From Spirochaetota bacterium (lineage in GTDB: Bacteria; Spirochaetota; UBA4802; UB4802), in assembly GCA_026414805.1 (NCBI GenBank), contig JAOAIH010000019.1, positions 1 to 48,597 on the forward strand: a DNA stretch of 48,597 nt, written 5' to 3'. The notes beneath the pieces were generated by a model. That model was not told the origin of the DNA, did not search any database, and saw only the letters and a program-made list of their open reading frames with translations. Positions 1 to 48,597 of the stretch are shown here, one piece after another (the first letter of the stretch is position 1; every line of letters begins with the position of its first letter). Both the position numbers and the translations under genes were made by a program.

Positions 1-3000
1 ATCATACTCTATCTTGCCAAATTCCCCAACATAGTAGGTAAACCCCCATTGCTCATCAGGCTTAAATAGCATTCCCATCCGCATCTGTGCTTCTGTCAGC
101 ATTGCATTCATTGTCCCAGCAAAATGTATCCCATCATAGCTTTGGTACTTCTCCATCACAGCCGGTATGCTGTGTGTGCCCAGTATCAGTTCATCCTCAT
201 ATACAAACGGTCTGTACGCCTGTAGTACCTGTTCTTTATTACTTGCAGGCAACCTGCGCCGGTAGGTATCGCCACGTATATTAAAATCATAGGCGCTTAC
301 AAACTGCTCTGCTGCATTCCGTGCCTGCTCATTTGCTGCTTCAATCTGCTGTCTGCAGCGCTTCAATAGTTCCGTGAGAGCCTTGAACATCTGTATGTTC
401 TGTATCTTTTGCTGGGCCTGTGCAAAATCCTCTGCAAGCTGCTTTGCCTCATTTAGTACCGCTCTATTATATTTGCGTGTGGTAAGCTTAGTTAATCCAA
501 AATTTACCTTTGTTTTTGTCAGCGCCATTACCTCATCGCTTAAAAGCTCGGGCTGCTCCTTAAGCAAGTCAAGTAGCATTGCGTGCACATCAATTGTTGC
601 AATTGCACCACCATACTTTTCTTTCATGTGCGATAGTAACTGATTAAGAGTCACCTCCATAGTACTAAGACGTGAATGCAATTCCTTTGCGCTCATGTTT
701 TTCTGCACATCGGCAAACCACTGTAGCTTTGCCTGCTCAAGCTGTTTCATCTGCTGGTCCCACTGTCTGTTTGCGACCACTATCTTTTCTTTAGTATCGC
801 TCTGCCAGTTCTTCCATCGGTTTGCAAATGCCTGCAACATCATATCCCACTGCCGCAGCCCCCGTTCAAAGATTCGGCCCGTCATTCTATCCCAATCATC
901 CTTTTTGTCCTGCAACAGCTTCTTTGTAAGTTGCCACTGATACACCTGCAGATCCCGCCTTTGCTTAAGCTCCCGGTCATTTATTCCTTCATACTGCTTC
1001 ACATACTCCATAAATTTTGAGCGAATCTCATCCTGACTATTGCTATCCATCATTGCATCAAGCTCATTAATCACATCAACCGGTATACCTTCAAGGTACC
1101 CCATGTATGCTATCATTGCCCGTACAGTTCCCTTTGATTCAGCACCTATTTGCAATGCTGATTGCTCATATTGTGCAAATTGTCCAAAAAGCTCTTTTTC
1201 CACTGCTCTGTCAATAACTACCCTATCGTAACCTTTCCCGGTATACATGCTTTTTGTATAATTTATGTAACGGGCAAGACAGCTTCGCCGCTGCTGATTC
1301 ATTATGGTAGCATACGTCTGGCTTACCGTGCCTGCATGGTATACTTGTATCAATTCATCAGTTTCATAGCCATTTTCATCGGTCTTATTTACCTTGTTTG
1401 TAAACTGTGTTACATTTACATAGTCACCACCTTTTTCCTGTACCACCATGTATTCCAGATCACTTTCCTTCAGTGCTACACCATAATTTTTAGCTATCTC
1501 TTGCAATGCCATTTTTAGCGTTGGCTTTTGCACCACAACTTTCTGCCTTGTTTTTGGATTGTAATACACAAATACACCGGTATTTACTTCACCATCAACT
1601 GATGCAATTTCTGCATATCTGGCAAGTGAAGCTTTTGCTTGCAACATAACAATCTTTTGTGCCTGAAGCTTTGTCAGTGTGGAATGGATGTTTCGTAATG
1701 CTGCTTTTGCATTGTTGTCATGTGTTTTAATATTTTGTTCTGCTTCTATTATTGGTTTGTACAGTAAATCAAGCATCAATACTATAGGTTTTAATACTAT
1801 TTTATAATATGATTTTGCAATGTTTCGCAGTGGATGTACTTTTTTCCCTAAAACTTTAATCGTTTTATTGTATAAATAATCATACATCTTTTTACTGGGT
1901 TTATATATGGTTTGATACGTACCAAGATAATTGACCATTAAATTATCATACTTATTTTCATAATTGCGCGCTCTTAGAAATTCATTAAAATATTGCTGTA
2001 TGTAATGATTCCCAGTAACTTTCTTATCATTTTTTTGCACCATTAAAAGATACTCATATAAGGGTGAGTCCATCCCTTCAATCTCATTCCCTTCTGGCAT
2101 CGAGCCAAAATACGGTTTTACATTGAGGATACGCTCACTTACACCATACCATGAGTGGTGCTCATTATAGTAATATGCTGCCGTTTGCAAATGGTGCAAC
2201 AATGTAGACTGTGTAAAAATTCTATTAAACCCTGCTACATTAGTCACGCCATTTACAAAACCATCATCTATCATTCTGTCAACAAGCCTGTTACGTTCAT
2301 CTTCATATTCTTTGTCAGTTACCTGCAAAAATGCATCCTTTGTTGTTTCATACTGTGCCTTTGCCTCTTCATAGGCTACACTTAGCTTCTTAATTTCTTG
2401 TTGCATGCACATGGCCAGTTTTTCCATGCGGTATGCCCGTTGTGCTTTTCCCCTGATCTCATCTTGTAGCTGTATATACTGCTGATCGTTTTCTACATTC
2501 TGCTTCTTTACTTCATCAACCCGCTTTTGCAAGTTTTGAATCTTTTGTTGTACCTCATCACGGTACTTTTGTGCTAGTTCATACTGTTGCCGTGCATCAG
2601 CTTTTAGTTTGCTTATTCCTTCATCGCCTCCTTCAGCATTGGTCTGACTATTAAAAAGATACGGTGTTGAAGCGTATGCATAGAGCAATTCTTCATCTTC
2701 TTTTAATTTGCGTGCCTCCTCAAGCCTATTATACAGAATGCTGATAATTTCAAGCTGTCTGATATATTCATTCTGCGCTTTGTTATATGCATTCAATGCA
2801 TTGTTAAAGTTTTTCTGTGCTTCTTCAAAGCGCACTTTTTTACTTACATAGTTACTTTCTGCATTGGTAAAATACACACTCTTTAAATACCCTGCCAGGT
2901 TAGCGTTTTCAAGGATTTTCCCCATTTTTTCAATATTTTTGTACGCATCAATGAGTGCTCTCTCCATATTTGCTTCCCTATCACGCATGTTATCAACAAG

Positions 3001-6000
3001 CTCTTCAACTCTGACATCACTACCACCTCTAATAACAGTTGAAAGATATTGCTGTATGGCCGTAAAGGGAAGCCTTTCCCCATTATTGTTTTCACCGTTA
3101 TTACTCCCTTCCTCATTGCTTTGGCCACCCTGTTCTGTAATAAGGGCTATTTCATCCATAAACCTGGCATAATCCCTTATAAACGACATGTCTACTGCCC
3201 TGTCATCATCACCCGTAAGCACAAACCCACTTGACTCTTCAACTGCCATCTGTGCCACCTTAACCAGGAGGTCAAACTGTACCTGCAAGTTGGTAGCTTC
3301 TTCAAGTATTGCATTAAAGTAACTTTTGATATCTCCTGTAAAATATCCCATTATATTGCCAGCATCAGTCACTATATCATCTATTCCCCTTGACTGCCTG
3401 TTTTCAATAGCAAGTCCAAACCCCTTTGATCTGTACTCTTCCAGAAAATCAGCCAAATATTTTTCACCTTCATCATGTGTTCCATTTTGATTTGCATCAT
3501 CATAGTACTTATAATTTCCTGTATTTTCACCTTTTTCAAGTTTTCGGTTTTTCAACTTATCCACATCATTAACAATGAAATCCTTAAACGGGCTTAATGA
3601 ATTTTCATCAGAGACATAGTCCTCATAGTAGTATTTTATACTTGGGAGATAGTCCCTAAAGTGTGAAAATATTGGCCTTGTAGCTAAAATAAACTGATAT
3701 ACCTCGCCTGCTATTGTTTTATCGCGCTGTGCTGCATATATGCATAGTGCCAGTAATGACTGCAGGCCATTTTCATCATCTTTACCAATGGTTTCAAAAA
3801 GTTCTTCGGTTGAATACTGCAACTGTAATCCTGTAAATACCAGTGGCACCTGGCTATCGCTTACTATCAAATTTACCGGATCAGCAAGCTCAGGATACAT
3901 GGTTGCCATGATAATATAATTTCTTTCTTTTTCCAGGGTGATTCTGTGTTCATCGCAATACTCCTTTAGCGGCGTAGTGCCATCATACTCCATGGCAATA
4001 TTAGTAAGATGCACAAAACTTTCAACACTTGAAACCATTACTTCATTTTCAGCATCCACTCCATAATATGCAAAAAGCTTTTCTACTGAATCAACAATCA
4101 TTCCTCCTTTGCGTTGGAGGTAGTATTCCCGTTGTAGTGCATATTCACGTACCCCTTGCGGCAGCCATGCAAGCGATAGCGCAGCGGTATCCTTTTGTAA
4201 CCAGACAAATAGTGTATGGAAAACATCATAGTGGGTTTTAAAGTAGTGTTGATTGTCATCATCACCATACTGTGTAAGACTGGTAAACCCTGAAGCCATA
4301 AAATTTCCTTCTTCTATATTGCCAAACACCTGTGTAAAATCTTCGCTAATTGTTCCACTACTATCAGCCAGTTCAATACAGTATGCAACAAAGTGTGCCA
4401 AAATATCCCGTTCACTTGATGCCGTAAATTGCTGAACTTTGTCTATTTTGTACGCTTGTGCAATCAATGAATTGGTGAGAGTTTCATAATATATAGCCTG
4501 GAGTTCATTATAATGTTTTTTAAAATACTCCCTTACTTCATCCCGTTTGTATTGAACAAGCTGCCCAAATCTGCCCGCAACAAACTCGCTATCATCAATA
4601 TAGCCAAGGAGTGCTTCTAATGTTGGCAATTCACCGCTTTTGAGTGAATCATATACATAATTTTGGAAATGCAAACCCAGTGCATACAAAATAAAATCAT
4701 TTGAATACGCAAATGCATTAAAATTCTCTATATCACCAATACTATTTTTAATTCCTTCATAATAGGCAGCAAGTATCCATAGGTTATCATCAGGTCCTTG
4801 TTGTACTTCATCGGGTTTCACCTCGTTGTGCGTCAATTGATCAACTATTCCACGCTTTGCCAGTTGTTTTTCAATTTCACTCTTCACTTTTATAACAAAT
4901 TCTTCAGTTTTCCCCTGCCCGCGCAAACGCTGGCAGTACTCATCAAGTGTACCATATGCACCAATGCTATCTACCAGAAATCGTCCACTGTAATCCACCA
5001 GTTCATATTCACTGCGTATCTTTTCAAGTTTTGAAAGCTGAGTAAGGATATTTGCCTGAATGGTGTGAAATGCAGAATTTTCAATATGTGCCTTTATTTC
5101 ATTGTAAATAGCTTCGCACTCTTTTAAAGTTGTTATCATTGCATCAGTGTATGCAGGCCAGGTGCCTCGCGGTACAACACTGTTATACGCATAACGCTGC
5201 TGTGTATAACTATTATCCCTATCATCACTGTACATGCTCCTTTTAAGTTGAATAAGCTTTCCATATTTATCCTGCAGTTGTGCAAGCTTGCTGTATATCA
5301 TTTCGGCCTGCTGGTAGGCAGTACGAGCGTCATCCTCTGATGTATATATGTTTTCATACAGTGTACGCTTTGCAAGCAATGCGTGATAACGGTCAACTAT
5401 GCTAAGCAAAGCCTGGCGCAATTCCACAGGTAATTTCCCAAACTCATGTGTCTGTATATAGCTTTCAGCCTTCTTCCCATACTCTAAAAGTGTAGCTACA
5501 GTCTTTGGATTTTGAAGTTCAACAGATACACTATCTGAACTATTTAAACCAAAAATCCGTGCAAGGGTGCCCATCCACCCTTCTTCCTTAACCCTGCGTG
5601 CATATTCAAGGGAACTCTTGTAATATTTTTCCACATAACGAGCATATTCTTCTTTCACAAATGCATGTCTTTGTTTTGCATCAACAGGACGCACTATGTC
5701 GAATACCTCTGGATGAATAAGTGCCGTAAATTTAATCTTTGCTATATTCTTCTGTTCTTCGGTAAGCTCATTGCCATTGCTATCTTTCCCTGTATCTACA
5801 ATTGTATTGTATTTTTTTATTAGACTATTGAAATCTGTTTCACTTTTACATTCACTCACCTCTGATGTATACAAATCCTTCACAACGTTTAGATCCTGTA
5901 TCAAACTCTCAATATTTTCTAAAACACTGTTAAGTTCATCAACATTTTTCACAGTGCAAAGGTTTTCTTCCATACTCAATAACACTGTAAACATGTATGC

Positions 6001-9000
6001 ATACTGTAATCCTTCATCACTGCTCCCATTCACAATTTTATCTTTGCACAATGCATATATATTTTTATATAGACTATCGCCATTAACTGTCTGACCATTT
6101 TCCCCCTCCCCATCCTGTCCTTCTTGTTGTTGCAGTCTCTGGCGATATCCCTCAAGAATCTTCTTTACCATAGTAAGCGTTGCCTGAGTTGTGTCAAAAT
6201 AGCCTCCACTGGCCTCTTTTTCTGCAATTGTAGCAGCTTGCAGTATATTGTCTTTTGTATACGGCGAGGTTTGTAGATTTTCATTCCTCATATCTTTTAA
6301 ACAATACTTTGCAACTGCATGGGTTATCTCATACAACTCGGTAATAGTCTGTCCTAGCGTTGCAACAGCCCTCTGTAGGTTGGCAGCTGCCTTGGTGTGC
6401 TGTTTATCTATTATTTCTTCATAGATTTCATAAAGCTGTGCACATGGTTTATATATCAACCCACTTTGAGTATCTTCTATGGTATCAATGCCATACCTCT
6501 TCATGAGGATATTAGTTAAAAGCACCGCTTCAATGCTTTCCTTTATTTCATCACCATTAAGCCCTGTATACTCTGAAAGAATATCACGTATTGTGTCTAT
6601 CTGCAGTAAACCTGCTGAATACCGTATAAGCAAGTTAACAGCACTTTCACATACGATACTATCCTCAGATAACAGGTACTCAATCTGTTCCTGTATCTTC
6701 TGCCATGTTATCTCAGTAGAATAAGTATCATTCTCAGCATTTACCATCATACCATTCAATATATACATTGCTGCATCACGAGATTTCTTTTGTACATCTG
6801 CTTCAGAATTTAAAAGTTTCCACTGATTATATACTTCTACTGCATCTACGTATAGTAATTTTGCCTCTTCACGCCGCTTTAATCCCTGTGTTAAAAATCC
6901 AATGTCCTCATCCTCCGGATTTTCCTCAAATAGTTCTTCTATTTTCACAAACACTGCATCAGCATTTTCTTCTATTGCAGCAATTACACCATCAATGTTA
7001 TTTGTTTTTACTATTGTATCCCACGTATTATATGCACCCCCAAATCCTGGTATTTCTCCATTGCCTGCAAGTGCACGGACTGCCTTTTCTATACGCAAAG
7101 CATATTCCGCAGTCTGACGATGACGCTGGCTAAGTATCAGTGCTTTAAAATAATCAAGTTTTGCTGAGAACAGCTTTTTTTCTTTATCTTGAATCCTGTT
7201 TTTTATTTGGATAATTGTACTTGCTGCTCCCTGCACCATCTGTATTGCCATATCACATGAAAGCGGATTTGTATAGTACAGCGATAGTTCAACTACTTCC
7301 TGATACCGCATCTGAGCAGCATAGTATGCAAGGCGCATCTCTTCCAAAAATTTTTGCTTTTCATCAACATCCTGCTGTGAAGCAATAAGAGTATCCTTAT
7401 ATTTCCCCTTCAAACGACTAAGTGCATTGTAATAATCCTCTTTTGCTTTATTATATGCATCAATTGCCTGTTGTAACTGTTTCTTCTGTGTTTGAGCATC
7501 AGGCCTTGAAGCTTCATTATACGCATATTCGTACAGCTTCTTTGCGCGCTGATAGCGTTCTTCCCAGTAGGCAAGCGTACATTTTTCTTTTTCCAGTTCA
7601 AATTCTGTCTGTGTCATCAAGTACGGATCATGCGTCACAGGATAATTACCATCAATAAGCACTATTCCCTGCGTATCCTGATACCAGTAAAATTGATACA
7701 GTGGATTACCTGTCTCATCGTATCGGTTGTCGGCAAGCAAACCACTGCCACCAGTAGTGTACCCAAAAAGAGCTTCAAAGCTTCCATCATGCTTTAGCAC
7801 ATACTGCCTGAAATTATCAAGTCGTGCCGCAATCCATCCGCTACTTTCTTTTTTTGCTAGTAATTGTCCATTCACATAGCTTATACTTGCAACAACGTAA
7901 TCATTGTACACAGCAGCAAGTTTACTCCTATACTTCACAACACCACTACCGTAACGGTTTACCAGTTGCCCAAACGCCTCATCAAATGGAACAAATCTTT
8001 CCGAAAGCAAATATACAAACTGTATAGTTACAATTTCCTGGCATAATTGCTCTGTAAACTGGAAGGCATTGACTCCCTGTATACTATTGCCGATATTGCC
8101 TTTGCGTACAGCAATATATAATGTTTTAAAAATATCTTCGTATCCTGCCAATTCGTACGATTCATCACAATATTGCTTTACAAACTCACCCTGTACAAAT
8201 AATTTTTGCATTGCCCACATGTCCTGCTCATGATACTGCAATGCCAGGCGTGCCACCAGCTGGTTATATCGTAAAATACTATCTCTCCAGTTTTGTAACT
8301 GTTCATCAACTGCCTGTTTTATCTGTAATAGATTGCTGTCGCTGCCAAGCGTTTGCGAATACTCACGCAACCACCCAATATTGTCATACGCCATTTTAAG
8401 CGATGTTGAGCCCGTCACTATTAAATCGCGAATTGATGCTGAGTAATCGTCAAATCGCTCAATTTCAGTCTGAATTGTTTCATCAAGCAATTTCAAACCA
8501 CCGGCAAAATCTCTGTCGGTCTGTAAAAATGTTTCTTCCCAGTTTATTATTCCTTGACGTATCTGGCGCTGTATGCTCAGGTACCATTCACTCTGCTTTT
8601 GTCTAAGAATATTAAAGGCATTTTCCCATGCAGCATTTGTAGATTCATAATTGGTCAACGCAGCTCTTTCCCATTCAAAGCGTTTAGCAATAAGCTTATC
8701 CTCGGCAGCTTTCCATGCATAAATCCCCGCCTGTATCAGCTGTTCTATATCATCTGTTTGTGGTATACTTACCCCGTTCACTACATAGACTAATTTTTCC
8801 TCTACCTGCTTTGCAAGCGCATCAGCGGTGTCTTGGGTCTTACTCAAAATATCCTGAGTTATTGACTCTGCTGATTGCTGCTCGCTTTCACGCCGCAAGC
8901 TCTTTGTGTCTGTATAATTTTTGGCCATATATGCATTACGTGCACCGATGTAGTACAACTCTATTTCTCTCTGAGCTTCTTTCTTTAACCTGGCAATACG

Positions 9001-9576
9001 GGCATCTATCTCTTTTATAAAGCCATCCCTGTATGATTCTATTGTTTCACCAATATCTGCTATTGCATCCTCACGCTGTCTACCAAGTTCAATACCAACA
9101 CTTGCAAGCAAATCCTCTACATAACCCCCCACTGCTTCATTCCATGCACGATAAGCATCAACCATGTTCTGCGGCGCATTCAATGCTTTCATCATTTGTA
9201 TTTTTTCTAAAAGCTCTTCCTTTGCATACTTTGGCATTACTATCTCAGCACACCGTGCTTCAAAACGTCCCTCTGCCTCTATCAACATCTGTTCAATAGT
9301 ATGCTTTGCACGCTGCTGTAATTCATAAACCCCCTCATCTGTTTCATCTCCTGTCTGTACAAATCCAAACAATGCCTCCTTTTCCCACAATGTATACGCA
9401 AGTCCCGCAGCTTGACTGGCCTTAAGCGTAAAGGCAATTTTATCCCTTTCAGCCAGCGCCGATTCAAGTGCCCGCGAAAGTGTTTCTTTTTGTCTACTGC
9501 TTTCAAATGGGATTATGTTTGCAAATGTAAGTGTAGAAACTAAAATAAATGCAATGCTCACTACTACACGTTTCAT
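1..9576 (-). CDS. Giant secreted, mostly helical surface/structural protein (3' end outside window)
   Basis: I read this frame directly: it is open from ATG at 9576 to base 1 (3192 codons), and the stop lies beyond the left edge. The start has GGAGG four bases upstream. A signal peptide is clear (MKRVVVSIAFILVSTLTFA, then NIIPFES). The rest is rich in A, Q, E, K and Y and looks helical, with coiled-coil stretches near residues 645-730 and 2230-2420. There is a canonical 12-residue EF-hand loop (DANQNGTHDEGE, about 2027-2038). An imperfect tandem duplication of about 92 residues lies at about 1636-1705 and 1728-1798, and a 'YC(D/Q)E/R' motif recurs about three times. No catalytic domain is recognised. 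Size, signal peptide and composition recall the large 'Lepto_longest' (TIGR04388-like) proteins of Leptospira; that is memory-based and unverified. It overlaps the upstream membrane gene by ATGA, so the two are probably translated together. Likely periplasmic, surface or exported. Confidence 0.85.
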   Translation of the reverse strand, partial: MKRVVVSIAFILVSTLTFANIIPFESSRQKETLSRALESALAERDKIAFTLKASQAAGLAYTLWEKEALFGFVQTGDETDEGVYELQQRAKHTIEQMLIEAEGRFEARCAEIVMPKYAKEELLEKIQMMKALNAPQNMVDAYRAWNEAVGGYVEDLLASVGIELGRQREDAIADIGETIESYRDGFIKEIDARIARLKKEAQREIELYYIGARNAYMAKNYTDTKSLRRESEQQSAESITQDILSKTQDTADALAKQVEEKLVYVVNGVSIPQTDDIEQLIQAGIYAWKAAEDKLIAKRFEWERAALTNYESTNAAWENAFNILRQKQSEWYLSIQRQIRQGIINWEETFLQTDRDFAGGLKLLDETIQTEIERFDDYSASIRDLIVTGSTSLKMAYDNIGWLREYSQTLGSDSNLLQIKQAVDEQLQNWRDSILRYNQLVARLALQYHEQDMWAMQKLFVQGEFVKQYCDESYELAGYEDIFKTLYIAVRKGNIGNSIQGVNAFQFTEQLCQEIVTIQFVYLLSERFVPFDEAFGQLVNRYGSGVVKYRSKLAAVYNDYVVASISYVNGQLLAKKESSGWIAARLDNFRQYVLKHDGSFEALFGYTTGGSGLLADNRYDETGNPLYQFYWYQDTQGIVLIDGNYPVTHDPYLMTQTEFELEKEKCTLAYWEERYQRAKKLYEYAYNEASRPDAQTQKKQLQQAIDAYNKAKEDYYNALSRLKGKYKDTLIASQQDVDEKQKFLEEMRLAYYAAQMRYQEVVELSLYYTNPLSCDMAIQMVQGAASTIIQIKNRIQDKEKKLFSAKLDYFKALILSQRHRQTAEYALRIEKAVRALAGNGEIPGFGGAYNTWDTIVKTNNIDGVIAAIEENADAVFVKIEELFEENPEDEDIGFLTQGLKRREEAKLLYVDAVEVYNQWKLLNSEADVQKKSRDAAMYILNGMMVNAENDTYSTEITWQKIQEQIEYLLSEDSIVCESAVNLLIRYSAGLLQIDTIRDILSEYTGLNGDEIKESIEAVLLTNILMKRYGIDTIEDTQSGLIYKPCAQLYEIYEEIIDKQHTKAAANLQRAVATLGQTITELYEITHAVAKYCLKDMRNENLQTSPYTKDNILQAATIAEKEASGGYFDTTQATLTMVKKILEGYRQRLQQQEGQDGEGENGQTVNGDSLYKNIYALCKDKIVNGSSDEGLQYAYMFTVLLSMEENLCTVKNVDELNSVLENIESLIQDLNVVKDLYTSEVSECKSETDFNSLIKKYNTIVDTGKDSNGNELTEEQKNIAKIKFTALIHPEVFDIVRPVDAKQRHAFVKEEYARYVEKYYKSSLEYARRVKEEGWMGTLARIFGLNSSDSVSVELQNPKTVATLLEYGKKAESYIQTHEFGKLPVELRQALLSIVDRYHALLAKRTLYENIYTSEDDARTAYQQAEMIYSKLAQLQDKYGKLIQLKRSMYSDDRDNSYTQQRYAYNSVVPRGTWPAYTDAMITTLKECEAIYNEIKAHIENSAFHTIQANILTQLSKLEKIRSEYELVDYSGRFLVDSIGAYGTLDEYCQRLRGQGKTEEFVIKVKSEIEKQLAKRGIVDQLTHNEVKPDEVQQGPDDNLWILAAYYEGIKNSIGDIENFNAFAYSNDFILYALGLHFQNYVYDSLKSGELPTLEALLGYIDDSEFVAGRFGQLVQYKRDEVREYFKKHYNELQAIYYETLTNSLIAQAYKIDKVQQFTASSERDILAHFVAYCIELADSSGTISEDFTQVFGNIEEGNFMASGFTSLTQYGDDDNQHYFKTHYDVFHTLFVWLQKDTAALSLAWLPQGVREYALQREYYLQRKGGMIVDSVEKLFAYYGVDAENEVMVSSVESFVHLTNIAMEYDGTTPLKEYCDEHRITLEKERNYIIMATMYPELADPVNLIVSDSQVPLVFTGLQLQYSTEELFETIGKDDENGLQSLLALCIYAAQRDKTIAGEVYQFILATRPIFSHFRDYLPSIKYYYEDYVSDENSLSPFKDFIVNDVDKLKNRKLEKGENTGNYKYYDDANQNGTHDEGEKYLADFLEEYRSKGFGLAIENRQSRGIDDIVTDAGNIMGYFTGDIKSYFNAILEEATNLQVQFDLLVKVAQMAVEESSGFVLTGDDDRAVDMSFIRDYARFMDEIALITEQGGQSNEEGSNNGENNNGERLPFTAIQQYLSTVIRGGSDVRVEELVDNMRDREANMERALIDAYKNIEKMGKILENANLAGYLKSVYFTNAESNYVSKKVRFEEAQKNFNNALNAYNKAQNEYIRQLEIISILYNRLEEARKLKEDEELLYAYASTPYLFNSQTNAEGGDEGISKLKADARQQYELAQKYRDEVQQKIQNLQKRVDEVKKQNVENDQQYIQLQDEIRGKAQRAYRMEKLAMCMQQEIKKLSVAYEEAKAQYETTKDAFLQVTDKEYEDERNRLVDRMIDDGFVNGVTNVAGFNRIFTQSTLLHHLQTAAYYYNEHHSWYGVSERILNVKPYFGSMPEGNEIEGMDSPLYEYLLMVQKNDKKVTGNHYIQQYFNEFLRARNYENKYDNLMVNYLGTYQTIYKPSKKMYDYLYNKTIKVLGKKVHPLRNIAKSYYKIVLKPIVLMLDLLYKPIIEAEQNIKTHDNNAKAALRNIHSTLTKLQAQKIVMLQAKASLARYAEIASVDGEVNTGVFVYYNPKTRQKVVVQKPTLKMALQEIAKNYGVALKESDLEYMVVQEKGGDYVNVTQFTNKVNKTDENGYETDELIQVYHAGTVSQTYATIMNQQRRSCLARYINYTKSMYTGKGYDRVVIDRAVEKELFGQFAQYEQSALQIGAESKGTVRAMIAYMGYLEGIPVDVINELDAMMDSNSQDEIRSKFMEYVKQYEGINDRELKQRRDLQVYQWQLTKKLLQDKKDDWDRMTGRIFERGLRQWDMMLQAFANRWKNWQSDTKEKIVVANRQWDQQMKQLEQAKLQWFADVQKNMSAKELHSRLSTMEVTLNQLLSHMKEKYGGAIATIDVHAMLLDLLKEQPELLSDEVMALTKTKVNFGLTKLTTRKYNRAVLNEAKQLAEDFAQAQQKIQNIQMFKALTELLKRCRQQIEAANEQARNAAEQFVSAYDFNIRGDTYRRRLPASNKEQVLQAYRPFVYEDELILGTHSIPAVMEKYQSYDGIHFAGTMNAMLTEAQMRMGMLFKPDEQWGFTYYVGEFGKIEYD

Positions 9577-10463
9577 AAAACCTCCATTGTGGGTATAATG
9601 GTAATACTATGTGCGGGATTTGTGTGGGCGATAGTAACTGCCAAAAAAACCTGTAGCAGCGTCAAAACCGTTACCAGCTTTATTTGTATTTGTTTATTCT
9701 CCGTGAGATATAAATTATACAGGTAATATTTCAGTTTAGGGGAATAGCGGCTTTTCTCGCTATGCGTATAGAATAATAAGAAACTGGATATAAGTGATGT
9801 TATTGAAGGAATATACCTTTGGGGATAGGCCTCACGTTGACGATAATAAAAACGCTCATAGCAATAGGAAACACCATTAAAAAACATCAGTGATGCACAT
9901 GCCACTGATACCAACAAAATCAGGTTATAAACTGTGCTACCAACACTCGATTCTTTCTTATGTAGTACTGCATACACACATATACTGCACACATCAACGC
10001 TAAAAGCCATACTACTGAGTTTTATAAAAGAACAATGATGCGGCAGCATAGCCTCTTCTTCCAGCGCTATTGACTTTTTACTTTTTTGTAATACCACAAG
10101 CGCTTTCTGCGTTGCCCTTGCAATGCAATACTTTATATCATTACATTGATACTTTCTGGAATATATGATATTTTCTCTATTACACACCCTTGGTGATTGG
10201 ATTTCTTTTAAAGTTTTGTTTTTTGCATCCATACCTGATAAGAGCGGTACATAACTATTACATATGCTAGTAGCAACGCCAGAATATACAATTGCACTCT
10301 TAATTTTATTATCCACTGGAATTACATAAAGCTCTCTACTATTAAGTTTTTTTAAATAATTCCAGGATGATGCATACGAATTGTGTATCGATATACATAT
10401 AGCAATAAGGATCAGCAATCTTTTAAAAGCAAAGAAAAAATATTTTGAATACAACAATACCAT
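9573..10463 (-). CDS. Multi-pass membrane protein coupled to the giant gene
   Basis: A 296-residue protein of no recognised family. ATG at 10463 is preceded by GAGGG at good spacing. The N-terminus has a hydrophobic segment (about residues 14-31, LLILIAICISIHNSYA) that could be a signal or anchor. A cysteine-containing soluble stretch follows (about 32-170), then three likely membrane segments near 178-200, 218-235 and 264-284. Its stop TGA overlaps the ATG of the giant gene (ATGA), and the Shine-Dalgarno of the giant gene lies in its last codons, so the pair is almost certainly translationally coupled. That arrangement suggests a job tied to the giant protein, for example its export, anchoring or assembly, but nothing in the sequence proves this. 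A promoter with TTGACA lies about 140 bp upstream. Confidence 0.75.
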   Translation of the reverse strand: MVLLYSKYFFFAFKRLLILIAICISIHNSYASSWNYLKKLNSRELYVIPVDNKIKSAIVYSGVATSICNSYVPLLSGMDAKNKTLKEIQSPRVCNRENIIYSRKYQCNDIKYCIARATQKALVVLQKSKKSIALEEEAMLPHHCSFIKLSSMAFSVDVCSICVYAVLHKKESSVGSTVYNLILLVSVACASLMFFNGVSYCYERFYYRQREAYPQRYIPSITSLISSFLLFYTHSEKSRYSPKLKYYLYNLYLTENKQIQIKLVTVLTLLQVFLAVTIAHTNPAHSITIIPTMEVL

Positions 10464-10602
10464 CTATCCCTCAACGCTTTCACGCAATATCTTTAAAATT
10501 AAACACTGCTTTATATATACGATTTCCCCAAATTATTATCAAATCTCAATGATAGGGCGTAAAACTACACTCTATATTTTTTATATACTAATATATGTAT
10601 TA

Positions 10603-10632
10603 ATTAAATGTAAATAATATTATTAATGTCAA
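10603..10632 (-). promoter_or_regulatory. Sigma-70-type promoter for membrane protein/giant gene pair
   Basis: On the minus strand a perfect -35 TTGACA (10627-10632) is followed after 18 bases by TTTAAT (10603-10608, five of six consensus bases). It faces the gene starting at 10463 and predicts a leader of about 130 bases. The surroundings are very AT-rich, which raises the chance of accidental matches, but the -35 is exact. Confidence 0.5.
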
Positions 10633-10987
10633 GTATTTTTTTATTTTATAATAGAAAATATATTGACTTTTTACTGTAATATTTTTACTATTTACAACTA
10701 ATTATTATACAAAACTAATTCAATTGTAAAAATTTTTAATAGTTCATTTTACTCATGAATCCTTACCAAAACCAGGTTGTTCGTCAGGTATTCATGATAT
10801 AAATATGTGAATGTGGGTAAGGGTGGTAAATGCATACTTCATACTTTTTCAATGAAGTAAAAACTATGAGTTATTAAAAAATAAAATCACCAGCTATATT
10901 GAATTTTTTTAACAGAAGCATATTATTATTTCATTTTTATAGAAATATCGTATTGGAAAAGTGGTTTATATAAATATTACGGATGTA

Positions 10988-11016
10988 TTGTACCAGGAAA
11001 TCAAAAAATATTTAAT
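10988..11016 (+). promoter_or_regulatory. Candidate promoter for the efflux operon
   Basis: TTGTAC (10988-10993), 17 bases, then TTTAAT (11011-11016; five of six consensus bases). It points at the first gene of the efflux operon and would give a leader of about 95 bases. A second weaker arrangement starts with TTGAAA at 11039. AT-richness makes both tentative. Confidence 0.35.
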
Positions 11017-11116
11017 GCAGGATATATAGTTTATAGAATTGAAAATACATACAAAAAAATTTTTTAAAAATTTTCCTTCACAAGCGTATTAATACATAAA
11101 TACAAAAGGAGGACCT

Positions 11117-11896
11117 ATGCCCAGCGAAATAATAACTAAATTTATATTACTTAGTATTTCATTATTATTTATTTGTGCATTATTATTTTCCTGTGTTAGT
11201 GCTCATATCGAGCCCAAACCACAACAGGTAATTATCAAGGGTTCGCACGGTATTCCAGATTATAATAAACTACATAGTATTGATATAGTAACCCACTATC
11301 CATTACCAAACAATGTAAAAAAAATATTAATTCAATATGCAACCAGGGAAAGTCAACCTGACGATACACTTCTATTATGGAATCAGGCAATTCAAAAAGC
11401 GTTACTTAGAAATGGATTTTTAATTGTTCAGCAGGACAATAGCGATGATCTTTTCAAAGAGGAAAATTCTGTTACAAGCTATGATGCAATATGCATTGTT
11501 GAACATATTCAGCTCAACAAGCAAACTGAAATTATTTCTTTTGAACAGGTTATCGATAACAATCAAGCCCAGCACCAGATATATTATTACATAGTTTCAA
11601 TAAGTGTGTGTATATCTGTTAATCAAATAATTATATGGCAGGGTGATGTAACCATAACATCATTTGACCTTCTAAAGAACAAAAACCTCATTCAGGAACC
11701 TACACTCCATAAAACAGTCACCTATGATTATTCATATTCAAAAAAACTAAAGAGGTGGATAAAGGATAGTCCCACAATTTTAATAACAGATAACTTTAGC
11801 AAATACTACAACGATGAGAACATACATCTTCATAAAAAGGAACTCATCCAATTAGCAGTATCTACACTTTTTAATCAATTGAAGGTGGTGCAATGA
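11117..11896 (+). CDS. Lipoprotein opening the RND efflux operon
   Basis: A 259-residue protein, family not recognised. ATG follows a strong AAAGGAGG. The N-terminus is a hydrophobic export signal ending in a lipobox (LLFSC, Cys at about residue 25), so the mature protein should be a lipoprotein of the periplasm or outer membrane. The rest is a soluble alpha/beta-looking domain: a helix with WNQAIQKALLRNGF near residue 90, then strands with the stretch IIIWQGDVTITSF. This is reminiscent of small LpoB/CsgG-like lipoprotein folds, but that is only an impression. The stop overlaps the start of the next gene by four bases. It heads the operon with the TolC, adaptor and RND genes, so a role in assembling or tuning that exporter is the natural inference. 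Confidence 0.75.
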   Translation: MPSEIITKFILLSISLLFICALLFSCVSAHIEPKPQQVIIKGSHGIPDYNKLHSIDIVTHYPLPNNVKKILIQYATRESQPDDTLLLWNQAIQKALLRNGFLIVQQDNSDDLFKEENSVTSYDAICIVEHIQLNKQTEIISFEQVIDNNQAQHQIYYYIVSISVCISVNQIIIWQGDVTITSFDLLKNKNLIQEPTLHKTVTYDYSYSKKLKRWIKDSPTILITDNFSKYYNDENIHLHKKELIQLAVSTLFNQLKVVQ

Positions 11897-12480
11897 AATT
11901 TCCATGTATAATAATCATAAGTATCTTTTTATTATCATGTTCCAACATACAAAAATCCCAGGAATTATATAATAAAGCTTTAACACAGTATTTGGAAAAA
12001 AATTTTTCAATTGCAAAGGAACTATGTCTTCAATCCATAAAAGAAGCCAAAAACCCTGAAGCACTACTTTTGCTTTCAAAAATATATTTTTTTACAAATC
12101 ACCCAAACTTTGAGGATACAATACAACAATATATTTCACTCACCGAAAGTACACAGGGGTACACACTGTATGCCCGTTGGCAGATGCGTCAAAACAAATT
12201 TAAAGATGCAAAAACACTTCTTCAAAAGGCACTTGAACACTCCCCTTACGACCCAGCAGCATCATATATGCTTGGAAGCATACACTATGCAGAAAAAGAA
12301 TATGACGAAGCTATTATCAGCTTCTACAAAGCCTTTGCTAATTATTACTTCCTTATGCTGATCCATAAACAGCTTGCCACAATCTACTCTGATATTGGTT
12401 TGGCTGATCGATCATCAAAGCATACTATTATGGTAAAAGCAATTACTGCTTTTGATAAAGAATTTCCAATGGAGGAATAA
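11893..12480 (+). CDS. TPR-repeat lipoprotein
   Basis: A 195-residue protein. The signal sequence ends in a lipobox (FLLSC, Cys16). The mature part is built of tetratricopeptide-like helices: a first pair near residues 20-60 (YNKALTQYLEKNFSIAKELC), a second near 90-120 and a clear TPR at about 122-160 (YMLGSIHYAEKEYDEAIISF). TPR lipoproteins usually act as protein-protein scaffolds at the periplasmic face of a membrane. It overlaps the previous lipoprotein gene by four bases (ATGA) and is followed one base later by the next lipoprotein, all in the efflux operon. The likely role is a scaffold for exporter components; the partner is not known. Confidence 0.8.
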   Translation: MKFPCIIIISIFLLSCSNIQKSQELYNKALTQYLEKNFSIAKELCLQSIKEAKNPEALLLLSKIYFFTNHPNFEDTIQQYISLTESTQGYTLYARWQMRQNKFKDAKTLLQKALEHSPYDPAASYMLGSIHYAEKEYDEAIISFYKAFANYYFLMLIHKQLATIYSDIGLADRSSKHTIMVKAITAFDKEFPMEE

Positions 12481-12481
12481 T

Positions 12482-12946
12482 ATGCAGATTTTAAGAATTG
12501 CATGTGTTATGCTGTGCACTGTAATATCATGTAAAGGGCTCAATGTTCAGACAGTATCGACAGGCAAGATTTTAAATGATTCAATTTACATAAATGACGT
12601 TCGAATTCATCATCAGGCATACACCGACATAAAAGATGCATTAGCTTCAAATATAGTATTTTACCTTCAAAAAAACAGCTTCAAAGCCGCTTCATATTTT
12701 TCACAATCTCTTCACCAATCTAATTACCGTTATACGCTCGTAGTTGACGTTTTTATTACAAGCACAGGCGATATTTTGAGCCCTGTCCAGAATCTTTTAC
12801 TCTATGCAACAATTCAGGATTCATCAGGACATGTTGCTACCATACAGCTCAGTTCACAAAGCTTTGATATACGACGGAGTGATGACCAAACAAAAGTAGC
12901 CCAGACTATTGCTCAAAAAATTGATGATATGGTGCAGAAAAAATGA
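12482..12946 (+). CDS. Small lipoprotein of the efflux operon
   Basis: 154 residues from ATG 12482, chosen because GGAGG lies just upstream inside the end of the TPR gene, and because this start puts an export signal with a lipobox (TVISC, Cys about 16) directly at the N-terminus. An upstream in-frame start at 12452 would hide the signal. The mature domain has alternating strands and helices (IKDALASNIVFYLQKNSF, then YTLVVDVFIT) and ends in a helix (VAQTIAQKIDDMVQ). It looks like the first lipoprotein of the operon in style, so the two may share a fold. No family recognised. The stop overlaps the ATG of the TolC-like gene. Confidence 0.7.
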   Translation: MQILRIACVMLCTVISCKGLNVQTVSTGKILNDSIYINDVRIHHQAYTDIKDALASNIVFYLQKNSFKAASYFSQSLHQSNYRYTLVVDVFITSTGDILSPVQNLLLYATIQDSSGHVATIQLSSQSFDIRRSDDQTKVAQTIAQKIDDMVQKK

Positions 12947-14310
12947 AACGGGGAATATGTATTATATACACAATAGTCATTACAGCAAATATAGCATCAG
13001 GGCAAGAACCATTTACACTTAAAACTGCTATTGAGTATGCACTTAAAAACAGCATAACATTAACTTCATTAAAAGCAAGAGTACAATCCACACGGCTTAT
13101 CATTCATGAGCGGTTGCGTGAACTGCTCCCCTCCATTACTGTACAATATACAAAAATGGACAACGTAGCAATACGAGAGCAGGACACACGGAATCAATCA
13201 TTACTCTGTACTGCGCAGTATGACATCTTTACCAGCAGAAAAGCCCTCATAGCGTATTCAATCTCCGAATTGGAATCATTACTTGCACTAGAAGAATATA
13301 ATATAGAAAAAAACACTATTATTCTCAACACCAAAAAAGGATATTTTGACCTTCAAAAAAAGAAAAAGGCAATAGAAATCTATACTATGCTATTAGATAG
13401 CTTTTTATTACAAAAGCAGATTATCACTGCTCAACAAAAATTGGGCATGGCAACCGAATTAGAGCGCATACAGGTAGATGGCAAGATTGCAGAAGCTCAG
13501 TATAACATCATATCCGCTCAAAACGATTATGCTAATGCACTTAGTGATTTTGCAACATTTCTTAATATTGAACCATCCCGCATTGACGTTGAGGCCCCCC
13601 AGTTTGAAGAATTTCACGACAAATCTTTGCCAACAAAAGAGCACCTCATTGCTTTAGCTTTACAACAACGCAATGAATTGAAAAAAAGTCACTATGCAGT
13701 AATTAAAACACAAAAAGAATATGAGTTAGCACGCTACTACTATATGCCAAAAATTCAAATCTTTGCAAGCTATGGTTATACTGGTGAACAATTCCCTATG
13801 AATAAACAAACCTGGAATGTTGGCATTTCAGTTACAAGCACCATTTTTGGGAATACAGTAAATGCAGGCAATAGTTACGGAAAAAAGGATAATGGCAATA
13901 CAACCACTTCCGATAGCAATGCCTCATTGCAGGTATATGATGCACCTGATTTTTTACGTAACATAGTTGATTCTGAAGCTGCATATACACAGGCAATACA
14001 AACCTACGAACAACTCAAGCGGTCCATAGCTAGCGATGTTTCAAAGACCTACGATAGTTTAATAGAATCAACAAAAAAAGTAGAGATAGCAAAGCAACAA
14101 GTATTGCTACTTGAAAAACAAGCAACTATTGAAAATGAACGTGTACGGCTTGGTGATATCACTCGCTATGATGTATTAAAAACACTTTTAGAGCTTTCAC
14201 AGGCACGATTGCAACTACAATCTACAATTACTGATGTCTTTATTGCCATAGCTTTACTAGAAAATGCTGTTGGAGTCCCACAGGAATCTTTTTTTAAGGG
14301 TGTTCAATAA
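12943..14310 (+). CDS. TolC-family outer-membrane efflux channel
   Basis: A 455-residue outer-membrane efflux protein. After a signal peptide (about residues 1-20, ending ASGQ) comes FTLKTAIEYALKNS, the usual opening of the family. Long helical stretches alternate with strand segments in two copies. The first has LLPSITVQYT and the helix DYANALSDFATFLNIEP. The second, after about residue 230, has RNELKKSHYAVIKTQKEYELARYYYMPKIQ and ends with NERVRLGDITRYDVLKTLLEL, the typical second-half motif. Trimers of such proteins form the exit duct of RND exporters. It sits between the lipoproteins and the adaptor with four-base and one-base overlaps, so it is the dedicated channel of this system. Confidence 0.88.
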   Translation: MKRGICIIYTIVITANIASGQEPFTLKTAIEYALKNSITLTSLKARVQSTRLIIHERLRELLPSITVQYTKMDNVAIREQDTRNQSLLCTAQYDIFTSRKALIAYSISELESLLALEEYNIEKNTIILNTKKGYFDLQKKKKAIEIYTMLLDSFLLQKQIITAQQKLGMATELERIQVDGKIAEAQYNIISAQNDYANALSDFATFLNIEPSRIDVEAPQFEEFHDKSLPTKEHLIALALQQRNELKKSHYAVIKTQKEYELARYYYMPKIQIFASYGYTGEQFPMNKQTWNVGISVTSTIFGNTVNAGNSYGKKDNGNTTTSDSNASLQVYDAPDFLRNIVDSEAAYTQAIQTYEQLKRSIASDVSKTYDSLIESTKKVEIAKQQVLLLEKQATIENERVRLGDITRYDVLKTLLELSQARLQLQSTITDVFIAIALLENAVGVPQESFFKGVQ

Positions 14311-15731
14311 TGAGAATGTTATATATGTTATTAACTCATAAGAAAAAAGTTTTGTTTGGAGTCCTACTCTGCATGGTTTTATCGATAGTGTATGGCATTA
14401 TTTCACTTTTCATAAAAAAAACCAATGTCCCCGATACTCAACCCATTATTGAGATAGAAACGATGACTATAACTCCTCAAACAATTACTAAAATCTTACC
14501 TGCTGTTGGAAGCATTCAATATAAAGACAAAGCCATTATATCATCAAAAGTATTTGGAAGGATTGAAAAAATCTACACCGAGCAGGGCACCATTGTCAAA
14601 AAGGGGCAGATACTTGCAAAAATTGAAACCTATCCTCTTGAGCTTCAGCTAATGGAAGCACAGGCAGAACTTGAAAAGGCAAAAGCAAACCACAGGCTTG
14701 CTGAAGAAAAGCTCATTCAGTCACAGCGTACTGTTGAGCAACGTTTGAAGGCAATTGTAAAAGCTAAATTAGAGCTTACTGATAAATACGTGACATTAAA
14801 AAACACTGAAGATGTGTTAAAGAAGAAAGAACAGCTTTTTAAAGCAGGTGGCATTACCCAAACTGAATTAAACTCTCTTAAAACAAACTACCATACTGTA
14901 AAGACTCAATTTTTACAGGCCAGAAAAGATTACGAAACGCTTGTTGTTGGGTATCGCGATAGCGATATTAAAAAAGCGGGGTTTGTAATTCCTTCTAGTG
15001 ATGAAGAAAAAAATAAATTGTTAATAAAGATCAATACCGCAATTGAACAAGCAGAGTGTGACGCTGCAAAAAGTCAGGTACAGCAGGTTACTACTCAAAT
15101 AGAGATAATCAAAACCAATATAAAAGAAGCAACTATCGTTTCTCCAATTAATGGTATCGTTGCAATACGTTCAATAGATATTGGTGAAAAGGTGAGTGAA
15201 GATACCAATCTCTTTGTTATTATCAACACTGCACAGGTTTACTGTATTGTGCAGATGAACGAAAAAGACCTCCCTATGATAAAACAAGGACAAAATGTTG
15301 AACTAGCTATCGATGCACTTGGAAGTAAAAAGATACATGGCAGGGTATTTTTAATTAGTCCAATAATTGATCCTTCTAGCAGAACTGCAGAAGTAAAGAT
15401 TCTTTGCTCAAATTCCTCAAATGAGCTTAAACCCGGTATGTTTGCTCGTGCTTCTATCAATATAGGAGCCATACCTGATGCTATTCTTATCCCTCTTTCA
15501 TCAATCAAAGAAGGTGAAAAGCCAGCCGTATTTTGCATCAGGAATACTATGGCGTTTGAAACACCAATCACAATACTGGAGCATATCAATGAACAATATG
15601 CTCTTGTTAAAACCGGGTTGTCCGCTGGTGATATGATAGCTATCTCACACATCAAGCTTTTGTACGATAAAGCCAAAGTTAAGCCTATCTCAATGCAATC
15701 GCAGCGTAGTGGAGGGAATAATGAAAGCTAA
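14310..15731 (+). CDS. RND membrane-fusion (HlyD/AcrA-type) adaptor
   Basis: 473 residues. One N-terminal membrane segment (about 13-35) anchors it in the inner membrane. The lipoyl/barrel-sandwich halves are visible at about 83-106 (GRIEKIYTEQGTIVKKGQIL) and about 272-303 (ATIVSPINGIVAIRSIDIGE). Between them lies a long helical hairpin rich in K, E, A and Q that would reach the TolC channel. The beta-barrel and membrane-proximal domains follow (LKPGMFARASINIG). Together with the TolC-like protein and the RND pumps downstream it forms the periplasmic bridge of a tripartite exporter. The ATG shares a base with the TolC stop, and AAGGG upstream gives acceptable ribosome binding. The hairpin is longer than in the shortest adaptors. 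Confidence 0.9.
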   Translation: MRMLYMLLTHKKKVLFGVLLCMVLSIVYGIISLFIKKTNVPDTQPIIEIETMTITPQTITKILPAVGSIQYKDKAIISSKVFGRIEKIYTEQGTIVKKGQILAKIETYPLELQLMEAQAELEKAKANHRLAEEKLIQSQRTVEQRLKAIVKAKLELTDKYVTLKNTEDVLKKKEQLFKAGGITQTELNSLKTNYHTVKTQFLQARKDYETLVVGYRDSDIKKAGFVIPSSDEEKNKLLIKINTAIEQAECDAAKSQVQQVTTQIEIIKTNIKEATIVSPINGIVAIRSIDIGEKVSEDTNLFVIINTAQVYCIVQMNEKDLPMIKQGQNVELAIDALGSKKIHGRVFLISPIIDPSSRTAEVKILCSNSSNELKPGMFARASINIGAIPDAILIPLSSIKEGEKPAVFCIRNTMAFETPITILEHINEQYALVKTGLSAGDMIAISHIKLLYDKAKVKPISMQSQRSGGNNES

Positions 15732-17163
15732 TGTGTACGTGGTAATGCTAACACTGATGATCTTTTTTTCATGCGGGTACGATATTACTCCACCCAGGAT
15801 TGTATCGTATATTCCTGGCAATGGAACATCTGCCCCCACTAGTACTTCAATACAAATAACTTTCTCTAAAACAATGAACAAAGACATCACGCAAAAAGCA
15901 TTTTCACTAATGTACGGCGAAACCGAATCAATCCACATCAATGGAAAGTTTGAATGGAGCGATAGTAACCAGATAATGACTTTTATCCCCGAAAAAGAGC
16001 TAATCCCTGGTTACTATCGCATTATTGTAGATAAAACAGCCTGTGACACACATAACAACACTTTAGTCACTCAGCACCTATCACGTTTTTACGCTGGCTT
16101 TGATTATACCAACCCTTCAGTCACAAATTCCTCACCACAGGATGGCGCACTGAACATCCCTTTGAATGCTATAATAACAATACATTTTTCCGAACCAATG
16201 AATATACAGTCAGTACAAAAAAATATTCGCATTTCACCTGCTTTTGGTTATACCGTTTTGTGGGATAACCAATTCACAACACTCATACTGTATCCTCACG
16301 AACCATTACTATTTAATACATGGTATTCAATAACCATACCAACCAATTGTACAGACATTGCTGGTAACAGCATCCTCAACCAGTATGAATTTCGTTTTAA
16401 AACTGGTACCGAGTATGTGCGTCCACAAATTACAGGAATCTACACCACATCAATTGCAGAAAATATGGCACAAGCTTTAAATTTTACTATATTTGAAGGT
16501 GCAAATATAAACGATGAGCTTATTCTTCAATTTAGCGAACCAGTTGATGAGTCAACCCTTTTAAATGCTCTCATTATAAATCCAGCAGTCTCCTGGCAGC
16601 CATTATGGAACACATTATACACCAGTTGTACCATTCGCTTTGCTCAGAGTTTGCAACCCAATACACAGTATGAACTTTTACTCACTACCAGTTTAAAAGA
16701 CAAAGCAGGCAACTTTCTGTCAGACAATCGTTGTATATACTTCATTACCAATGGTCCACTGTCACAACGTCCAGAAATCATTCATGTAGTCTGCAATGAA
16801 ACAGTAAACGGGCAAGTTCAATTGGGACCATATAGTCAAATAAATAATTTAGGCCAAGAGCTTACTGTGCAAAACAATAGTTATACTTTCACCATCACAT
16901 TTTCTATGGACATATTGAGGAATTCAGTACCTGACAATGTTAGGATAGAATATCTACATGGAGAACAACCTGAAATGAGCGGAAATATTCGCTCTTTCCA
17001 ATGGGGATCATCACGCATACTTACACTTACTATCGCAGCAATCGAAGGAGGCAATGTCTATAAGCTGACAGTTAAAGGTGGTGATAGTGGTATTACTGCA
17101 TACACAGGAATACCGTTAAAGGAAAATATGAATTATATCTTTTACTTTGAACCACAGGATTAA
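15721..17163 (+). CDS. Lipoprotein with SbsA/Big_5 Ig-like repeats (first copy)
   Basis: 480 residues from ATG 15721, preferred over the GTG at 15709 because GGAGGG sits directly before it. The signal ends in a lipobox (IFFSC). The mature protein is a string of about three Ig-like domains of the SbsA/Big_5 type. Each begins with the P-x-(D/N)G(A/T)...P motif, as in VSYIPGNGTSAPTSTSIQIT and SSPQDGALNIPLNAIITIHF, and carries the FSEPM(N/D) strand and the closing D-x-A-G-N motif (CTDIAGNS, LKDKAGNF). A fourth C-terminal region is less regular. It overlaps the adaptor gene by 11 bases. Such domains usually act as surface spacers or binding modules; finding them inside an efflux operon is unusual. 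Confidence 0.85.
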   Translation: MKANVYVVMLTLMIFFSCGYDITPPRIVSYIPGNGTSAPTSTSIQITFSKTMNKDITQKAFSLMYGETESIHINGKFEWSDSNQIMTFIPEKELIPGYYRIIVDKTACDTHNNTLVTQHLSRFYAGFDYTNPSVTNSSPQDGALNIPLNAIITIHFSEPMNIQSVQKNIRISPAFGYTVLWDNQFTTLILYPHEPLLFNTWYSITIPTNCTDIAGNSILNQYEFRFKTGTEYVRPQITGIYTTSIAENMAQALNFTIFEGANINDELILQFSEPVDESTLLNALIINPAVSWQPLWNTLYTSCTIRFAQSLQPNTQYELLLTTSLKDKAGNFLSDNRCIYFITNGPLSQRPEIIHVVCNETVNGQVQLGPYSQINNLGQELTVQNNSYTFTITFSMDILRNSVPDNVRIEYLHGEQPEMSGNIRSFQWGSSRILTLTIAAIEGGNVYKLTVKGGDSGITAYTGIPLKENMNYIFYFEPQD

Positions 17164-17206
17164 TTGTGTAATTTTCACAATGTCTTATAAAAATAGGGTG
17201 ATTTCT

Positions 17207-18748
17207 ATGAAAGTAATTACTATGATTGTATCAACTTTATTATTTGTTATCAGCTGTAATTACTTTGTTGATTTAGAACCTCCTACTATTAAACGAATTG
17301 AACCGGCCAATGGTTCAACAATAATACAGCATCGCCCTATAATATTTGTGGAATTTTCCGAAGAGATGGACAAACCCAAAACTGAGGAAGCTTTTATTAT
17401 AGAAGGCGTTCATCAATTAAAAGGGCATTTCAGATGGGAAAAAAACAGACTTTATTATGATCTAATAGAAGATTGTAGAGATGCAACCGTCTACACCATA
17501 AAAGTTAGATCAAGTGCTGAAGATAAAAATGGAAATAATTTAACTAATGATGCTTCATCTTCTTTTTCAGTTGGATCTGATTTAATTAGACCAGTTGTTA
17601 TTTCAATCAATCCACCAGATGGCTCATTAGTTGATAATCTTACCACACCCATTGTTGTAACATTTTCTGAGCCAGTGCGCCTTGAATCATTATATCGTGG
17701 ATTTTCATTAAGCCCTTATGTAAGTGGCAACATTACATTAAGCAACGATGGCACCATTTGTACTTTTACTCCCTATGATCCCTATATTCACGGTATACTG
17801 TATACGCTTACACTTTCAAATGAAATATGTGATATAGCAGACAACCATCTTCTTGAAAGAACAATAAGCATATTTAAGGCAGGAACTGACTTTGTCAATC
17901 CAACACTGAATCCCGATGCAACTAACCCACCCGATTCCCAGGTAGGTGTATTTGCTTTACATGCAAACTCAACATTACGACTTATTCCCTTCACCCTAAA
18001 CAGCGGAGTAGATAAATATGCAAATCTTTCTATTACATTTTCAAAAGCTATGCAGAGACTTGATACGCAAAAAAGTATCAGCATATCTCCTTTTGTTGAA
18101 TATACAATTAAATGGGTTACCGATAAAAATTTACAGTTAATCCCTTCAGAGCAATTTGCTCTTCAGCAACAATATACCATAAGCATTTCAAGACAGGCAA
18201 AGGATATTGCCGGTAATGCGCTCGATAGGGATTACAGTTTTCTTTTTTTTATTAACGGTGAAAACTCATTGCCAATAGAAATACAACCTTATGGAAATCC
18301 AGTAAAATACCTTTACCAGATGCCATGTAGTGGAGAAGGTCCTGATGAACAAGGCCCTATACGAATCCTTGAAAACGATGATATCATTAACTCAGCACCA
18401 CCTTACTATTTTGAAAAACAAATTAATGGTTTACCTAAAACCATTTACATTTTGAGAATAGTATTTAATAACAAGAACAACACTCTTGATTCAATTGGTA
18501 TAAACCTAATTTCTTCTTTACAGAATGTATCCTTTACCGTGCAGGCTGGTAATGTAATAACAAGTCCAAAAATATGGAAGATAAGCAAACCACAAAACAA
18601 GTCCAATGCACTCGATATCTACTTGTTTGATCTTGAAAAGAACCAATCAATGTACTACAAAATCTCCATAACCCATGGACCTGATGGAATAAAAGATAAC
18701 TTCAACAACTACATGTTAACACCATTTACACTTTTTTTGAATTATTAA
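17207..18748 (+). CDS. Lipoprotein with SbsA/Big_5 Ig-like repeats (second copy)
   Basis: 513 residues from ATG 17207. This start has AGGGTG upstream and places the signal and lipobox (LFVISC, Cys16) at the N-terminus; an upstream in-frame start would not. The layout matches the preceding gene: IEPANGSTIIQHRPIIFVEF, then INPPDGSLVDNLTTPIVVTF, then a third domain with SITFSKAMQRL. Each has the FSE/FSK strand and D-x-A-G-N or D-x-N-G-N closing motif (AEDKNGNN, AKDIAGNA). The C-terminal third is divergent. The two genes are probably a tandem duplication. It lies 9 bases before the first RND pump gene, so it belongs to the same transcript. Confidence 0.83.
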   Translation: MKVITMIVSTLLFVISCNYFVDLEPPTIKRIEPANGSTIIQHRPIIFVEFSEEMDKPKTEEAFIIEGVHQLKGHFRWEKNRLYYDLIEDCRDATVYTIKVRSSAEDKNGNNLTNDASSSFSVGSDLIRPVVISINPPDGSLVDNLTTPIVVTFSEPVRLESLYRGFSLSPYVSGNITLSNDGTICTFTPYDPYIHGILYTLTLSNEICDIADNHLLERTISIFKAGTDFVNPTLNPDATNPPDSQVGVFALHANSTLRLIPFTLNSGVDKYANLSITFSKAMQRLDTQKSISISPFVEYTIKWVTDKNLQLIPSEQFALQQQYTISISRQAKDIAGNALDRDYSFLFFINGENSLPIEIQPYGNPVKYLYQMPCSGEGPDEQGPIRILENDDIINSAPPYYFEKQINGLPKTIYILRIVFNNKNNTLDSIGINLISSLQNVSFTVQAGNVITSPKIWKISKPQNKSNALDIYLFDLEKNQSMYYKISITHGPDGIKDNFNNYMLTPFTLFLNY

Positions 18749-18757
18749 AGGGGCTTC

Positions 18758-21700
18758 ATGTTTGCTTCGTTTACTGTTCATCGTCCAGTTGCTGTGATAA
18801 TGGTATTTAGCGCACTGTGCCTTTTCGGTGTTATTTCATTGTTCAACTTACAAATGGATCTTTTGCCACCAATAGAATATCCTGAAATATCAGTTATAAC
18901 CCTCTATCCAGGTGCTTCTCCTTCTGAAGTTGAACAACTCATAACAAAACCTATTGAAGAAGCTGTCAACAGTGTCCCCGGTATAACGCGCATCCGCTCA
19001 GAATCCATTGAAGGGGCTAGTTTGGTAGTTGCAACACTCCAATGGGGAATTAATATCGACTTTGCATTACTTAAAACACGTGAAAAAGTTGACCTTACAA
19101 GAGGAATGTTGCCGCAGGATGTATATAAACCAATTGTAACGCGCTTTGATCCAAATGCACTTCCAGTTATGAATATTGCCATTACCTCTTCACAACTCGA
19201 TAGCAAAGCATTGCGCTATGAAGTTGAAAAAAACATTGTACCCCTGTTTGAACGTATTGACGGTATTGGCAATGCAAAAGTTTCTGGTGGTAAAGTACGC
19301 CAAATAGAAGTACTTGTAAATAGAGACACTATGCATGCATACAATGTAAATCTTCAGGACATTGTTAATGCCATTCAGATATCTCACTACAATTATCCCG
19401 CAGGAACAATTATCGCAGGTGACAAAGAACTTATCATTCGTACCGTAGGTGAATTTAAAAACCTATCTGATATTGAAAGCGTGAGAGTTAAGACTACCAA
19501 AGAAGGCAAACCCATTTTCCTAAAACATATAGCAAAGGTTATTGATGGCTACAAGGAAGTAACAAGTCAATCATTCATCAATGGACATGATTGCATTAAC
19601 CTTTCAATTATTAAAGAATCCGGCAAAAACACTGTAAAGGTGTGCACTAAAGCATTACAACTAGTACAACACATTAACTCAAAGTATACTCATTTGCAAT
19701 GCCAGGTATTTTACGACGGCTCTGAATACATAAAACAGGCAATTTATAATGTTATTTCATCTGCATTGCAGGGATCAGTAATAGCATTTATTGTGCTCTT
19801 GTTTTTTTTGCAAAATCTAATATCTTCATTTGTCATAATCATTGCAATACCTGTTTCATTATGTATTACGTTACTTTTCCTTAATTTATATGGCATATCC
19901 ATTAACATGATGTCATTAGGTGGCATGACGCTTTGTGTCGGTATGCTGATCGACTGTGGTATCGTTATTCTAGAAACAATTAACCAAACCAAGAATCATA
20001 ACTATAGTTTTACACAACGTATACAGGAGGCAATAGTTTCTGTATCCCCGTCCCTAGTCACATCAACGTTGACAAGTGTAGTAATATTTTTACCTCTCAT
20101 CTTAATCAAAGGTATTGCTGGTGCATTGTTTACACAACTTGCCATAACAGTAACTGTTGCCTTAATAGCATCTTTGCTGGTTTCAATTATGCTTATACCT
20201 GCAATTTTTATACTTTTACATAATTTCAAAATTAACAGTACTAACACTAAAGCTTCTAAACTGTTTTACAAACTTTCACATAAGCTCCATACACATATTG
20301 ATGAAATAAACAAAAACTATATTCAAATAGTACAAAAGATTCTACCATCATTAAAAGTTACAAAAATAACTACTATCATTATTCTAACCTTTGGATGTTT
20401 ATCACTGTTGTTTCTAGATAAAAGTCTGATGCCTCACACCACTCAAAAACAATTTCTTATCAGAATAGAAATGCCCCGCGGTACCCCATTATCACACACT
20501 GTAGATTTTTGTTTATTAATTGATTCACTGCTTTCAAAAAATCCTGCTGTCAAAAAAAGGCTAATAAATGCCGGATATAATCCACATGACCATACCGAGT
20601 ACTTTGGCAAAGAAAAAAATACCAATATTGGTGAAATAGCAGTAACCATAGATAGCGATGCTGATGATGCAATTAAATGGTTACGTAAAAATCTACACCA
20701 TTCATCCAGTATAAAAATTGATTACAATACACAAAATCCAGAGCTTTTGCAAGTTTTACCTCTTTCAATGGGTAATATTATATTTGAGTGTACCGGACAA
20801 TCACTTTCAGAAATCGAACAAGCAATCCAGACATTTCTAGAGCATAACAAAGTTATACCAGGAGTTAAGGATATTATTGTTGATGTAAAAAAAGGTAAAC
20901 CAGAAATAGCTATTCATCCTGACAAAGAAAAATTAACTTCGTTTGGGCTAAGCCTCCTTGATGTTGCCTCTACGCTCCATACTGCTTTTTACGGTAGCAC
21001 CGCTGGCAAATACTTTGAGCATGACAATGAATTTGATGTAACTGTTCGATTTGATGCACCTTTTAGAGATAGTATAGACGATATTAATGCTATATTATTA
21101 CATACGCAAAATTCGTTCATACCACTGAAAGAAATAGCAGATGTAAAACAGCAATCTGGATATTCATCAATTACGCGTAAGGATCAGCAACACTATATTG
21201 CGTTTTATGTATTTGTTGATGACGGCTATTCATACTCTTCAATTATTAAAAGTATCAAAAGTCGATGGGAAAATACATTAAAAAATTCATCAGTTTCATT
21301 GAATATTTCCCCTGATATAAAAGAAACACAAGAATCCATACATGATCTTATCGCAATACTTATTCTGTCTATAGTTTTGATTTTTATGATTATTGCTTCA
21401 CAGTTTGAATCACTTTCAATTCCCATGCTTATAATGTCTACAATACCCATATCATTGTGTGGTTCTTCTATCTTTTTGTTTATTACAAACAATTCTTTGA
21501 ATATAATGTCGCTAATGGGTTCAGTTATTCTCATTGGTACCATTGTCAATAATGTCATATTGCTTACTGACACTGTGATTAAGAAATATCAACATTCTGA
21601 ACCAATTATAGAATTCATTATTGCAGCATGTAATTCGCGGTTTTTGTCAATTAGTATGACATCGCTTACTACACTATGCGGATTGCTTCCTCTGGCTTTA

Positions 21701-21832
21701 GGTCTTCAGCAAGGATCAGATCTTCAATCTCCTTTAGCTATTTCAATCATAGGAGGAATGATTATCGGAACATTATTCATAATGGTCGTATACCCCTCTA
21801 TACTATTAGTGTGGTTGCTAAGAAAAAAATGA
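18758..21832 (+). CDS. RND efflux transporter, first pump
   Basis: 1024 residues, normal length for an AcrB/MdtB-type resistance-nodulation-division pump of the inner membrane driven by proton flow. The first transmembrane helix is followed by LLPPIEYPEISVITLYPGAS and KPIEEAVNSVPGI, typical of the porter domain. TM4 has GGMTLCVGMLIDCGIVILET: the first Asp (D399) that carries protons in the family is present, but the neighbouring position, usually Asp or Asn, is Cys. The TM10 region has GSVILIGTIVNNVILLTD. A strong AAAGGGG precedes the ATG. The stop overlaps the start of the second pump (ATGA), so the two are coupled and may work as a mixed trimer or as parallel pumps. Substrate not predictable. 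Confidence 0.92.
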   Translation: MFASFTVHRPVAVIMVFSALCLFGVISLFNLQMDLLPPIEYPEISVITLYPGASPSEVEQLITKPIEEAVNSVPGITRIRSESIEGASLVVATLQWGINIDFALLKTREKVDLTRGMLPQDVYKPIVTRFDPNALPVMNIAITSSQLDSKALRYEVEKNIVPLFERIDGIGNAKVSGGKVRQIEVLVNRDTMHAYNVNLQDIVNAIQISHYNYPAGTIIAGDKELIIRTVGEFKNLSDIESVRVKTTKEGKPIFLKHIAKVIDGYKEVTSQSFINGHDCINLSIIKESGKNTVKVCTKALQLVQHINSKYTHLQCQVFYDGSEYIKQAIYNVISSALQGSVIAFIVLLFFLQNLISSFVIIIAIPVSLCITLLFLNLYGISINMMSLGGMTLCVGMLIDCGIVILETINQTKNHNYSFTQRIQEAIVSVSPSLVTSTLTSVVIFLPLILIKGIAGALFTQLAITVTVALIASLLVSIMLIPAIFILLHNFKINSTNTKASKLFYKLSHKLHTHIDEINKNYIQIVQKILPSLKVTKITTIIILTFGCLSLLFLDKSLMPHTTQKQFLIRIEMPRGTPLSHTVDFCLLIDSLLSKNPAVKKRLINAGYNPHDHTEYFGKEKNTNIGEIAVTIDSDADDAIKWLRKNLHHSSSIKIDYNTQNPELLQVLPLSMGNIIFECTGQSLSEIEQAIQTFLEHNKVIPGVKDIIVDVKKGKPEIAIHPDKEKLTSFGLSLLDVASTLHTAFYGSTAGKYFEHDNEFDVTVRFDAPFRDSIDDINAILLHTQNSFIPLKEIADVKQQSGYSSITRKDQQHYIAFYVFVDDGYSYSSIIKSIKSRWENTLKNSSVSLNISPDIKETQESIHDLIAILILSIVLIFMIIASQFESLSIPMLIMSTIPISLCGSSIFLFITNNSLNIMSLMGSVILIGTIVNNVILLTDTVIKKYQHSEPIIEFIIAACNSRFLSISMTSLTTLCGLLPLALGLQQGSDLQSPLAISIIGGMIIGTLFIMVVYPSILLVWLLRKK

Positions 21833-24800
21833 AGACTATTGAACTATTTGTTTCACGAAAACTAACAACATTATTTATACTAATTGGTATTATAGGGTTA
21901 GGAATATTTTCGTATAGCCGGATTCCTTCTGCACTTTTCCCTGATTTGGATACAAAGGGGATTTCCATTGTTATCCGTTACCCCGGGCAATCACCTTATA
22001 AAATTGAAGAAATCATAACTAAACCAATTGAAAACGCTGTTAGCACTATTGGCGGTATAGAACAGATCATATCCTCAAGTGAGGACAATCAATCCCGTAT
22101 TTATATCTACTTTGAGTACGATGTTGATATCGGGTTTAAAGCTTATGAGGTACGTGAGAAAATTGAACCTGTTCGTGCATCTTTCCCACGCGATGTGAAT
22201 GAACCAGAAGTATATTTGCACAGCAATGAGTACTCACCTGCTATAATTGTAAGTCTTTCAAGCAATAACTATTCACTCAATCAACTGCGTGAGATTGCTG
22301 AAAAAAATATAAAAAAGCAAATAGAACACATTGATGGCATATCACGAATTGAAATAGCAGGCGGAGCCAAACGTGAGATTAATATCACTTGCGACAACAA
22401 TTATATGCTAGCTCACTCTATCTCGTTAGAGCAAATAGTTAATGCTATCCAGAACAACAATTTTATATCATCGATTGGTATGCTCCATACTACATCACAT
22501 GACTATACAATAATATTAAATAGCAAATTTTCTTCCATTAACGATATTTCATCTCTGCCAATTTTAATTCCACAATCCCAGACCACCATTCTTCTGTCAC
22601 ATTTTGGTACCATTAATAATTACGCTTCGCAAAAAGAATCAATTACACGATACAATGGGAGTGAGCATATTTCACTCTACATATATAAATCATCCATTGC
22701 TAACCCTTTGACACTATCACATAATGTAGAATCATTAATACATTCTATATATCTTCCTGATGTACAATGTACTATCATCTACAACGAAGCAAATGAAATA
22801 CAAAAGGTATTACGTAACCTGTATGTAAGTTGTATTTTAGGAACTATACTAACAATAATTATACTATCAGCATTTTTAAAAAGTCTTCGTCTATCATTCC
22901 CTGCTATTATTGCCATACCTTTTTGTCTTATGGGTATTGGTATATATCTTTATGCAAAAAACTCTTCGCTCAACATTATTACTCTATCAGGGATTGCCAT
23001 TGCTATTGGTATGGTTGTAGATAACAGCATAATAACAATAGAACACATAACAAATAAAACCAAAAATATTAATATCCCAACGGTCGTGCAATCAACAGAA
23101 GAAATTTCAAAAGCACTGCTTGCTTCAAGTCTTACAACAATTGTTGTGTTTATCCCATTCATTTTATTAAAGCAAAAGAACACTGCTACATACATAGAAC
23201 TTTCAGGAGTTGTTATTGCAGGAATTCTAGCTTCATTTATTGTTGCTATCATATTTGTCCCATGGTTGCTCGTTCACGGCATTTCAATTCCAATTCATGT
23301 TATACCCGTTCAGATTATATCCATATTATATTTCTCTATACCAGAGTATATTCAAAAAAATAAATATTTAAGAAACTTCATCGTACAGTATAAAAAAGTA
23401 CATATTAAATATTATTATACAGCAGTAGTTCAACATGCCTTTTCACATAAAAAAACATTATTACTATGTTTTGTTGGTTTTGCCATCAGTACAATCATTC
23501 CTGCCAGCCATCTTCACTTTGAACAGTTTTCGTTTAGTCAGCAAAATAAAGTATTTGCAAGGCTTGAATTACCTTCTGGAAGCTCGCTTGAGGCAACAAC
23601 TGTAGCTGCAACGATTATTGAGGACCAATGTAAGGCATTACCATTTATTGCAGATATATCAACACGTATTGAGCCATCACATGCTGATTTTATCTTTACA
23701 CTTAATGAGCCAGTATATATTAATTCACTGCAATCGACTATAAAGGTACCTCACAATGCATCGTTATTATTTACTCAGAGCACAGGTGATATTAATAATG
23801 AAATAGAGATTGTGATTAAGGGCAGTGATGTAGCAGTTATTCGTTCTATTGCAAAAGCTCTTTCTAAAAAAATTTTATCCACAACCCTTGTAAAAGATAT
23901 CATCTATCATTTCAAAGAAGAACGCCCACAGATTTCAGTAGAATTTGATCACATTTCCTGTGCAGAACATGGTATACCAATAGCGTTTGCAGGTAATTAC
24001 ATCCGTAGCGCATTCTATGGCCCTGTTATTTCTAAATATATTGAAAACGGTGAGATAGATATTCGCTGCAGTTCAAAAAAGCCTATTGATATTGAAAATG
24101 ACATTGCTGCACTTAAATTACCATATCATGATAAAATCATAGCTTTAAAACAAATTGCCAGTATCAAACCATCTTCTACCATTACCACACTCTGGCACTA
24201 TGACAAGATGCGTGCAGAAACTATAAGTATTATTCCAAATACCAATTCACAGAATAAACTTGAATATACATTATATGACATTATTAAGAGTATGAAAATT
24301 CCTGATGGATATTACATTGAATTTAGTAAAGCTTACACCAAACAAAAGGAAACAAAATATTATATCGCTTTTTATATTATCATTGCTGTGATAGCTACTT
24401 ACTTAGTATTGGGTTTTATTTTTGAATCATTTATTCTTCCATTTATTGTGATGATATCTATCCCCTTTTCCTGGATATGCGCTATCTGGGTTGTATATAT
24501 TTACGGTGCACCGTTAAACACAGTAACAGCTTTAGGATTGATTGTACTTACTGGTACTGTTGTAAATAATTCTATTTTACTGATAGATAGTTATAGTAAT
24601 GAGCTGAGTAAGAAAGGAGCAACTCTTTCAATACAGGATTACATATATCTTTCATTACAGCGATTCCGCCCCATGCTTATGACCACCTTAACGACAGTAT
24701 CTGGGCTTATTCCTCTATTGTTTGCTGGTGACGGCAATAGTCTATGGCAGGGTTTTGCAATTGCGATAATTGCAGGGTTATGCACAACTCTTGCAGTAAT

Positions 24801-24894
24801 TATAATTATTACGCCCGTGATGTTTGATGTAACCTGTAAAATCTGCCGAAGGAGGGACTCGAACCCTCATGGAGTTGCCCCCGGCGGATTTTGA
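21829..24894 (+). CDS. RND efflux transporter, second pump (C-terminus runs into antisense tRNA)
   Basis: 1021 residues from ATG 21829, which overlaps the stop of the first pump. Upstream in-frame starts lie inside that gene and are not credible. Porter-domain signatures are present (SALFPDLDTKGISIVIRYPG, KPIENAVSTIGGI). TM4 carries IAIGMVVDNSIITIEH with D398 and N399, the common D-N form, and the TM10 region has GLIVLTGTVVNNSILLID. It is divergent from the first pump, so this is not a recent duplicate. The last 17 residues (after about VTCKIC) are encoded by the complement of the tRNA-Leu gene, and the stop TGA lies within the tRNA. The natural C-terminus has therefore probably been extended by read-through into the tRNA. 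Confidence 0.9.
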   Translation: MKTIELFVSRKLTTLFILIGIIGLGIFSYSRIPSALFPDLDTKGISIVIRYPGQSPYKIEEIITKPIENAVSTIGGIEQIISSSEDNQSRIYIYFEYDVDIGFKAYEVREKIEPVRASFPRDVNEPEVYLHSNEYSPAIIVSLSSNNYSLNQLREIAEKNIKKQIEHIDGISRIEIAGGAKREINITCDNNYMLAHSISLEQIVNAIQNNNFISSIGMLHTTSHDYTIILNSKFSSINDISSLPILIPQSQTTILLSHFGTINNYASQKESITRYNGSEHISLYIYKSSIANPLTLSHNVESLIHSIYLPDVQCTIIYNEANEIQKVLRNLYVSCILGTILTIIILSAFLKSLRLSFPAIIAIPFCLMGIGIYLYAKNSSLNIITLSGIAIAIGMVVDNSIITIEHITNKTKNINIPTVVQSTEEISKALLASSLTTIVVFIPFILLKQKNTATYIELSGVVIAGILASFIVAIIFVPWLLVHGISIPIHVIPVQIISILYFSIPEYIQKNKYLRNFIVQYKKVHIKYYYTAVVQHAFSHKKTLLLCFVGFAISTIIPASHLHFEQFSFSQQNKVFARLELPSGSSLEATTVAATIIEDQCKALPFIADISTRIEPSHADFIFTLNEPVYINSLQSTIKVPHNASLLFTQSTGDINNEIEIVIKGSDVAVIRSIAKALSKKILSTTLVKDIIYHFKEERPQISVEFDHISCAEHGIPIAFAGNYIRSAFYGPVISKYIENGEIDIRCSSKKPIDIENDIAALKLPYHDKIIALKQIASIKPSSTITTLWHYDKMRAETISIIPNTNSQNKLEYTLYDIIKSMKIPDGYYIEFSKAYTKQKETKYYIAFYIIIAVIATYLVLGFIFESFILPFIVMISIPFSWICAIWVVYIYGAPLNTVTALGLIVLTGTVVNNSILLIDSYSNELSKKGATLSIQDYIYLSLQRFRPMLMTTLTTVSGLIPLLFAGDGNSLWQGFAIAIIAGLCTTLAVIIIITPVMFDVTCKICRRRDSNPHGVAPGGF

Positions 24895-24927
24895 GTCCGC
24901 TGCGTCTACCAATTCCACCACTTCGGC
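24844..24927 (-). tRNA. tRNA-Leu (anticodon CAA)
   Basis: Reading the minus strand: acceptor GCCGAAG pairs with CTTCGGC, followed by discriminator A. A D-arm with GGTAGACGC follows. The anticodon stem GCGGA/TCCGC closes the loop CTCAAAA, giving anticodon CAA (leucine, codon UUG). A long class II variable arm and a T-arm GAGGG-TTCGAGT-CCCTC complete the fold. Length 84. CCA is not encoded, so the 3' end must be added, fitting the nucleotidyltransferase gene in this window. It lies 15 bases downstream of the thioesterase gene on the same strand and overlaps the second RND gene on the opposite strand by 51 bases. Confidence 0.96.
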
Positions 24928-24942
24928 ATAAAAACTTTTACG

Positions 24943-25359
24943 TTATTCTGGTTGAGGTATTTCTTCTACTTCAATATATTTAGCTTTTGCACGGGCTACT
25001 ATCTTACCCATTTCGTTTTCAATCTCAGCCCTGTTTTCAATGACTCGTTTATTCTTCTTAACAAACCAGCCACGGATATAGAGGTTTTCTTCAATAAACG
25101 CTGGTTGAAGATACCGAATGGTTATCTCACCCGTCAACGCAATATATTCCATATATTTATTTACAGTCATCATAGTTTCATCAAGTACGCTTGCTATGAT
25201 GCCTGCATGAATAATATTTGGAGGACCCTCTAATGTTTGATCTGCTTTAAATTCACCGTATGCCGTTTTTGTGTCAGGATCAAACTTAAGGTGAAGTTTT
25301 AAACCTCTTTCGTTAGATTTTCCACAACCAAAGCATGTTTTATCTTCAAACTCGATCAT
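24943..25359 (-). CDS. PaaI-type hotdog-fold thioesterase
   Basis: 138 residues. The N-terminus has CFGCGKSNERGLKLHLKF, common in this branch of hotdog enzymes. The core signature is PPNIIHAGIIASVLDETMM (about residues 46-64), in which the HAG...DE segment forms the central helix and active site of PaaI/YdiI-like acyl-CoA thioesterases. The substrate is unknown; short or aromatic acyl-CoAs are usual for the family. No clear Shine-Dalgarno precedes the ATG. TTGACA on the same strand (25390-25395) would place the transcript start only a few bases before the ATG, so the message may be nearly leaderless. The tRNA-Leu follows closely and may be co-transcribed. Confidence 0.82.
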   Translation of the reverse strand: MIEFEDKTCFGCGKSNERGLKLHLKFDPDTKTAYGEFKADQTLEGPPNIIHAGIIASVLDETMMTVNKYMEYIALTGEITIRYLQPAFIEENLYIRGWFVKKNKRVIENRAEIENEMGKIVARAKAKYIEVEEIPQPE

Positions 25360-25488
25360 AGTGGCATATTTTTAAAATCAGTATATAAATGTCAAGAAAT
25401 TTTCAACTTATTGAGCATTTACTCACAAAAAAACGGTGTTATGTGACCAACTATTACCTTTTTGCCCATGTAGCGTTTGCTACGGTAT

Positions 25489-25770
25489 CTACCTGCTCTC
25501 ATTTTTTATTTTATCCATTAATAAATCTATTTCGTCCTGATCCAGCCATTCGTCAACATGCTCTGGCATGGCGTCAGTAGTCATCATGTACATTTCTAAT
25601 GCCATTACGAGCTCTTCTTTGGTCAATACCCCCATAGTTACAAGAATTTCGCCAATAAGACGTTCGGGATTATCGCGTTGCAACTCCAATGCTTCCTTTA
25701 GCTGCTCTTCAGAAATAATTCCATTCTCAACCAAAAACGTCCCAACTTTTTTGTCATTTTTATTATTCAT
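25489..25770 (-). CDS. Small stand-alone MshEN/GspE N-terminal-domain protein
   Basis: 93 residues. Two helical motifs of the GspE/MshE N-terminal kind are visible: KKVGTFLVENGIISEEQLKEAL (residues 7-28) and ERLIGEILVTMGVLTKEELV (36-55), the LG-x-L/ILV...G-x-(I/L)(S/T)-x-E-x-L pattern. In type II secretion and type IV pilus ATPases this domain can bind c-di-GMP, but here no ATPase domain follows. The C-terminus is acidic (VDEWLDQDEIDLLMDKIKNE). Whether it binds a nucleotide cannot be told from the sequence. A promoter with good -35 and -10 lies just upstream. It is separated from the thioesterase gene by about 130 bases. Confidence 0.75.
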   Translation of the reverse strand: MNNKNDKKVGTFLVENGIISEEQLKEALELQRDNPERLIGEILVTMGVLTKEELVMALEMYMMTTDAMPEHVDEWLDQDEIDLLMDKIKNESR

Positions 25771-25799
25771 ATTTAGTTCACTATCATTGTATTTTTTTA

Positions 25800-25828
25800 A
25801 TATTAATATTAAAAATTTAATAAGTCAA
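25800..25828 (-). promoter_or_regulatory. Promoter of the MshEN-domain gene
   Basis: On the minus strand TTGACT (25823-25828), 17 bases, then TAATAT (25800-25805). The predicted start lies about 20-25 bases before the ATG at 25770. The region is AT-rich but both boxes and the spacing are good. Confidence 0.42.
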
Positions 25829-25919
25829 GCTAAAAAATTTTTGTTTAGAGCTATCGCCCGTATAAAAAGTATTTGCAAACATATCAATGGTCTGCACTAT
25901 TGTGTATACTATATATTGT

Positions 25920-26501
25920 ATGCTAACAAAACGATTTTACATACTGGTTATTCTTCTTTGTATTCCATTGATTGCTGCACGGCAAACTGCTACATTTGTT
26001 GGTGTTGCTATCTGCAAGAAATGCCATGAATCCGACGCTATTGGCAATCAGTATAAATCCTGGCAGCAATCGCCCCATTCTAAGGCATATTTACTTTTAA
26101 AACAGGAAAAAGCGTTAGCTTTAGCAAAAGCATTATCAATTGAAAACCCTGCTTTTCATGAACAATGTGTCAAATGCCACACTACTGGTTCAGGAAAAAA
26201 TCCCGCTATCTATGAAGATGGCGTTGGGTGCGAATCATGCCATGGACCTGGCAGTATATACAATAGCTATGAAAATCATGTTGCCTTGGGTAACAGGGAT
26301 GTCGCATATAAAAAAGCAGTATCATTGGGGATGTACCCAATACTTGGAACAGATGGGATCAAGGCCAGGGAAAAAGTGTGCAGGAGCTGCCACAATGAAA
26401 AACGCCCCTGCTACCCCAAAGACCCTGCAGAACAACAACATCAGTATCTTCCTTTGCAGTTAATAGCTGACTTTGCGTTTCCCCATCGTCTCCGCAGATA
26501 A
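25920..26501 (+). CDS. Tetraheme c-type cytochrome (cytochrome c554-like)
   Basis: 193 residues from ATG 25920, chosen because it starts directly with a signal peptide (MLTKRFYILVILLCIPLIAA); another in-frame start at 25887 adds 11 unlikely residues. Neither has a good Shine-Dalgarno. Four CxxCH heme sites are visible: CKKCH (32), CVKCH (83), CESCH (104) and CRSCH (154). SWQQSPHSKAY after the first heme is the usual distal-ligand motif of the c554/NrfB-like multiheme group. It should be a periplasmic electron carrier; partner and substrate are unknown. The gene stands alone, convergent with the next minus-strand gene and only three bases from it. Confidence 0.88.
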   Translation: MLTKRFYILVILLCIPLIAARQTATFVGVAICKKCHESDAIGNQYKSWQQSPHSKAYLLLKQEKALALAKALSIENPAFHEQCVKCHTTGSGKNPAIYEDGVGCESCHGPGSIYNSYENHVALGNRDVAYKKAVSLGMYPILGTDGIKAREKVCRSCHNEKRPCYPKDPAEQQHQYLPLQLIADFAFPHRLRR

Positions 26502-26504
26502 TAT

Positions 26505-27416
26505 CTATTTAGAAACCATCCAGCTAAAAGCCTTTGCGCGTGCATGTAGCCTTTCAAGCATCCGTATATCGTCACCTAATGCGTCCTCCATTTCACTGTT
26601 AACGATCGATGGTGTGTCAAACAAGGTCGTTCCTGCTTCCATGTACCACTGTCGCAAACTACCACGGTATGATGTTGTGATGATGTGCATACCTGAGTTT
26701 TCATATAACCTGTATATATATGAATGTAACTGCTGTGTAAATAATAACTTTACCAACATCACATACACTTCTTCCAGTGTATAGATTACTTTAGCTATCC
26801 GGTTAAGCTTTATAATATCATGAATGTAGATATCCTGATCATCACTTTTGTAGAGCGCAATAGCATTTTTTTTAGGAAGCATACCTCCAATATATTTTTT
26901 GGCAATTGATTCTGTGCTTACCTGTGAACAATTAATACATAAAATGTCAGCTACATCTGCAGTATTGCAACATGCCTCTAAATCAGGGTACTCAACAGCA
27001 GTGTATCCAAACTTTTTTATTATGGTCGATAGCCCAAAACGATTAGCCTGATTGCTGTCAACAATACCAACACTCCCCCCTGCAATTCCAGTAAACATTT
27101 CGCTATAGGCTGCAATATAGTTGCATTCAGAAATATCAAATGCAGCAACTATTCCCGATTGCAAAAGTGTTTTTGTATTAATAGAGCCAGTATCAGAATA
27201 TATGCACACACAGCCAATATTACGCTGTATAATCTCTGGAAGATGTTTGTGCAGTTGATTGATGTAATCAATATCACACACAATGGTTGCATTATCATTG
27301 AGTGTTTGTAACAGCCTTGCTATATCTTCACACTGTTCACATGCATCAGCAATAGACAGTGTAGCTATCGCACTCTTTATTTGTGGGTTGTCACTTACAA
27401 TATAATATTTATGCAT
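26505..27416 (-). CDS. Protein with two degenerate receiver-like domains
   Basis: 303 residues from ATG 27416; a TTG at 27461 is also in frame, and neither start has a clear Shine-Dalgarno. The first part (MHKYYIVSDNPQIKSAI, ATIVCDIDY, GCVCIYSD) looks like a receiver domain that kept the fold but not the acidic pocket. A second similar unit begins near residue 120 (GGSVGIVDSNQANRFGL, then ADILCINC and KKNAIALYKS). The C-terminal 90 residues are helical and unrecognised, ending MLERLHARAKAFSWMVSK. The phosphorylatable Asp is not obvious in either unit. It lies just downstream of an MCP remnant and an intact MCP on the same strand, so it is probably part of that signalling locus. Family assignment is tentative. 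Confidence 0.55.
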   Translation of the reverse strand: MHKYYIVSDNPQIKSAIATLSIADACEQCEDIARLLQTLNDNATIVCDIDYINQLHKHLPEIIQRNIGCVCIYSDTGSINTKTLLQSGIVAAFDISECNYIAAYSEMFTGIAGGSVGIVDSNQANRFGLSTIIKKFGYTAVEYPDLEACCNTADVADILCINCSQVSTESIAKKYIGGMLPKKNAIALYKSDDQDIYIHDIIKLNRIAKVIYTLEEVYVMLVKLLFTQQLHSYIYRLYENSGMHIITTSYRGSLRQWYMEAGTTLFDTPSIVNSEMEDALGDDIRMLERLHARAKAFSWMVSK

Positions 27417-27447
27417 GGTATTATGGTCTATTATATTACACACTATG

Positions 27448-28025
27448 TTATGATATTTCAATTGCAGCTACATTTTGCCTCAATACATAGGACATGAAAA
27501 GTATTGATTCTGAGCTTTCAGCCAGGCTTAACGCCCCAGATGCATTGGCTTGCGTCAGCTCGTTTATTCCGGAAATGGACTTAACAATCTCAGCGGAAGC
27601 ATTTTTCTGTTCTTCAGATGCATTGCGTATTTCTTCAGCTCTTGTTTTAACCTCTTTTGATGTTTTCATAACAAGTGCATTGACTGATGATTGCTGCATA
27701 TTAAGAACAATCCCTTCATTGTGTGCCATAGTGCCAAAATTAACAAGCAGCCCCAACGCAATTACAGTGCCAGTAACAGAAACATTTGCCGCAATGTAGT
27801 ATTTACCGTTTGACCGAAGAATTATCGCAACAACAAGAAATCCTAAAATTACTACAAGCACAACATTAATGAGTGATAGTAAAGAGCTACTACATTTTGT
27901 AAAAAAAGAAACAGTGTTACAAGTCCACTGCAGATAATTAAGAAATACGGTAAAGTCTTAGCACACAATTGTAAAATAAATGATGAATCTATGTAACTTT
28001 TTGTAATTGTGTGTAAAACATTCAT
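27448..28025 (-). pseudogene. Frameshifted, shortened methyl-accepting chemotaxis-type protein
   Basis: Two reading frames join into one protein. The first runs from ATG 28025 to TAG at 27852 (57 residues). The second is open before 27861 and ends at 27448. The break lies at or near a run of seven T on this strand (27901-27907); one more T would restore a 192-residue protein. It would have three or four membrane helices (TLPYFLIICSGLVTLFLF; NVVLVVILGFLVVAIILR; YYIAANVSVTGTVIALGLLV) and then EEIRNASEEQKNASAEIVK and ISGINELTQANASGALSLAE, which match the C-terminal helix of MCPs. The signalling hairpin tip is missing, so it is either a decayed MCP or an unusual short form. A sequencing error in the T-run would explain the frameshift but not the missing hairpin. 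Confidence 0.65.
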
Positions 28026-28123
28026 AACAATACTTCATATACAATATTTTCTACCTAAAACCAGTAAGCAGTATATTTATTTTAATTGTTACAATATGTT
28101 GACGAATTGATTAAGTGCAGTAA

Positions 28124-30436
28124 TTATCCACGTTCAATAGCTTCAACTGTATCCTGTACTGATTTAAGCTGGGCTTCTATTTGCTCGCCAGCGGTAGCAA
28201 CCTCTTCGCTCATTGCAGCTAATGCATCTAGCATATCAGCATTTTGTTTCATAACTGTGCTAATTTCTTCAATTTCTTTTATTAAAGGTAAAAATTCTTC
28301 CTTAATTGTCTTTTCTAAAACTGAGAACTTTTCTAAAAACTTTTTGTTCATTGTTACAATCACATCATTGGCACTGGCAAACCTTTGAGCAATAGTATCA
28401 GTATCGCGTACAAAAATATCTTTTATAATATACAAATCTTTCACCTTATCAGCAGTGCGTTGTGCCAATTTACCAATCTCTTCAGCAACAACTGCAAAAC
28501 CCCTCCCTGATTGTCCTGCGCGTGCAGCTTCGATCGCAGCATTAAGGCTTAATAAATTCGTCTGGTCAGCAAGCTCACCTATCCCTGTAAGCGTTTCCAT
28601 TACATTATCCATAAGCTTTGATAGGGCCTTCATTGATTCATTGTTATCATCAACAATTTTCATTAACTCCTCTTGGACTTCAATCACACCGCTTTTTACA
28701 ATATCAGCAACCTGCTGTACACTCTGTGTTATAGTGTTATGTAGCAAATGTTCAAGTTTTTTGAAGTAACTGTCTAACACTTTCTGTGCTTCGTTGCTTT
28801 TTGCAACCTCCAGTGCTAAAGTATTCATTTGACCAATAATTTGTCTTGTTGCTGGTGTAATATTTATAAACGAATCATGTAGTATATCTTTTACAACTAC
28901 CATTTTTTGTGATTCCTTCACAACTGCATGATAGAGTTCTATCTGCTTTTGATATAGCTGATTTTGAACCTTATGTGTGTTTGTAATTTTCTTTTCAAAA
29001 ATTCGCTGAATCCTTCTACTTTGAAGATTCTTAGTATCCCGATACACTCCAACACAATAACCAAATATAATTATACTGATAAACACTAACACATTAAACC
29101 CCATAATTGCAGACATTGCTACACCAGCTGCACATCCCACTGCAATTCCAATATATCTACCATAACGATATTTCTTTCGATACTTAGAAATTAGTTTAGA
29201 TTTTTTTTGCTCTAAAATCCTTGCCCCCTTTGCATACGAGAGACTATGAATTTTCCCATTAGAAAACTCTTCTATATGATCTATATAATCTTCAGCTACC
29301 ATTGACTTTAGCTTTTTCCATGGCCATAATTTTTCCCAACCAAACTCAATTTCAACCTTGCCTGCATTAATAATTATATCTAAATCAGTATCTTTCTTTT
29401 GCACAACTGGAATACACTCATACCAAAAACTATCAGGTATCTTTCGTAATACAAAACGCGCTGGTCTATCATACCGTACATTAGCCCCTTCAGAATCCTT
29501 CACTGGTTTTTTATTTTCATCAGATACCTCATAGAACTCTCCATTTTCCTTCATCCTGTAATATTTGCCATCAAAAAATCGTGGCCATTGATCAAGATGC
29601 AGATTGAATTTTTTCATTCGCACATAGCGGTCAAACACAATACCCTTTACAATATAGAGTCCCGAAATTGTTGCCATTGTCGTCATCTCGGTTATCCAGC
29701 TTGTCAATCCATATCCCAAATAATTTGAGTATTGCACATTGTTATATGCTTTACCAGCAATAGTGACCTTTTCAGGACGTTGTAGCTCATAGTGGCACCG
29801 TAAATGAGGCATTTTATTATATACTATCTCTACACTACCAATCATTTTACGAAAAAAATTTGAATCTTTTGATATCTTTACTATAAAATCATTTGTATTG
29901 CTGTACTTTTTAGCTTCACCCTCCATAAAACGCACTATAAGGGTCAATGGTATTTTTAGAGCGATATTTGGTGTAATATCAGGATCATTCATATATGAAA
30001 CAGAATTAATGGAAACATTATTTAAAAGATCTAAAAGCATCCCAAAGGAATACCCTTTCTTGTGATAAAAGTCCAGAATATAATACATCACCATCAGTTC
30101 AAACTCTTGCGATATTCGCTTGTAGGGCTTTGCTGATAGTATAATCTTCAACAGCTTTTCAGTGATTCCCATCTTTTTGAATAATTCTACATATTCAGCC
30201 TCAACTTCATTATTTAAAATATATTGAAGATAGCTTGCAATAAAACCGCACGAAACTCCTATTTCATCTTGCTTCATTAAAAGATCCAATTCAATTGCTT
30301 GTGGCAGAAAGGTGGGGTCATTCTTCAAACCATATTTTTTTAACAGTACAGATTGGTAATCTACTGCAATTTTTTCATACTCTTCAATGGGATATTTACT
30401 TGATGATGTATTGTGAGCAATAGTGCTATAGTGCAT
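28124..30436 (-). CDS. MCP-type signalling protein with large N-terminal cytoplasmic domain
   Basis: 770 residues. The N-terminal 420 residues are not recognised: a helical part (about 1-150) then a mixed alpha/beta part with [19 protein letters not shown]. No export signal is present. Membrane helices lie at about 427-446 and 449-465. The MCP signalling domain fills about 500-770, with the hairpin tip at about 620-664 ([20 protein letters not shown], then [18 protein letters not shown]). This near-perfect tip should couple to CheA/CheW. The topology is unusual: a big cytoplasmic N-domain, a short hairpin in the membrane and a cytoplasmic signalling domain, with no room for a periplasmic sensor, so it probably senses an internal signal. 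The Shine-Dalgarno AAAGGAT lies in a small hairpin (ATCCT/AGGAT). Confidence 0.85.
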
Positions 30437-30649
30437 AAATATTAATTATCCTTTTATAGGATCTCACATACGCGCTCTATATTGGAGTATTTGTATACCT
30501 TTATATGAGCAGTCATTGATATAGAAAGCCCTCTATCCATTTATTGTAATAAGATGTTAATCATATATTATCATTTAAATTTTTATATATATCATACTAT
30601 TATTCAAGAAGATTTTTGATTATATGCATTAATTTTTTTTATTTTGGTA

Positions 30650-30676
30650 TTTACACATTGATTAAAATAGTGTAAA
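30650..30676. repeat. Inverted repeat, possible operator
   Basis: TTTACAC (30650-30656) and GTGTAAA (30670-30676) form a perfect 7-base inverted repeat around a 13-base spacer. The right half lies inside the promoter candidate of the downstream gene, as expected for a repressor or activator site. It is too short and too widely spaced for a strong hairpin. Confidence 0.45.
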
Positions 30677-30685
30677 AAATATATT
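30658..30685 (+). promoter_or_regulatory. Candidate promoter overlapping the inverted repeat
   Basis: TTGATT (30658-30663), 16 bases, then TATATT (30680-30685, five of six consensus bases). It faces the unknown gene starting near 30753 and gives a leader of about 60 bases. The inverted repeat spans its -35 and spacer. Confidence 0.38.
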
Positions 30686-30752
30686 TCGTACACAATAGGC
30701 ACATTGTGGTTACTATCATATTGTTCTTGAGAACAGCTCCTGGAGGTGGAAT

Positions 30753-31667
30753 ATTATCGATTATACTAAGATAATTATTGCTACCAATACATTTAATAAC
30801 CCTTATATTGAAGCACTTCTTCACAGAGGATTTCTTATAGAGAAAAGGGGCAATGAATTTTATTTAAGCGACAATTCATATTTAAATTCACAAAATAATG
30901 TTTCTGATTTCATGTTTCATTCCGTAATACCTGATGATAAATATTTAAATGAATTTTTAACATACAATAACTTTGGTTCAATTGACAACTTACTCCGTAT
31001 TCAATTATTTGATAGTGTAAAGATAAACACCTTTTGTGAACAACTTTTTACTAATAGTTTAGTGATTCAGTGTGAATCCGGGTATCCCATATACATAAGT
31101 AGATGGTTTCGTTTCAAAAAGTATGAACGGTCATTTAAAATTCCAGTAGCAACACTTGAACCATTTATAGCTTTATTAGTGAAATCATTCTCAAGCATTG
31201 GCATTTCAACATATTCATCGTGTAATGGTTTTAGTGATACTGGCTTTAATATTGATGCAATCCATATAGCCTTTATAGGGCCATACAGTTCACTATGGGC
31301 AAAAAATTTATTCACGCATTTTGTTGAAGCAATAATACCGTTAAAAATCATTAGTTATAAGTTTGATTATTTTTCTGTATCAATAAATGTGAAAAATACA
31401 TCTTCTATTGAAGATATATTCATTGAAATACACAGGACTGCCCTTGCTATCTATAATAATAGAATACAATTCATTGCATTAAAAAAAGATTTTTGTGAGC
31501 AATACAATAGAGAAATAAAAAAGCTAGATAGAAAAATATTTGCTCATCATATTTGTGATCCTAAGCAACTAGAAATAATTGATACATATATGAACGAGTT
31601 TTTATTAACACAGATATCAAATGCTAAAAAAGGGGAATCGATCGCTATCACTCCTCTTACCTATTAA
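30753..31667 (+). CDS. Unknown protein, possibly starting at AUU
   Basis: Family not recognised. The first ATG in the frame is 30912 (251 residues), but it has no Shine-Dalgarno, and the frame upstream stays open with protein-like sequence (TKIIIATNTFNNPYIEALLH). A strong GGAGG at 30742-30746 lies six bases before an ATT at 30753, ideal spacing, and no ATG, GTG or TTG is in frame nearby. I therefore mark the start at ATT 30753 (304 residues), a rare start known from infC. The protein is soluble and mixed alpha/beta, with a helix SFSSIGISTYSSCNGFSDTG near the middle. Its function is unknown. It is divergent from the MCP gene and may share its regulation. Confidence 0.6.
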   Translation: MIDYTKIIIATNTFNNPYIEALLHRGFLIEKRGNEFYLSDNSYLNSQNNVSDFMFHSVIPDDKYLNEFLTYNNFGSIDNLLRIQLFDSVKINTFCEQLFTNSLVIQCESGYPIYISRWFRFKKYERSFKIPVATLEPFIALLVKSFSSIGISTYSSCNGFSDTGFNIDAIHIAFIGPYSSLWAKNLFTHFVEAIIPLKIISYKFDYFSVSINVKNTSSIEDIFIEIHRTALAIYNNRIQFIALKKDFCEQYNREIKKLDRKIFAHHICDPKQLEIIDTYMNEFLLTQISNAKKGESIAITPLTY

Positions 31668-31671
31668 CCCC

Positions 31672-31857
31672 TTACTCCCAGCTTGGCGACAGCTCATAAT
31701 AATACTCTTTGCTTGCGTGCATCAGTAAGGCCTCATAAGTGTCCCTATACCCATCGCTGGTGAAACACAAACATATTTTTAGGTGTTCTTTTTGATGATA
31801 CATTTTTTGATGTTCCACCTCATCCCTGTATTTGTACCCACACTCTTTTTTACTTGA
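31672..31857 (-). pseudogene. Possible gene fragment or very small protein
   Basis: A short open frame on the minus strand ends at TAA (31672-31674) and is open back to a stop at 31858-31860. Its translation looks like real protein rather than noise: KECGYKYRDEVEHQK, then LKICLCFTSDGYRDTYEALL, then ASKEYYYELSPSWE. Possible starts are GTG 31818 or ATG 31803, neither with a Shine-Dalgarno, giving 48 or 43 residues. Three TAG codons stand just before the open part. It could be the 3' end of a lost gene or a true microprotein. No family recognised. Confidence 0.35.
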
Positions 31858-31882
31858 CTAACACTACTAACCAATATACATT
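31854..31882 (+). promoter_or_regulatory. Candidate promoter of the Yip1-like gene
   Basis: TTGACT (31854-31859), 17 bases, then TACATT (31877-31882; four of six). It would give a leader of about 70 bases to the ATG at 31959. Confidence 0.33.
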
Positions 31883-31958
31883 CATTTTATTTACTTTGTA
31901 CATCAACGCATTCCCATCAACAAAAGTAAATAAATTTTATCCACAAAAGGAGGAAAGT

Positions 31959-32654
31959 ATGGATGGTTTTGATTTTTCTAAATTCATTGATGAGTCTAAA
32001 GCAACTCTTGTAGCTCCAAAGGATTATTTTTCAAAAATGGCAAAGCAAGGCGGTCTGGCAGAACCAGTCATAAAAGCATTAGTGTACGGGCTTATATCTG
32101 GAGTTATCTACTTTGTTTTTACTTTACTTAACCTTTCTGCATTTGGTATGTTTGGCAAAAGTGCAACTATGGCATTAATTGGAACTCCAATTTTTGCAAT
32201 TATAGGTCTTTTCATAGGTGGCATAATTATGCTCATCATCTCTGCTATATGCGGCGGGAATACCGCATTTGAAGCAAATGTACGTGTAGTAGCAGCACTT
32301 ATGGTATTAGGCCCTGTGCAGGCTTTATTTTCCTTTTTATCGGGAATAAGTTTTTATTTGGGGATTGTTGTATCAGCGCTTATTACACTGTATGGATTAT
32401 ACCTCACCTTTATTGCACTTGTGAATGCATTGAATGCAAAAGAAAATGTTGCCAAGATTGTCGTTGCGGTACTGGCTATTCTTTACGTAGTATCTTTATA
32501 TGGTACGTTTAAAGCATACAAGTCTGTGGGGCAGCTGAGTGATGAAATGATGCAGCAAACCGAAAAACTTTCATCTGAACAGCAGAAAGCATTAGAACAG
32601 TTACAGCAACTACAGAAATCATTAGAAAAACTGGAACAGCAGAAAGAGGAATAA
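31959..32654 (+). CDS. Yip1-like membrane protein with C-terminal coiled coil
   Basis: 231 residues from ATG 31959, which has a strong AAAGGAGG; an in-frame start at 31854 would add 35 unlikely residues and lies in the promoter. The N-terminus (SKFIDESKATLVAPKDYFSK) is the usual lead-in of bacterial Yip1-domain proteins, in which a segment of about 30-40 residues precedes five membrane helices. Here the helices lie at about 50-70, 82-108, 125-145, 148-170 and 178-198. The last 40 residues are a charged coiled coil rich in Q, E and K (EQQKALEQLQQLQKSLEKLE). The function of bacterial Yip1 proteins is poorly known. The gene ends at a strong bidirectional terminator. Confidence 0.75.
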   Translation: MDGFDFSKFIDESKATLVAPKDYFSKMAKQGGLAEPVIKALVYGLISGVIYFVFTLLNLSAFGMFGKSATMALIGTPIFAIIGLFIGGIIMLIISAICGGNTAFEANVRVVAALMVLGPVQALFSFLSGISFYLGIVVSALITLYGLYLTFIALVNALNAKENVAKIVVAVLAILYVVSLYGTFKAYKSVGQLSDEMMQQTEKLSSEQQKALEQLQQLQKSLEKLEQQKEE

Positions 32655-32660
32655 TAAAAT

Positions 32661-32687
32661 AAAACCCCCTCGCAAAGAGGGGGTTTT
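32661..32687. terminator. Bidirectional Rho-independent terminator
   Basis: AAAACCCCCTC (32661-32671) and GAGGGGGTTTT (32677-32687) form a perfect 11-base stem around a 5-base loop (GCAAA), flanked by A and T runs on both sides. It works in both directions and serves the convergent Yip1-like and carbonic anhydrase genes. The stop codon of the latter follows two bases after the stem. Confidence 0.93.
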
Positions 32688-32689
32688 AT

Positions 32690-33304
32690 TTATATCTTCT
32701 TTTCCTTATACCCTGCAGCAAGTGCCACATTCACATGAACCACACCATCATTCAAGCTTTTAAAAGGATACGCATCATCTATAACTGGTAGTTTATCAGC
32801 ATCATTCTGTGTTTTTATCACCGAGCCTGCTGGCACATATCTTCCATCAGGTATTGTTACGCCCATCACAAGCGAGCGTGGTTCAAGTACACACCCTTTC
32901 CCCACCTTTGCCCTGAATACCAGACTCTGCATCCCAATAAATGAGCTATCGCCCACATATGCTGGACCATGAATCTGTACCTGATGAGCAAGGGACACAC
33001 GGCTACCAATATATACTGCGTATTTTTTGCCATCAACTTCAACCAGGTTTTTTTCCACCGGTTGACCATTTTTTTCAGTTTCAAGTGCATGAATAATAAC
33101 ACCATCTTGCACATTGGAATTATCGCCCACATAAATAGGTTGACCCTCATCACCCCTGACTGCAGCAAATGGTGCTACCATCACATTTCTACCCAAAATA
33201 ACATTGCCAATAACCGCAGCTAACGGATGCACATACGCTGATGCATCAATTGCAGGTGTGTATTCCTTACCTACAAAATCAGTTTTTACATTTGCATGAA
33301 TCAT
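32690..33304 (-). CDS. cam: Gamma-class carbonic anhydrase, Cam type
   Basis: 204 residues from ATG 33304, which has GGGGGA just upstream; an earlier in-frame start at 33343 is less likely. The protein is a left-handed beta-helix enzyme that interconverts CO2 and bicarbonate. The zinc ligands of Cam are all present: H72 (GVIIHALET), H107 and H112 (VSLAHQVQIHG). It also keeps the acidic loop found in Cam but absent from most CamH forms: E53 (RGDEGQP) and E75 (HALET), which correspond to the proton-transfer Glu62 and Glu84. Long identical stretches such as GKGCVLEPRSLVMGV confirm the Cam branch. The archaeal prototype is exported, but I see no signal peptide here, so this one is probably cytoplasmic. 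It likely supplies bicarbonate or CO2 for carboxylation. Confidence 0.93.
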   Translation of the reverse strand: MIHANVKTDFVGKEYTPAIDASAYVHPLAAVIGNVILGRNVMVAPFAAVRGDEGQPIYVGDNSNVQDGVIIHALETEKNGQPVEKNLVEVDGKKYAVYIGSRVSLAHQVQIHGPAYVGDSSFIGMQSLVFRAKVGKGCVLEPRSLVMGVTIPDGRYVPAGSVIKTQNDADKLPVIDDAYPFKSLNDGVVHVNVALAAGYKEKKI

Positions 33305-33497
33305 AGATCCCCCATTTGTTTTAATATTTTTACTAACATACATACAGAAGATAGTGACTGTATGTCCTGTGTATAATCGCGATGGTATGATTAAAATCTG
33401 TCAACATAAATAAAAACCACCATAAATTAATTTAAGAAAAAAGCATTGAAGAATAGATGCATAATTCCCATGATATACCTGGTGTGCGAGGTATGGT

Positions 33498-35789
33498 ATG
33501 TTTAAACAATTTTTACATGCACATGCAATACGCAATGTTTCATTGCTTGCTACTGATTCGCCTTTGCATCAGCGCATAATGAGCTATTTATCTCGAAACC
33601 ATATACCATTTTCAATTATTACCCAAAACGATCCATTACCCGATACACATTCCCTATTAATCCTGCCATTAAGCATGCACACTATAACACCAGTTACTGA
33701 TATTTTGCAGCAAATGCTTCAATCCTCATACACACCACTTCTTTTATTTGCAACTGATTTTCCCATTACCACACGATTCAAAAAGAGATTCAGTATAGCA
33801 GGCATAATTGGTATACTGGAGTTGACCGAACGCCCTCACTTTATTAAACTTGAATCCCAAACCCTTCAATCAAATCCTACAGCTTCATTGAATGCACTAA
33901 TGTACACCACGGAAAATTTAATCTCACGCAACATTTACAAGCTGCTATCGCAAAACATTTTGTATAATGCTATCGTAAAACTTCATCCGTCAGTAGTATG
34001 TATTACTACATTACAGGGCACAATAATATATTTCAGGGCACATAGGCAATTCTTCACACGCAATAATAATATTAAAAAATTATTATACGGAAAAAAAATT
34101 CAGCAATTCACATTACACCCTGAAAAGATAGAACATCTTTTTTCATTAATTGATCGTAACATAGAACAGCGTGAATCAGAAATTACATTCAGAATAAACA
34201 ACAACGATACCACACTTTTAGTCACCGGTGAAAAAATCACACTGTACAGTAATGTGGAAGTATACTTGCTTATTGGTATTAATATCACCACTCAGCGGAA
34301 AGCCGAAGACCTTCTTATTTCTTCTGAGCTTAGATATCGAACTCTTGTTGAAAATCTTCCTGATGGGTTATCACTTTCAAAAGGTGAAGTATTACTTTAT
34401 GCAAACCCCCAATTCTTTAAATTATTTGACTTTCCTCCTGACACGCTAATAAGCGAAATTAATCTTAAATCCCTTATACACCCTGATGATTGGGTCACTT
34501 TTTACAAGTTGTTGTATAAACCAATTGAAAATGCAGAAACTATTAATGTAAAAGCAATAACTATTACTAACAAACCTCTTACATTTGAACTGCGCATTGT
34601 AAGTTTTGTAAGCGATAGCTCATTATATCATCAAATTTACTGGCATGATATTACCCAAACACGCCAGCTATGGGACAAACTACTACAATCCGAACGTTTG
34701 TCGGCAATTGGTGAACTGGCTTCGGGCATAACACATGAATTTAATAACATACTCACCAGCATTCAAGGCTATGTACAGTATACACTGGAAAATCCTGATG
34801 ATATCGAAGCCAACAAAAAGGCGTTTAAAGTAATTGAGAAGATGACTGAACAGGGTCATGCTATTTTAAAAAATCTTTCAATGCTTACACGCAAAGACAT
34901 TACCAACAAAGAACGCCATACTATTACTGATCTTGTTAACGATATTCTGCGCATCCAGGAGAAAATATTAATAAAAGACAATATCACCCTTATCCGAAAA
35001 TTCATTAAGCATCCAGTTTGTTTGGTAGATGCAGGACTTATTCAACAGGTAATATTAAATTTACTTCTCAATTCTGTTCATGCAATAAGGCCAAAGGGTT
35101 ACGGAACAATCACTATTACAGTAGATGAATGTAATGGAAATGCTATTATTTCAATTCACGATACAGGTATTGGGATTGATCCAAAAATTCAAGACGAAAT
35201 ATTTAATCCATTTTTTACAACAAAAACAGGTGCACACAATATCGTTGGGACAGGGATGGGGCTATCTATATCTAAAAATATTATCGAGCAGCATAATGGC
35301 AAAATCTATTTTCAAAGCATCCCAGATAAAGAAACTACGTTCACCATAGAACTTCCACTCTATAAAACTGCCTACCTTCCAAAGGAGGTTGATTCTTCTT
35401 CATATACTGCTGATATAAGTTCACTTTCTATTTTAATTGTTGATGATGATGATGCAATCCGTGACCTTTTTAAAACTCTCCTTCAATCACTTGGTATCCG
35501 TTCAATAACTTTTGCTACAAATGGATTTGAAGGGTATTCACTGTGTAAAGATAACTATTATGACATAGTATTTATGGATGTATCAATGCCAGTGTTGTCC
35601 GGAATAGATGCTTACAAAATGATAAAAGAAGAAAATCCAAAACAAAGAGTTATATTTATAACAGGCATTTTTTATGAGGATCAGATTAAAGAGATAGTTG
35701 ACAAAGAACACGCCTTTGGCTACATTAAGAAGCCGTTTGATATCAAAGAAATTAAATCACTGCTATACTCAATTGCATCGCGCAGGTGA
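33498..35789 (+). CDS. Hybrid PAS histidine kinase with receiver domain
   Basis: 763 residues, no membrane segment, so a cytoplasmic sensor. The N-terminal 130 residues are unrecognised and could be a degenerate receiver-like unit. PAS-like domains lie at about 155-265 and 275-390. The dimerisation helix has the H-box GELASGITHEFNN with the phosphorylated H413. The ATPase domain shows the N-box (NLLLNSVHA, N525), the G1 box DTGIGI (555-560), the F-box NPFFTTK and GTGMGLSISKNI. A C-terminal receiver starts near 645 (ILIVDDDDAIRDLF), with the phosphorylation site D694 in DIVFMDVSMP and the conserved lysine in YIKKPF. GAGGT precedes the ATG. It has no adjacent response regulator with an output domain, so its target is unknown. 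Confidence 0.92.
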   Translation: MFKQFLHAHAIRNVSLLATDSPLHQRIMSYLSRNHIPFSIITQNDPLPDTHSLLILPLSMHTITPVTDILQQMLQSSYTPLLLFATDFPITTRFKKRFSIAGIIGILELTERPHFIKLESQTLQSNPTASLNALMYTTENLISRNIYKLLSQNILYNAIVKLHPSVVCITTLQGTIIYFRAHRQFFTRNNNIKKLLYGKKIQQFTLHPEKIEHLFSLIDRNIEQRESEITFRINNNDTTLLVTGEKITLYSNVEVYLLIGINITTQRKAEDLLISSELRYRTLVENLPDGLSLSKGEVLLYANPQFFKLFDFPPDTLISEINLKSLIHPDDWVTFYKLLYKPIENAETINVKAITITNKPLTFELRIVSFVSDSSLYHQIYWHDITQTRQLWDKLLQSERLSAIGELASGITHEFNNILTSIQGYVQYTLENPDDIEANKKAFKVIEKMTEQGHAILKNLSMLTRKDITNKERHTITDLVNDILRIQEKILIKDNITLIRKFIKHPVCLVDAGLIQQVILNLLLNSVHAIRPKGYGTITITVDECNGNAIISIHDTGIGIDPKIQDEIFNPFFTTKTGAHNIVGTGMGLSISKNIIEQHNGKIYFQSIPDKETTFTIELPLYKTAYLPKEVDSSSYTADISSLSILIVDDDDAIRDLFKTLLQSLGIRSITFATNGFEGYSLCKDNYYDIVFMDVSMPVLSGIDAYKMIKEENPKQRVIFITGIFYEDQIKEIVDKEHAFGYIKKPFDIKEIKSLLYSIASRR

Positions 35790-35858
35790 ATAGTTTTATA
35801 CAAACGCATTGTATGAGCCTGTGCAAACGTAATTCATTTTATTTACAGGAGAAATTCA

Positions 35859-36725
35859 ATGAAACCAAAAATTGATGTGGGTATTATTGGCGGTTCAGGC
35901 TTATATCAGATTGAAGGAGTTAAAATACTTGATGAAGTGAAAGTAAAAACACCATGGGGAATGCCATCGGATGTTATTACCATTGCAGAAGTTGGCGGTG
36001 TTACAACAGGATTTTTACCACGTCATGGAAAAGGACATTTTATACTTCCCCATGAGATCAACTACCGTGCAAACATTGCTTCATTAAAAATGTTAGGTGC
36101 CGGTCAGATAATTGCATTCTCTGCAGTGGGTAGTTTAAAAGAACGCATTAAACCACTTGACTTTGTCATACCCAATCAAATTATTGACCGCACAAAAGAG
36201 CGTGTTTCCACATTCTTTGGAGATGGCATTGCTGCACATATTGCTTTTGCTGACCCTTTCTGCAGCAGGCTTCATGAATTAATACTTATTGCAGCACAAA
36301 AATTAAACATTCCCATGCATACAAATGAAACACTTATCTGCATGGAAGGGCCAGCATTTTCAACCCGTGCCGAAAGCCACCTTTATCGCTCATGGAATGC
36401 CGGGGTCATCAACATGAGCACACTCCCTGAAGCAAAACTAGCTCGCGAAGCAGAAATGTGTTACGCAGTCATCTGTATGAGTACTGACTATGATTGCTGG
36501 AAAGAAGATGAGGAACATGTAACTGTTGATATGGTTGTCAACAATCTCAATAAAAATGCTTCCAATGCTAAAGCCCTTATAAAAGAATTAATACCATTGC
36601 TTACTAAAGAAAGGGATTGCGGATGCAAGGAAGCCATCAAATATGCAGTCATTACTGACCCCAAAAAGCAGAGCAGCAAACAAAAGAAAAAACTAAAGGC
36701 AATTTTACCAAACTATTTTTCTTAA
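35859..36725 (+). CDS. mtnP: S-methyl-5'-thioadenosine phosphorylase
   Basis: 288 residues. It cleaves methylthioadenosine with phosphate to adenine and methylthioribose-1-phosphate, recycling the by-product of polyamine and S-adenosylmethionine chemistry. Family motifs: IGIIGGSGLY-like start (VGIIGGSGLYQIEGV), PWGMPSD, FLPRHGKGHFILPHEINYRA with the phosphate-binding RH, the substrate segment CMEGPAFSTRAES, and the ribose/base-site stretch VINMSTLPEAKLAREAEMCY (MTAP type; the related purine phosphorylases have MTxxPE). STDYDCW further supports MTAP. AGGAG precedes the ATG. Its stop overlaps that of the convergent nucleotidyltransferase gene within one TTAA. Confidence 0.93.
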   Translation: MKPKIDVGIIGGSGLYQIEGVKILDEVKVKTPWGMPSDVITIAEVGGVTTGFLPRHGKGHFILPHEINYRANIASLKMLGAGQIIAFSAVGSLKERIKPLDFVIPNQIIDRTKERVSTFFGDGIAAHIAFADPFCSRLHELILIAAQKLNIPMHTNETLICMEGPAFSTRAESHLYRSWNAGVINMSTLPEAKLAREAEMCYAVICMSTDYDCWKEDEEHVTVDMVVNNLNKNASNAKALIKELIPLLTKERDCGCKEAIKYAVITDPKKQSSKQKKKLKAILPNYFS

Positions 36726-38143
36726 ACAGTATTGTGTTGGATGCTGTCATGGCGGCTATTTGCCTCCTGTGCCATGGCAGCATATATTTCATGTGCTAAT
36801 GCCAAAAGGGTTTGCTCATTATTCAATTCAGGATTGTCAAGTACCCTTTCTAGAAGCTCATTGAGGATTTTGCCAATAGTGGGACCTGGTTTCAAGTTTA
36901 GTTGTTCCATCAAAATATATCCATCTATATCTAGATCCCTTACAGTAAAAGCATTATCTTTTTCAATAACCTTATTGATGTGCCTTTTTAGCTTTTTTAT
37001 TGGTTCGGGCAAACCATCCCTCATTCCATTTCCACATCTATCTGCCATTCGCAAAACAAAAAGATCTTCAAGATTATCCAGTCCAACTTTACGTATAAAA
37101 CGCCGTACTGCACCATCAGTCCAATCTGGTGTATAATGAAACATGTGATTTACTATAAGATTGCAGACATATTCTATTTCATCATTAGAAAATTTTAGCC
37201 TTCGCATGATTTTGCGGGCAATTGTTGAGCTGATCACCTCATGATTGTAAAATGTATAATCACCGTCACTTCCTTCACGTCTAGTTTTAATTTTACCAAT
37301 ATCATGCAGTAATGCTGCCATGCGCAGCAAGGGTTTTTCTTTGGGTGCTGCATCACAGGAATAGATGCTGTGATAGTAAATATCGTACATGTGGTATTTA
37401 TTTTGCTGCATCCCAAACCCTTCTGCAAGCTCAGGCATACAAAGATTCAGCAAACCTGTAACGCGTAGATATTCAAAACCTTCTGAGGGTTTATCGGCTT
37501 CTAACATTTTTTTTATTTCATCACGAACTCTCTCAACAGATATTTTTTTTGCAATCTCAAGAACCTGTGGAATTGCTTCTAGCGTATCTTTATGAATACT
37601 ACAATGCAGTTTGGCTGCCAGGCGGCAAGCTCTATATGGTCGCAATCCATCCTCGCTAAACCTCTGCAGTGGATTGCCAATGGTACGAATAATTCTTTTG
37701 TCGATATCCTCCATGCCTCCCACATAATCAATGATCTGGTGATTGATAACATCATACGCAAGGCCATTTATGGTAAAGTCACGGCGTTCAACATCTTCCT
37801 TCAGTGTTTTAGAAAACATAACCAAATCAGGGTGCCTTCCATCTGTGTATTTACCATCCGCCCTGTAGGTTGTAATTTCATACTGAGCATGGCGCATACA
37901 TACTGTTACTGTGCCATGTTTAATACCTGTTGGTACAACTCGTTTAAACAATTTCATTACTTCTTCAGGATAGGCATTAGTTGCAAAATCATAATCATAC
38001 ACAGGCAATCCCAGAATAAGATCCCGTACAGATCCACCAATCAAGTAGCACTCATATCCTCTATCCTGTAAAGTGGCACATATAGCCTTAATTTCTTTAG
38101 CTATATGGTCAGGAATTTCCAAATTTATAGTATACGTCTTCAT
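36722..38143 (-). CDS. CCA tRNA nucleotidyltransferase / poly(A) polymerase with HD domain
   Basis: 473 residues from ATG 38143. This start overlaps the stop of the upstream GH15 gene by ATGA; an upstream in-frame start lies inside that gene. Class II nucleotidyltransferase motifs are present: IGGSVRDLILG (about residues 35-45), the metal-binding DYDFAT (about 49-54), RRDFTINGLAYD, and the RNA-binding region GLRPYRACRLAAKL. An HD-type phosphohydrolase domain follows (AALLHDIGKIKTRR, then NHEVIS), which in this family can trim 2',3'-cyclic ends. It could be a CCA-adding enzyme or a poly(A) polymerase; motifs do not separate them well. The tRNA-Leu in this window lacks an encoded CCA, so a CCA-adding enzyme is needed in the cell. 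Confidence 0.9.
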   Translation of the reverse strand: MKTYTINLEIPDHIAKEIKAICATLQDRGYECYLIGGSVRDLILGLPVYDYDFATNAYPEEVMKLFKRVVPTGIKHGTVTVCMRHAQYEITTYRADGKYTDGRHPDLVMFSKTLKEDVERRDFTINGLAYDVINHQIIDYVGGMEDIDKRIIRTIGNPLQRFSEDGLRPYRACRLAAKLHCSIHKDTLEAIPQVLEIAKKISVERVRDEIKKMLEADKPSEGFEYLRVTGLLNLCMPELAEGFGMQQNKYHMYDIYYHSIYSCDAAPKEKPLLRMAALLHDIGKIKTRREGSDGDYTFYNHEVISSTIARKIMRRLKFSNDEIEYVCNLIVNHMFHYTPDWTDGAVRRFIRKVGLDNLEDLFVLRMADRCGNGMRDGLPEPIKKLKRHINKVIEKDNAFTVRDLDIDGYILMEQLNLKPGPTIGKILNELLERVLDNPELNNEQTLLALAHEIYAAMAQEANSRHDSIQHNTV

Positions 38144-40368
38144 ACAATATGCTGTGTAACTCCAGAGTCCTTTAATTGCCGCCATGTCTTAAGCAACAGT
38201 GCCATGGCATATTCGGCATGAGACCACATAAGCGGAATTGCAAATGTAAGATAGCGCACTGATGCTGTTTCAATCCTTCTTTTTATCTGGTCATATGAAT
38301 TTTTCATGTGATTGAGCTCCTCCACAATCAGATCATAGGTAATCCCCTCAACCATAATATCCGGTGCAAATTCTTTATTCACATCGCTGCCTGGCAACCA
38401 CTCAAGAGTCATAAATTCGTGAAACCTGTCAGGTGTTGTCAGATGTTCGCACAAATAGCCATCTGAGCTGTAGCTATCTATAATATCCATAATTGTATCA
38501 CCTTTTTCAACATTCCCAGTAAAATAATAGTACTGTGCCAGCATCGCCGTATACTGCACCCAGGGTCCATTCCCCGCATGTACATGGGTATTAGGGTCCT
38601 CAATAAAAGGCAAGTAACGCTGCAGCATCCCAAGGTCTGGATCCCATAGAGTATCTTCAACAAATTTCATTGTATTAATAAAAATCTCATCAGGATTAAA
38701 AATGTCAGGAATTATTCCTGTACCAAAGAAAAATGGGCTCATCAAAGTAATATCAGGTCGCAAATCAGCTTCTCCATCAGGTTTGAGCCTCCGAATGAGC
38801 CTGTCTCCAATGGTAAATACATTTTTAACGATGGTGCCAAAACTGTCTTTGAGCATAAAAGCTTTTTCAAATTTTTTTTCACAGCTGTACTCCTTTGCAA
38901 CCTGCTCAATCAAAAGCAACATGCAGTAATAAGCGTAGTTTACCCATATTGAATACCCTTCTTCTATTGCTGATTCATGTATTGATGTTGTAGAATAAAA
39001 TAAATGAATTTCATTACGATAGTAACGCTTTATTGCAAACATAGCACCTTTATAGATAGCATCTATATACGCTTCACTATCATGAGGAATATGTCCTCTT
39101 GTTTTAGCAGCAAGGAGATACCGGCATAATATGGTAACCCCATGTGCCACATTGTCTTCCTGCTTATATATACTTTTATCTGCAGTATCAAGCCCATACC
39201 TCTGGCCCCAGTACCCATCTTCACGCTGACAATGGTAAATGAACTTAGCAATCCCGGCAAGTAACCTGAAGGCAATATCCTTTGATCGTAAGCGGCTCAT
39301 TGCAATGCGGTAGAGCATCCTGGTTGCACAGGCGCTATCGCGTGGATACACGTACGGGTAGCGGGATCCTGGCAATGTAGCCAAAAGAGCACTGCCCTTT
39401 GGTGTTTCAAATGTGCACTGTGCAATAACATCAATATGTTTATTCACTGCACGGTTTAATTCTATGAGTTTTTTGGATATAAACGCTTCGTTGCTATCAA
39501 CCAGCTCATGTCCTGATACACGTTCCAGTGCAACAGCCTGAATTGTATTATATACATCCACATGTCGGGCAATAATAGAATCAAAATCCTTTTTATCAAT
39601 TTTAAGCAACTCACAGTCATCATTGGCAATCACTGTTGCATTGCGCTTTTCTCCTAACACCAGTGCCATTTCGCCAAAAAAATTTCCTTCTGCAAGCAGT
39701 GATATCAGCTCTTCATTTTTGTTCATCACCCTGTAGACACTCACATCGCCTTTTCTGATTAAAAACAATGCATCTCCTACATCTCCCTGTTTGAAAATAA
39801 CATCACCTTTTTTCACATGTACCAGACGCACCACATCCAGTATTTCATTAAAAACTTCTTCCCGCAGATGAGTAAAAATTGGAATAGACCGTAGATTGTT
39901 GCGCATCTTGCGTTGTAAAAATGCAGCATTGAGTTTTTCATTTATTTTCTGTGATGAGGCTATTATCTTTACAAGTGCATCTTTCCCCACTGCCATAAGC
40001 GTGCAGTCAGCAATAGCTATTGCAGTACTTTCTCGTGGCTCATTACGGATTACAATATCCTCGCCAAAAAAATCTCCTGGCCCCAGCGCATATAGCTCTA
40101 ACTTTGTATAATCAGGTGTAATAATAAATACTGAAACCTCACCCGAAAGCACAACATACAACCATTCATTGTATCTGCCATGACGCGCTATTATTTCATC
40201 CTTGTTGTATTGATGGATAAAGACTTCACCAGCTATCTCCTGCAAAATTTTATCAGGAACATCATTAAAAAAGCTCAACGACTTAATTACCTCAACAGGC
40301 GACACTTTCTGCATGAGGGGGAACTGTTGTATTGTTCCAAAAAGCTCACTTACAGTAAATATTTTCAT
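38140..40368 (-). CDS. Double cyclic-nucleotide-binding domain fused to GH15 glucoamylase-like enzyme
   Basis: 742 residues, cytoplasmic (no signal peptide). Two CRP-type nucleotide-binding domains come first, at about 28-150 (GDFFGEDIVIRNEPRESTAI) and 165-285 (EGNFFGEMALVLGEKRNATV). The second keeps the phosphate-binding GE...R-T pattern well. A GH15 (alpha/alpha)6-barrel domain fills about 300-735. Recognised GH15 features are YPRDSACATRM, DGYWGQRYGLD, the first catalytic region HESAIEEGYSIWVNYAYY, GNGPWVQYTAMLAQYY and the probable catalytic base E641 in LCEHLTT (usual form EQ). GH15 enzymes release glucose from glycogen-like or related alpha-glucans. The fusion suggests intracellular glucan breakdown switched by cAMP or c-di-nucleotide. 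A good promoter lies upstream, and the stop overlaps the start of the tRNA-nucleotidyltransferase. Confidence 0.86.
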   Translation of the reverse strand: MKIFTVSELFGTIQQFPLMQKVSPVEVIKSLSFFNDVPDKILQEIAGEVFIHQYNKDEIIARHGRYNEWLYVVLSGEVSVFIITPDYTKLELYALGPGDFFGEDIVIRNEPRESTAIAIADCTLMAVGKDALVKIIASSQKINEKLNAAFLQRKMRNNLRSIPIFTHLREEVFNEILDVVRLVHVKKGDVIFKQGDVGDALFLIRKGDVSVYRVMNKNEELISLLAEGNFFGEMALVLGEKRNATVIANDDCELLKIDKKDFDSIIARHVDVYNTIQAVALERVSGHELVDSNEAFISKKLIELNRAVNKHIDVIAQCTFETPKGSALLATLPGSRYPYVYPRDSACATRMLYRIAMSRLRSKDIAFRLLAGIAKFIYHCQREDGYWGQRYGLDTADKSIYKQEDNVAHGVTILCRYLLAAKTRGHIPHDSEAYIDAIYKGAMFAIKRYYRNEIHLFYSTTSIHESAIEEGYSIWVNYAYYCMLLLIEQVAKEYSCEKKFEKAFMLKDSFGTIVKNVFTIGDRLIRRLKPDGEADLRPDITLMSPFFFGTGIIPDIFNPDEIFINTMKFVEDTLWDPDLGMLQRYLPFIEDPNTHVHAGNGPWVQYTAMLAQYYYFTGNVEKGDTIMDIIDSYSSDGYLCEHLTTPDRFHEFMTLEWLPGSDVNKEFAPDIMVEGITYDLIVEELNHMKNSYDQIKRRIETASVRYLTFAIPLMWSHAEYAMALLLKTWRQLKDSGVTQHIV

Positions 40369-40405
40369 AGGAGTACCTTTTGTTAATAAATGATAAATTA
40401 ATTTA

Positions 40406-40434
40406 ATAATAGGGTATTATCACAATAATTGCAA
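40406..40434 (-). promoter_or_regulatory. Promoter of the cNMP-GH15 / nucleotidyltransferase operon
   Basis: On the minus strand TTGCAA (40429-40434), exactly 17 bases, then TATTAT (40406-40411, five of six consensus bases). The leader to the ATG at 40368 would be about 30 bases. Confidence 0.52.
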
Positions 40435-40632
40435 CAATATTTGAATATACCATTCGTATGTTGTATACTACTTGAAAGGTTGCTACCACAAGACAATACT
40501 TATCATTTACCCTGTAATTATTTTTTTATTTCAGGAATGTTCAATATCTTTATCTAATTATGATAATAATTGTTCCTTTATTCCTATACCATACAAAATT
40601 GCTGTAAAAAGATACATATCAAAAAACAAGTA

Positions 40633-42297
40633 CTATTTAATATCTGATCCAGGATCGGGGCGGGCACTTACTTCCTTTGAATGCTTTGACTCATGATTGA
40701 ACATTGTATCAGGTTTATAGGTATCATACGCAGTAACAGTAAAGAAATAAAGAACATTGTTTTTAAGCAAAGGATAGGTTAAAAATGCTTTATTATCATT
40801 CTTCCTGTTTTCTTCTATTATATCATTTGTTATTTTAACTGTAACATATCCATTTTTGTCCGATAGCTCATTGGAAATACGCTTGCCATTAACTGTTTTT
40901 ATAACACCATCATAGTGCTTGCTTTTGACACCATAGTAAATGCGATACCCTGCAATATCATACTCAACATTCTTTTTCCATTTGAGAGTGATCATCGTAT
41001 CCCCAACAGAATCAACTGTGACAAACGCTGGAGGCTGTGGTGCAGTATCGCGCACATACTGCAAACCAATATTATAGATAATGGGTGCATGTGCCCCATC
41101 GGGAGATGCAATAAGGTGGGCACGCCACTGATAATACTTCCCCCTGAGGAATTCATCACCTATTTTATGTAAATATATATTTTTCTGATTGTTTGTGATT
41201 CTAACCCATTGTGGAAATGTATCATCAGCTTTAAAAAATGCATCACTTATTCTGAATTCCATCCAAATGAATGTAGATTGTGGAAGTTGTTCATCCCATT
41301 TAAAAAGTGTTACCATAGTTCCATAATCAGGGAATTGATACACCGGGCTTGTTATTATACCTTCACGGTTGGTTGTTTGCCTGTTGCTATAGGTTATTTC
41401 CTTATATTGCGTTTGTGCTATTTCTGCTTCCTTCTTCAAATCAGCAATGTAGCGCTGTGCAATACGGACTTTATCCAGATATCCATAAAAATTTTTACCT
41501 ACTATTGCAACTGGCACATCCTGGCATACAAACTTGGGAACTAGCACATCAACAAATGGATCCCCGTTTTCAGTACAGAACACTGTTTCTACCACATCAC
41601 CATTTATTATTGTTTCCAGTTTACCCGAAATCCGGTCAAAACTGATTGCCAAGTGATACCAGGTATTAAGCTCTAGCGTTGGTGCTCTGTGCAAAAACAC
41701 ATCAAGGGGAACACCATCTTTTTTATAGAACATTTTATAAAACCTTATTGCCAATTTATTATCAATACATAGTATTTCAAAACCCTGTTTGCCGGCAGAA
41801 TAACCAATGCGAGATAACAATATAGCACCATTACTATACTTTGAAAGCTTAAGCTTTACTTCAATGGTGAAAGATCCCAGATCATCGCAGTTTGTCAGCC
41901 AGTTATTCTTTGCCGTTTGAATCTCAACTCGATGATCCCTGTGAAAAAAATATGCACAACCTTGGCCTTCAATTTCGTCTTTTGAATATGTGTACTGAGC
42001 ATACCGTATAGCATAATGTCCCGAATCATCTTTCATTAAAGTTGCAAAATCATTGTCAAATGAAAGCAACAAATCCGTAACAAGCGGATTTACTGATTCT
42101 TTATAATTTATTTTGGCGATAGTATATGCGGATTTGTTCCCTTGAAGAGTAATTTTCTTTGCATTGAAAAGATCTAAATCATCCGATGTAAAAACAACCT
42201 GATACACGGTATCATACGTCAGCGCAATACACAAAACAGTTGCGATTATAATTATTAAACTTGATGAAAACAACGTTTTGAATTTCAGTTTTTTCAT
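40633..42297 (-). CDS. Membrane-anchored LamG/concanavalin-like and fibronectin III protein
   Basis: 554 residues. One N-terminal hydrophobic helix (about 10-28) acts as signal or anchor; there is no lipobox. A concanavalin A-like/LamG sandwich lies at about 100-290, with FTIEVKLKLSKYSNGAILLS, then LELNTWYHLAISFDRISGKL and a closing YGYLDKVRIA-like strand (FYGYLDKVRIAQRY). A middle region (about 315-430) is Ig-like. A fibronectin type III domain fills about 435-545 (APQPPAFVTVDSVGD, MITLKWKKNVEYDIAGYRIY). It should be exported and bind glycans or proteins; no catalytic motif is seen. Its start overlaps the stop of rpiB by ATGA without its own Shine-Dalgarno, an odd pairing of a metabolic and a surface gene. 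Confidence 0.82.
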   Translation of the reverse strand: MKKLKFKTLFSSSLIIIIATVLCIALTYDTVYQVVFTSDDLDLFNAKKITLQGNKSAYTIAKINYKESVNPLVTDLLLSFDNDFATLMKDDSGHYAIRYAQYTYSKDEIEGQGCAYFFHRDHRVEIQTAKNNWLTNCDDLGSFTIEVKLKLSKYSNGAILLSRIGYSAGKQGFEILCIDNKLAIRFYKMFYKKDGVPLDVFLHRAPTLELNTWYHLAISFDRISGKLETIINGDVVETVFCTENGDPFVDVLVPKFVCQDVPVAIVGKNFYGYLDKVRIAQRYIADLKKEAEIAQTQYKEITYSNRQTTNREGIITSPVYQFPDYGTMVTLFKWDEQLPQSTFIWMEFRISDAFFKADDTFPQWVRITNNQKNIYLHKIGDEFLRGKYYQWRAHLIASPDGAHAPIIYNIGLQYVRDTAPQPPAFVTVDSVGDTMITLKWKKNVEYDIAGYRIYYGVKSKHYDGVIKTVNGKRISNELSDKNGYVTVKITNDIIEENRKNDNKAFLTYPLLKNNVLYFFTVTAYDTYKPDTMFNHESKHSKEVSARPDPGSDIK

Positions 42298-42731
42298 TGA
42301 ATTTTTTCTATTTCAATAAGCTTATCTAATCTTTTTTGGTGACGCCCACCTTCAAATTCTGCCCGAAAAAATGCATTGATGATATGAATTGCCAGATCTA
42401 CACCAACCACCCGTGCACCCAATACTATAACATTGGCATCGTTATGCTTGCGTGCCATTTCCGCCATAAACTCATTAGTACACAGAGCAGCACGTATACC
42501 TTTATATTTATTAGCTACTATAGAAGCACCAATGCCAGTGCCACATATCGCTATGCCATAATCCACATCTTTTTTTTGTACATGTTCGGCAACAAGTTTT
42601 ATGTAATCAGGATAATCGCATGATTGTGTTGAATCAGTCCCCACATTGATAAATTCAATGTCCTTAAAATTCTGTATAATATAATGCTTCAGCTCAACCC
42701 CGGCATGGTCATTGCCAATTGCTACTTTCAC
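42294..42731 (-). CDS. rpiB: Ribose-5-phosphate isomerase B
   Basis: 145 residues, normal length. It interconverts ribulose-5-phosphate and ribose-5-phosphate in the pentose phosphate pathway. Motifs: MKVAIGNDHAGVELK with the substrate-binding DHAG, the active-site loop YGIAICGTGIGASI with C63 and T65, and KHNDANVIVLGAR with H96. The start codon is GTG, preceded by AGGAG at eight bases. Relatives include galactose-6-phosphate isomerases, but the stand-alone 145-residue form and the CGTGIG loop fit RpiB. It is coupled to the LamG/FnIII gene downstream. Confidence 0.94.
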   Translation of the reverse strand: MKVAIGNDHAGVELKHYIIQNFKDIEFINVGTDSTQSCDYPDYIKLVAEHVQKKDVDYGIAICGTGIGASIVANKYKGIRAALCTNEFMAEMARKHNDANVIVLGARVVGVDLAIHIINAFFRAEFEGGRHQKRLDKLIEIEKIQ

Positions 42732-42861
42732 GCTTTATCTCCTATGAAAATACAGATTGTTATGCTAAACAACTTTCAGTATTGTAAGACCCTGAATTGG
42801 CATATACACAAATATTATCCTGTTAAAGTAGTCATAAACATCAATTATCTTTCTAAAATCA

Positions 42862-44247
42862 TTAAAATCGTGCATTCCCCGGAGTTCGCGGAAACGGTAT
42901 TACATCACGTATGTTCTGCATACCGGTAATAAACTGAATTGCTCGCTCAAAGCCCAATCCAAAACCAGCATGGGGCGCAGACCCAAACTTTCGAATATCC
43001 AGATACCACCAGTAATCATCAGGATTTAATCCCATCTCCTTCATACGTGCTACCAGAACTTCATACCTGTCTTCCCGTTCACTGCCACCAATAATTTCAC
43101 CAACTCCTGGCACAAGCACATCCATTGCTCTTACAGTGTTATTATCGTCATTCAGCTTCATATAAAAAGCTTTTATTGCCTTTGGGTAATGAATCACAAT
43201 TATTGGCTTTTTAAAATAGGTTTCGGTCAGCCATCGTTCATGTTCGGTCTGCAGGTCCATGCCCCAGTGCACTGGAAATTCAAACTTTACATTTGACCGC
43301 TGTAAACTTTCAATTGCTTCGGTATACGTTACTATCTCAAAGGAACTTGAAACAATTAGTTCAAGATTATTTATAATTCCCGGTTTTATCCGTTCATTAA
43401 AAAACTCCATATCTTCCCGGCATTTTTCTAGTACCCATTTAAAAATAAAGCGTAGAAATTCCTCAGCCAGTGCACAATCATCCTCAAGAGTTGCAAATGC
43501 CATCTCAGGCTCAACCATCCAAAATTCTGACAGGTGGCGTGTTGTATTGGAATTTTCTGCTCTGAATGTAGGTCCAAATGTATAGATATCACCTAACGCC
43601 ATTGCTAAAAGCTCGCCTTCAAGCTGGCCACTGACTGTTAATGCTGCCTTTGCGCCAAAAAAATCCTGAGTAAAATCAATTGAACCATTGACCCATGGCA
43701 GATTATGCAAATCAAGCGTAGTTACCTGAAACATCTCCCCAGCACCTTCACAATCGCTGGTGGTTATAATGGGTGTGTGTACATATAGAAAGCCTTTCTG
43801 CTGGAAGAATGTATGAATGGCAAACGCTACCTGATTACGGATTCGCATAATTGCACCCATAGTATTGGTACGTGGTCGCAGGTGAGCTATTTCGCGTAAA
43901 AACTCAAATGAATGCCTTTTTTTTTGCAATGGGTAGCTTTCAGGGTCAGCATCGCCAAATACTGTAATTTTATCAGGTTTTAGCTCCCATCGCTGACCTG
44001 GCGCTGGTGAAGGAACAAGACTCCCGTGAATATATACACTTGCTCCTGTATGCAGCTTTTGAGCTACTTCATAGGAGCTATCGCCCACACCTATCACAAC
44101 CTGAAGGTTTGCAAGGCATGAGCCGTCATTAACCTCAACAAATATATTTTCTTTTGATTCACGTTTTGTGCGCACCCACCCTGCTACAGTGCAATCATTT
44201 ATAGGAGCGTCACTCTTTAAACATTCAGCAATACGAATACGTTTCAT
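42862..44247 (-). CDS. asnS: Asparaginyl-tRNA synthetase
   Basis: 461 residues from ATG 44247; a GTG five codons earlier (44262) is possible, and neither has an ideally spaced Shine-Dalgarno. It charges tRNA-Asn with asparagine. The N-terminal OB-fold anticodon domain contains [23 protein letters not shown]. The class II core shows motif 1 around [17 protein letters not shown], the adenylate region [15 protein letters not shown], motif 2 ([20 protein letters not shown]) and motif 3 ([13 protein letters not shown]), ending [10 protein letters not shown] as in the bacterial enzyme. Having AsnRS means the cell need not make Asn-tRNA only by transamidation. Single gene between the dehydratase and rpiB. 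Confidence 0.95.
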
Positions 44248-44288
44248 ACCTTTTGGCGTCACCCTTTGTGTATTACATAAGTTATGTT

Positions 44289-44317
44289 ATTTAAAAAAAT
44301 AGCAATGTGAATATCAA
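44289..44317 (-). promoter_or_regulatory. Candidate asnS promoter
   Basis: On the minus strand TTGATA (44312-44317), 17 bases, then TTAAAT (44289-44294). It lies in the 98-base gap between the dehydratase gene and asnS. The -10 is weak. Confidence 0.28.
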
Positions 44318-44345
44318 TTATTTCAAAAGGTGATGTGTGTATCAT

Positions 44346-45575
44346 TCATTGCCCTTCCTTTCGTTTCTTCAATGCCAGAGCTTCCTTAATACCCTTTTCA
44401 CGTATAACCTTTATCTTTAATCCAAACTCAGTCATACGGAAGTAACGCTTCCCATATTTTGATAGCAATTTTTTGTCAATCTCAAAACCAAGCCCTGGGC
44501 GAGTAAATGGTTGTAAGATTGCATTCCTGTCAGGAATTATTGGCTCTATAATTCCATCCCTGAATTCCGGTATCCAGGATGGCTCCTCAAGCGGATATTC
44601 CAGTGGAAGTTTATTTTTTGTATCTGCCAATACCATATTCCAGTTAATGTAAAATCCTATCCCGTTTGTCCAGGTATGGGGCGAAAACTCCCGCTTCCTC
44701 AGGTGGCAGGTATCAATAACCTTTTTAACCTGTGCAATGCCACCTGCAAAAGTAGCATCAGGCTGGTAAATATGGAAACAATCTTTTTCAAACATTATCT
44801 TTATTTCATCCCACCCATAGTTCAGTTCAGCTCCCGAAATTTTTACCTTTTTTGAAAAACGTTTTAGCGCTGCATTGCCATCATAGTCCCGAGAATCAAG
44901 TGGCTCCTCAAGCCATACTATTTTGTTTGCCTCACATGCTCTTACAAATTCCTTTGCTCTCGTCAAATCCCAATCAGGCACCCTGTCAACAATTGAAACC
45001 GGCCACCCCTGATTAGCATCAACTCCAAGTGTTACTTTATTTCCTACACCTTTTGCTATAATTTCTATATGCCGAATATCATCTTTAAGCTCTTTGTTCT
45101 TTACACGCAATTTAAATGTTTTAAATCCACGTTCATGTAATTGTAATATTTCATCAATGCGTTTATGTGGATCATGCATTTCACCGGTGGAACAGTATAC
45201 TTCAATAGGGCGCGCAGTGCCACCTAATAGCTCATATACAGGCTTTCCCTTGCTTTTGCCAATAATGTCCCAGAATGCAGGTTCTATCCAAAAATTTCTC
45301 CAACCCAAATACCCCGCCTGCTTTAAAAGGCTTTGCACCCTATCAATGTCGGTTGGGTCCGTACCTAAAATATAACCAGCTAAAAGATCCCCTAATCCTT
45401 CACGCTCCTTGCCCATCGCTGCACCAGCAGAATATCCTTCTATACCATCATCAGTTATCAGTTTAATGAGTGTAAAACGGTTATGCGTCTGCGGGTAACC
45501 AGGAATCCACGTAGGCCAAAAAGTGTGGCGCAATGGAATTGAAACATGATATAATTCAATGCAGCTTATTTTCAT
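44346..45575 (-). CDS. Enolase-superfamily sugar-acid dehydratase/racemase (mandelate racemase group)
   Basis: 409 residues. The capping domain (residues 1-125) is followed by the barrel. Catalytic residues line up with the mandelate racemase group: K155 in FKTFKLRVK (a K-x-R pair), metal ligands D186 (LGVDANQG), E223 (WLEEPL) and E250 (SGAELNYG), with the His-Asp base pair H300 (FSPHTWTNG) and D273 (IYQPDATFAGG). Members abstract a proton next to a carboxylate, mostly to dehydrate acid sugars or racemise; the K-x-R and H-D pairs fit acid-sugar dehydratases. Substrate cannot be named. No sugar transporter or dehydrogenase is next to it. GGGGG precedes the ATG at seven bases. The basic C-terminal tail (KEALALKKRKEGQ region) is long for the family. 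Confidence 0.85.
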   Translation of the reverse strand: MKISCIELYHVSIPLRHTFWPTWIPGYPQTHNRFTLIKLITDDGIEGYSAGAAMGKEREGLGDLLAGYILGTDPTDIDRVQSLLKQAGYLGWRNFWIEPAFWDIIGKSKGKPVYELLGGTARPIEVYCSTGEMHDPHKRIDEILQLHERGFKTFKLRVKNKELKDDIRHIEIIAKGVGNKVTLGVDANQGWPVSIVDRVPDWDLTRAKEFVRACEANKIVWLEEPLDSRDYDGNAALKRFSKKVKISGAELNYGWDEIKIMFEKDCFHIYQPDATFAGGIAQVKKVIDTCHLRKREFSPHTWTNGIGFYINWNMVLADTKNKLPLEYPLEEPSWIPEFRDGIIEPIIPDRNAILQPFTRPGLGFEIDKKLLSKYGKRYFRMTEFGLKIKVIREKGIKEALALKKRKEGQ

Positions 45576-45907
45576 AGCTAACCCCCAAATTAATAATTTT
45601 TTACTTTTCTTTAATCAGATAACATCTCTATAAACAACGTCAACTACAATTCAATGCATTAGAAGTCTTTATTTACTCAAGCATTACTTTTATGTTGACA
45701 CCATTATGCCCTTACTAATATTTACTCTATAGATTTTTTTATTAATAACTACAATGATGCATATTAATCATAAAATATTTAAATAATATATACGAAGCAG
45801 CGATAATTACAAGGAAATAACAATATTTCATTTCATGTAAAAATATATGCTGCATTGACACAGACCTGTTTTAGTATTATTTTTTTATAGATATTTTGGA
45901 GAACACG
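45576..45907. other. AT-rich divergent intergenic region
   Basis: About 330 bases between the divergent dehydratase and deacetylase genes. I see no coding frame. It contains the promoter candidate for the deacetylase and a weaker TTGACG on the minus strand (around 45640-45645) that could serve the dehydratase. No repeats or RNA genes seen. Confidence 0.55.
45855..45883 (+). promoter_or_regulatory. Candidate promoter of the deacetylase gene
   Basis: Perfect TTGACA (45855-45860), 17 bases, then TATTTT (45878-45883). It predicts a short leader of about 18 bases before the ATG at 45908, with the GGAG Shine-Dalgarno inside it. Confidence 0.42.
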
Positions 45908-46702
45908 ATGAAAATTATAACCGTTGCACTGACATTGCTATTAACAGTTGCCCCGCTGTATGCAAAAAACAAAGTATATGTTCTTGTGTATCATACCTTT
46001 ATGGGGAAAAAGGTCAAATACGATATATCACTGGATGAATTTCGCAATCAGATGATTGAGTTGAAAACAAATGGTTTTACATTTGTAACGTTTAATGACA
46101 TAAAACAGGGAAAAATACAAGGTGATAAAAACATCTGCATTACCATCGATGATGGGCACAAAACAGTCCTTGATGCATACTATTCAGTCTTGAAGCCTTT
46201 AGGCATTAAACCAATGCTTGGCATTAACACATTCATCATTGGCAAAAAGCCATATGTGTTAACATGGGAAGAATTAAAATCTCTTGTACACGAAGGGTGT
46301 TCTGTTGCATCACATGGCTATTTTCATTTGTTTATTAATGATGAGCTTTATACAAAAAACTATCGCTACTTCAAATTAGAAGTCTTTGAATCAAAAAAGA
46401 TGCTAGAAGAAAAATTAGGCATTACCGTTGATACTTTTGTGTACCCGTTTGGCGTGGTAACCGAAATTGGAAAACAAGCTCTTGCTCAGGCAGGATACAC
46501 GTATGCATTTACCATAAAATGGGGTGCTGTATCACTACCACTGGTGCCCAATAATCTGGAATTACCTCGCTACATGTATCAAAATAACTGGCATGCTATT
46601 GCGCAGGCAATCATCCATAAAAGCAAAAAACCATCTGTGCCAAAAGAACCTGAAAAAATTCTGGTTTCTACCACTCTCCGGTCGAAAGGTATGCATCAAT
46701 AG
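45908..46702 (+). CDS. Exported polysaccharide deacetylase (NodB domain)
   Basis: 264 residues from ATG 45908 with GGAG upstream; a TTG twelve bases earlier is in frame but unlikely. A signal peptide (about 1-19, LLLTVAPLYA) sends it to the periplasm or outside. The NodB fold of carbohydrate esterase family 4 is clear: motif 1 ITIDDGHK (D81, D82), motif 2 SHGYFH with metal-binding H136 and H140, and YPFGVVTEIG (motif 3 variant; the usual Arg after the Pro-tyrosine is not obvious). Such enzymes remove acetyl groups from N-acetylglucosamine polymers or cell-wall glycans. The last 35 bases overlap the 3' end of the convergent nfnB gene. Confidence 0.88.
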   Translation: MKIITVALTLLLTVAPLYAKNKVYVLVYHTFMGKKVKYDISLDEFRNQMIELKTNGFTFVTFNDIKQGKIQGDKNICITIDDGHKTVLDAYYSVLKPLGIKPMLGINTFIIGKKPYVLTWEELKSLVHEGCSVASHGYFHLFINDELYTKNYRYFKLEVFESKKMLEEKLGITVDTFVYPFGVVTEIGKQALAQAGYTYAFTIKWGAVSLPLVPNNLELPRYMYQNNWHAIAQAIIHKSKKPSVPKEPEKILVSTTLRSKGMHQ

Positions 46703-48065
46703 CTTTTGCTGCCTTTTTACCTGCACCCATTGCCTGTATTACGGTTGCAGCACCGGTTACAATATCACCCCCTGCAAAAACACCACGCTTGCTGGTTTTC
46801 ATAGTGTGTGGATCAGCAATGATATTCCCACGCATTGTTGTATCTAAGCCTGGCGTAGTTTTTGGTATCAAAGGATTAGGCCCATTGCCGATAGCAATAA
46901 TTGCAACATCAATATCAATAGTAAATTCTGAACCCGGTAGTGGCACAGGGCTCCTTCGTCCGGATGCATCAGGTTCACCCAATCCCATCTGAATACATTC
47001 TACGGCTTTAACACGTCCCTTCTCATCACCAATAAAACGCACAGGATTTGTCAAAAGCTTAAAAATAATCCCTTCCTCTTCCGCTCGTTCCACTTCTTCA
47101 ATTCGTGCAGGCATCTCTTTTCTAGAACGCCTGTAAATAATATACACTTCTTTACTTCCAAGGCGCAATGCCGTGCGCGCAGAATCCATTGCAACATTAC
47201 CACCACCAACAACTGCAACCCGCTCTCCTCTGACAATAGGTGTATCATATTCAGGAAACCTGTAAGCTTTCATTAGGTTAGACCGTGTCAGGTATTCATT
47301 AGCACTATATACACCCTGAAGGTTCTCACCGGGAATATCAAGAAATAGTGGCAATCCGGCACCTGTTGCAACAAACACAGCATCAAAGCCGGTGGATAGC
47401 AAATCATTTACGGTTTCGGCTGTCCCTATCACCCTGTTCAGTTCTATGGTAACCCCCATAGCCTTCAATGCATCAATCTCATACTGGACAATGTCCTTTG
47501 GTAAACGAAATTCAGGGATACCATACACCAGTACTCCACCAGCCTTATGTAAAGCCTCAAAAACTGTGACACTATAGCCCAAACGTGCAAGATCCCCTGC
47601 AGCAGTTAACCCCGCAGGCCCTGAGCCGATGATTGCAACTTTTTTCCCTTTATCTGCTTTTACCTTTTGAAAGGTATAATGTTCTTTTTCTCGCTCAAAG
47701 TCTGCAACATATCGTTCAAGGTTGCCGATAGCAACCGGCTCTCCTTTCTTGGCTAATACACATAATTTTTCGCACTGATCTTCTTGAGGGCATACCCTGC
47801 CACACACCGCTGGAAGGGTATTTGTCTGTTTTATAATGGAAAATGCCTCTAGTGGCTTTCCTTCTTTTAATGCTTTGATAAATCCAGGAATATTGATATT
47901 GACAGGGCATCCATCAACACAGGTTGGCCGCTTGCATTGTAAGCACCGTGATGCTTCAAGTATAGCTTTCTTTTCATCATACCCCAACGGCACTTCATTG
48001 AAATTACGAATGCGCACTTGTGGATCCTGCTGGGGCATTTTTTGTCGGGGAATCTTATCGGCCAT
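46668..48065 (-). CDS. nfnB: NfnB / glutamate synthase small-chain-like flavoprotein
   Basis: 465 residues from ATG 48065, with TGGAGA upstream; longer in-frame starts lie inside the neighbouring gene. The N-terminal 4Fe-4S region has CLQCKRPTCVDGCPVNINIP and CGRVCPQEDQCEKLC. Two Rossmann sites follow: FAD (IIGSGPAGLTAAGDLARLGY) and NADPH (VVGGGNVAMDSARTALRL), then the closing VFAGGDIVTGAATVIQAMG. Alone it would be called the small subunit of glutamate synthase, but the gene directly upstream encodes the NfnA-type partner and no large GltB chain is present. The pair therefore fits NADH-dependent ferredoxin:NADP+ oxidoreductase, a flavin-based electron-bifurcating enzyme. The overlap with the upstream gene is 11 bases. 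Confidence 0.9.
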   Translation of the reverse strand: MADKIPRQKMPQQDPQVRIRNFNEVPLGYDEKKAILEASRCLQCKRPTCVDGCPVNINIPGFIKALKEGKPLEAFSIIKQTNTLPAVCGRVCPQEDQCEKLCVLAKKGEPVAIGNLERYVADFEREKEHYTFQKVKADKGKKVAIIGSGPAGLTAAGDLARLGYSVTVFEALHKAGGVLVYGIPEFRLPKDIVQYEIDALKAMGVTIELNRVIGTAETVNDLLSTGFDAVFVATGAGLPLFLDIPGENLQGVYSANEYLTRSNLMKAYRFPEYDTPIVRGERVAVVGGGNVAMDSARTALRLGSKEVYIIYRRSRKEMPARIEEVERAEEEGIIFKLLTNPVRFIGDEKGRVKAVECIQMGLGEPDASGRRSPVPLPGSEFTIDIDVAIIAIGNGPNPLIPKTTPGLDTTMRGNIIADPHTMKTSKRGVFAGGDIVTGAATVIQAMGAGKKAAKAIDAYLSTGEW

Positions 48066-48597
48066 AGTATTTCTCCAGTTGGCATTTATGTTGTTCAAAA
48101 CTCTCTTTTTCCTGATCTTTATATGTATTGAGGCGCTTCATTATCTCATCAAAGTCAACCAGGTGCGCATCAAATTCAGGTCCATCTACACAGGTAAACT
48201 GCTTTTTGCCACCAACTGTTACCCTGCACCCACCGCACATTCCTGTACCATCAACCATAATTGAATTAAGGCTAACCAGCGTTTTTACATTATACTGTCT
48301 TGTTAGATCACTCACTGCTTTCATCATTGGGACAGGACCCACTGCCACTACAATATTTACCTGCCGTGAATCAAGTATCTTCTTAAGTTCATCGGTCACA
48401 AATCCCTTTATACCATACGTTCCATCATCAGTGGTAACAATGAACTGGTCGCTCACGGCTTTCAATTCTTCCTCTAATATCAACAAATCCTTATTTCGTG
48501 CACCAATTATGTTTATGCAATAATTGCCAGCTTTTTTTAGTGCACTTGCAATTGGATACACCGCAGCAATACCAATGCCACCACCAACACACACCGC
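48055..48597 (-). CDS. nfnA: NfnA / ferredoxin-NADP reductase-like subunit (5' end outside window)
   Basis: The C-terminal 180 residues of a larger protein whose start lies beyond the right edge. VCVGGGIGIAAVYPIA is the NAD-binding glycine loop of the ferredoxin-reductase fold, continuing with INIIGARNKDLLILEEEL. GPVPMMKAV is the usual late motif. The 2Fe-2S binding segment is complete: VDGTGMCGGCRVTVGGKKQF followed by CVDGPEFDAHLVDF. It is the same build as SudB and the dihydroorotate dehydrogenase electron-transfer subunit. Coupled with the GltA-like gene next to it, the best reading is NfnA, which carries the bifurcating partner FAD and NADH site. Confidence 0.87.
   Translation of the reverse strand, partial: AVCVGGGIGIAAVYPIASALKKAGNYCINIIGARNKDLLILEEELKAVSDQFIVTTDDGTYGIKGFVTDELKKILDSRQVNIVVAVGPVPMMKAVSDLTRQYNVKTLVSLNSIMVDGTGMCGGCRVTVGGKKQFTCVDGPEFDAHLVDFDEIMKRLNTYKDQEKESFEQHKCQLEKYYGR

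Follow-up and report, generated by a model that had tools for sequence, protein, structure and literature searches.

A giant Sec-exported protein of Spirochaetota, probably the conserved body of a polymorphic toxin, and its association with an RND/TolC-type operon

Polymorphic toxin systems, for which Tox-PL-C39 and L,D-peptidase toxins have been described (Zhang et al. 2012, PMC3482391), combine a conserved trafficking body and a Sec signal with an exchangeable C-terminal toxin, a downstream immunity gene and orphan toxin-immunity cassettes. The spirochaetal family analysed here is similar in all these respects, its immunity genes being candidates, and differs in that the body is a giant helical protein family with no Pfam or NCBIfam model, that tips resembling peptidoglycan hydrolases predominate and that the immunity candidates are secreted. 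The abstract of that paper does not list an association with RND/TolC-type genes, as found here, among the routes of delivery. Neisseria MafA/MafB (PMC3482391) likewise pairs a Sec-exported polymorphic toxin with a small exported protein, encoded by a dedicated gene upstream, whereas in our case the partner is not a conserved lipoprotein, its gene overlaps that of the toxin by ATGA and the toxin is far larger; the MafB-N (DUF1020) domain was not found by Pfam after the signal peptide of the giant. The CDI system (CdiA/CdiB) also has a very long surface-type toxin with a variable tip and an adjacent immunity gene (here a candidate), but the giant is helical rather than beta-helical in models, and neither the TPS domain nor filamentous-haemagglutinin repeats gave a Pfam match above cut-off. 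RHS/YD repeats of Rhs toxins were not found in it. CDI, Rhs and MafB identities are ruled out by these domain tests.

Very long proteins are also known from Leptospira (TIGR04388, Lepto_longest), and the first-pass annotation of this DNA had likened the giant to them. The likeness is real but distant: some relatives of the giant match positions ~25-195 of the model weakly (4e-9 to 5e-6, at most 35 bits, with the model cut-off at 45 bits), while a search with the window protein and 11 relatives gave no match. At the curated cut-off the giant is therefore not a member of TIGR04388, and the proteins that did score above it here are encoded by shorter frames (1,454-2,226 aa). With tripartite RND pumps and type 1 secretion the locus shares a neighbouring operon for an RND transporter, an HlyD-type adaptor and an OEP/TolC-type channel; it differs from them by the tandem RND genes and two Big_5 Ig-like proteins of that operon, and from type 1 secretion by a candidate substrate that is a giant Sec-exported protein in which no RTX features were found.

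The window, i.e. the whole stretch of DNA that was analysed, is an entire contig (G000:C19, 48,597 b) of a spirochaete assembly of 186 contigs, whose position among named relatives is beside Spirochaetia bacterium UBA2205; its features are listed in Table 1. The minus-strand frame of the giant runs from 9576 to 1 with no stop in 3,192 codons and leaves the contig at its end, which confirms the long open frame annotated previously. Its N-terminus, MKRVVVSIAFILVSTLTFA, is a plausible Sec signal, again as annotated, and a GGAGG Shine-Dalgarno sequence at 9581-9585, just 5' of the ATG of the giant (9576), does lie within the end of the small upstream gene. Neither the giant ORF nor the 296-codon ORF upstream had a meaningful Pfam or NCBIfam match.

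Table 1. Features of the giant locus and the divergent operon in the window
Feature	Position	Strand	Basis or remark
Giant Sec-exported, helix-rich putative polymorphic toxin, 5' part (3,192 codons)	1..9576	-	ORF; class from relatives
83-bp segment, 99% repeat at end of contig C34 (G000:C34:32728-32810)	424..506	-	same genome
ATGA stop/start overlap (translational coupling)	9573..9576	-	partner TGA within ATGA
Upstream partner ORF, 296 codons, N-terminal signal/TM segment	9573..10463	-	ORF 10463-9573
Partner tail up to giant start, open, amino-acid-unconstrained in the congener pair compared	9577..9821	-	
Conserved partner motif YERFYYRQREAYP	9822..9860	-	all four genus members, one substitution in G002
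AT-rich intergenic region between divergent operons	10464..11116	.	
First operon genes: 259-aa protein, TPR protein (11893-12480), 164-aa protein	11117..12946	+	syntenic in G002
OEP/TolC-like outer membrane channel	12943..14310	+	Pfam PF02321 1.3e-40
HlyD-type periplasmic adaptor	14310..15731	+	2.8e-34
Two Big_5 Ig-like domain proteins (15709-17163, 17147-18748)	15709..18748	+	
Tandem RND transporters (ACR_tran)	18758..24894	+	second listed from 21676, matching from ~21838

A single-sequence search of genome contigs with the giant found no relatives; these were recovered by alignment-based search of the contigs. Three congeners (G002, G003 and G004) encode the giant at 41-55% identity over its pieces, and both the giant and the small upstream ORF are missing from G005 and from the same-family genome G001. 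Within the order the giant is present in 20 of 46 genomes, and a profile built from the first 880 residues has matches in 78 of 393 genomes of Spirochaetota, the frames of the matched genes often having 2,700-5,100 codons. Across the phylum the body is conserved and the last ~200-300 residues are exchanged. Predicted models are almost all helix at low confidence (mean pLDDT 65-67), in keeping with the exported and largely helical protein first annotated; PDB sequence and fold searches returned coiled-coil or helical noise only, and in structure searches with these low-confidence models no solved fold resembled the body. It should be added that one metagenomic bin (JANSYA01, MAG bin.39) carries four giant paralogs of ~4,600-5,100 codons on separate contigs (L079, L084, L087 and L089). 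Furthermore, between loci L010 and L020 synonymous divergence is ~0.2-0.3 in the partner and the first 250 codons of the giant and exceeds 1 over most of its remainder, a rise that suggests mosaic exchange along the locus.

The C-terminal ends were analysed in relatives with complete frames. The ortholog in G002 (UBA2205) is complete at 3,856 aa and ends in a Gly/Ala-rich hydrophobic stretch followed by a C39-like peptidase at residues 3681-3823 (Pfam C39_2, 1.3e-13); directly 3' lies a 225-aa ORF with a signal peptide and an F5/8C-like NADase_transloc domain. Other complete giants end in C39 (L072), NlpC/P60-like or weakly GH-E-like (nuclease) domains, and several ends resemble L,D-transpeptidases or papain-like peptidases by motif alone. 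Over Spirochaetota the tip classes comprise M23, M74, C39, NlpC/P60-like and L,D-transpeptidase-like, M74 and M23 coming from orphan modules. Toxin-type enzymes above the Pfam cut-off were C39_2 (1.3e-13 and 1.3e-7), M74 (8.9e-7) and M23 (1.8e-25), and NLPC_P60 (0.0012) and GH-E (0.022) fell below it. The L,D-transpeptidase-like, papain-like and some NlpC-like ends are motif-only assignments with no useful Pfam score, and NCBIfam and PDB sequence searches of the C-termini gave nothing useful. Most ORFs 3' of giants or toxin modules have a signal peptide or lipobox, as would be expected for targets of toxins in the periplasm. The exchange is abrupt in L134 and L135, both on long contigs, where the bodies are ~90% identical over ~2,600 residues and ~25% thereafter, and where the downstream ORFs do not match each other.

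Tips also occur apart from the body. Contigs C55, C54 and C33 of G002 join by 25-bp overlaps into one array, which comprises the giant with its C39 tip, the immunity candidate, and orphan M23, M74-like, NlpC-like and L,D-transpeptidase-like modules; each of the four orphan modules starts with the common seed MLSSAWDG and is followed by an exported ORF of its own. Orphan modules also follow the giants in G017 and L089, with seeds 94% and 74% identical and with different tips. Homologous tips were found on different bodies in three combinations, namely C39 in G002 and L072, M74 in orphans of G002 and G017, and NlpC in a G002 orphan and L078, and in each of them the downstream ORFs are homologous too. 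Such parallel homology of tips and downstream genes is the signature of cognate toxin-immunity pairs, so that the genes directly 3' are candidate immunity genes. L132 (G003:C66, 5262-5936) retains a copy of this C39-type immunity gene in a displaced position, next to a remnant of the C39 toxin and a transposase-like ORF.

The assembly ends before the tip of the window giant. By comparison with the ortholog, the C-terminal ~650 residues, with the hydrophobic region and the toxin, would be missing from it; a search of the window's own genome for this 3' end with the tail of the UBA2205 giant gave no match. Since the window has no toxin tip, the class of its giant is inferred from orthologs, and its own tip would presumably be a toxin as well. 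For orphan cassettes, the one lead in this genome is the 83-bp repeat, whose copy on contig C34 follows non-coding DNA, starts a short frame and stops at the contig edge. That copy is likely to be the start of an orphan cassette, and the repeat is a likely reason for the contig breaks in the region; the orphan-cassette phenomenon of the relatives would then probably extend to the genome of the window itself.

The first-pass annotation had described the small gene as a multi-pass membrane protein forming a unit with the giant. The ATGA overlap with this 296-residue ORF (9573-9576) is far beyond chance, and a small ORF directly 5' of the giant has the same overlap in all three giant-bearing congeners (G002, G003 and G004). 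Among 31 loci with a readable start the exact ATGA overlap is found in 18, and further loci overlap by 8-14 nt (three) or by more (L082). The pair is thus adjacent and coupled in the giant-bearing congeners, as proposed; over many genomes most giants have an upstream ORF, but in some loci it is missing. Multi-pass character is less firm than annotated: it is based on hydropathy in this species, distant position-equivalents mostly have a signal peptide only, and the C-terminal third of the ORF is without amino-acid constraint in related species. Three clade versions can be recognised by their motifs, YERFYYRQREAYP, DYYRLYLYxWEDxPW and YHALRQGYxGG. Profile comparison found no detectable homology among the three and we therefore do not claim a single partner family; the position and coupling of the small ORF are conserved across clades.

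Constraint on the small ORF is uneven. In the comparison of G003 with G004, constraint is stronger before and at the motif than over the last ~86 codons, which have a dN/dS of 1.19 and about equal divergence by codon position (0.22/0.27/0.19); an independent pair (L051/L069) gave 0.38/0.42/0.40 for the tail. The probability that this tail stays open by chance is 0.0036 in the window, ~0.003-0.006 per genome in its genus and ~0.01-0.10 in the other genomes tested. As the tail is open yet unconstrained, it is the frame that is kept and not the amino acids, and the simplest reading would be that ribosomes must arrive at the start of the giant.

The operon divergent from the giant (11117-24894), which has the same arrangement in G002, encodes an RND transporter, an adaptor and an outer membrane channel together; the first-pass annotation had missed this co-occurring RND/TolC operon. 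Within the order, every one of the 20 giant-positive genomes has an HlyD ortholog, defined by E < 1e-60, as do 2 of the 26 others (Fisher P = 4e-11; P = 1.8e-6 when each genus and state is counted once). Other HlyD paralogs (E ~1e-20) are present regardless of the giant and serve as an internal control. The two HlyD-positive genomes in which no giant was detected, G001 and G027, are both incomplete (71% and 81%), and the pattern splits sister species in four genera (g1, g13, g24 and g26, the negative genome of g26 being incomplete). Of 19 genomes tested, 11 have an RND gene no more than ~20 kb from the giant, where the per-genome number of RND genes would predict ~5-10%; the comparison is uncorrected for phylogeny. 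OEP, HlyD, Big_5 and RND genes adjoin giants in 7 of 11 further loci and in others besides, in differing orientations and also outside the order, and the RND cluster is on another contig or distant in G003, G004, G018, G039, G042 and others. Over these genomes the cluster and the giant are thus associated by both co-occurrence and linkage. In L136 (5176-5179) and L139 the gene that overlaps the giant by ATGA is an RND gene and not a small ORF. It should also be added that the second RND protein (window 21676-24894, L136 and L139) matches a SecD/SecF C-terminal model at ~1e-5 to 1e-4, and the first does not.

Complete relatives with exchangeable hydrolase- or nuclease-like ends, secreted immunity candidates and orphan cassettes identify the family as polymorphic toxins, and we consider it very probable that the giant is the conserved body of a spirochaetal interbacterial toxin of this kind. 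The first-pass annotation had instead seen a long periplasmic or surface filament or scaffold, an identity which is rejected because the C-termini are swapped and the downstream genes are cognate. On such a view the giant would be a periplasmic or surface scaffold whose ends remodel the cell's own peptidoglycan with the downstream gene as accessory factor and no antagonism; the long helical make-up, the Sec signal and the peptidoglycan-active ends could be accommodated by it, but hardly the abrupt switch of C-terminus between near-identical bodies, the orphan cassettes, each with a downstream gene of its own, the matching of C-terminus and downstream gene as pairs on unrelated bodies and the occurrence of one or more ends that resemble a nuclease (GH-E, weak), which leave it highly improbable. 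With the polymorphic toxin accepted, the cargo of the neighbouring operon has to be considered. RND pumps are able to pick up substrates in the periplasm, and Sec followed by RND/TolC export appears to be the best mechanism for the giant, with the export step itself held with slightly more belief than doubt. RND pumps are not known to export proteins of this size, the cluster is unlinked to the giant in several genomes and the HlyD ortholog stands without a detected giant in the incomplete G001 and G027, so the operon might, as a minority possibility, export another molecule such as a lipid or drug and merely belong to the same accessory island. Such an island explains less well the co-occurrence in 20 of 20 versus 2 of 26 genomes, which extends to differences within genera while paralogs are present regardless, the linkage kept through differing orientations and the ATGA overlap of an RND gene with the giant in two genomes.

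For the small ORF, a role as true partner of the giant, acting in the periplasm or membrane as a chaperone or adaptor that hands it to the exporter, in a position like that of MafA with respect to MafB, is in our judgement evenly poised. Its presence upstream of most giants, its predicted export or membrane insertion and the conservation of its N-terminal two-thirds within the genus would fit, whereas its extremely fast divergence, with clades lacking a common profile, and its absence from some loci would not. Alternatively, and rather unlikely, it may be a leader, in which a Sec-targeted nascent chain uses the motif as a translation or secretion sensor by SecM-like logic and the unconstrained tail merely carries ribosomes to the coupled start of the giant. 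A signal peptide with a short conserved motif, a tail kept open despite dN/dS of 1.19 (one pair) and equal divergence of codon positions (two independent pairs), and an ATGA overlap widely kept by three versions without profile similarity are consistent with a leader. Known arrest peptides have their motif at the end of the chain, however, and here it lies 45-90 codons before the stop; moreover, the section before the motif is conserved too (identity 0.76, close pair), some giants have no small ORF, and in two an RND gene takes its coupling position.

Taking the polymorphic toxin with RND/TolC export as a working model, the giant would be made with a Sec signal and reach the periplasm as a helical protein of ~400 kDa, to be exported or displayed by a dedicated tripartite machine of tandem RND transporters, HlyD-type adaptor and TolC-type channel, together with the two Ig-like proteins. 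The C-terminal domain of the giant, which is exchangeable and in most cases a peptidoglycan hydrolase, would enter the periplasm of competitors, and the product of the gene directly 3' would act as periplasmic or lipoprotein immunity, protecting the producer from its own toxin. Tips would be exchanged by recombination with orphan toxin-immunity cassettes, and the ATGA-coupled small ORF would link translation of the giant to synthesis of a short protein that is secreted or inserted in the membrane. Killing activity, immunity, passage through the RND/TolC machine and delivery route are here what we infer.

Our literature search on spirochaete polymorphic toxins, on the longest proteins of Leptospira and on export of polymorphic toxins by RND pumps found no matching report; as preprints and subscription journals were outside its scope, this is weak evidence of novelty. 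A wider reading, to which we give as much credence as doubt, is a phylum-wide form of spirochaete antagonism, based on giant toxins (~2,700-5,100 aa) that are exported by Sec and carry exchangeable tips degrading the cell wall, and on a dedicated RND/HlyD/TolC and Ig-like machine that moves them across the outer membrane, translation of the giant being tied to a leader ORF or a pump gene. If it is true, RND pumps would drive a protein secretion pathway, and if the RND link is causal, this would be a new way of moving very large proteins out of diderm bacteria. Many cell-wall-directed toxin-immunity pairs would be supplied, and assembly breaks at the 3' ends of giant spirochaete genes would be explained. 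Some of the largest and least understood genes of spirochaetes would thereby become a defined weapon system.
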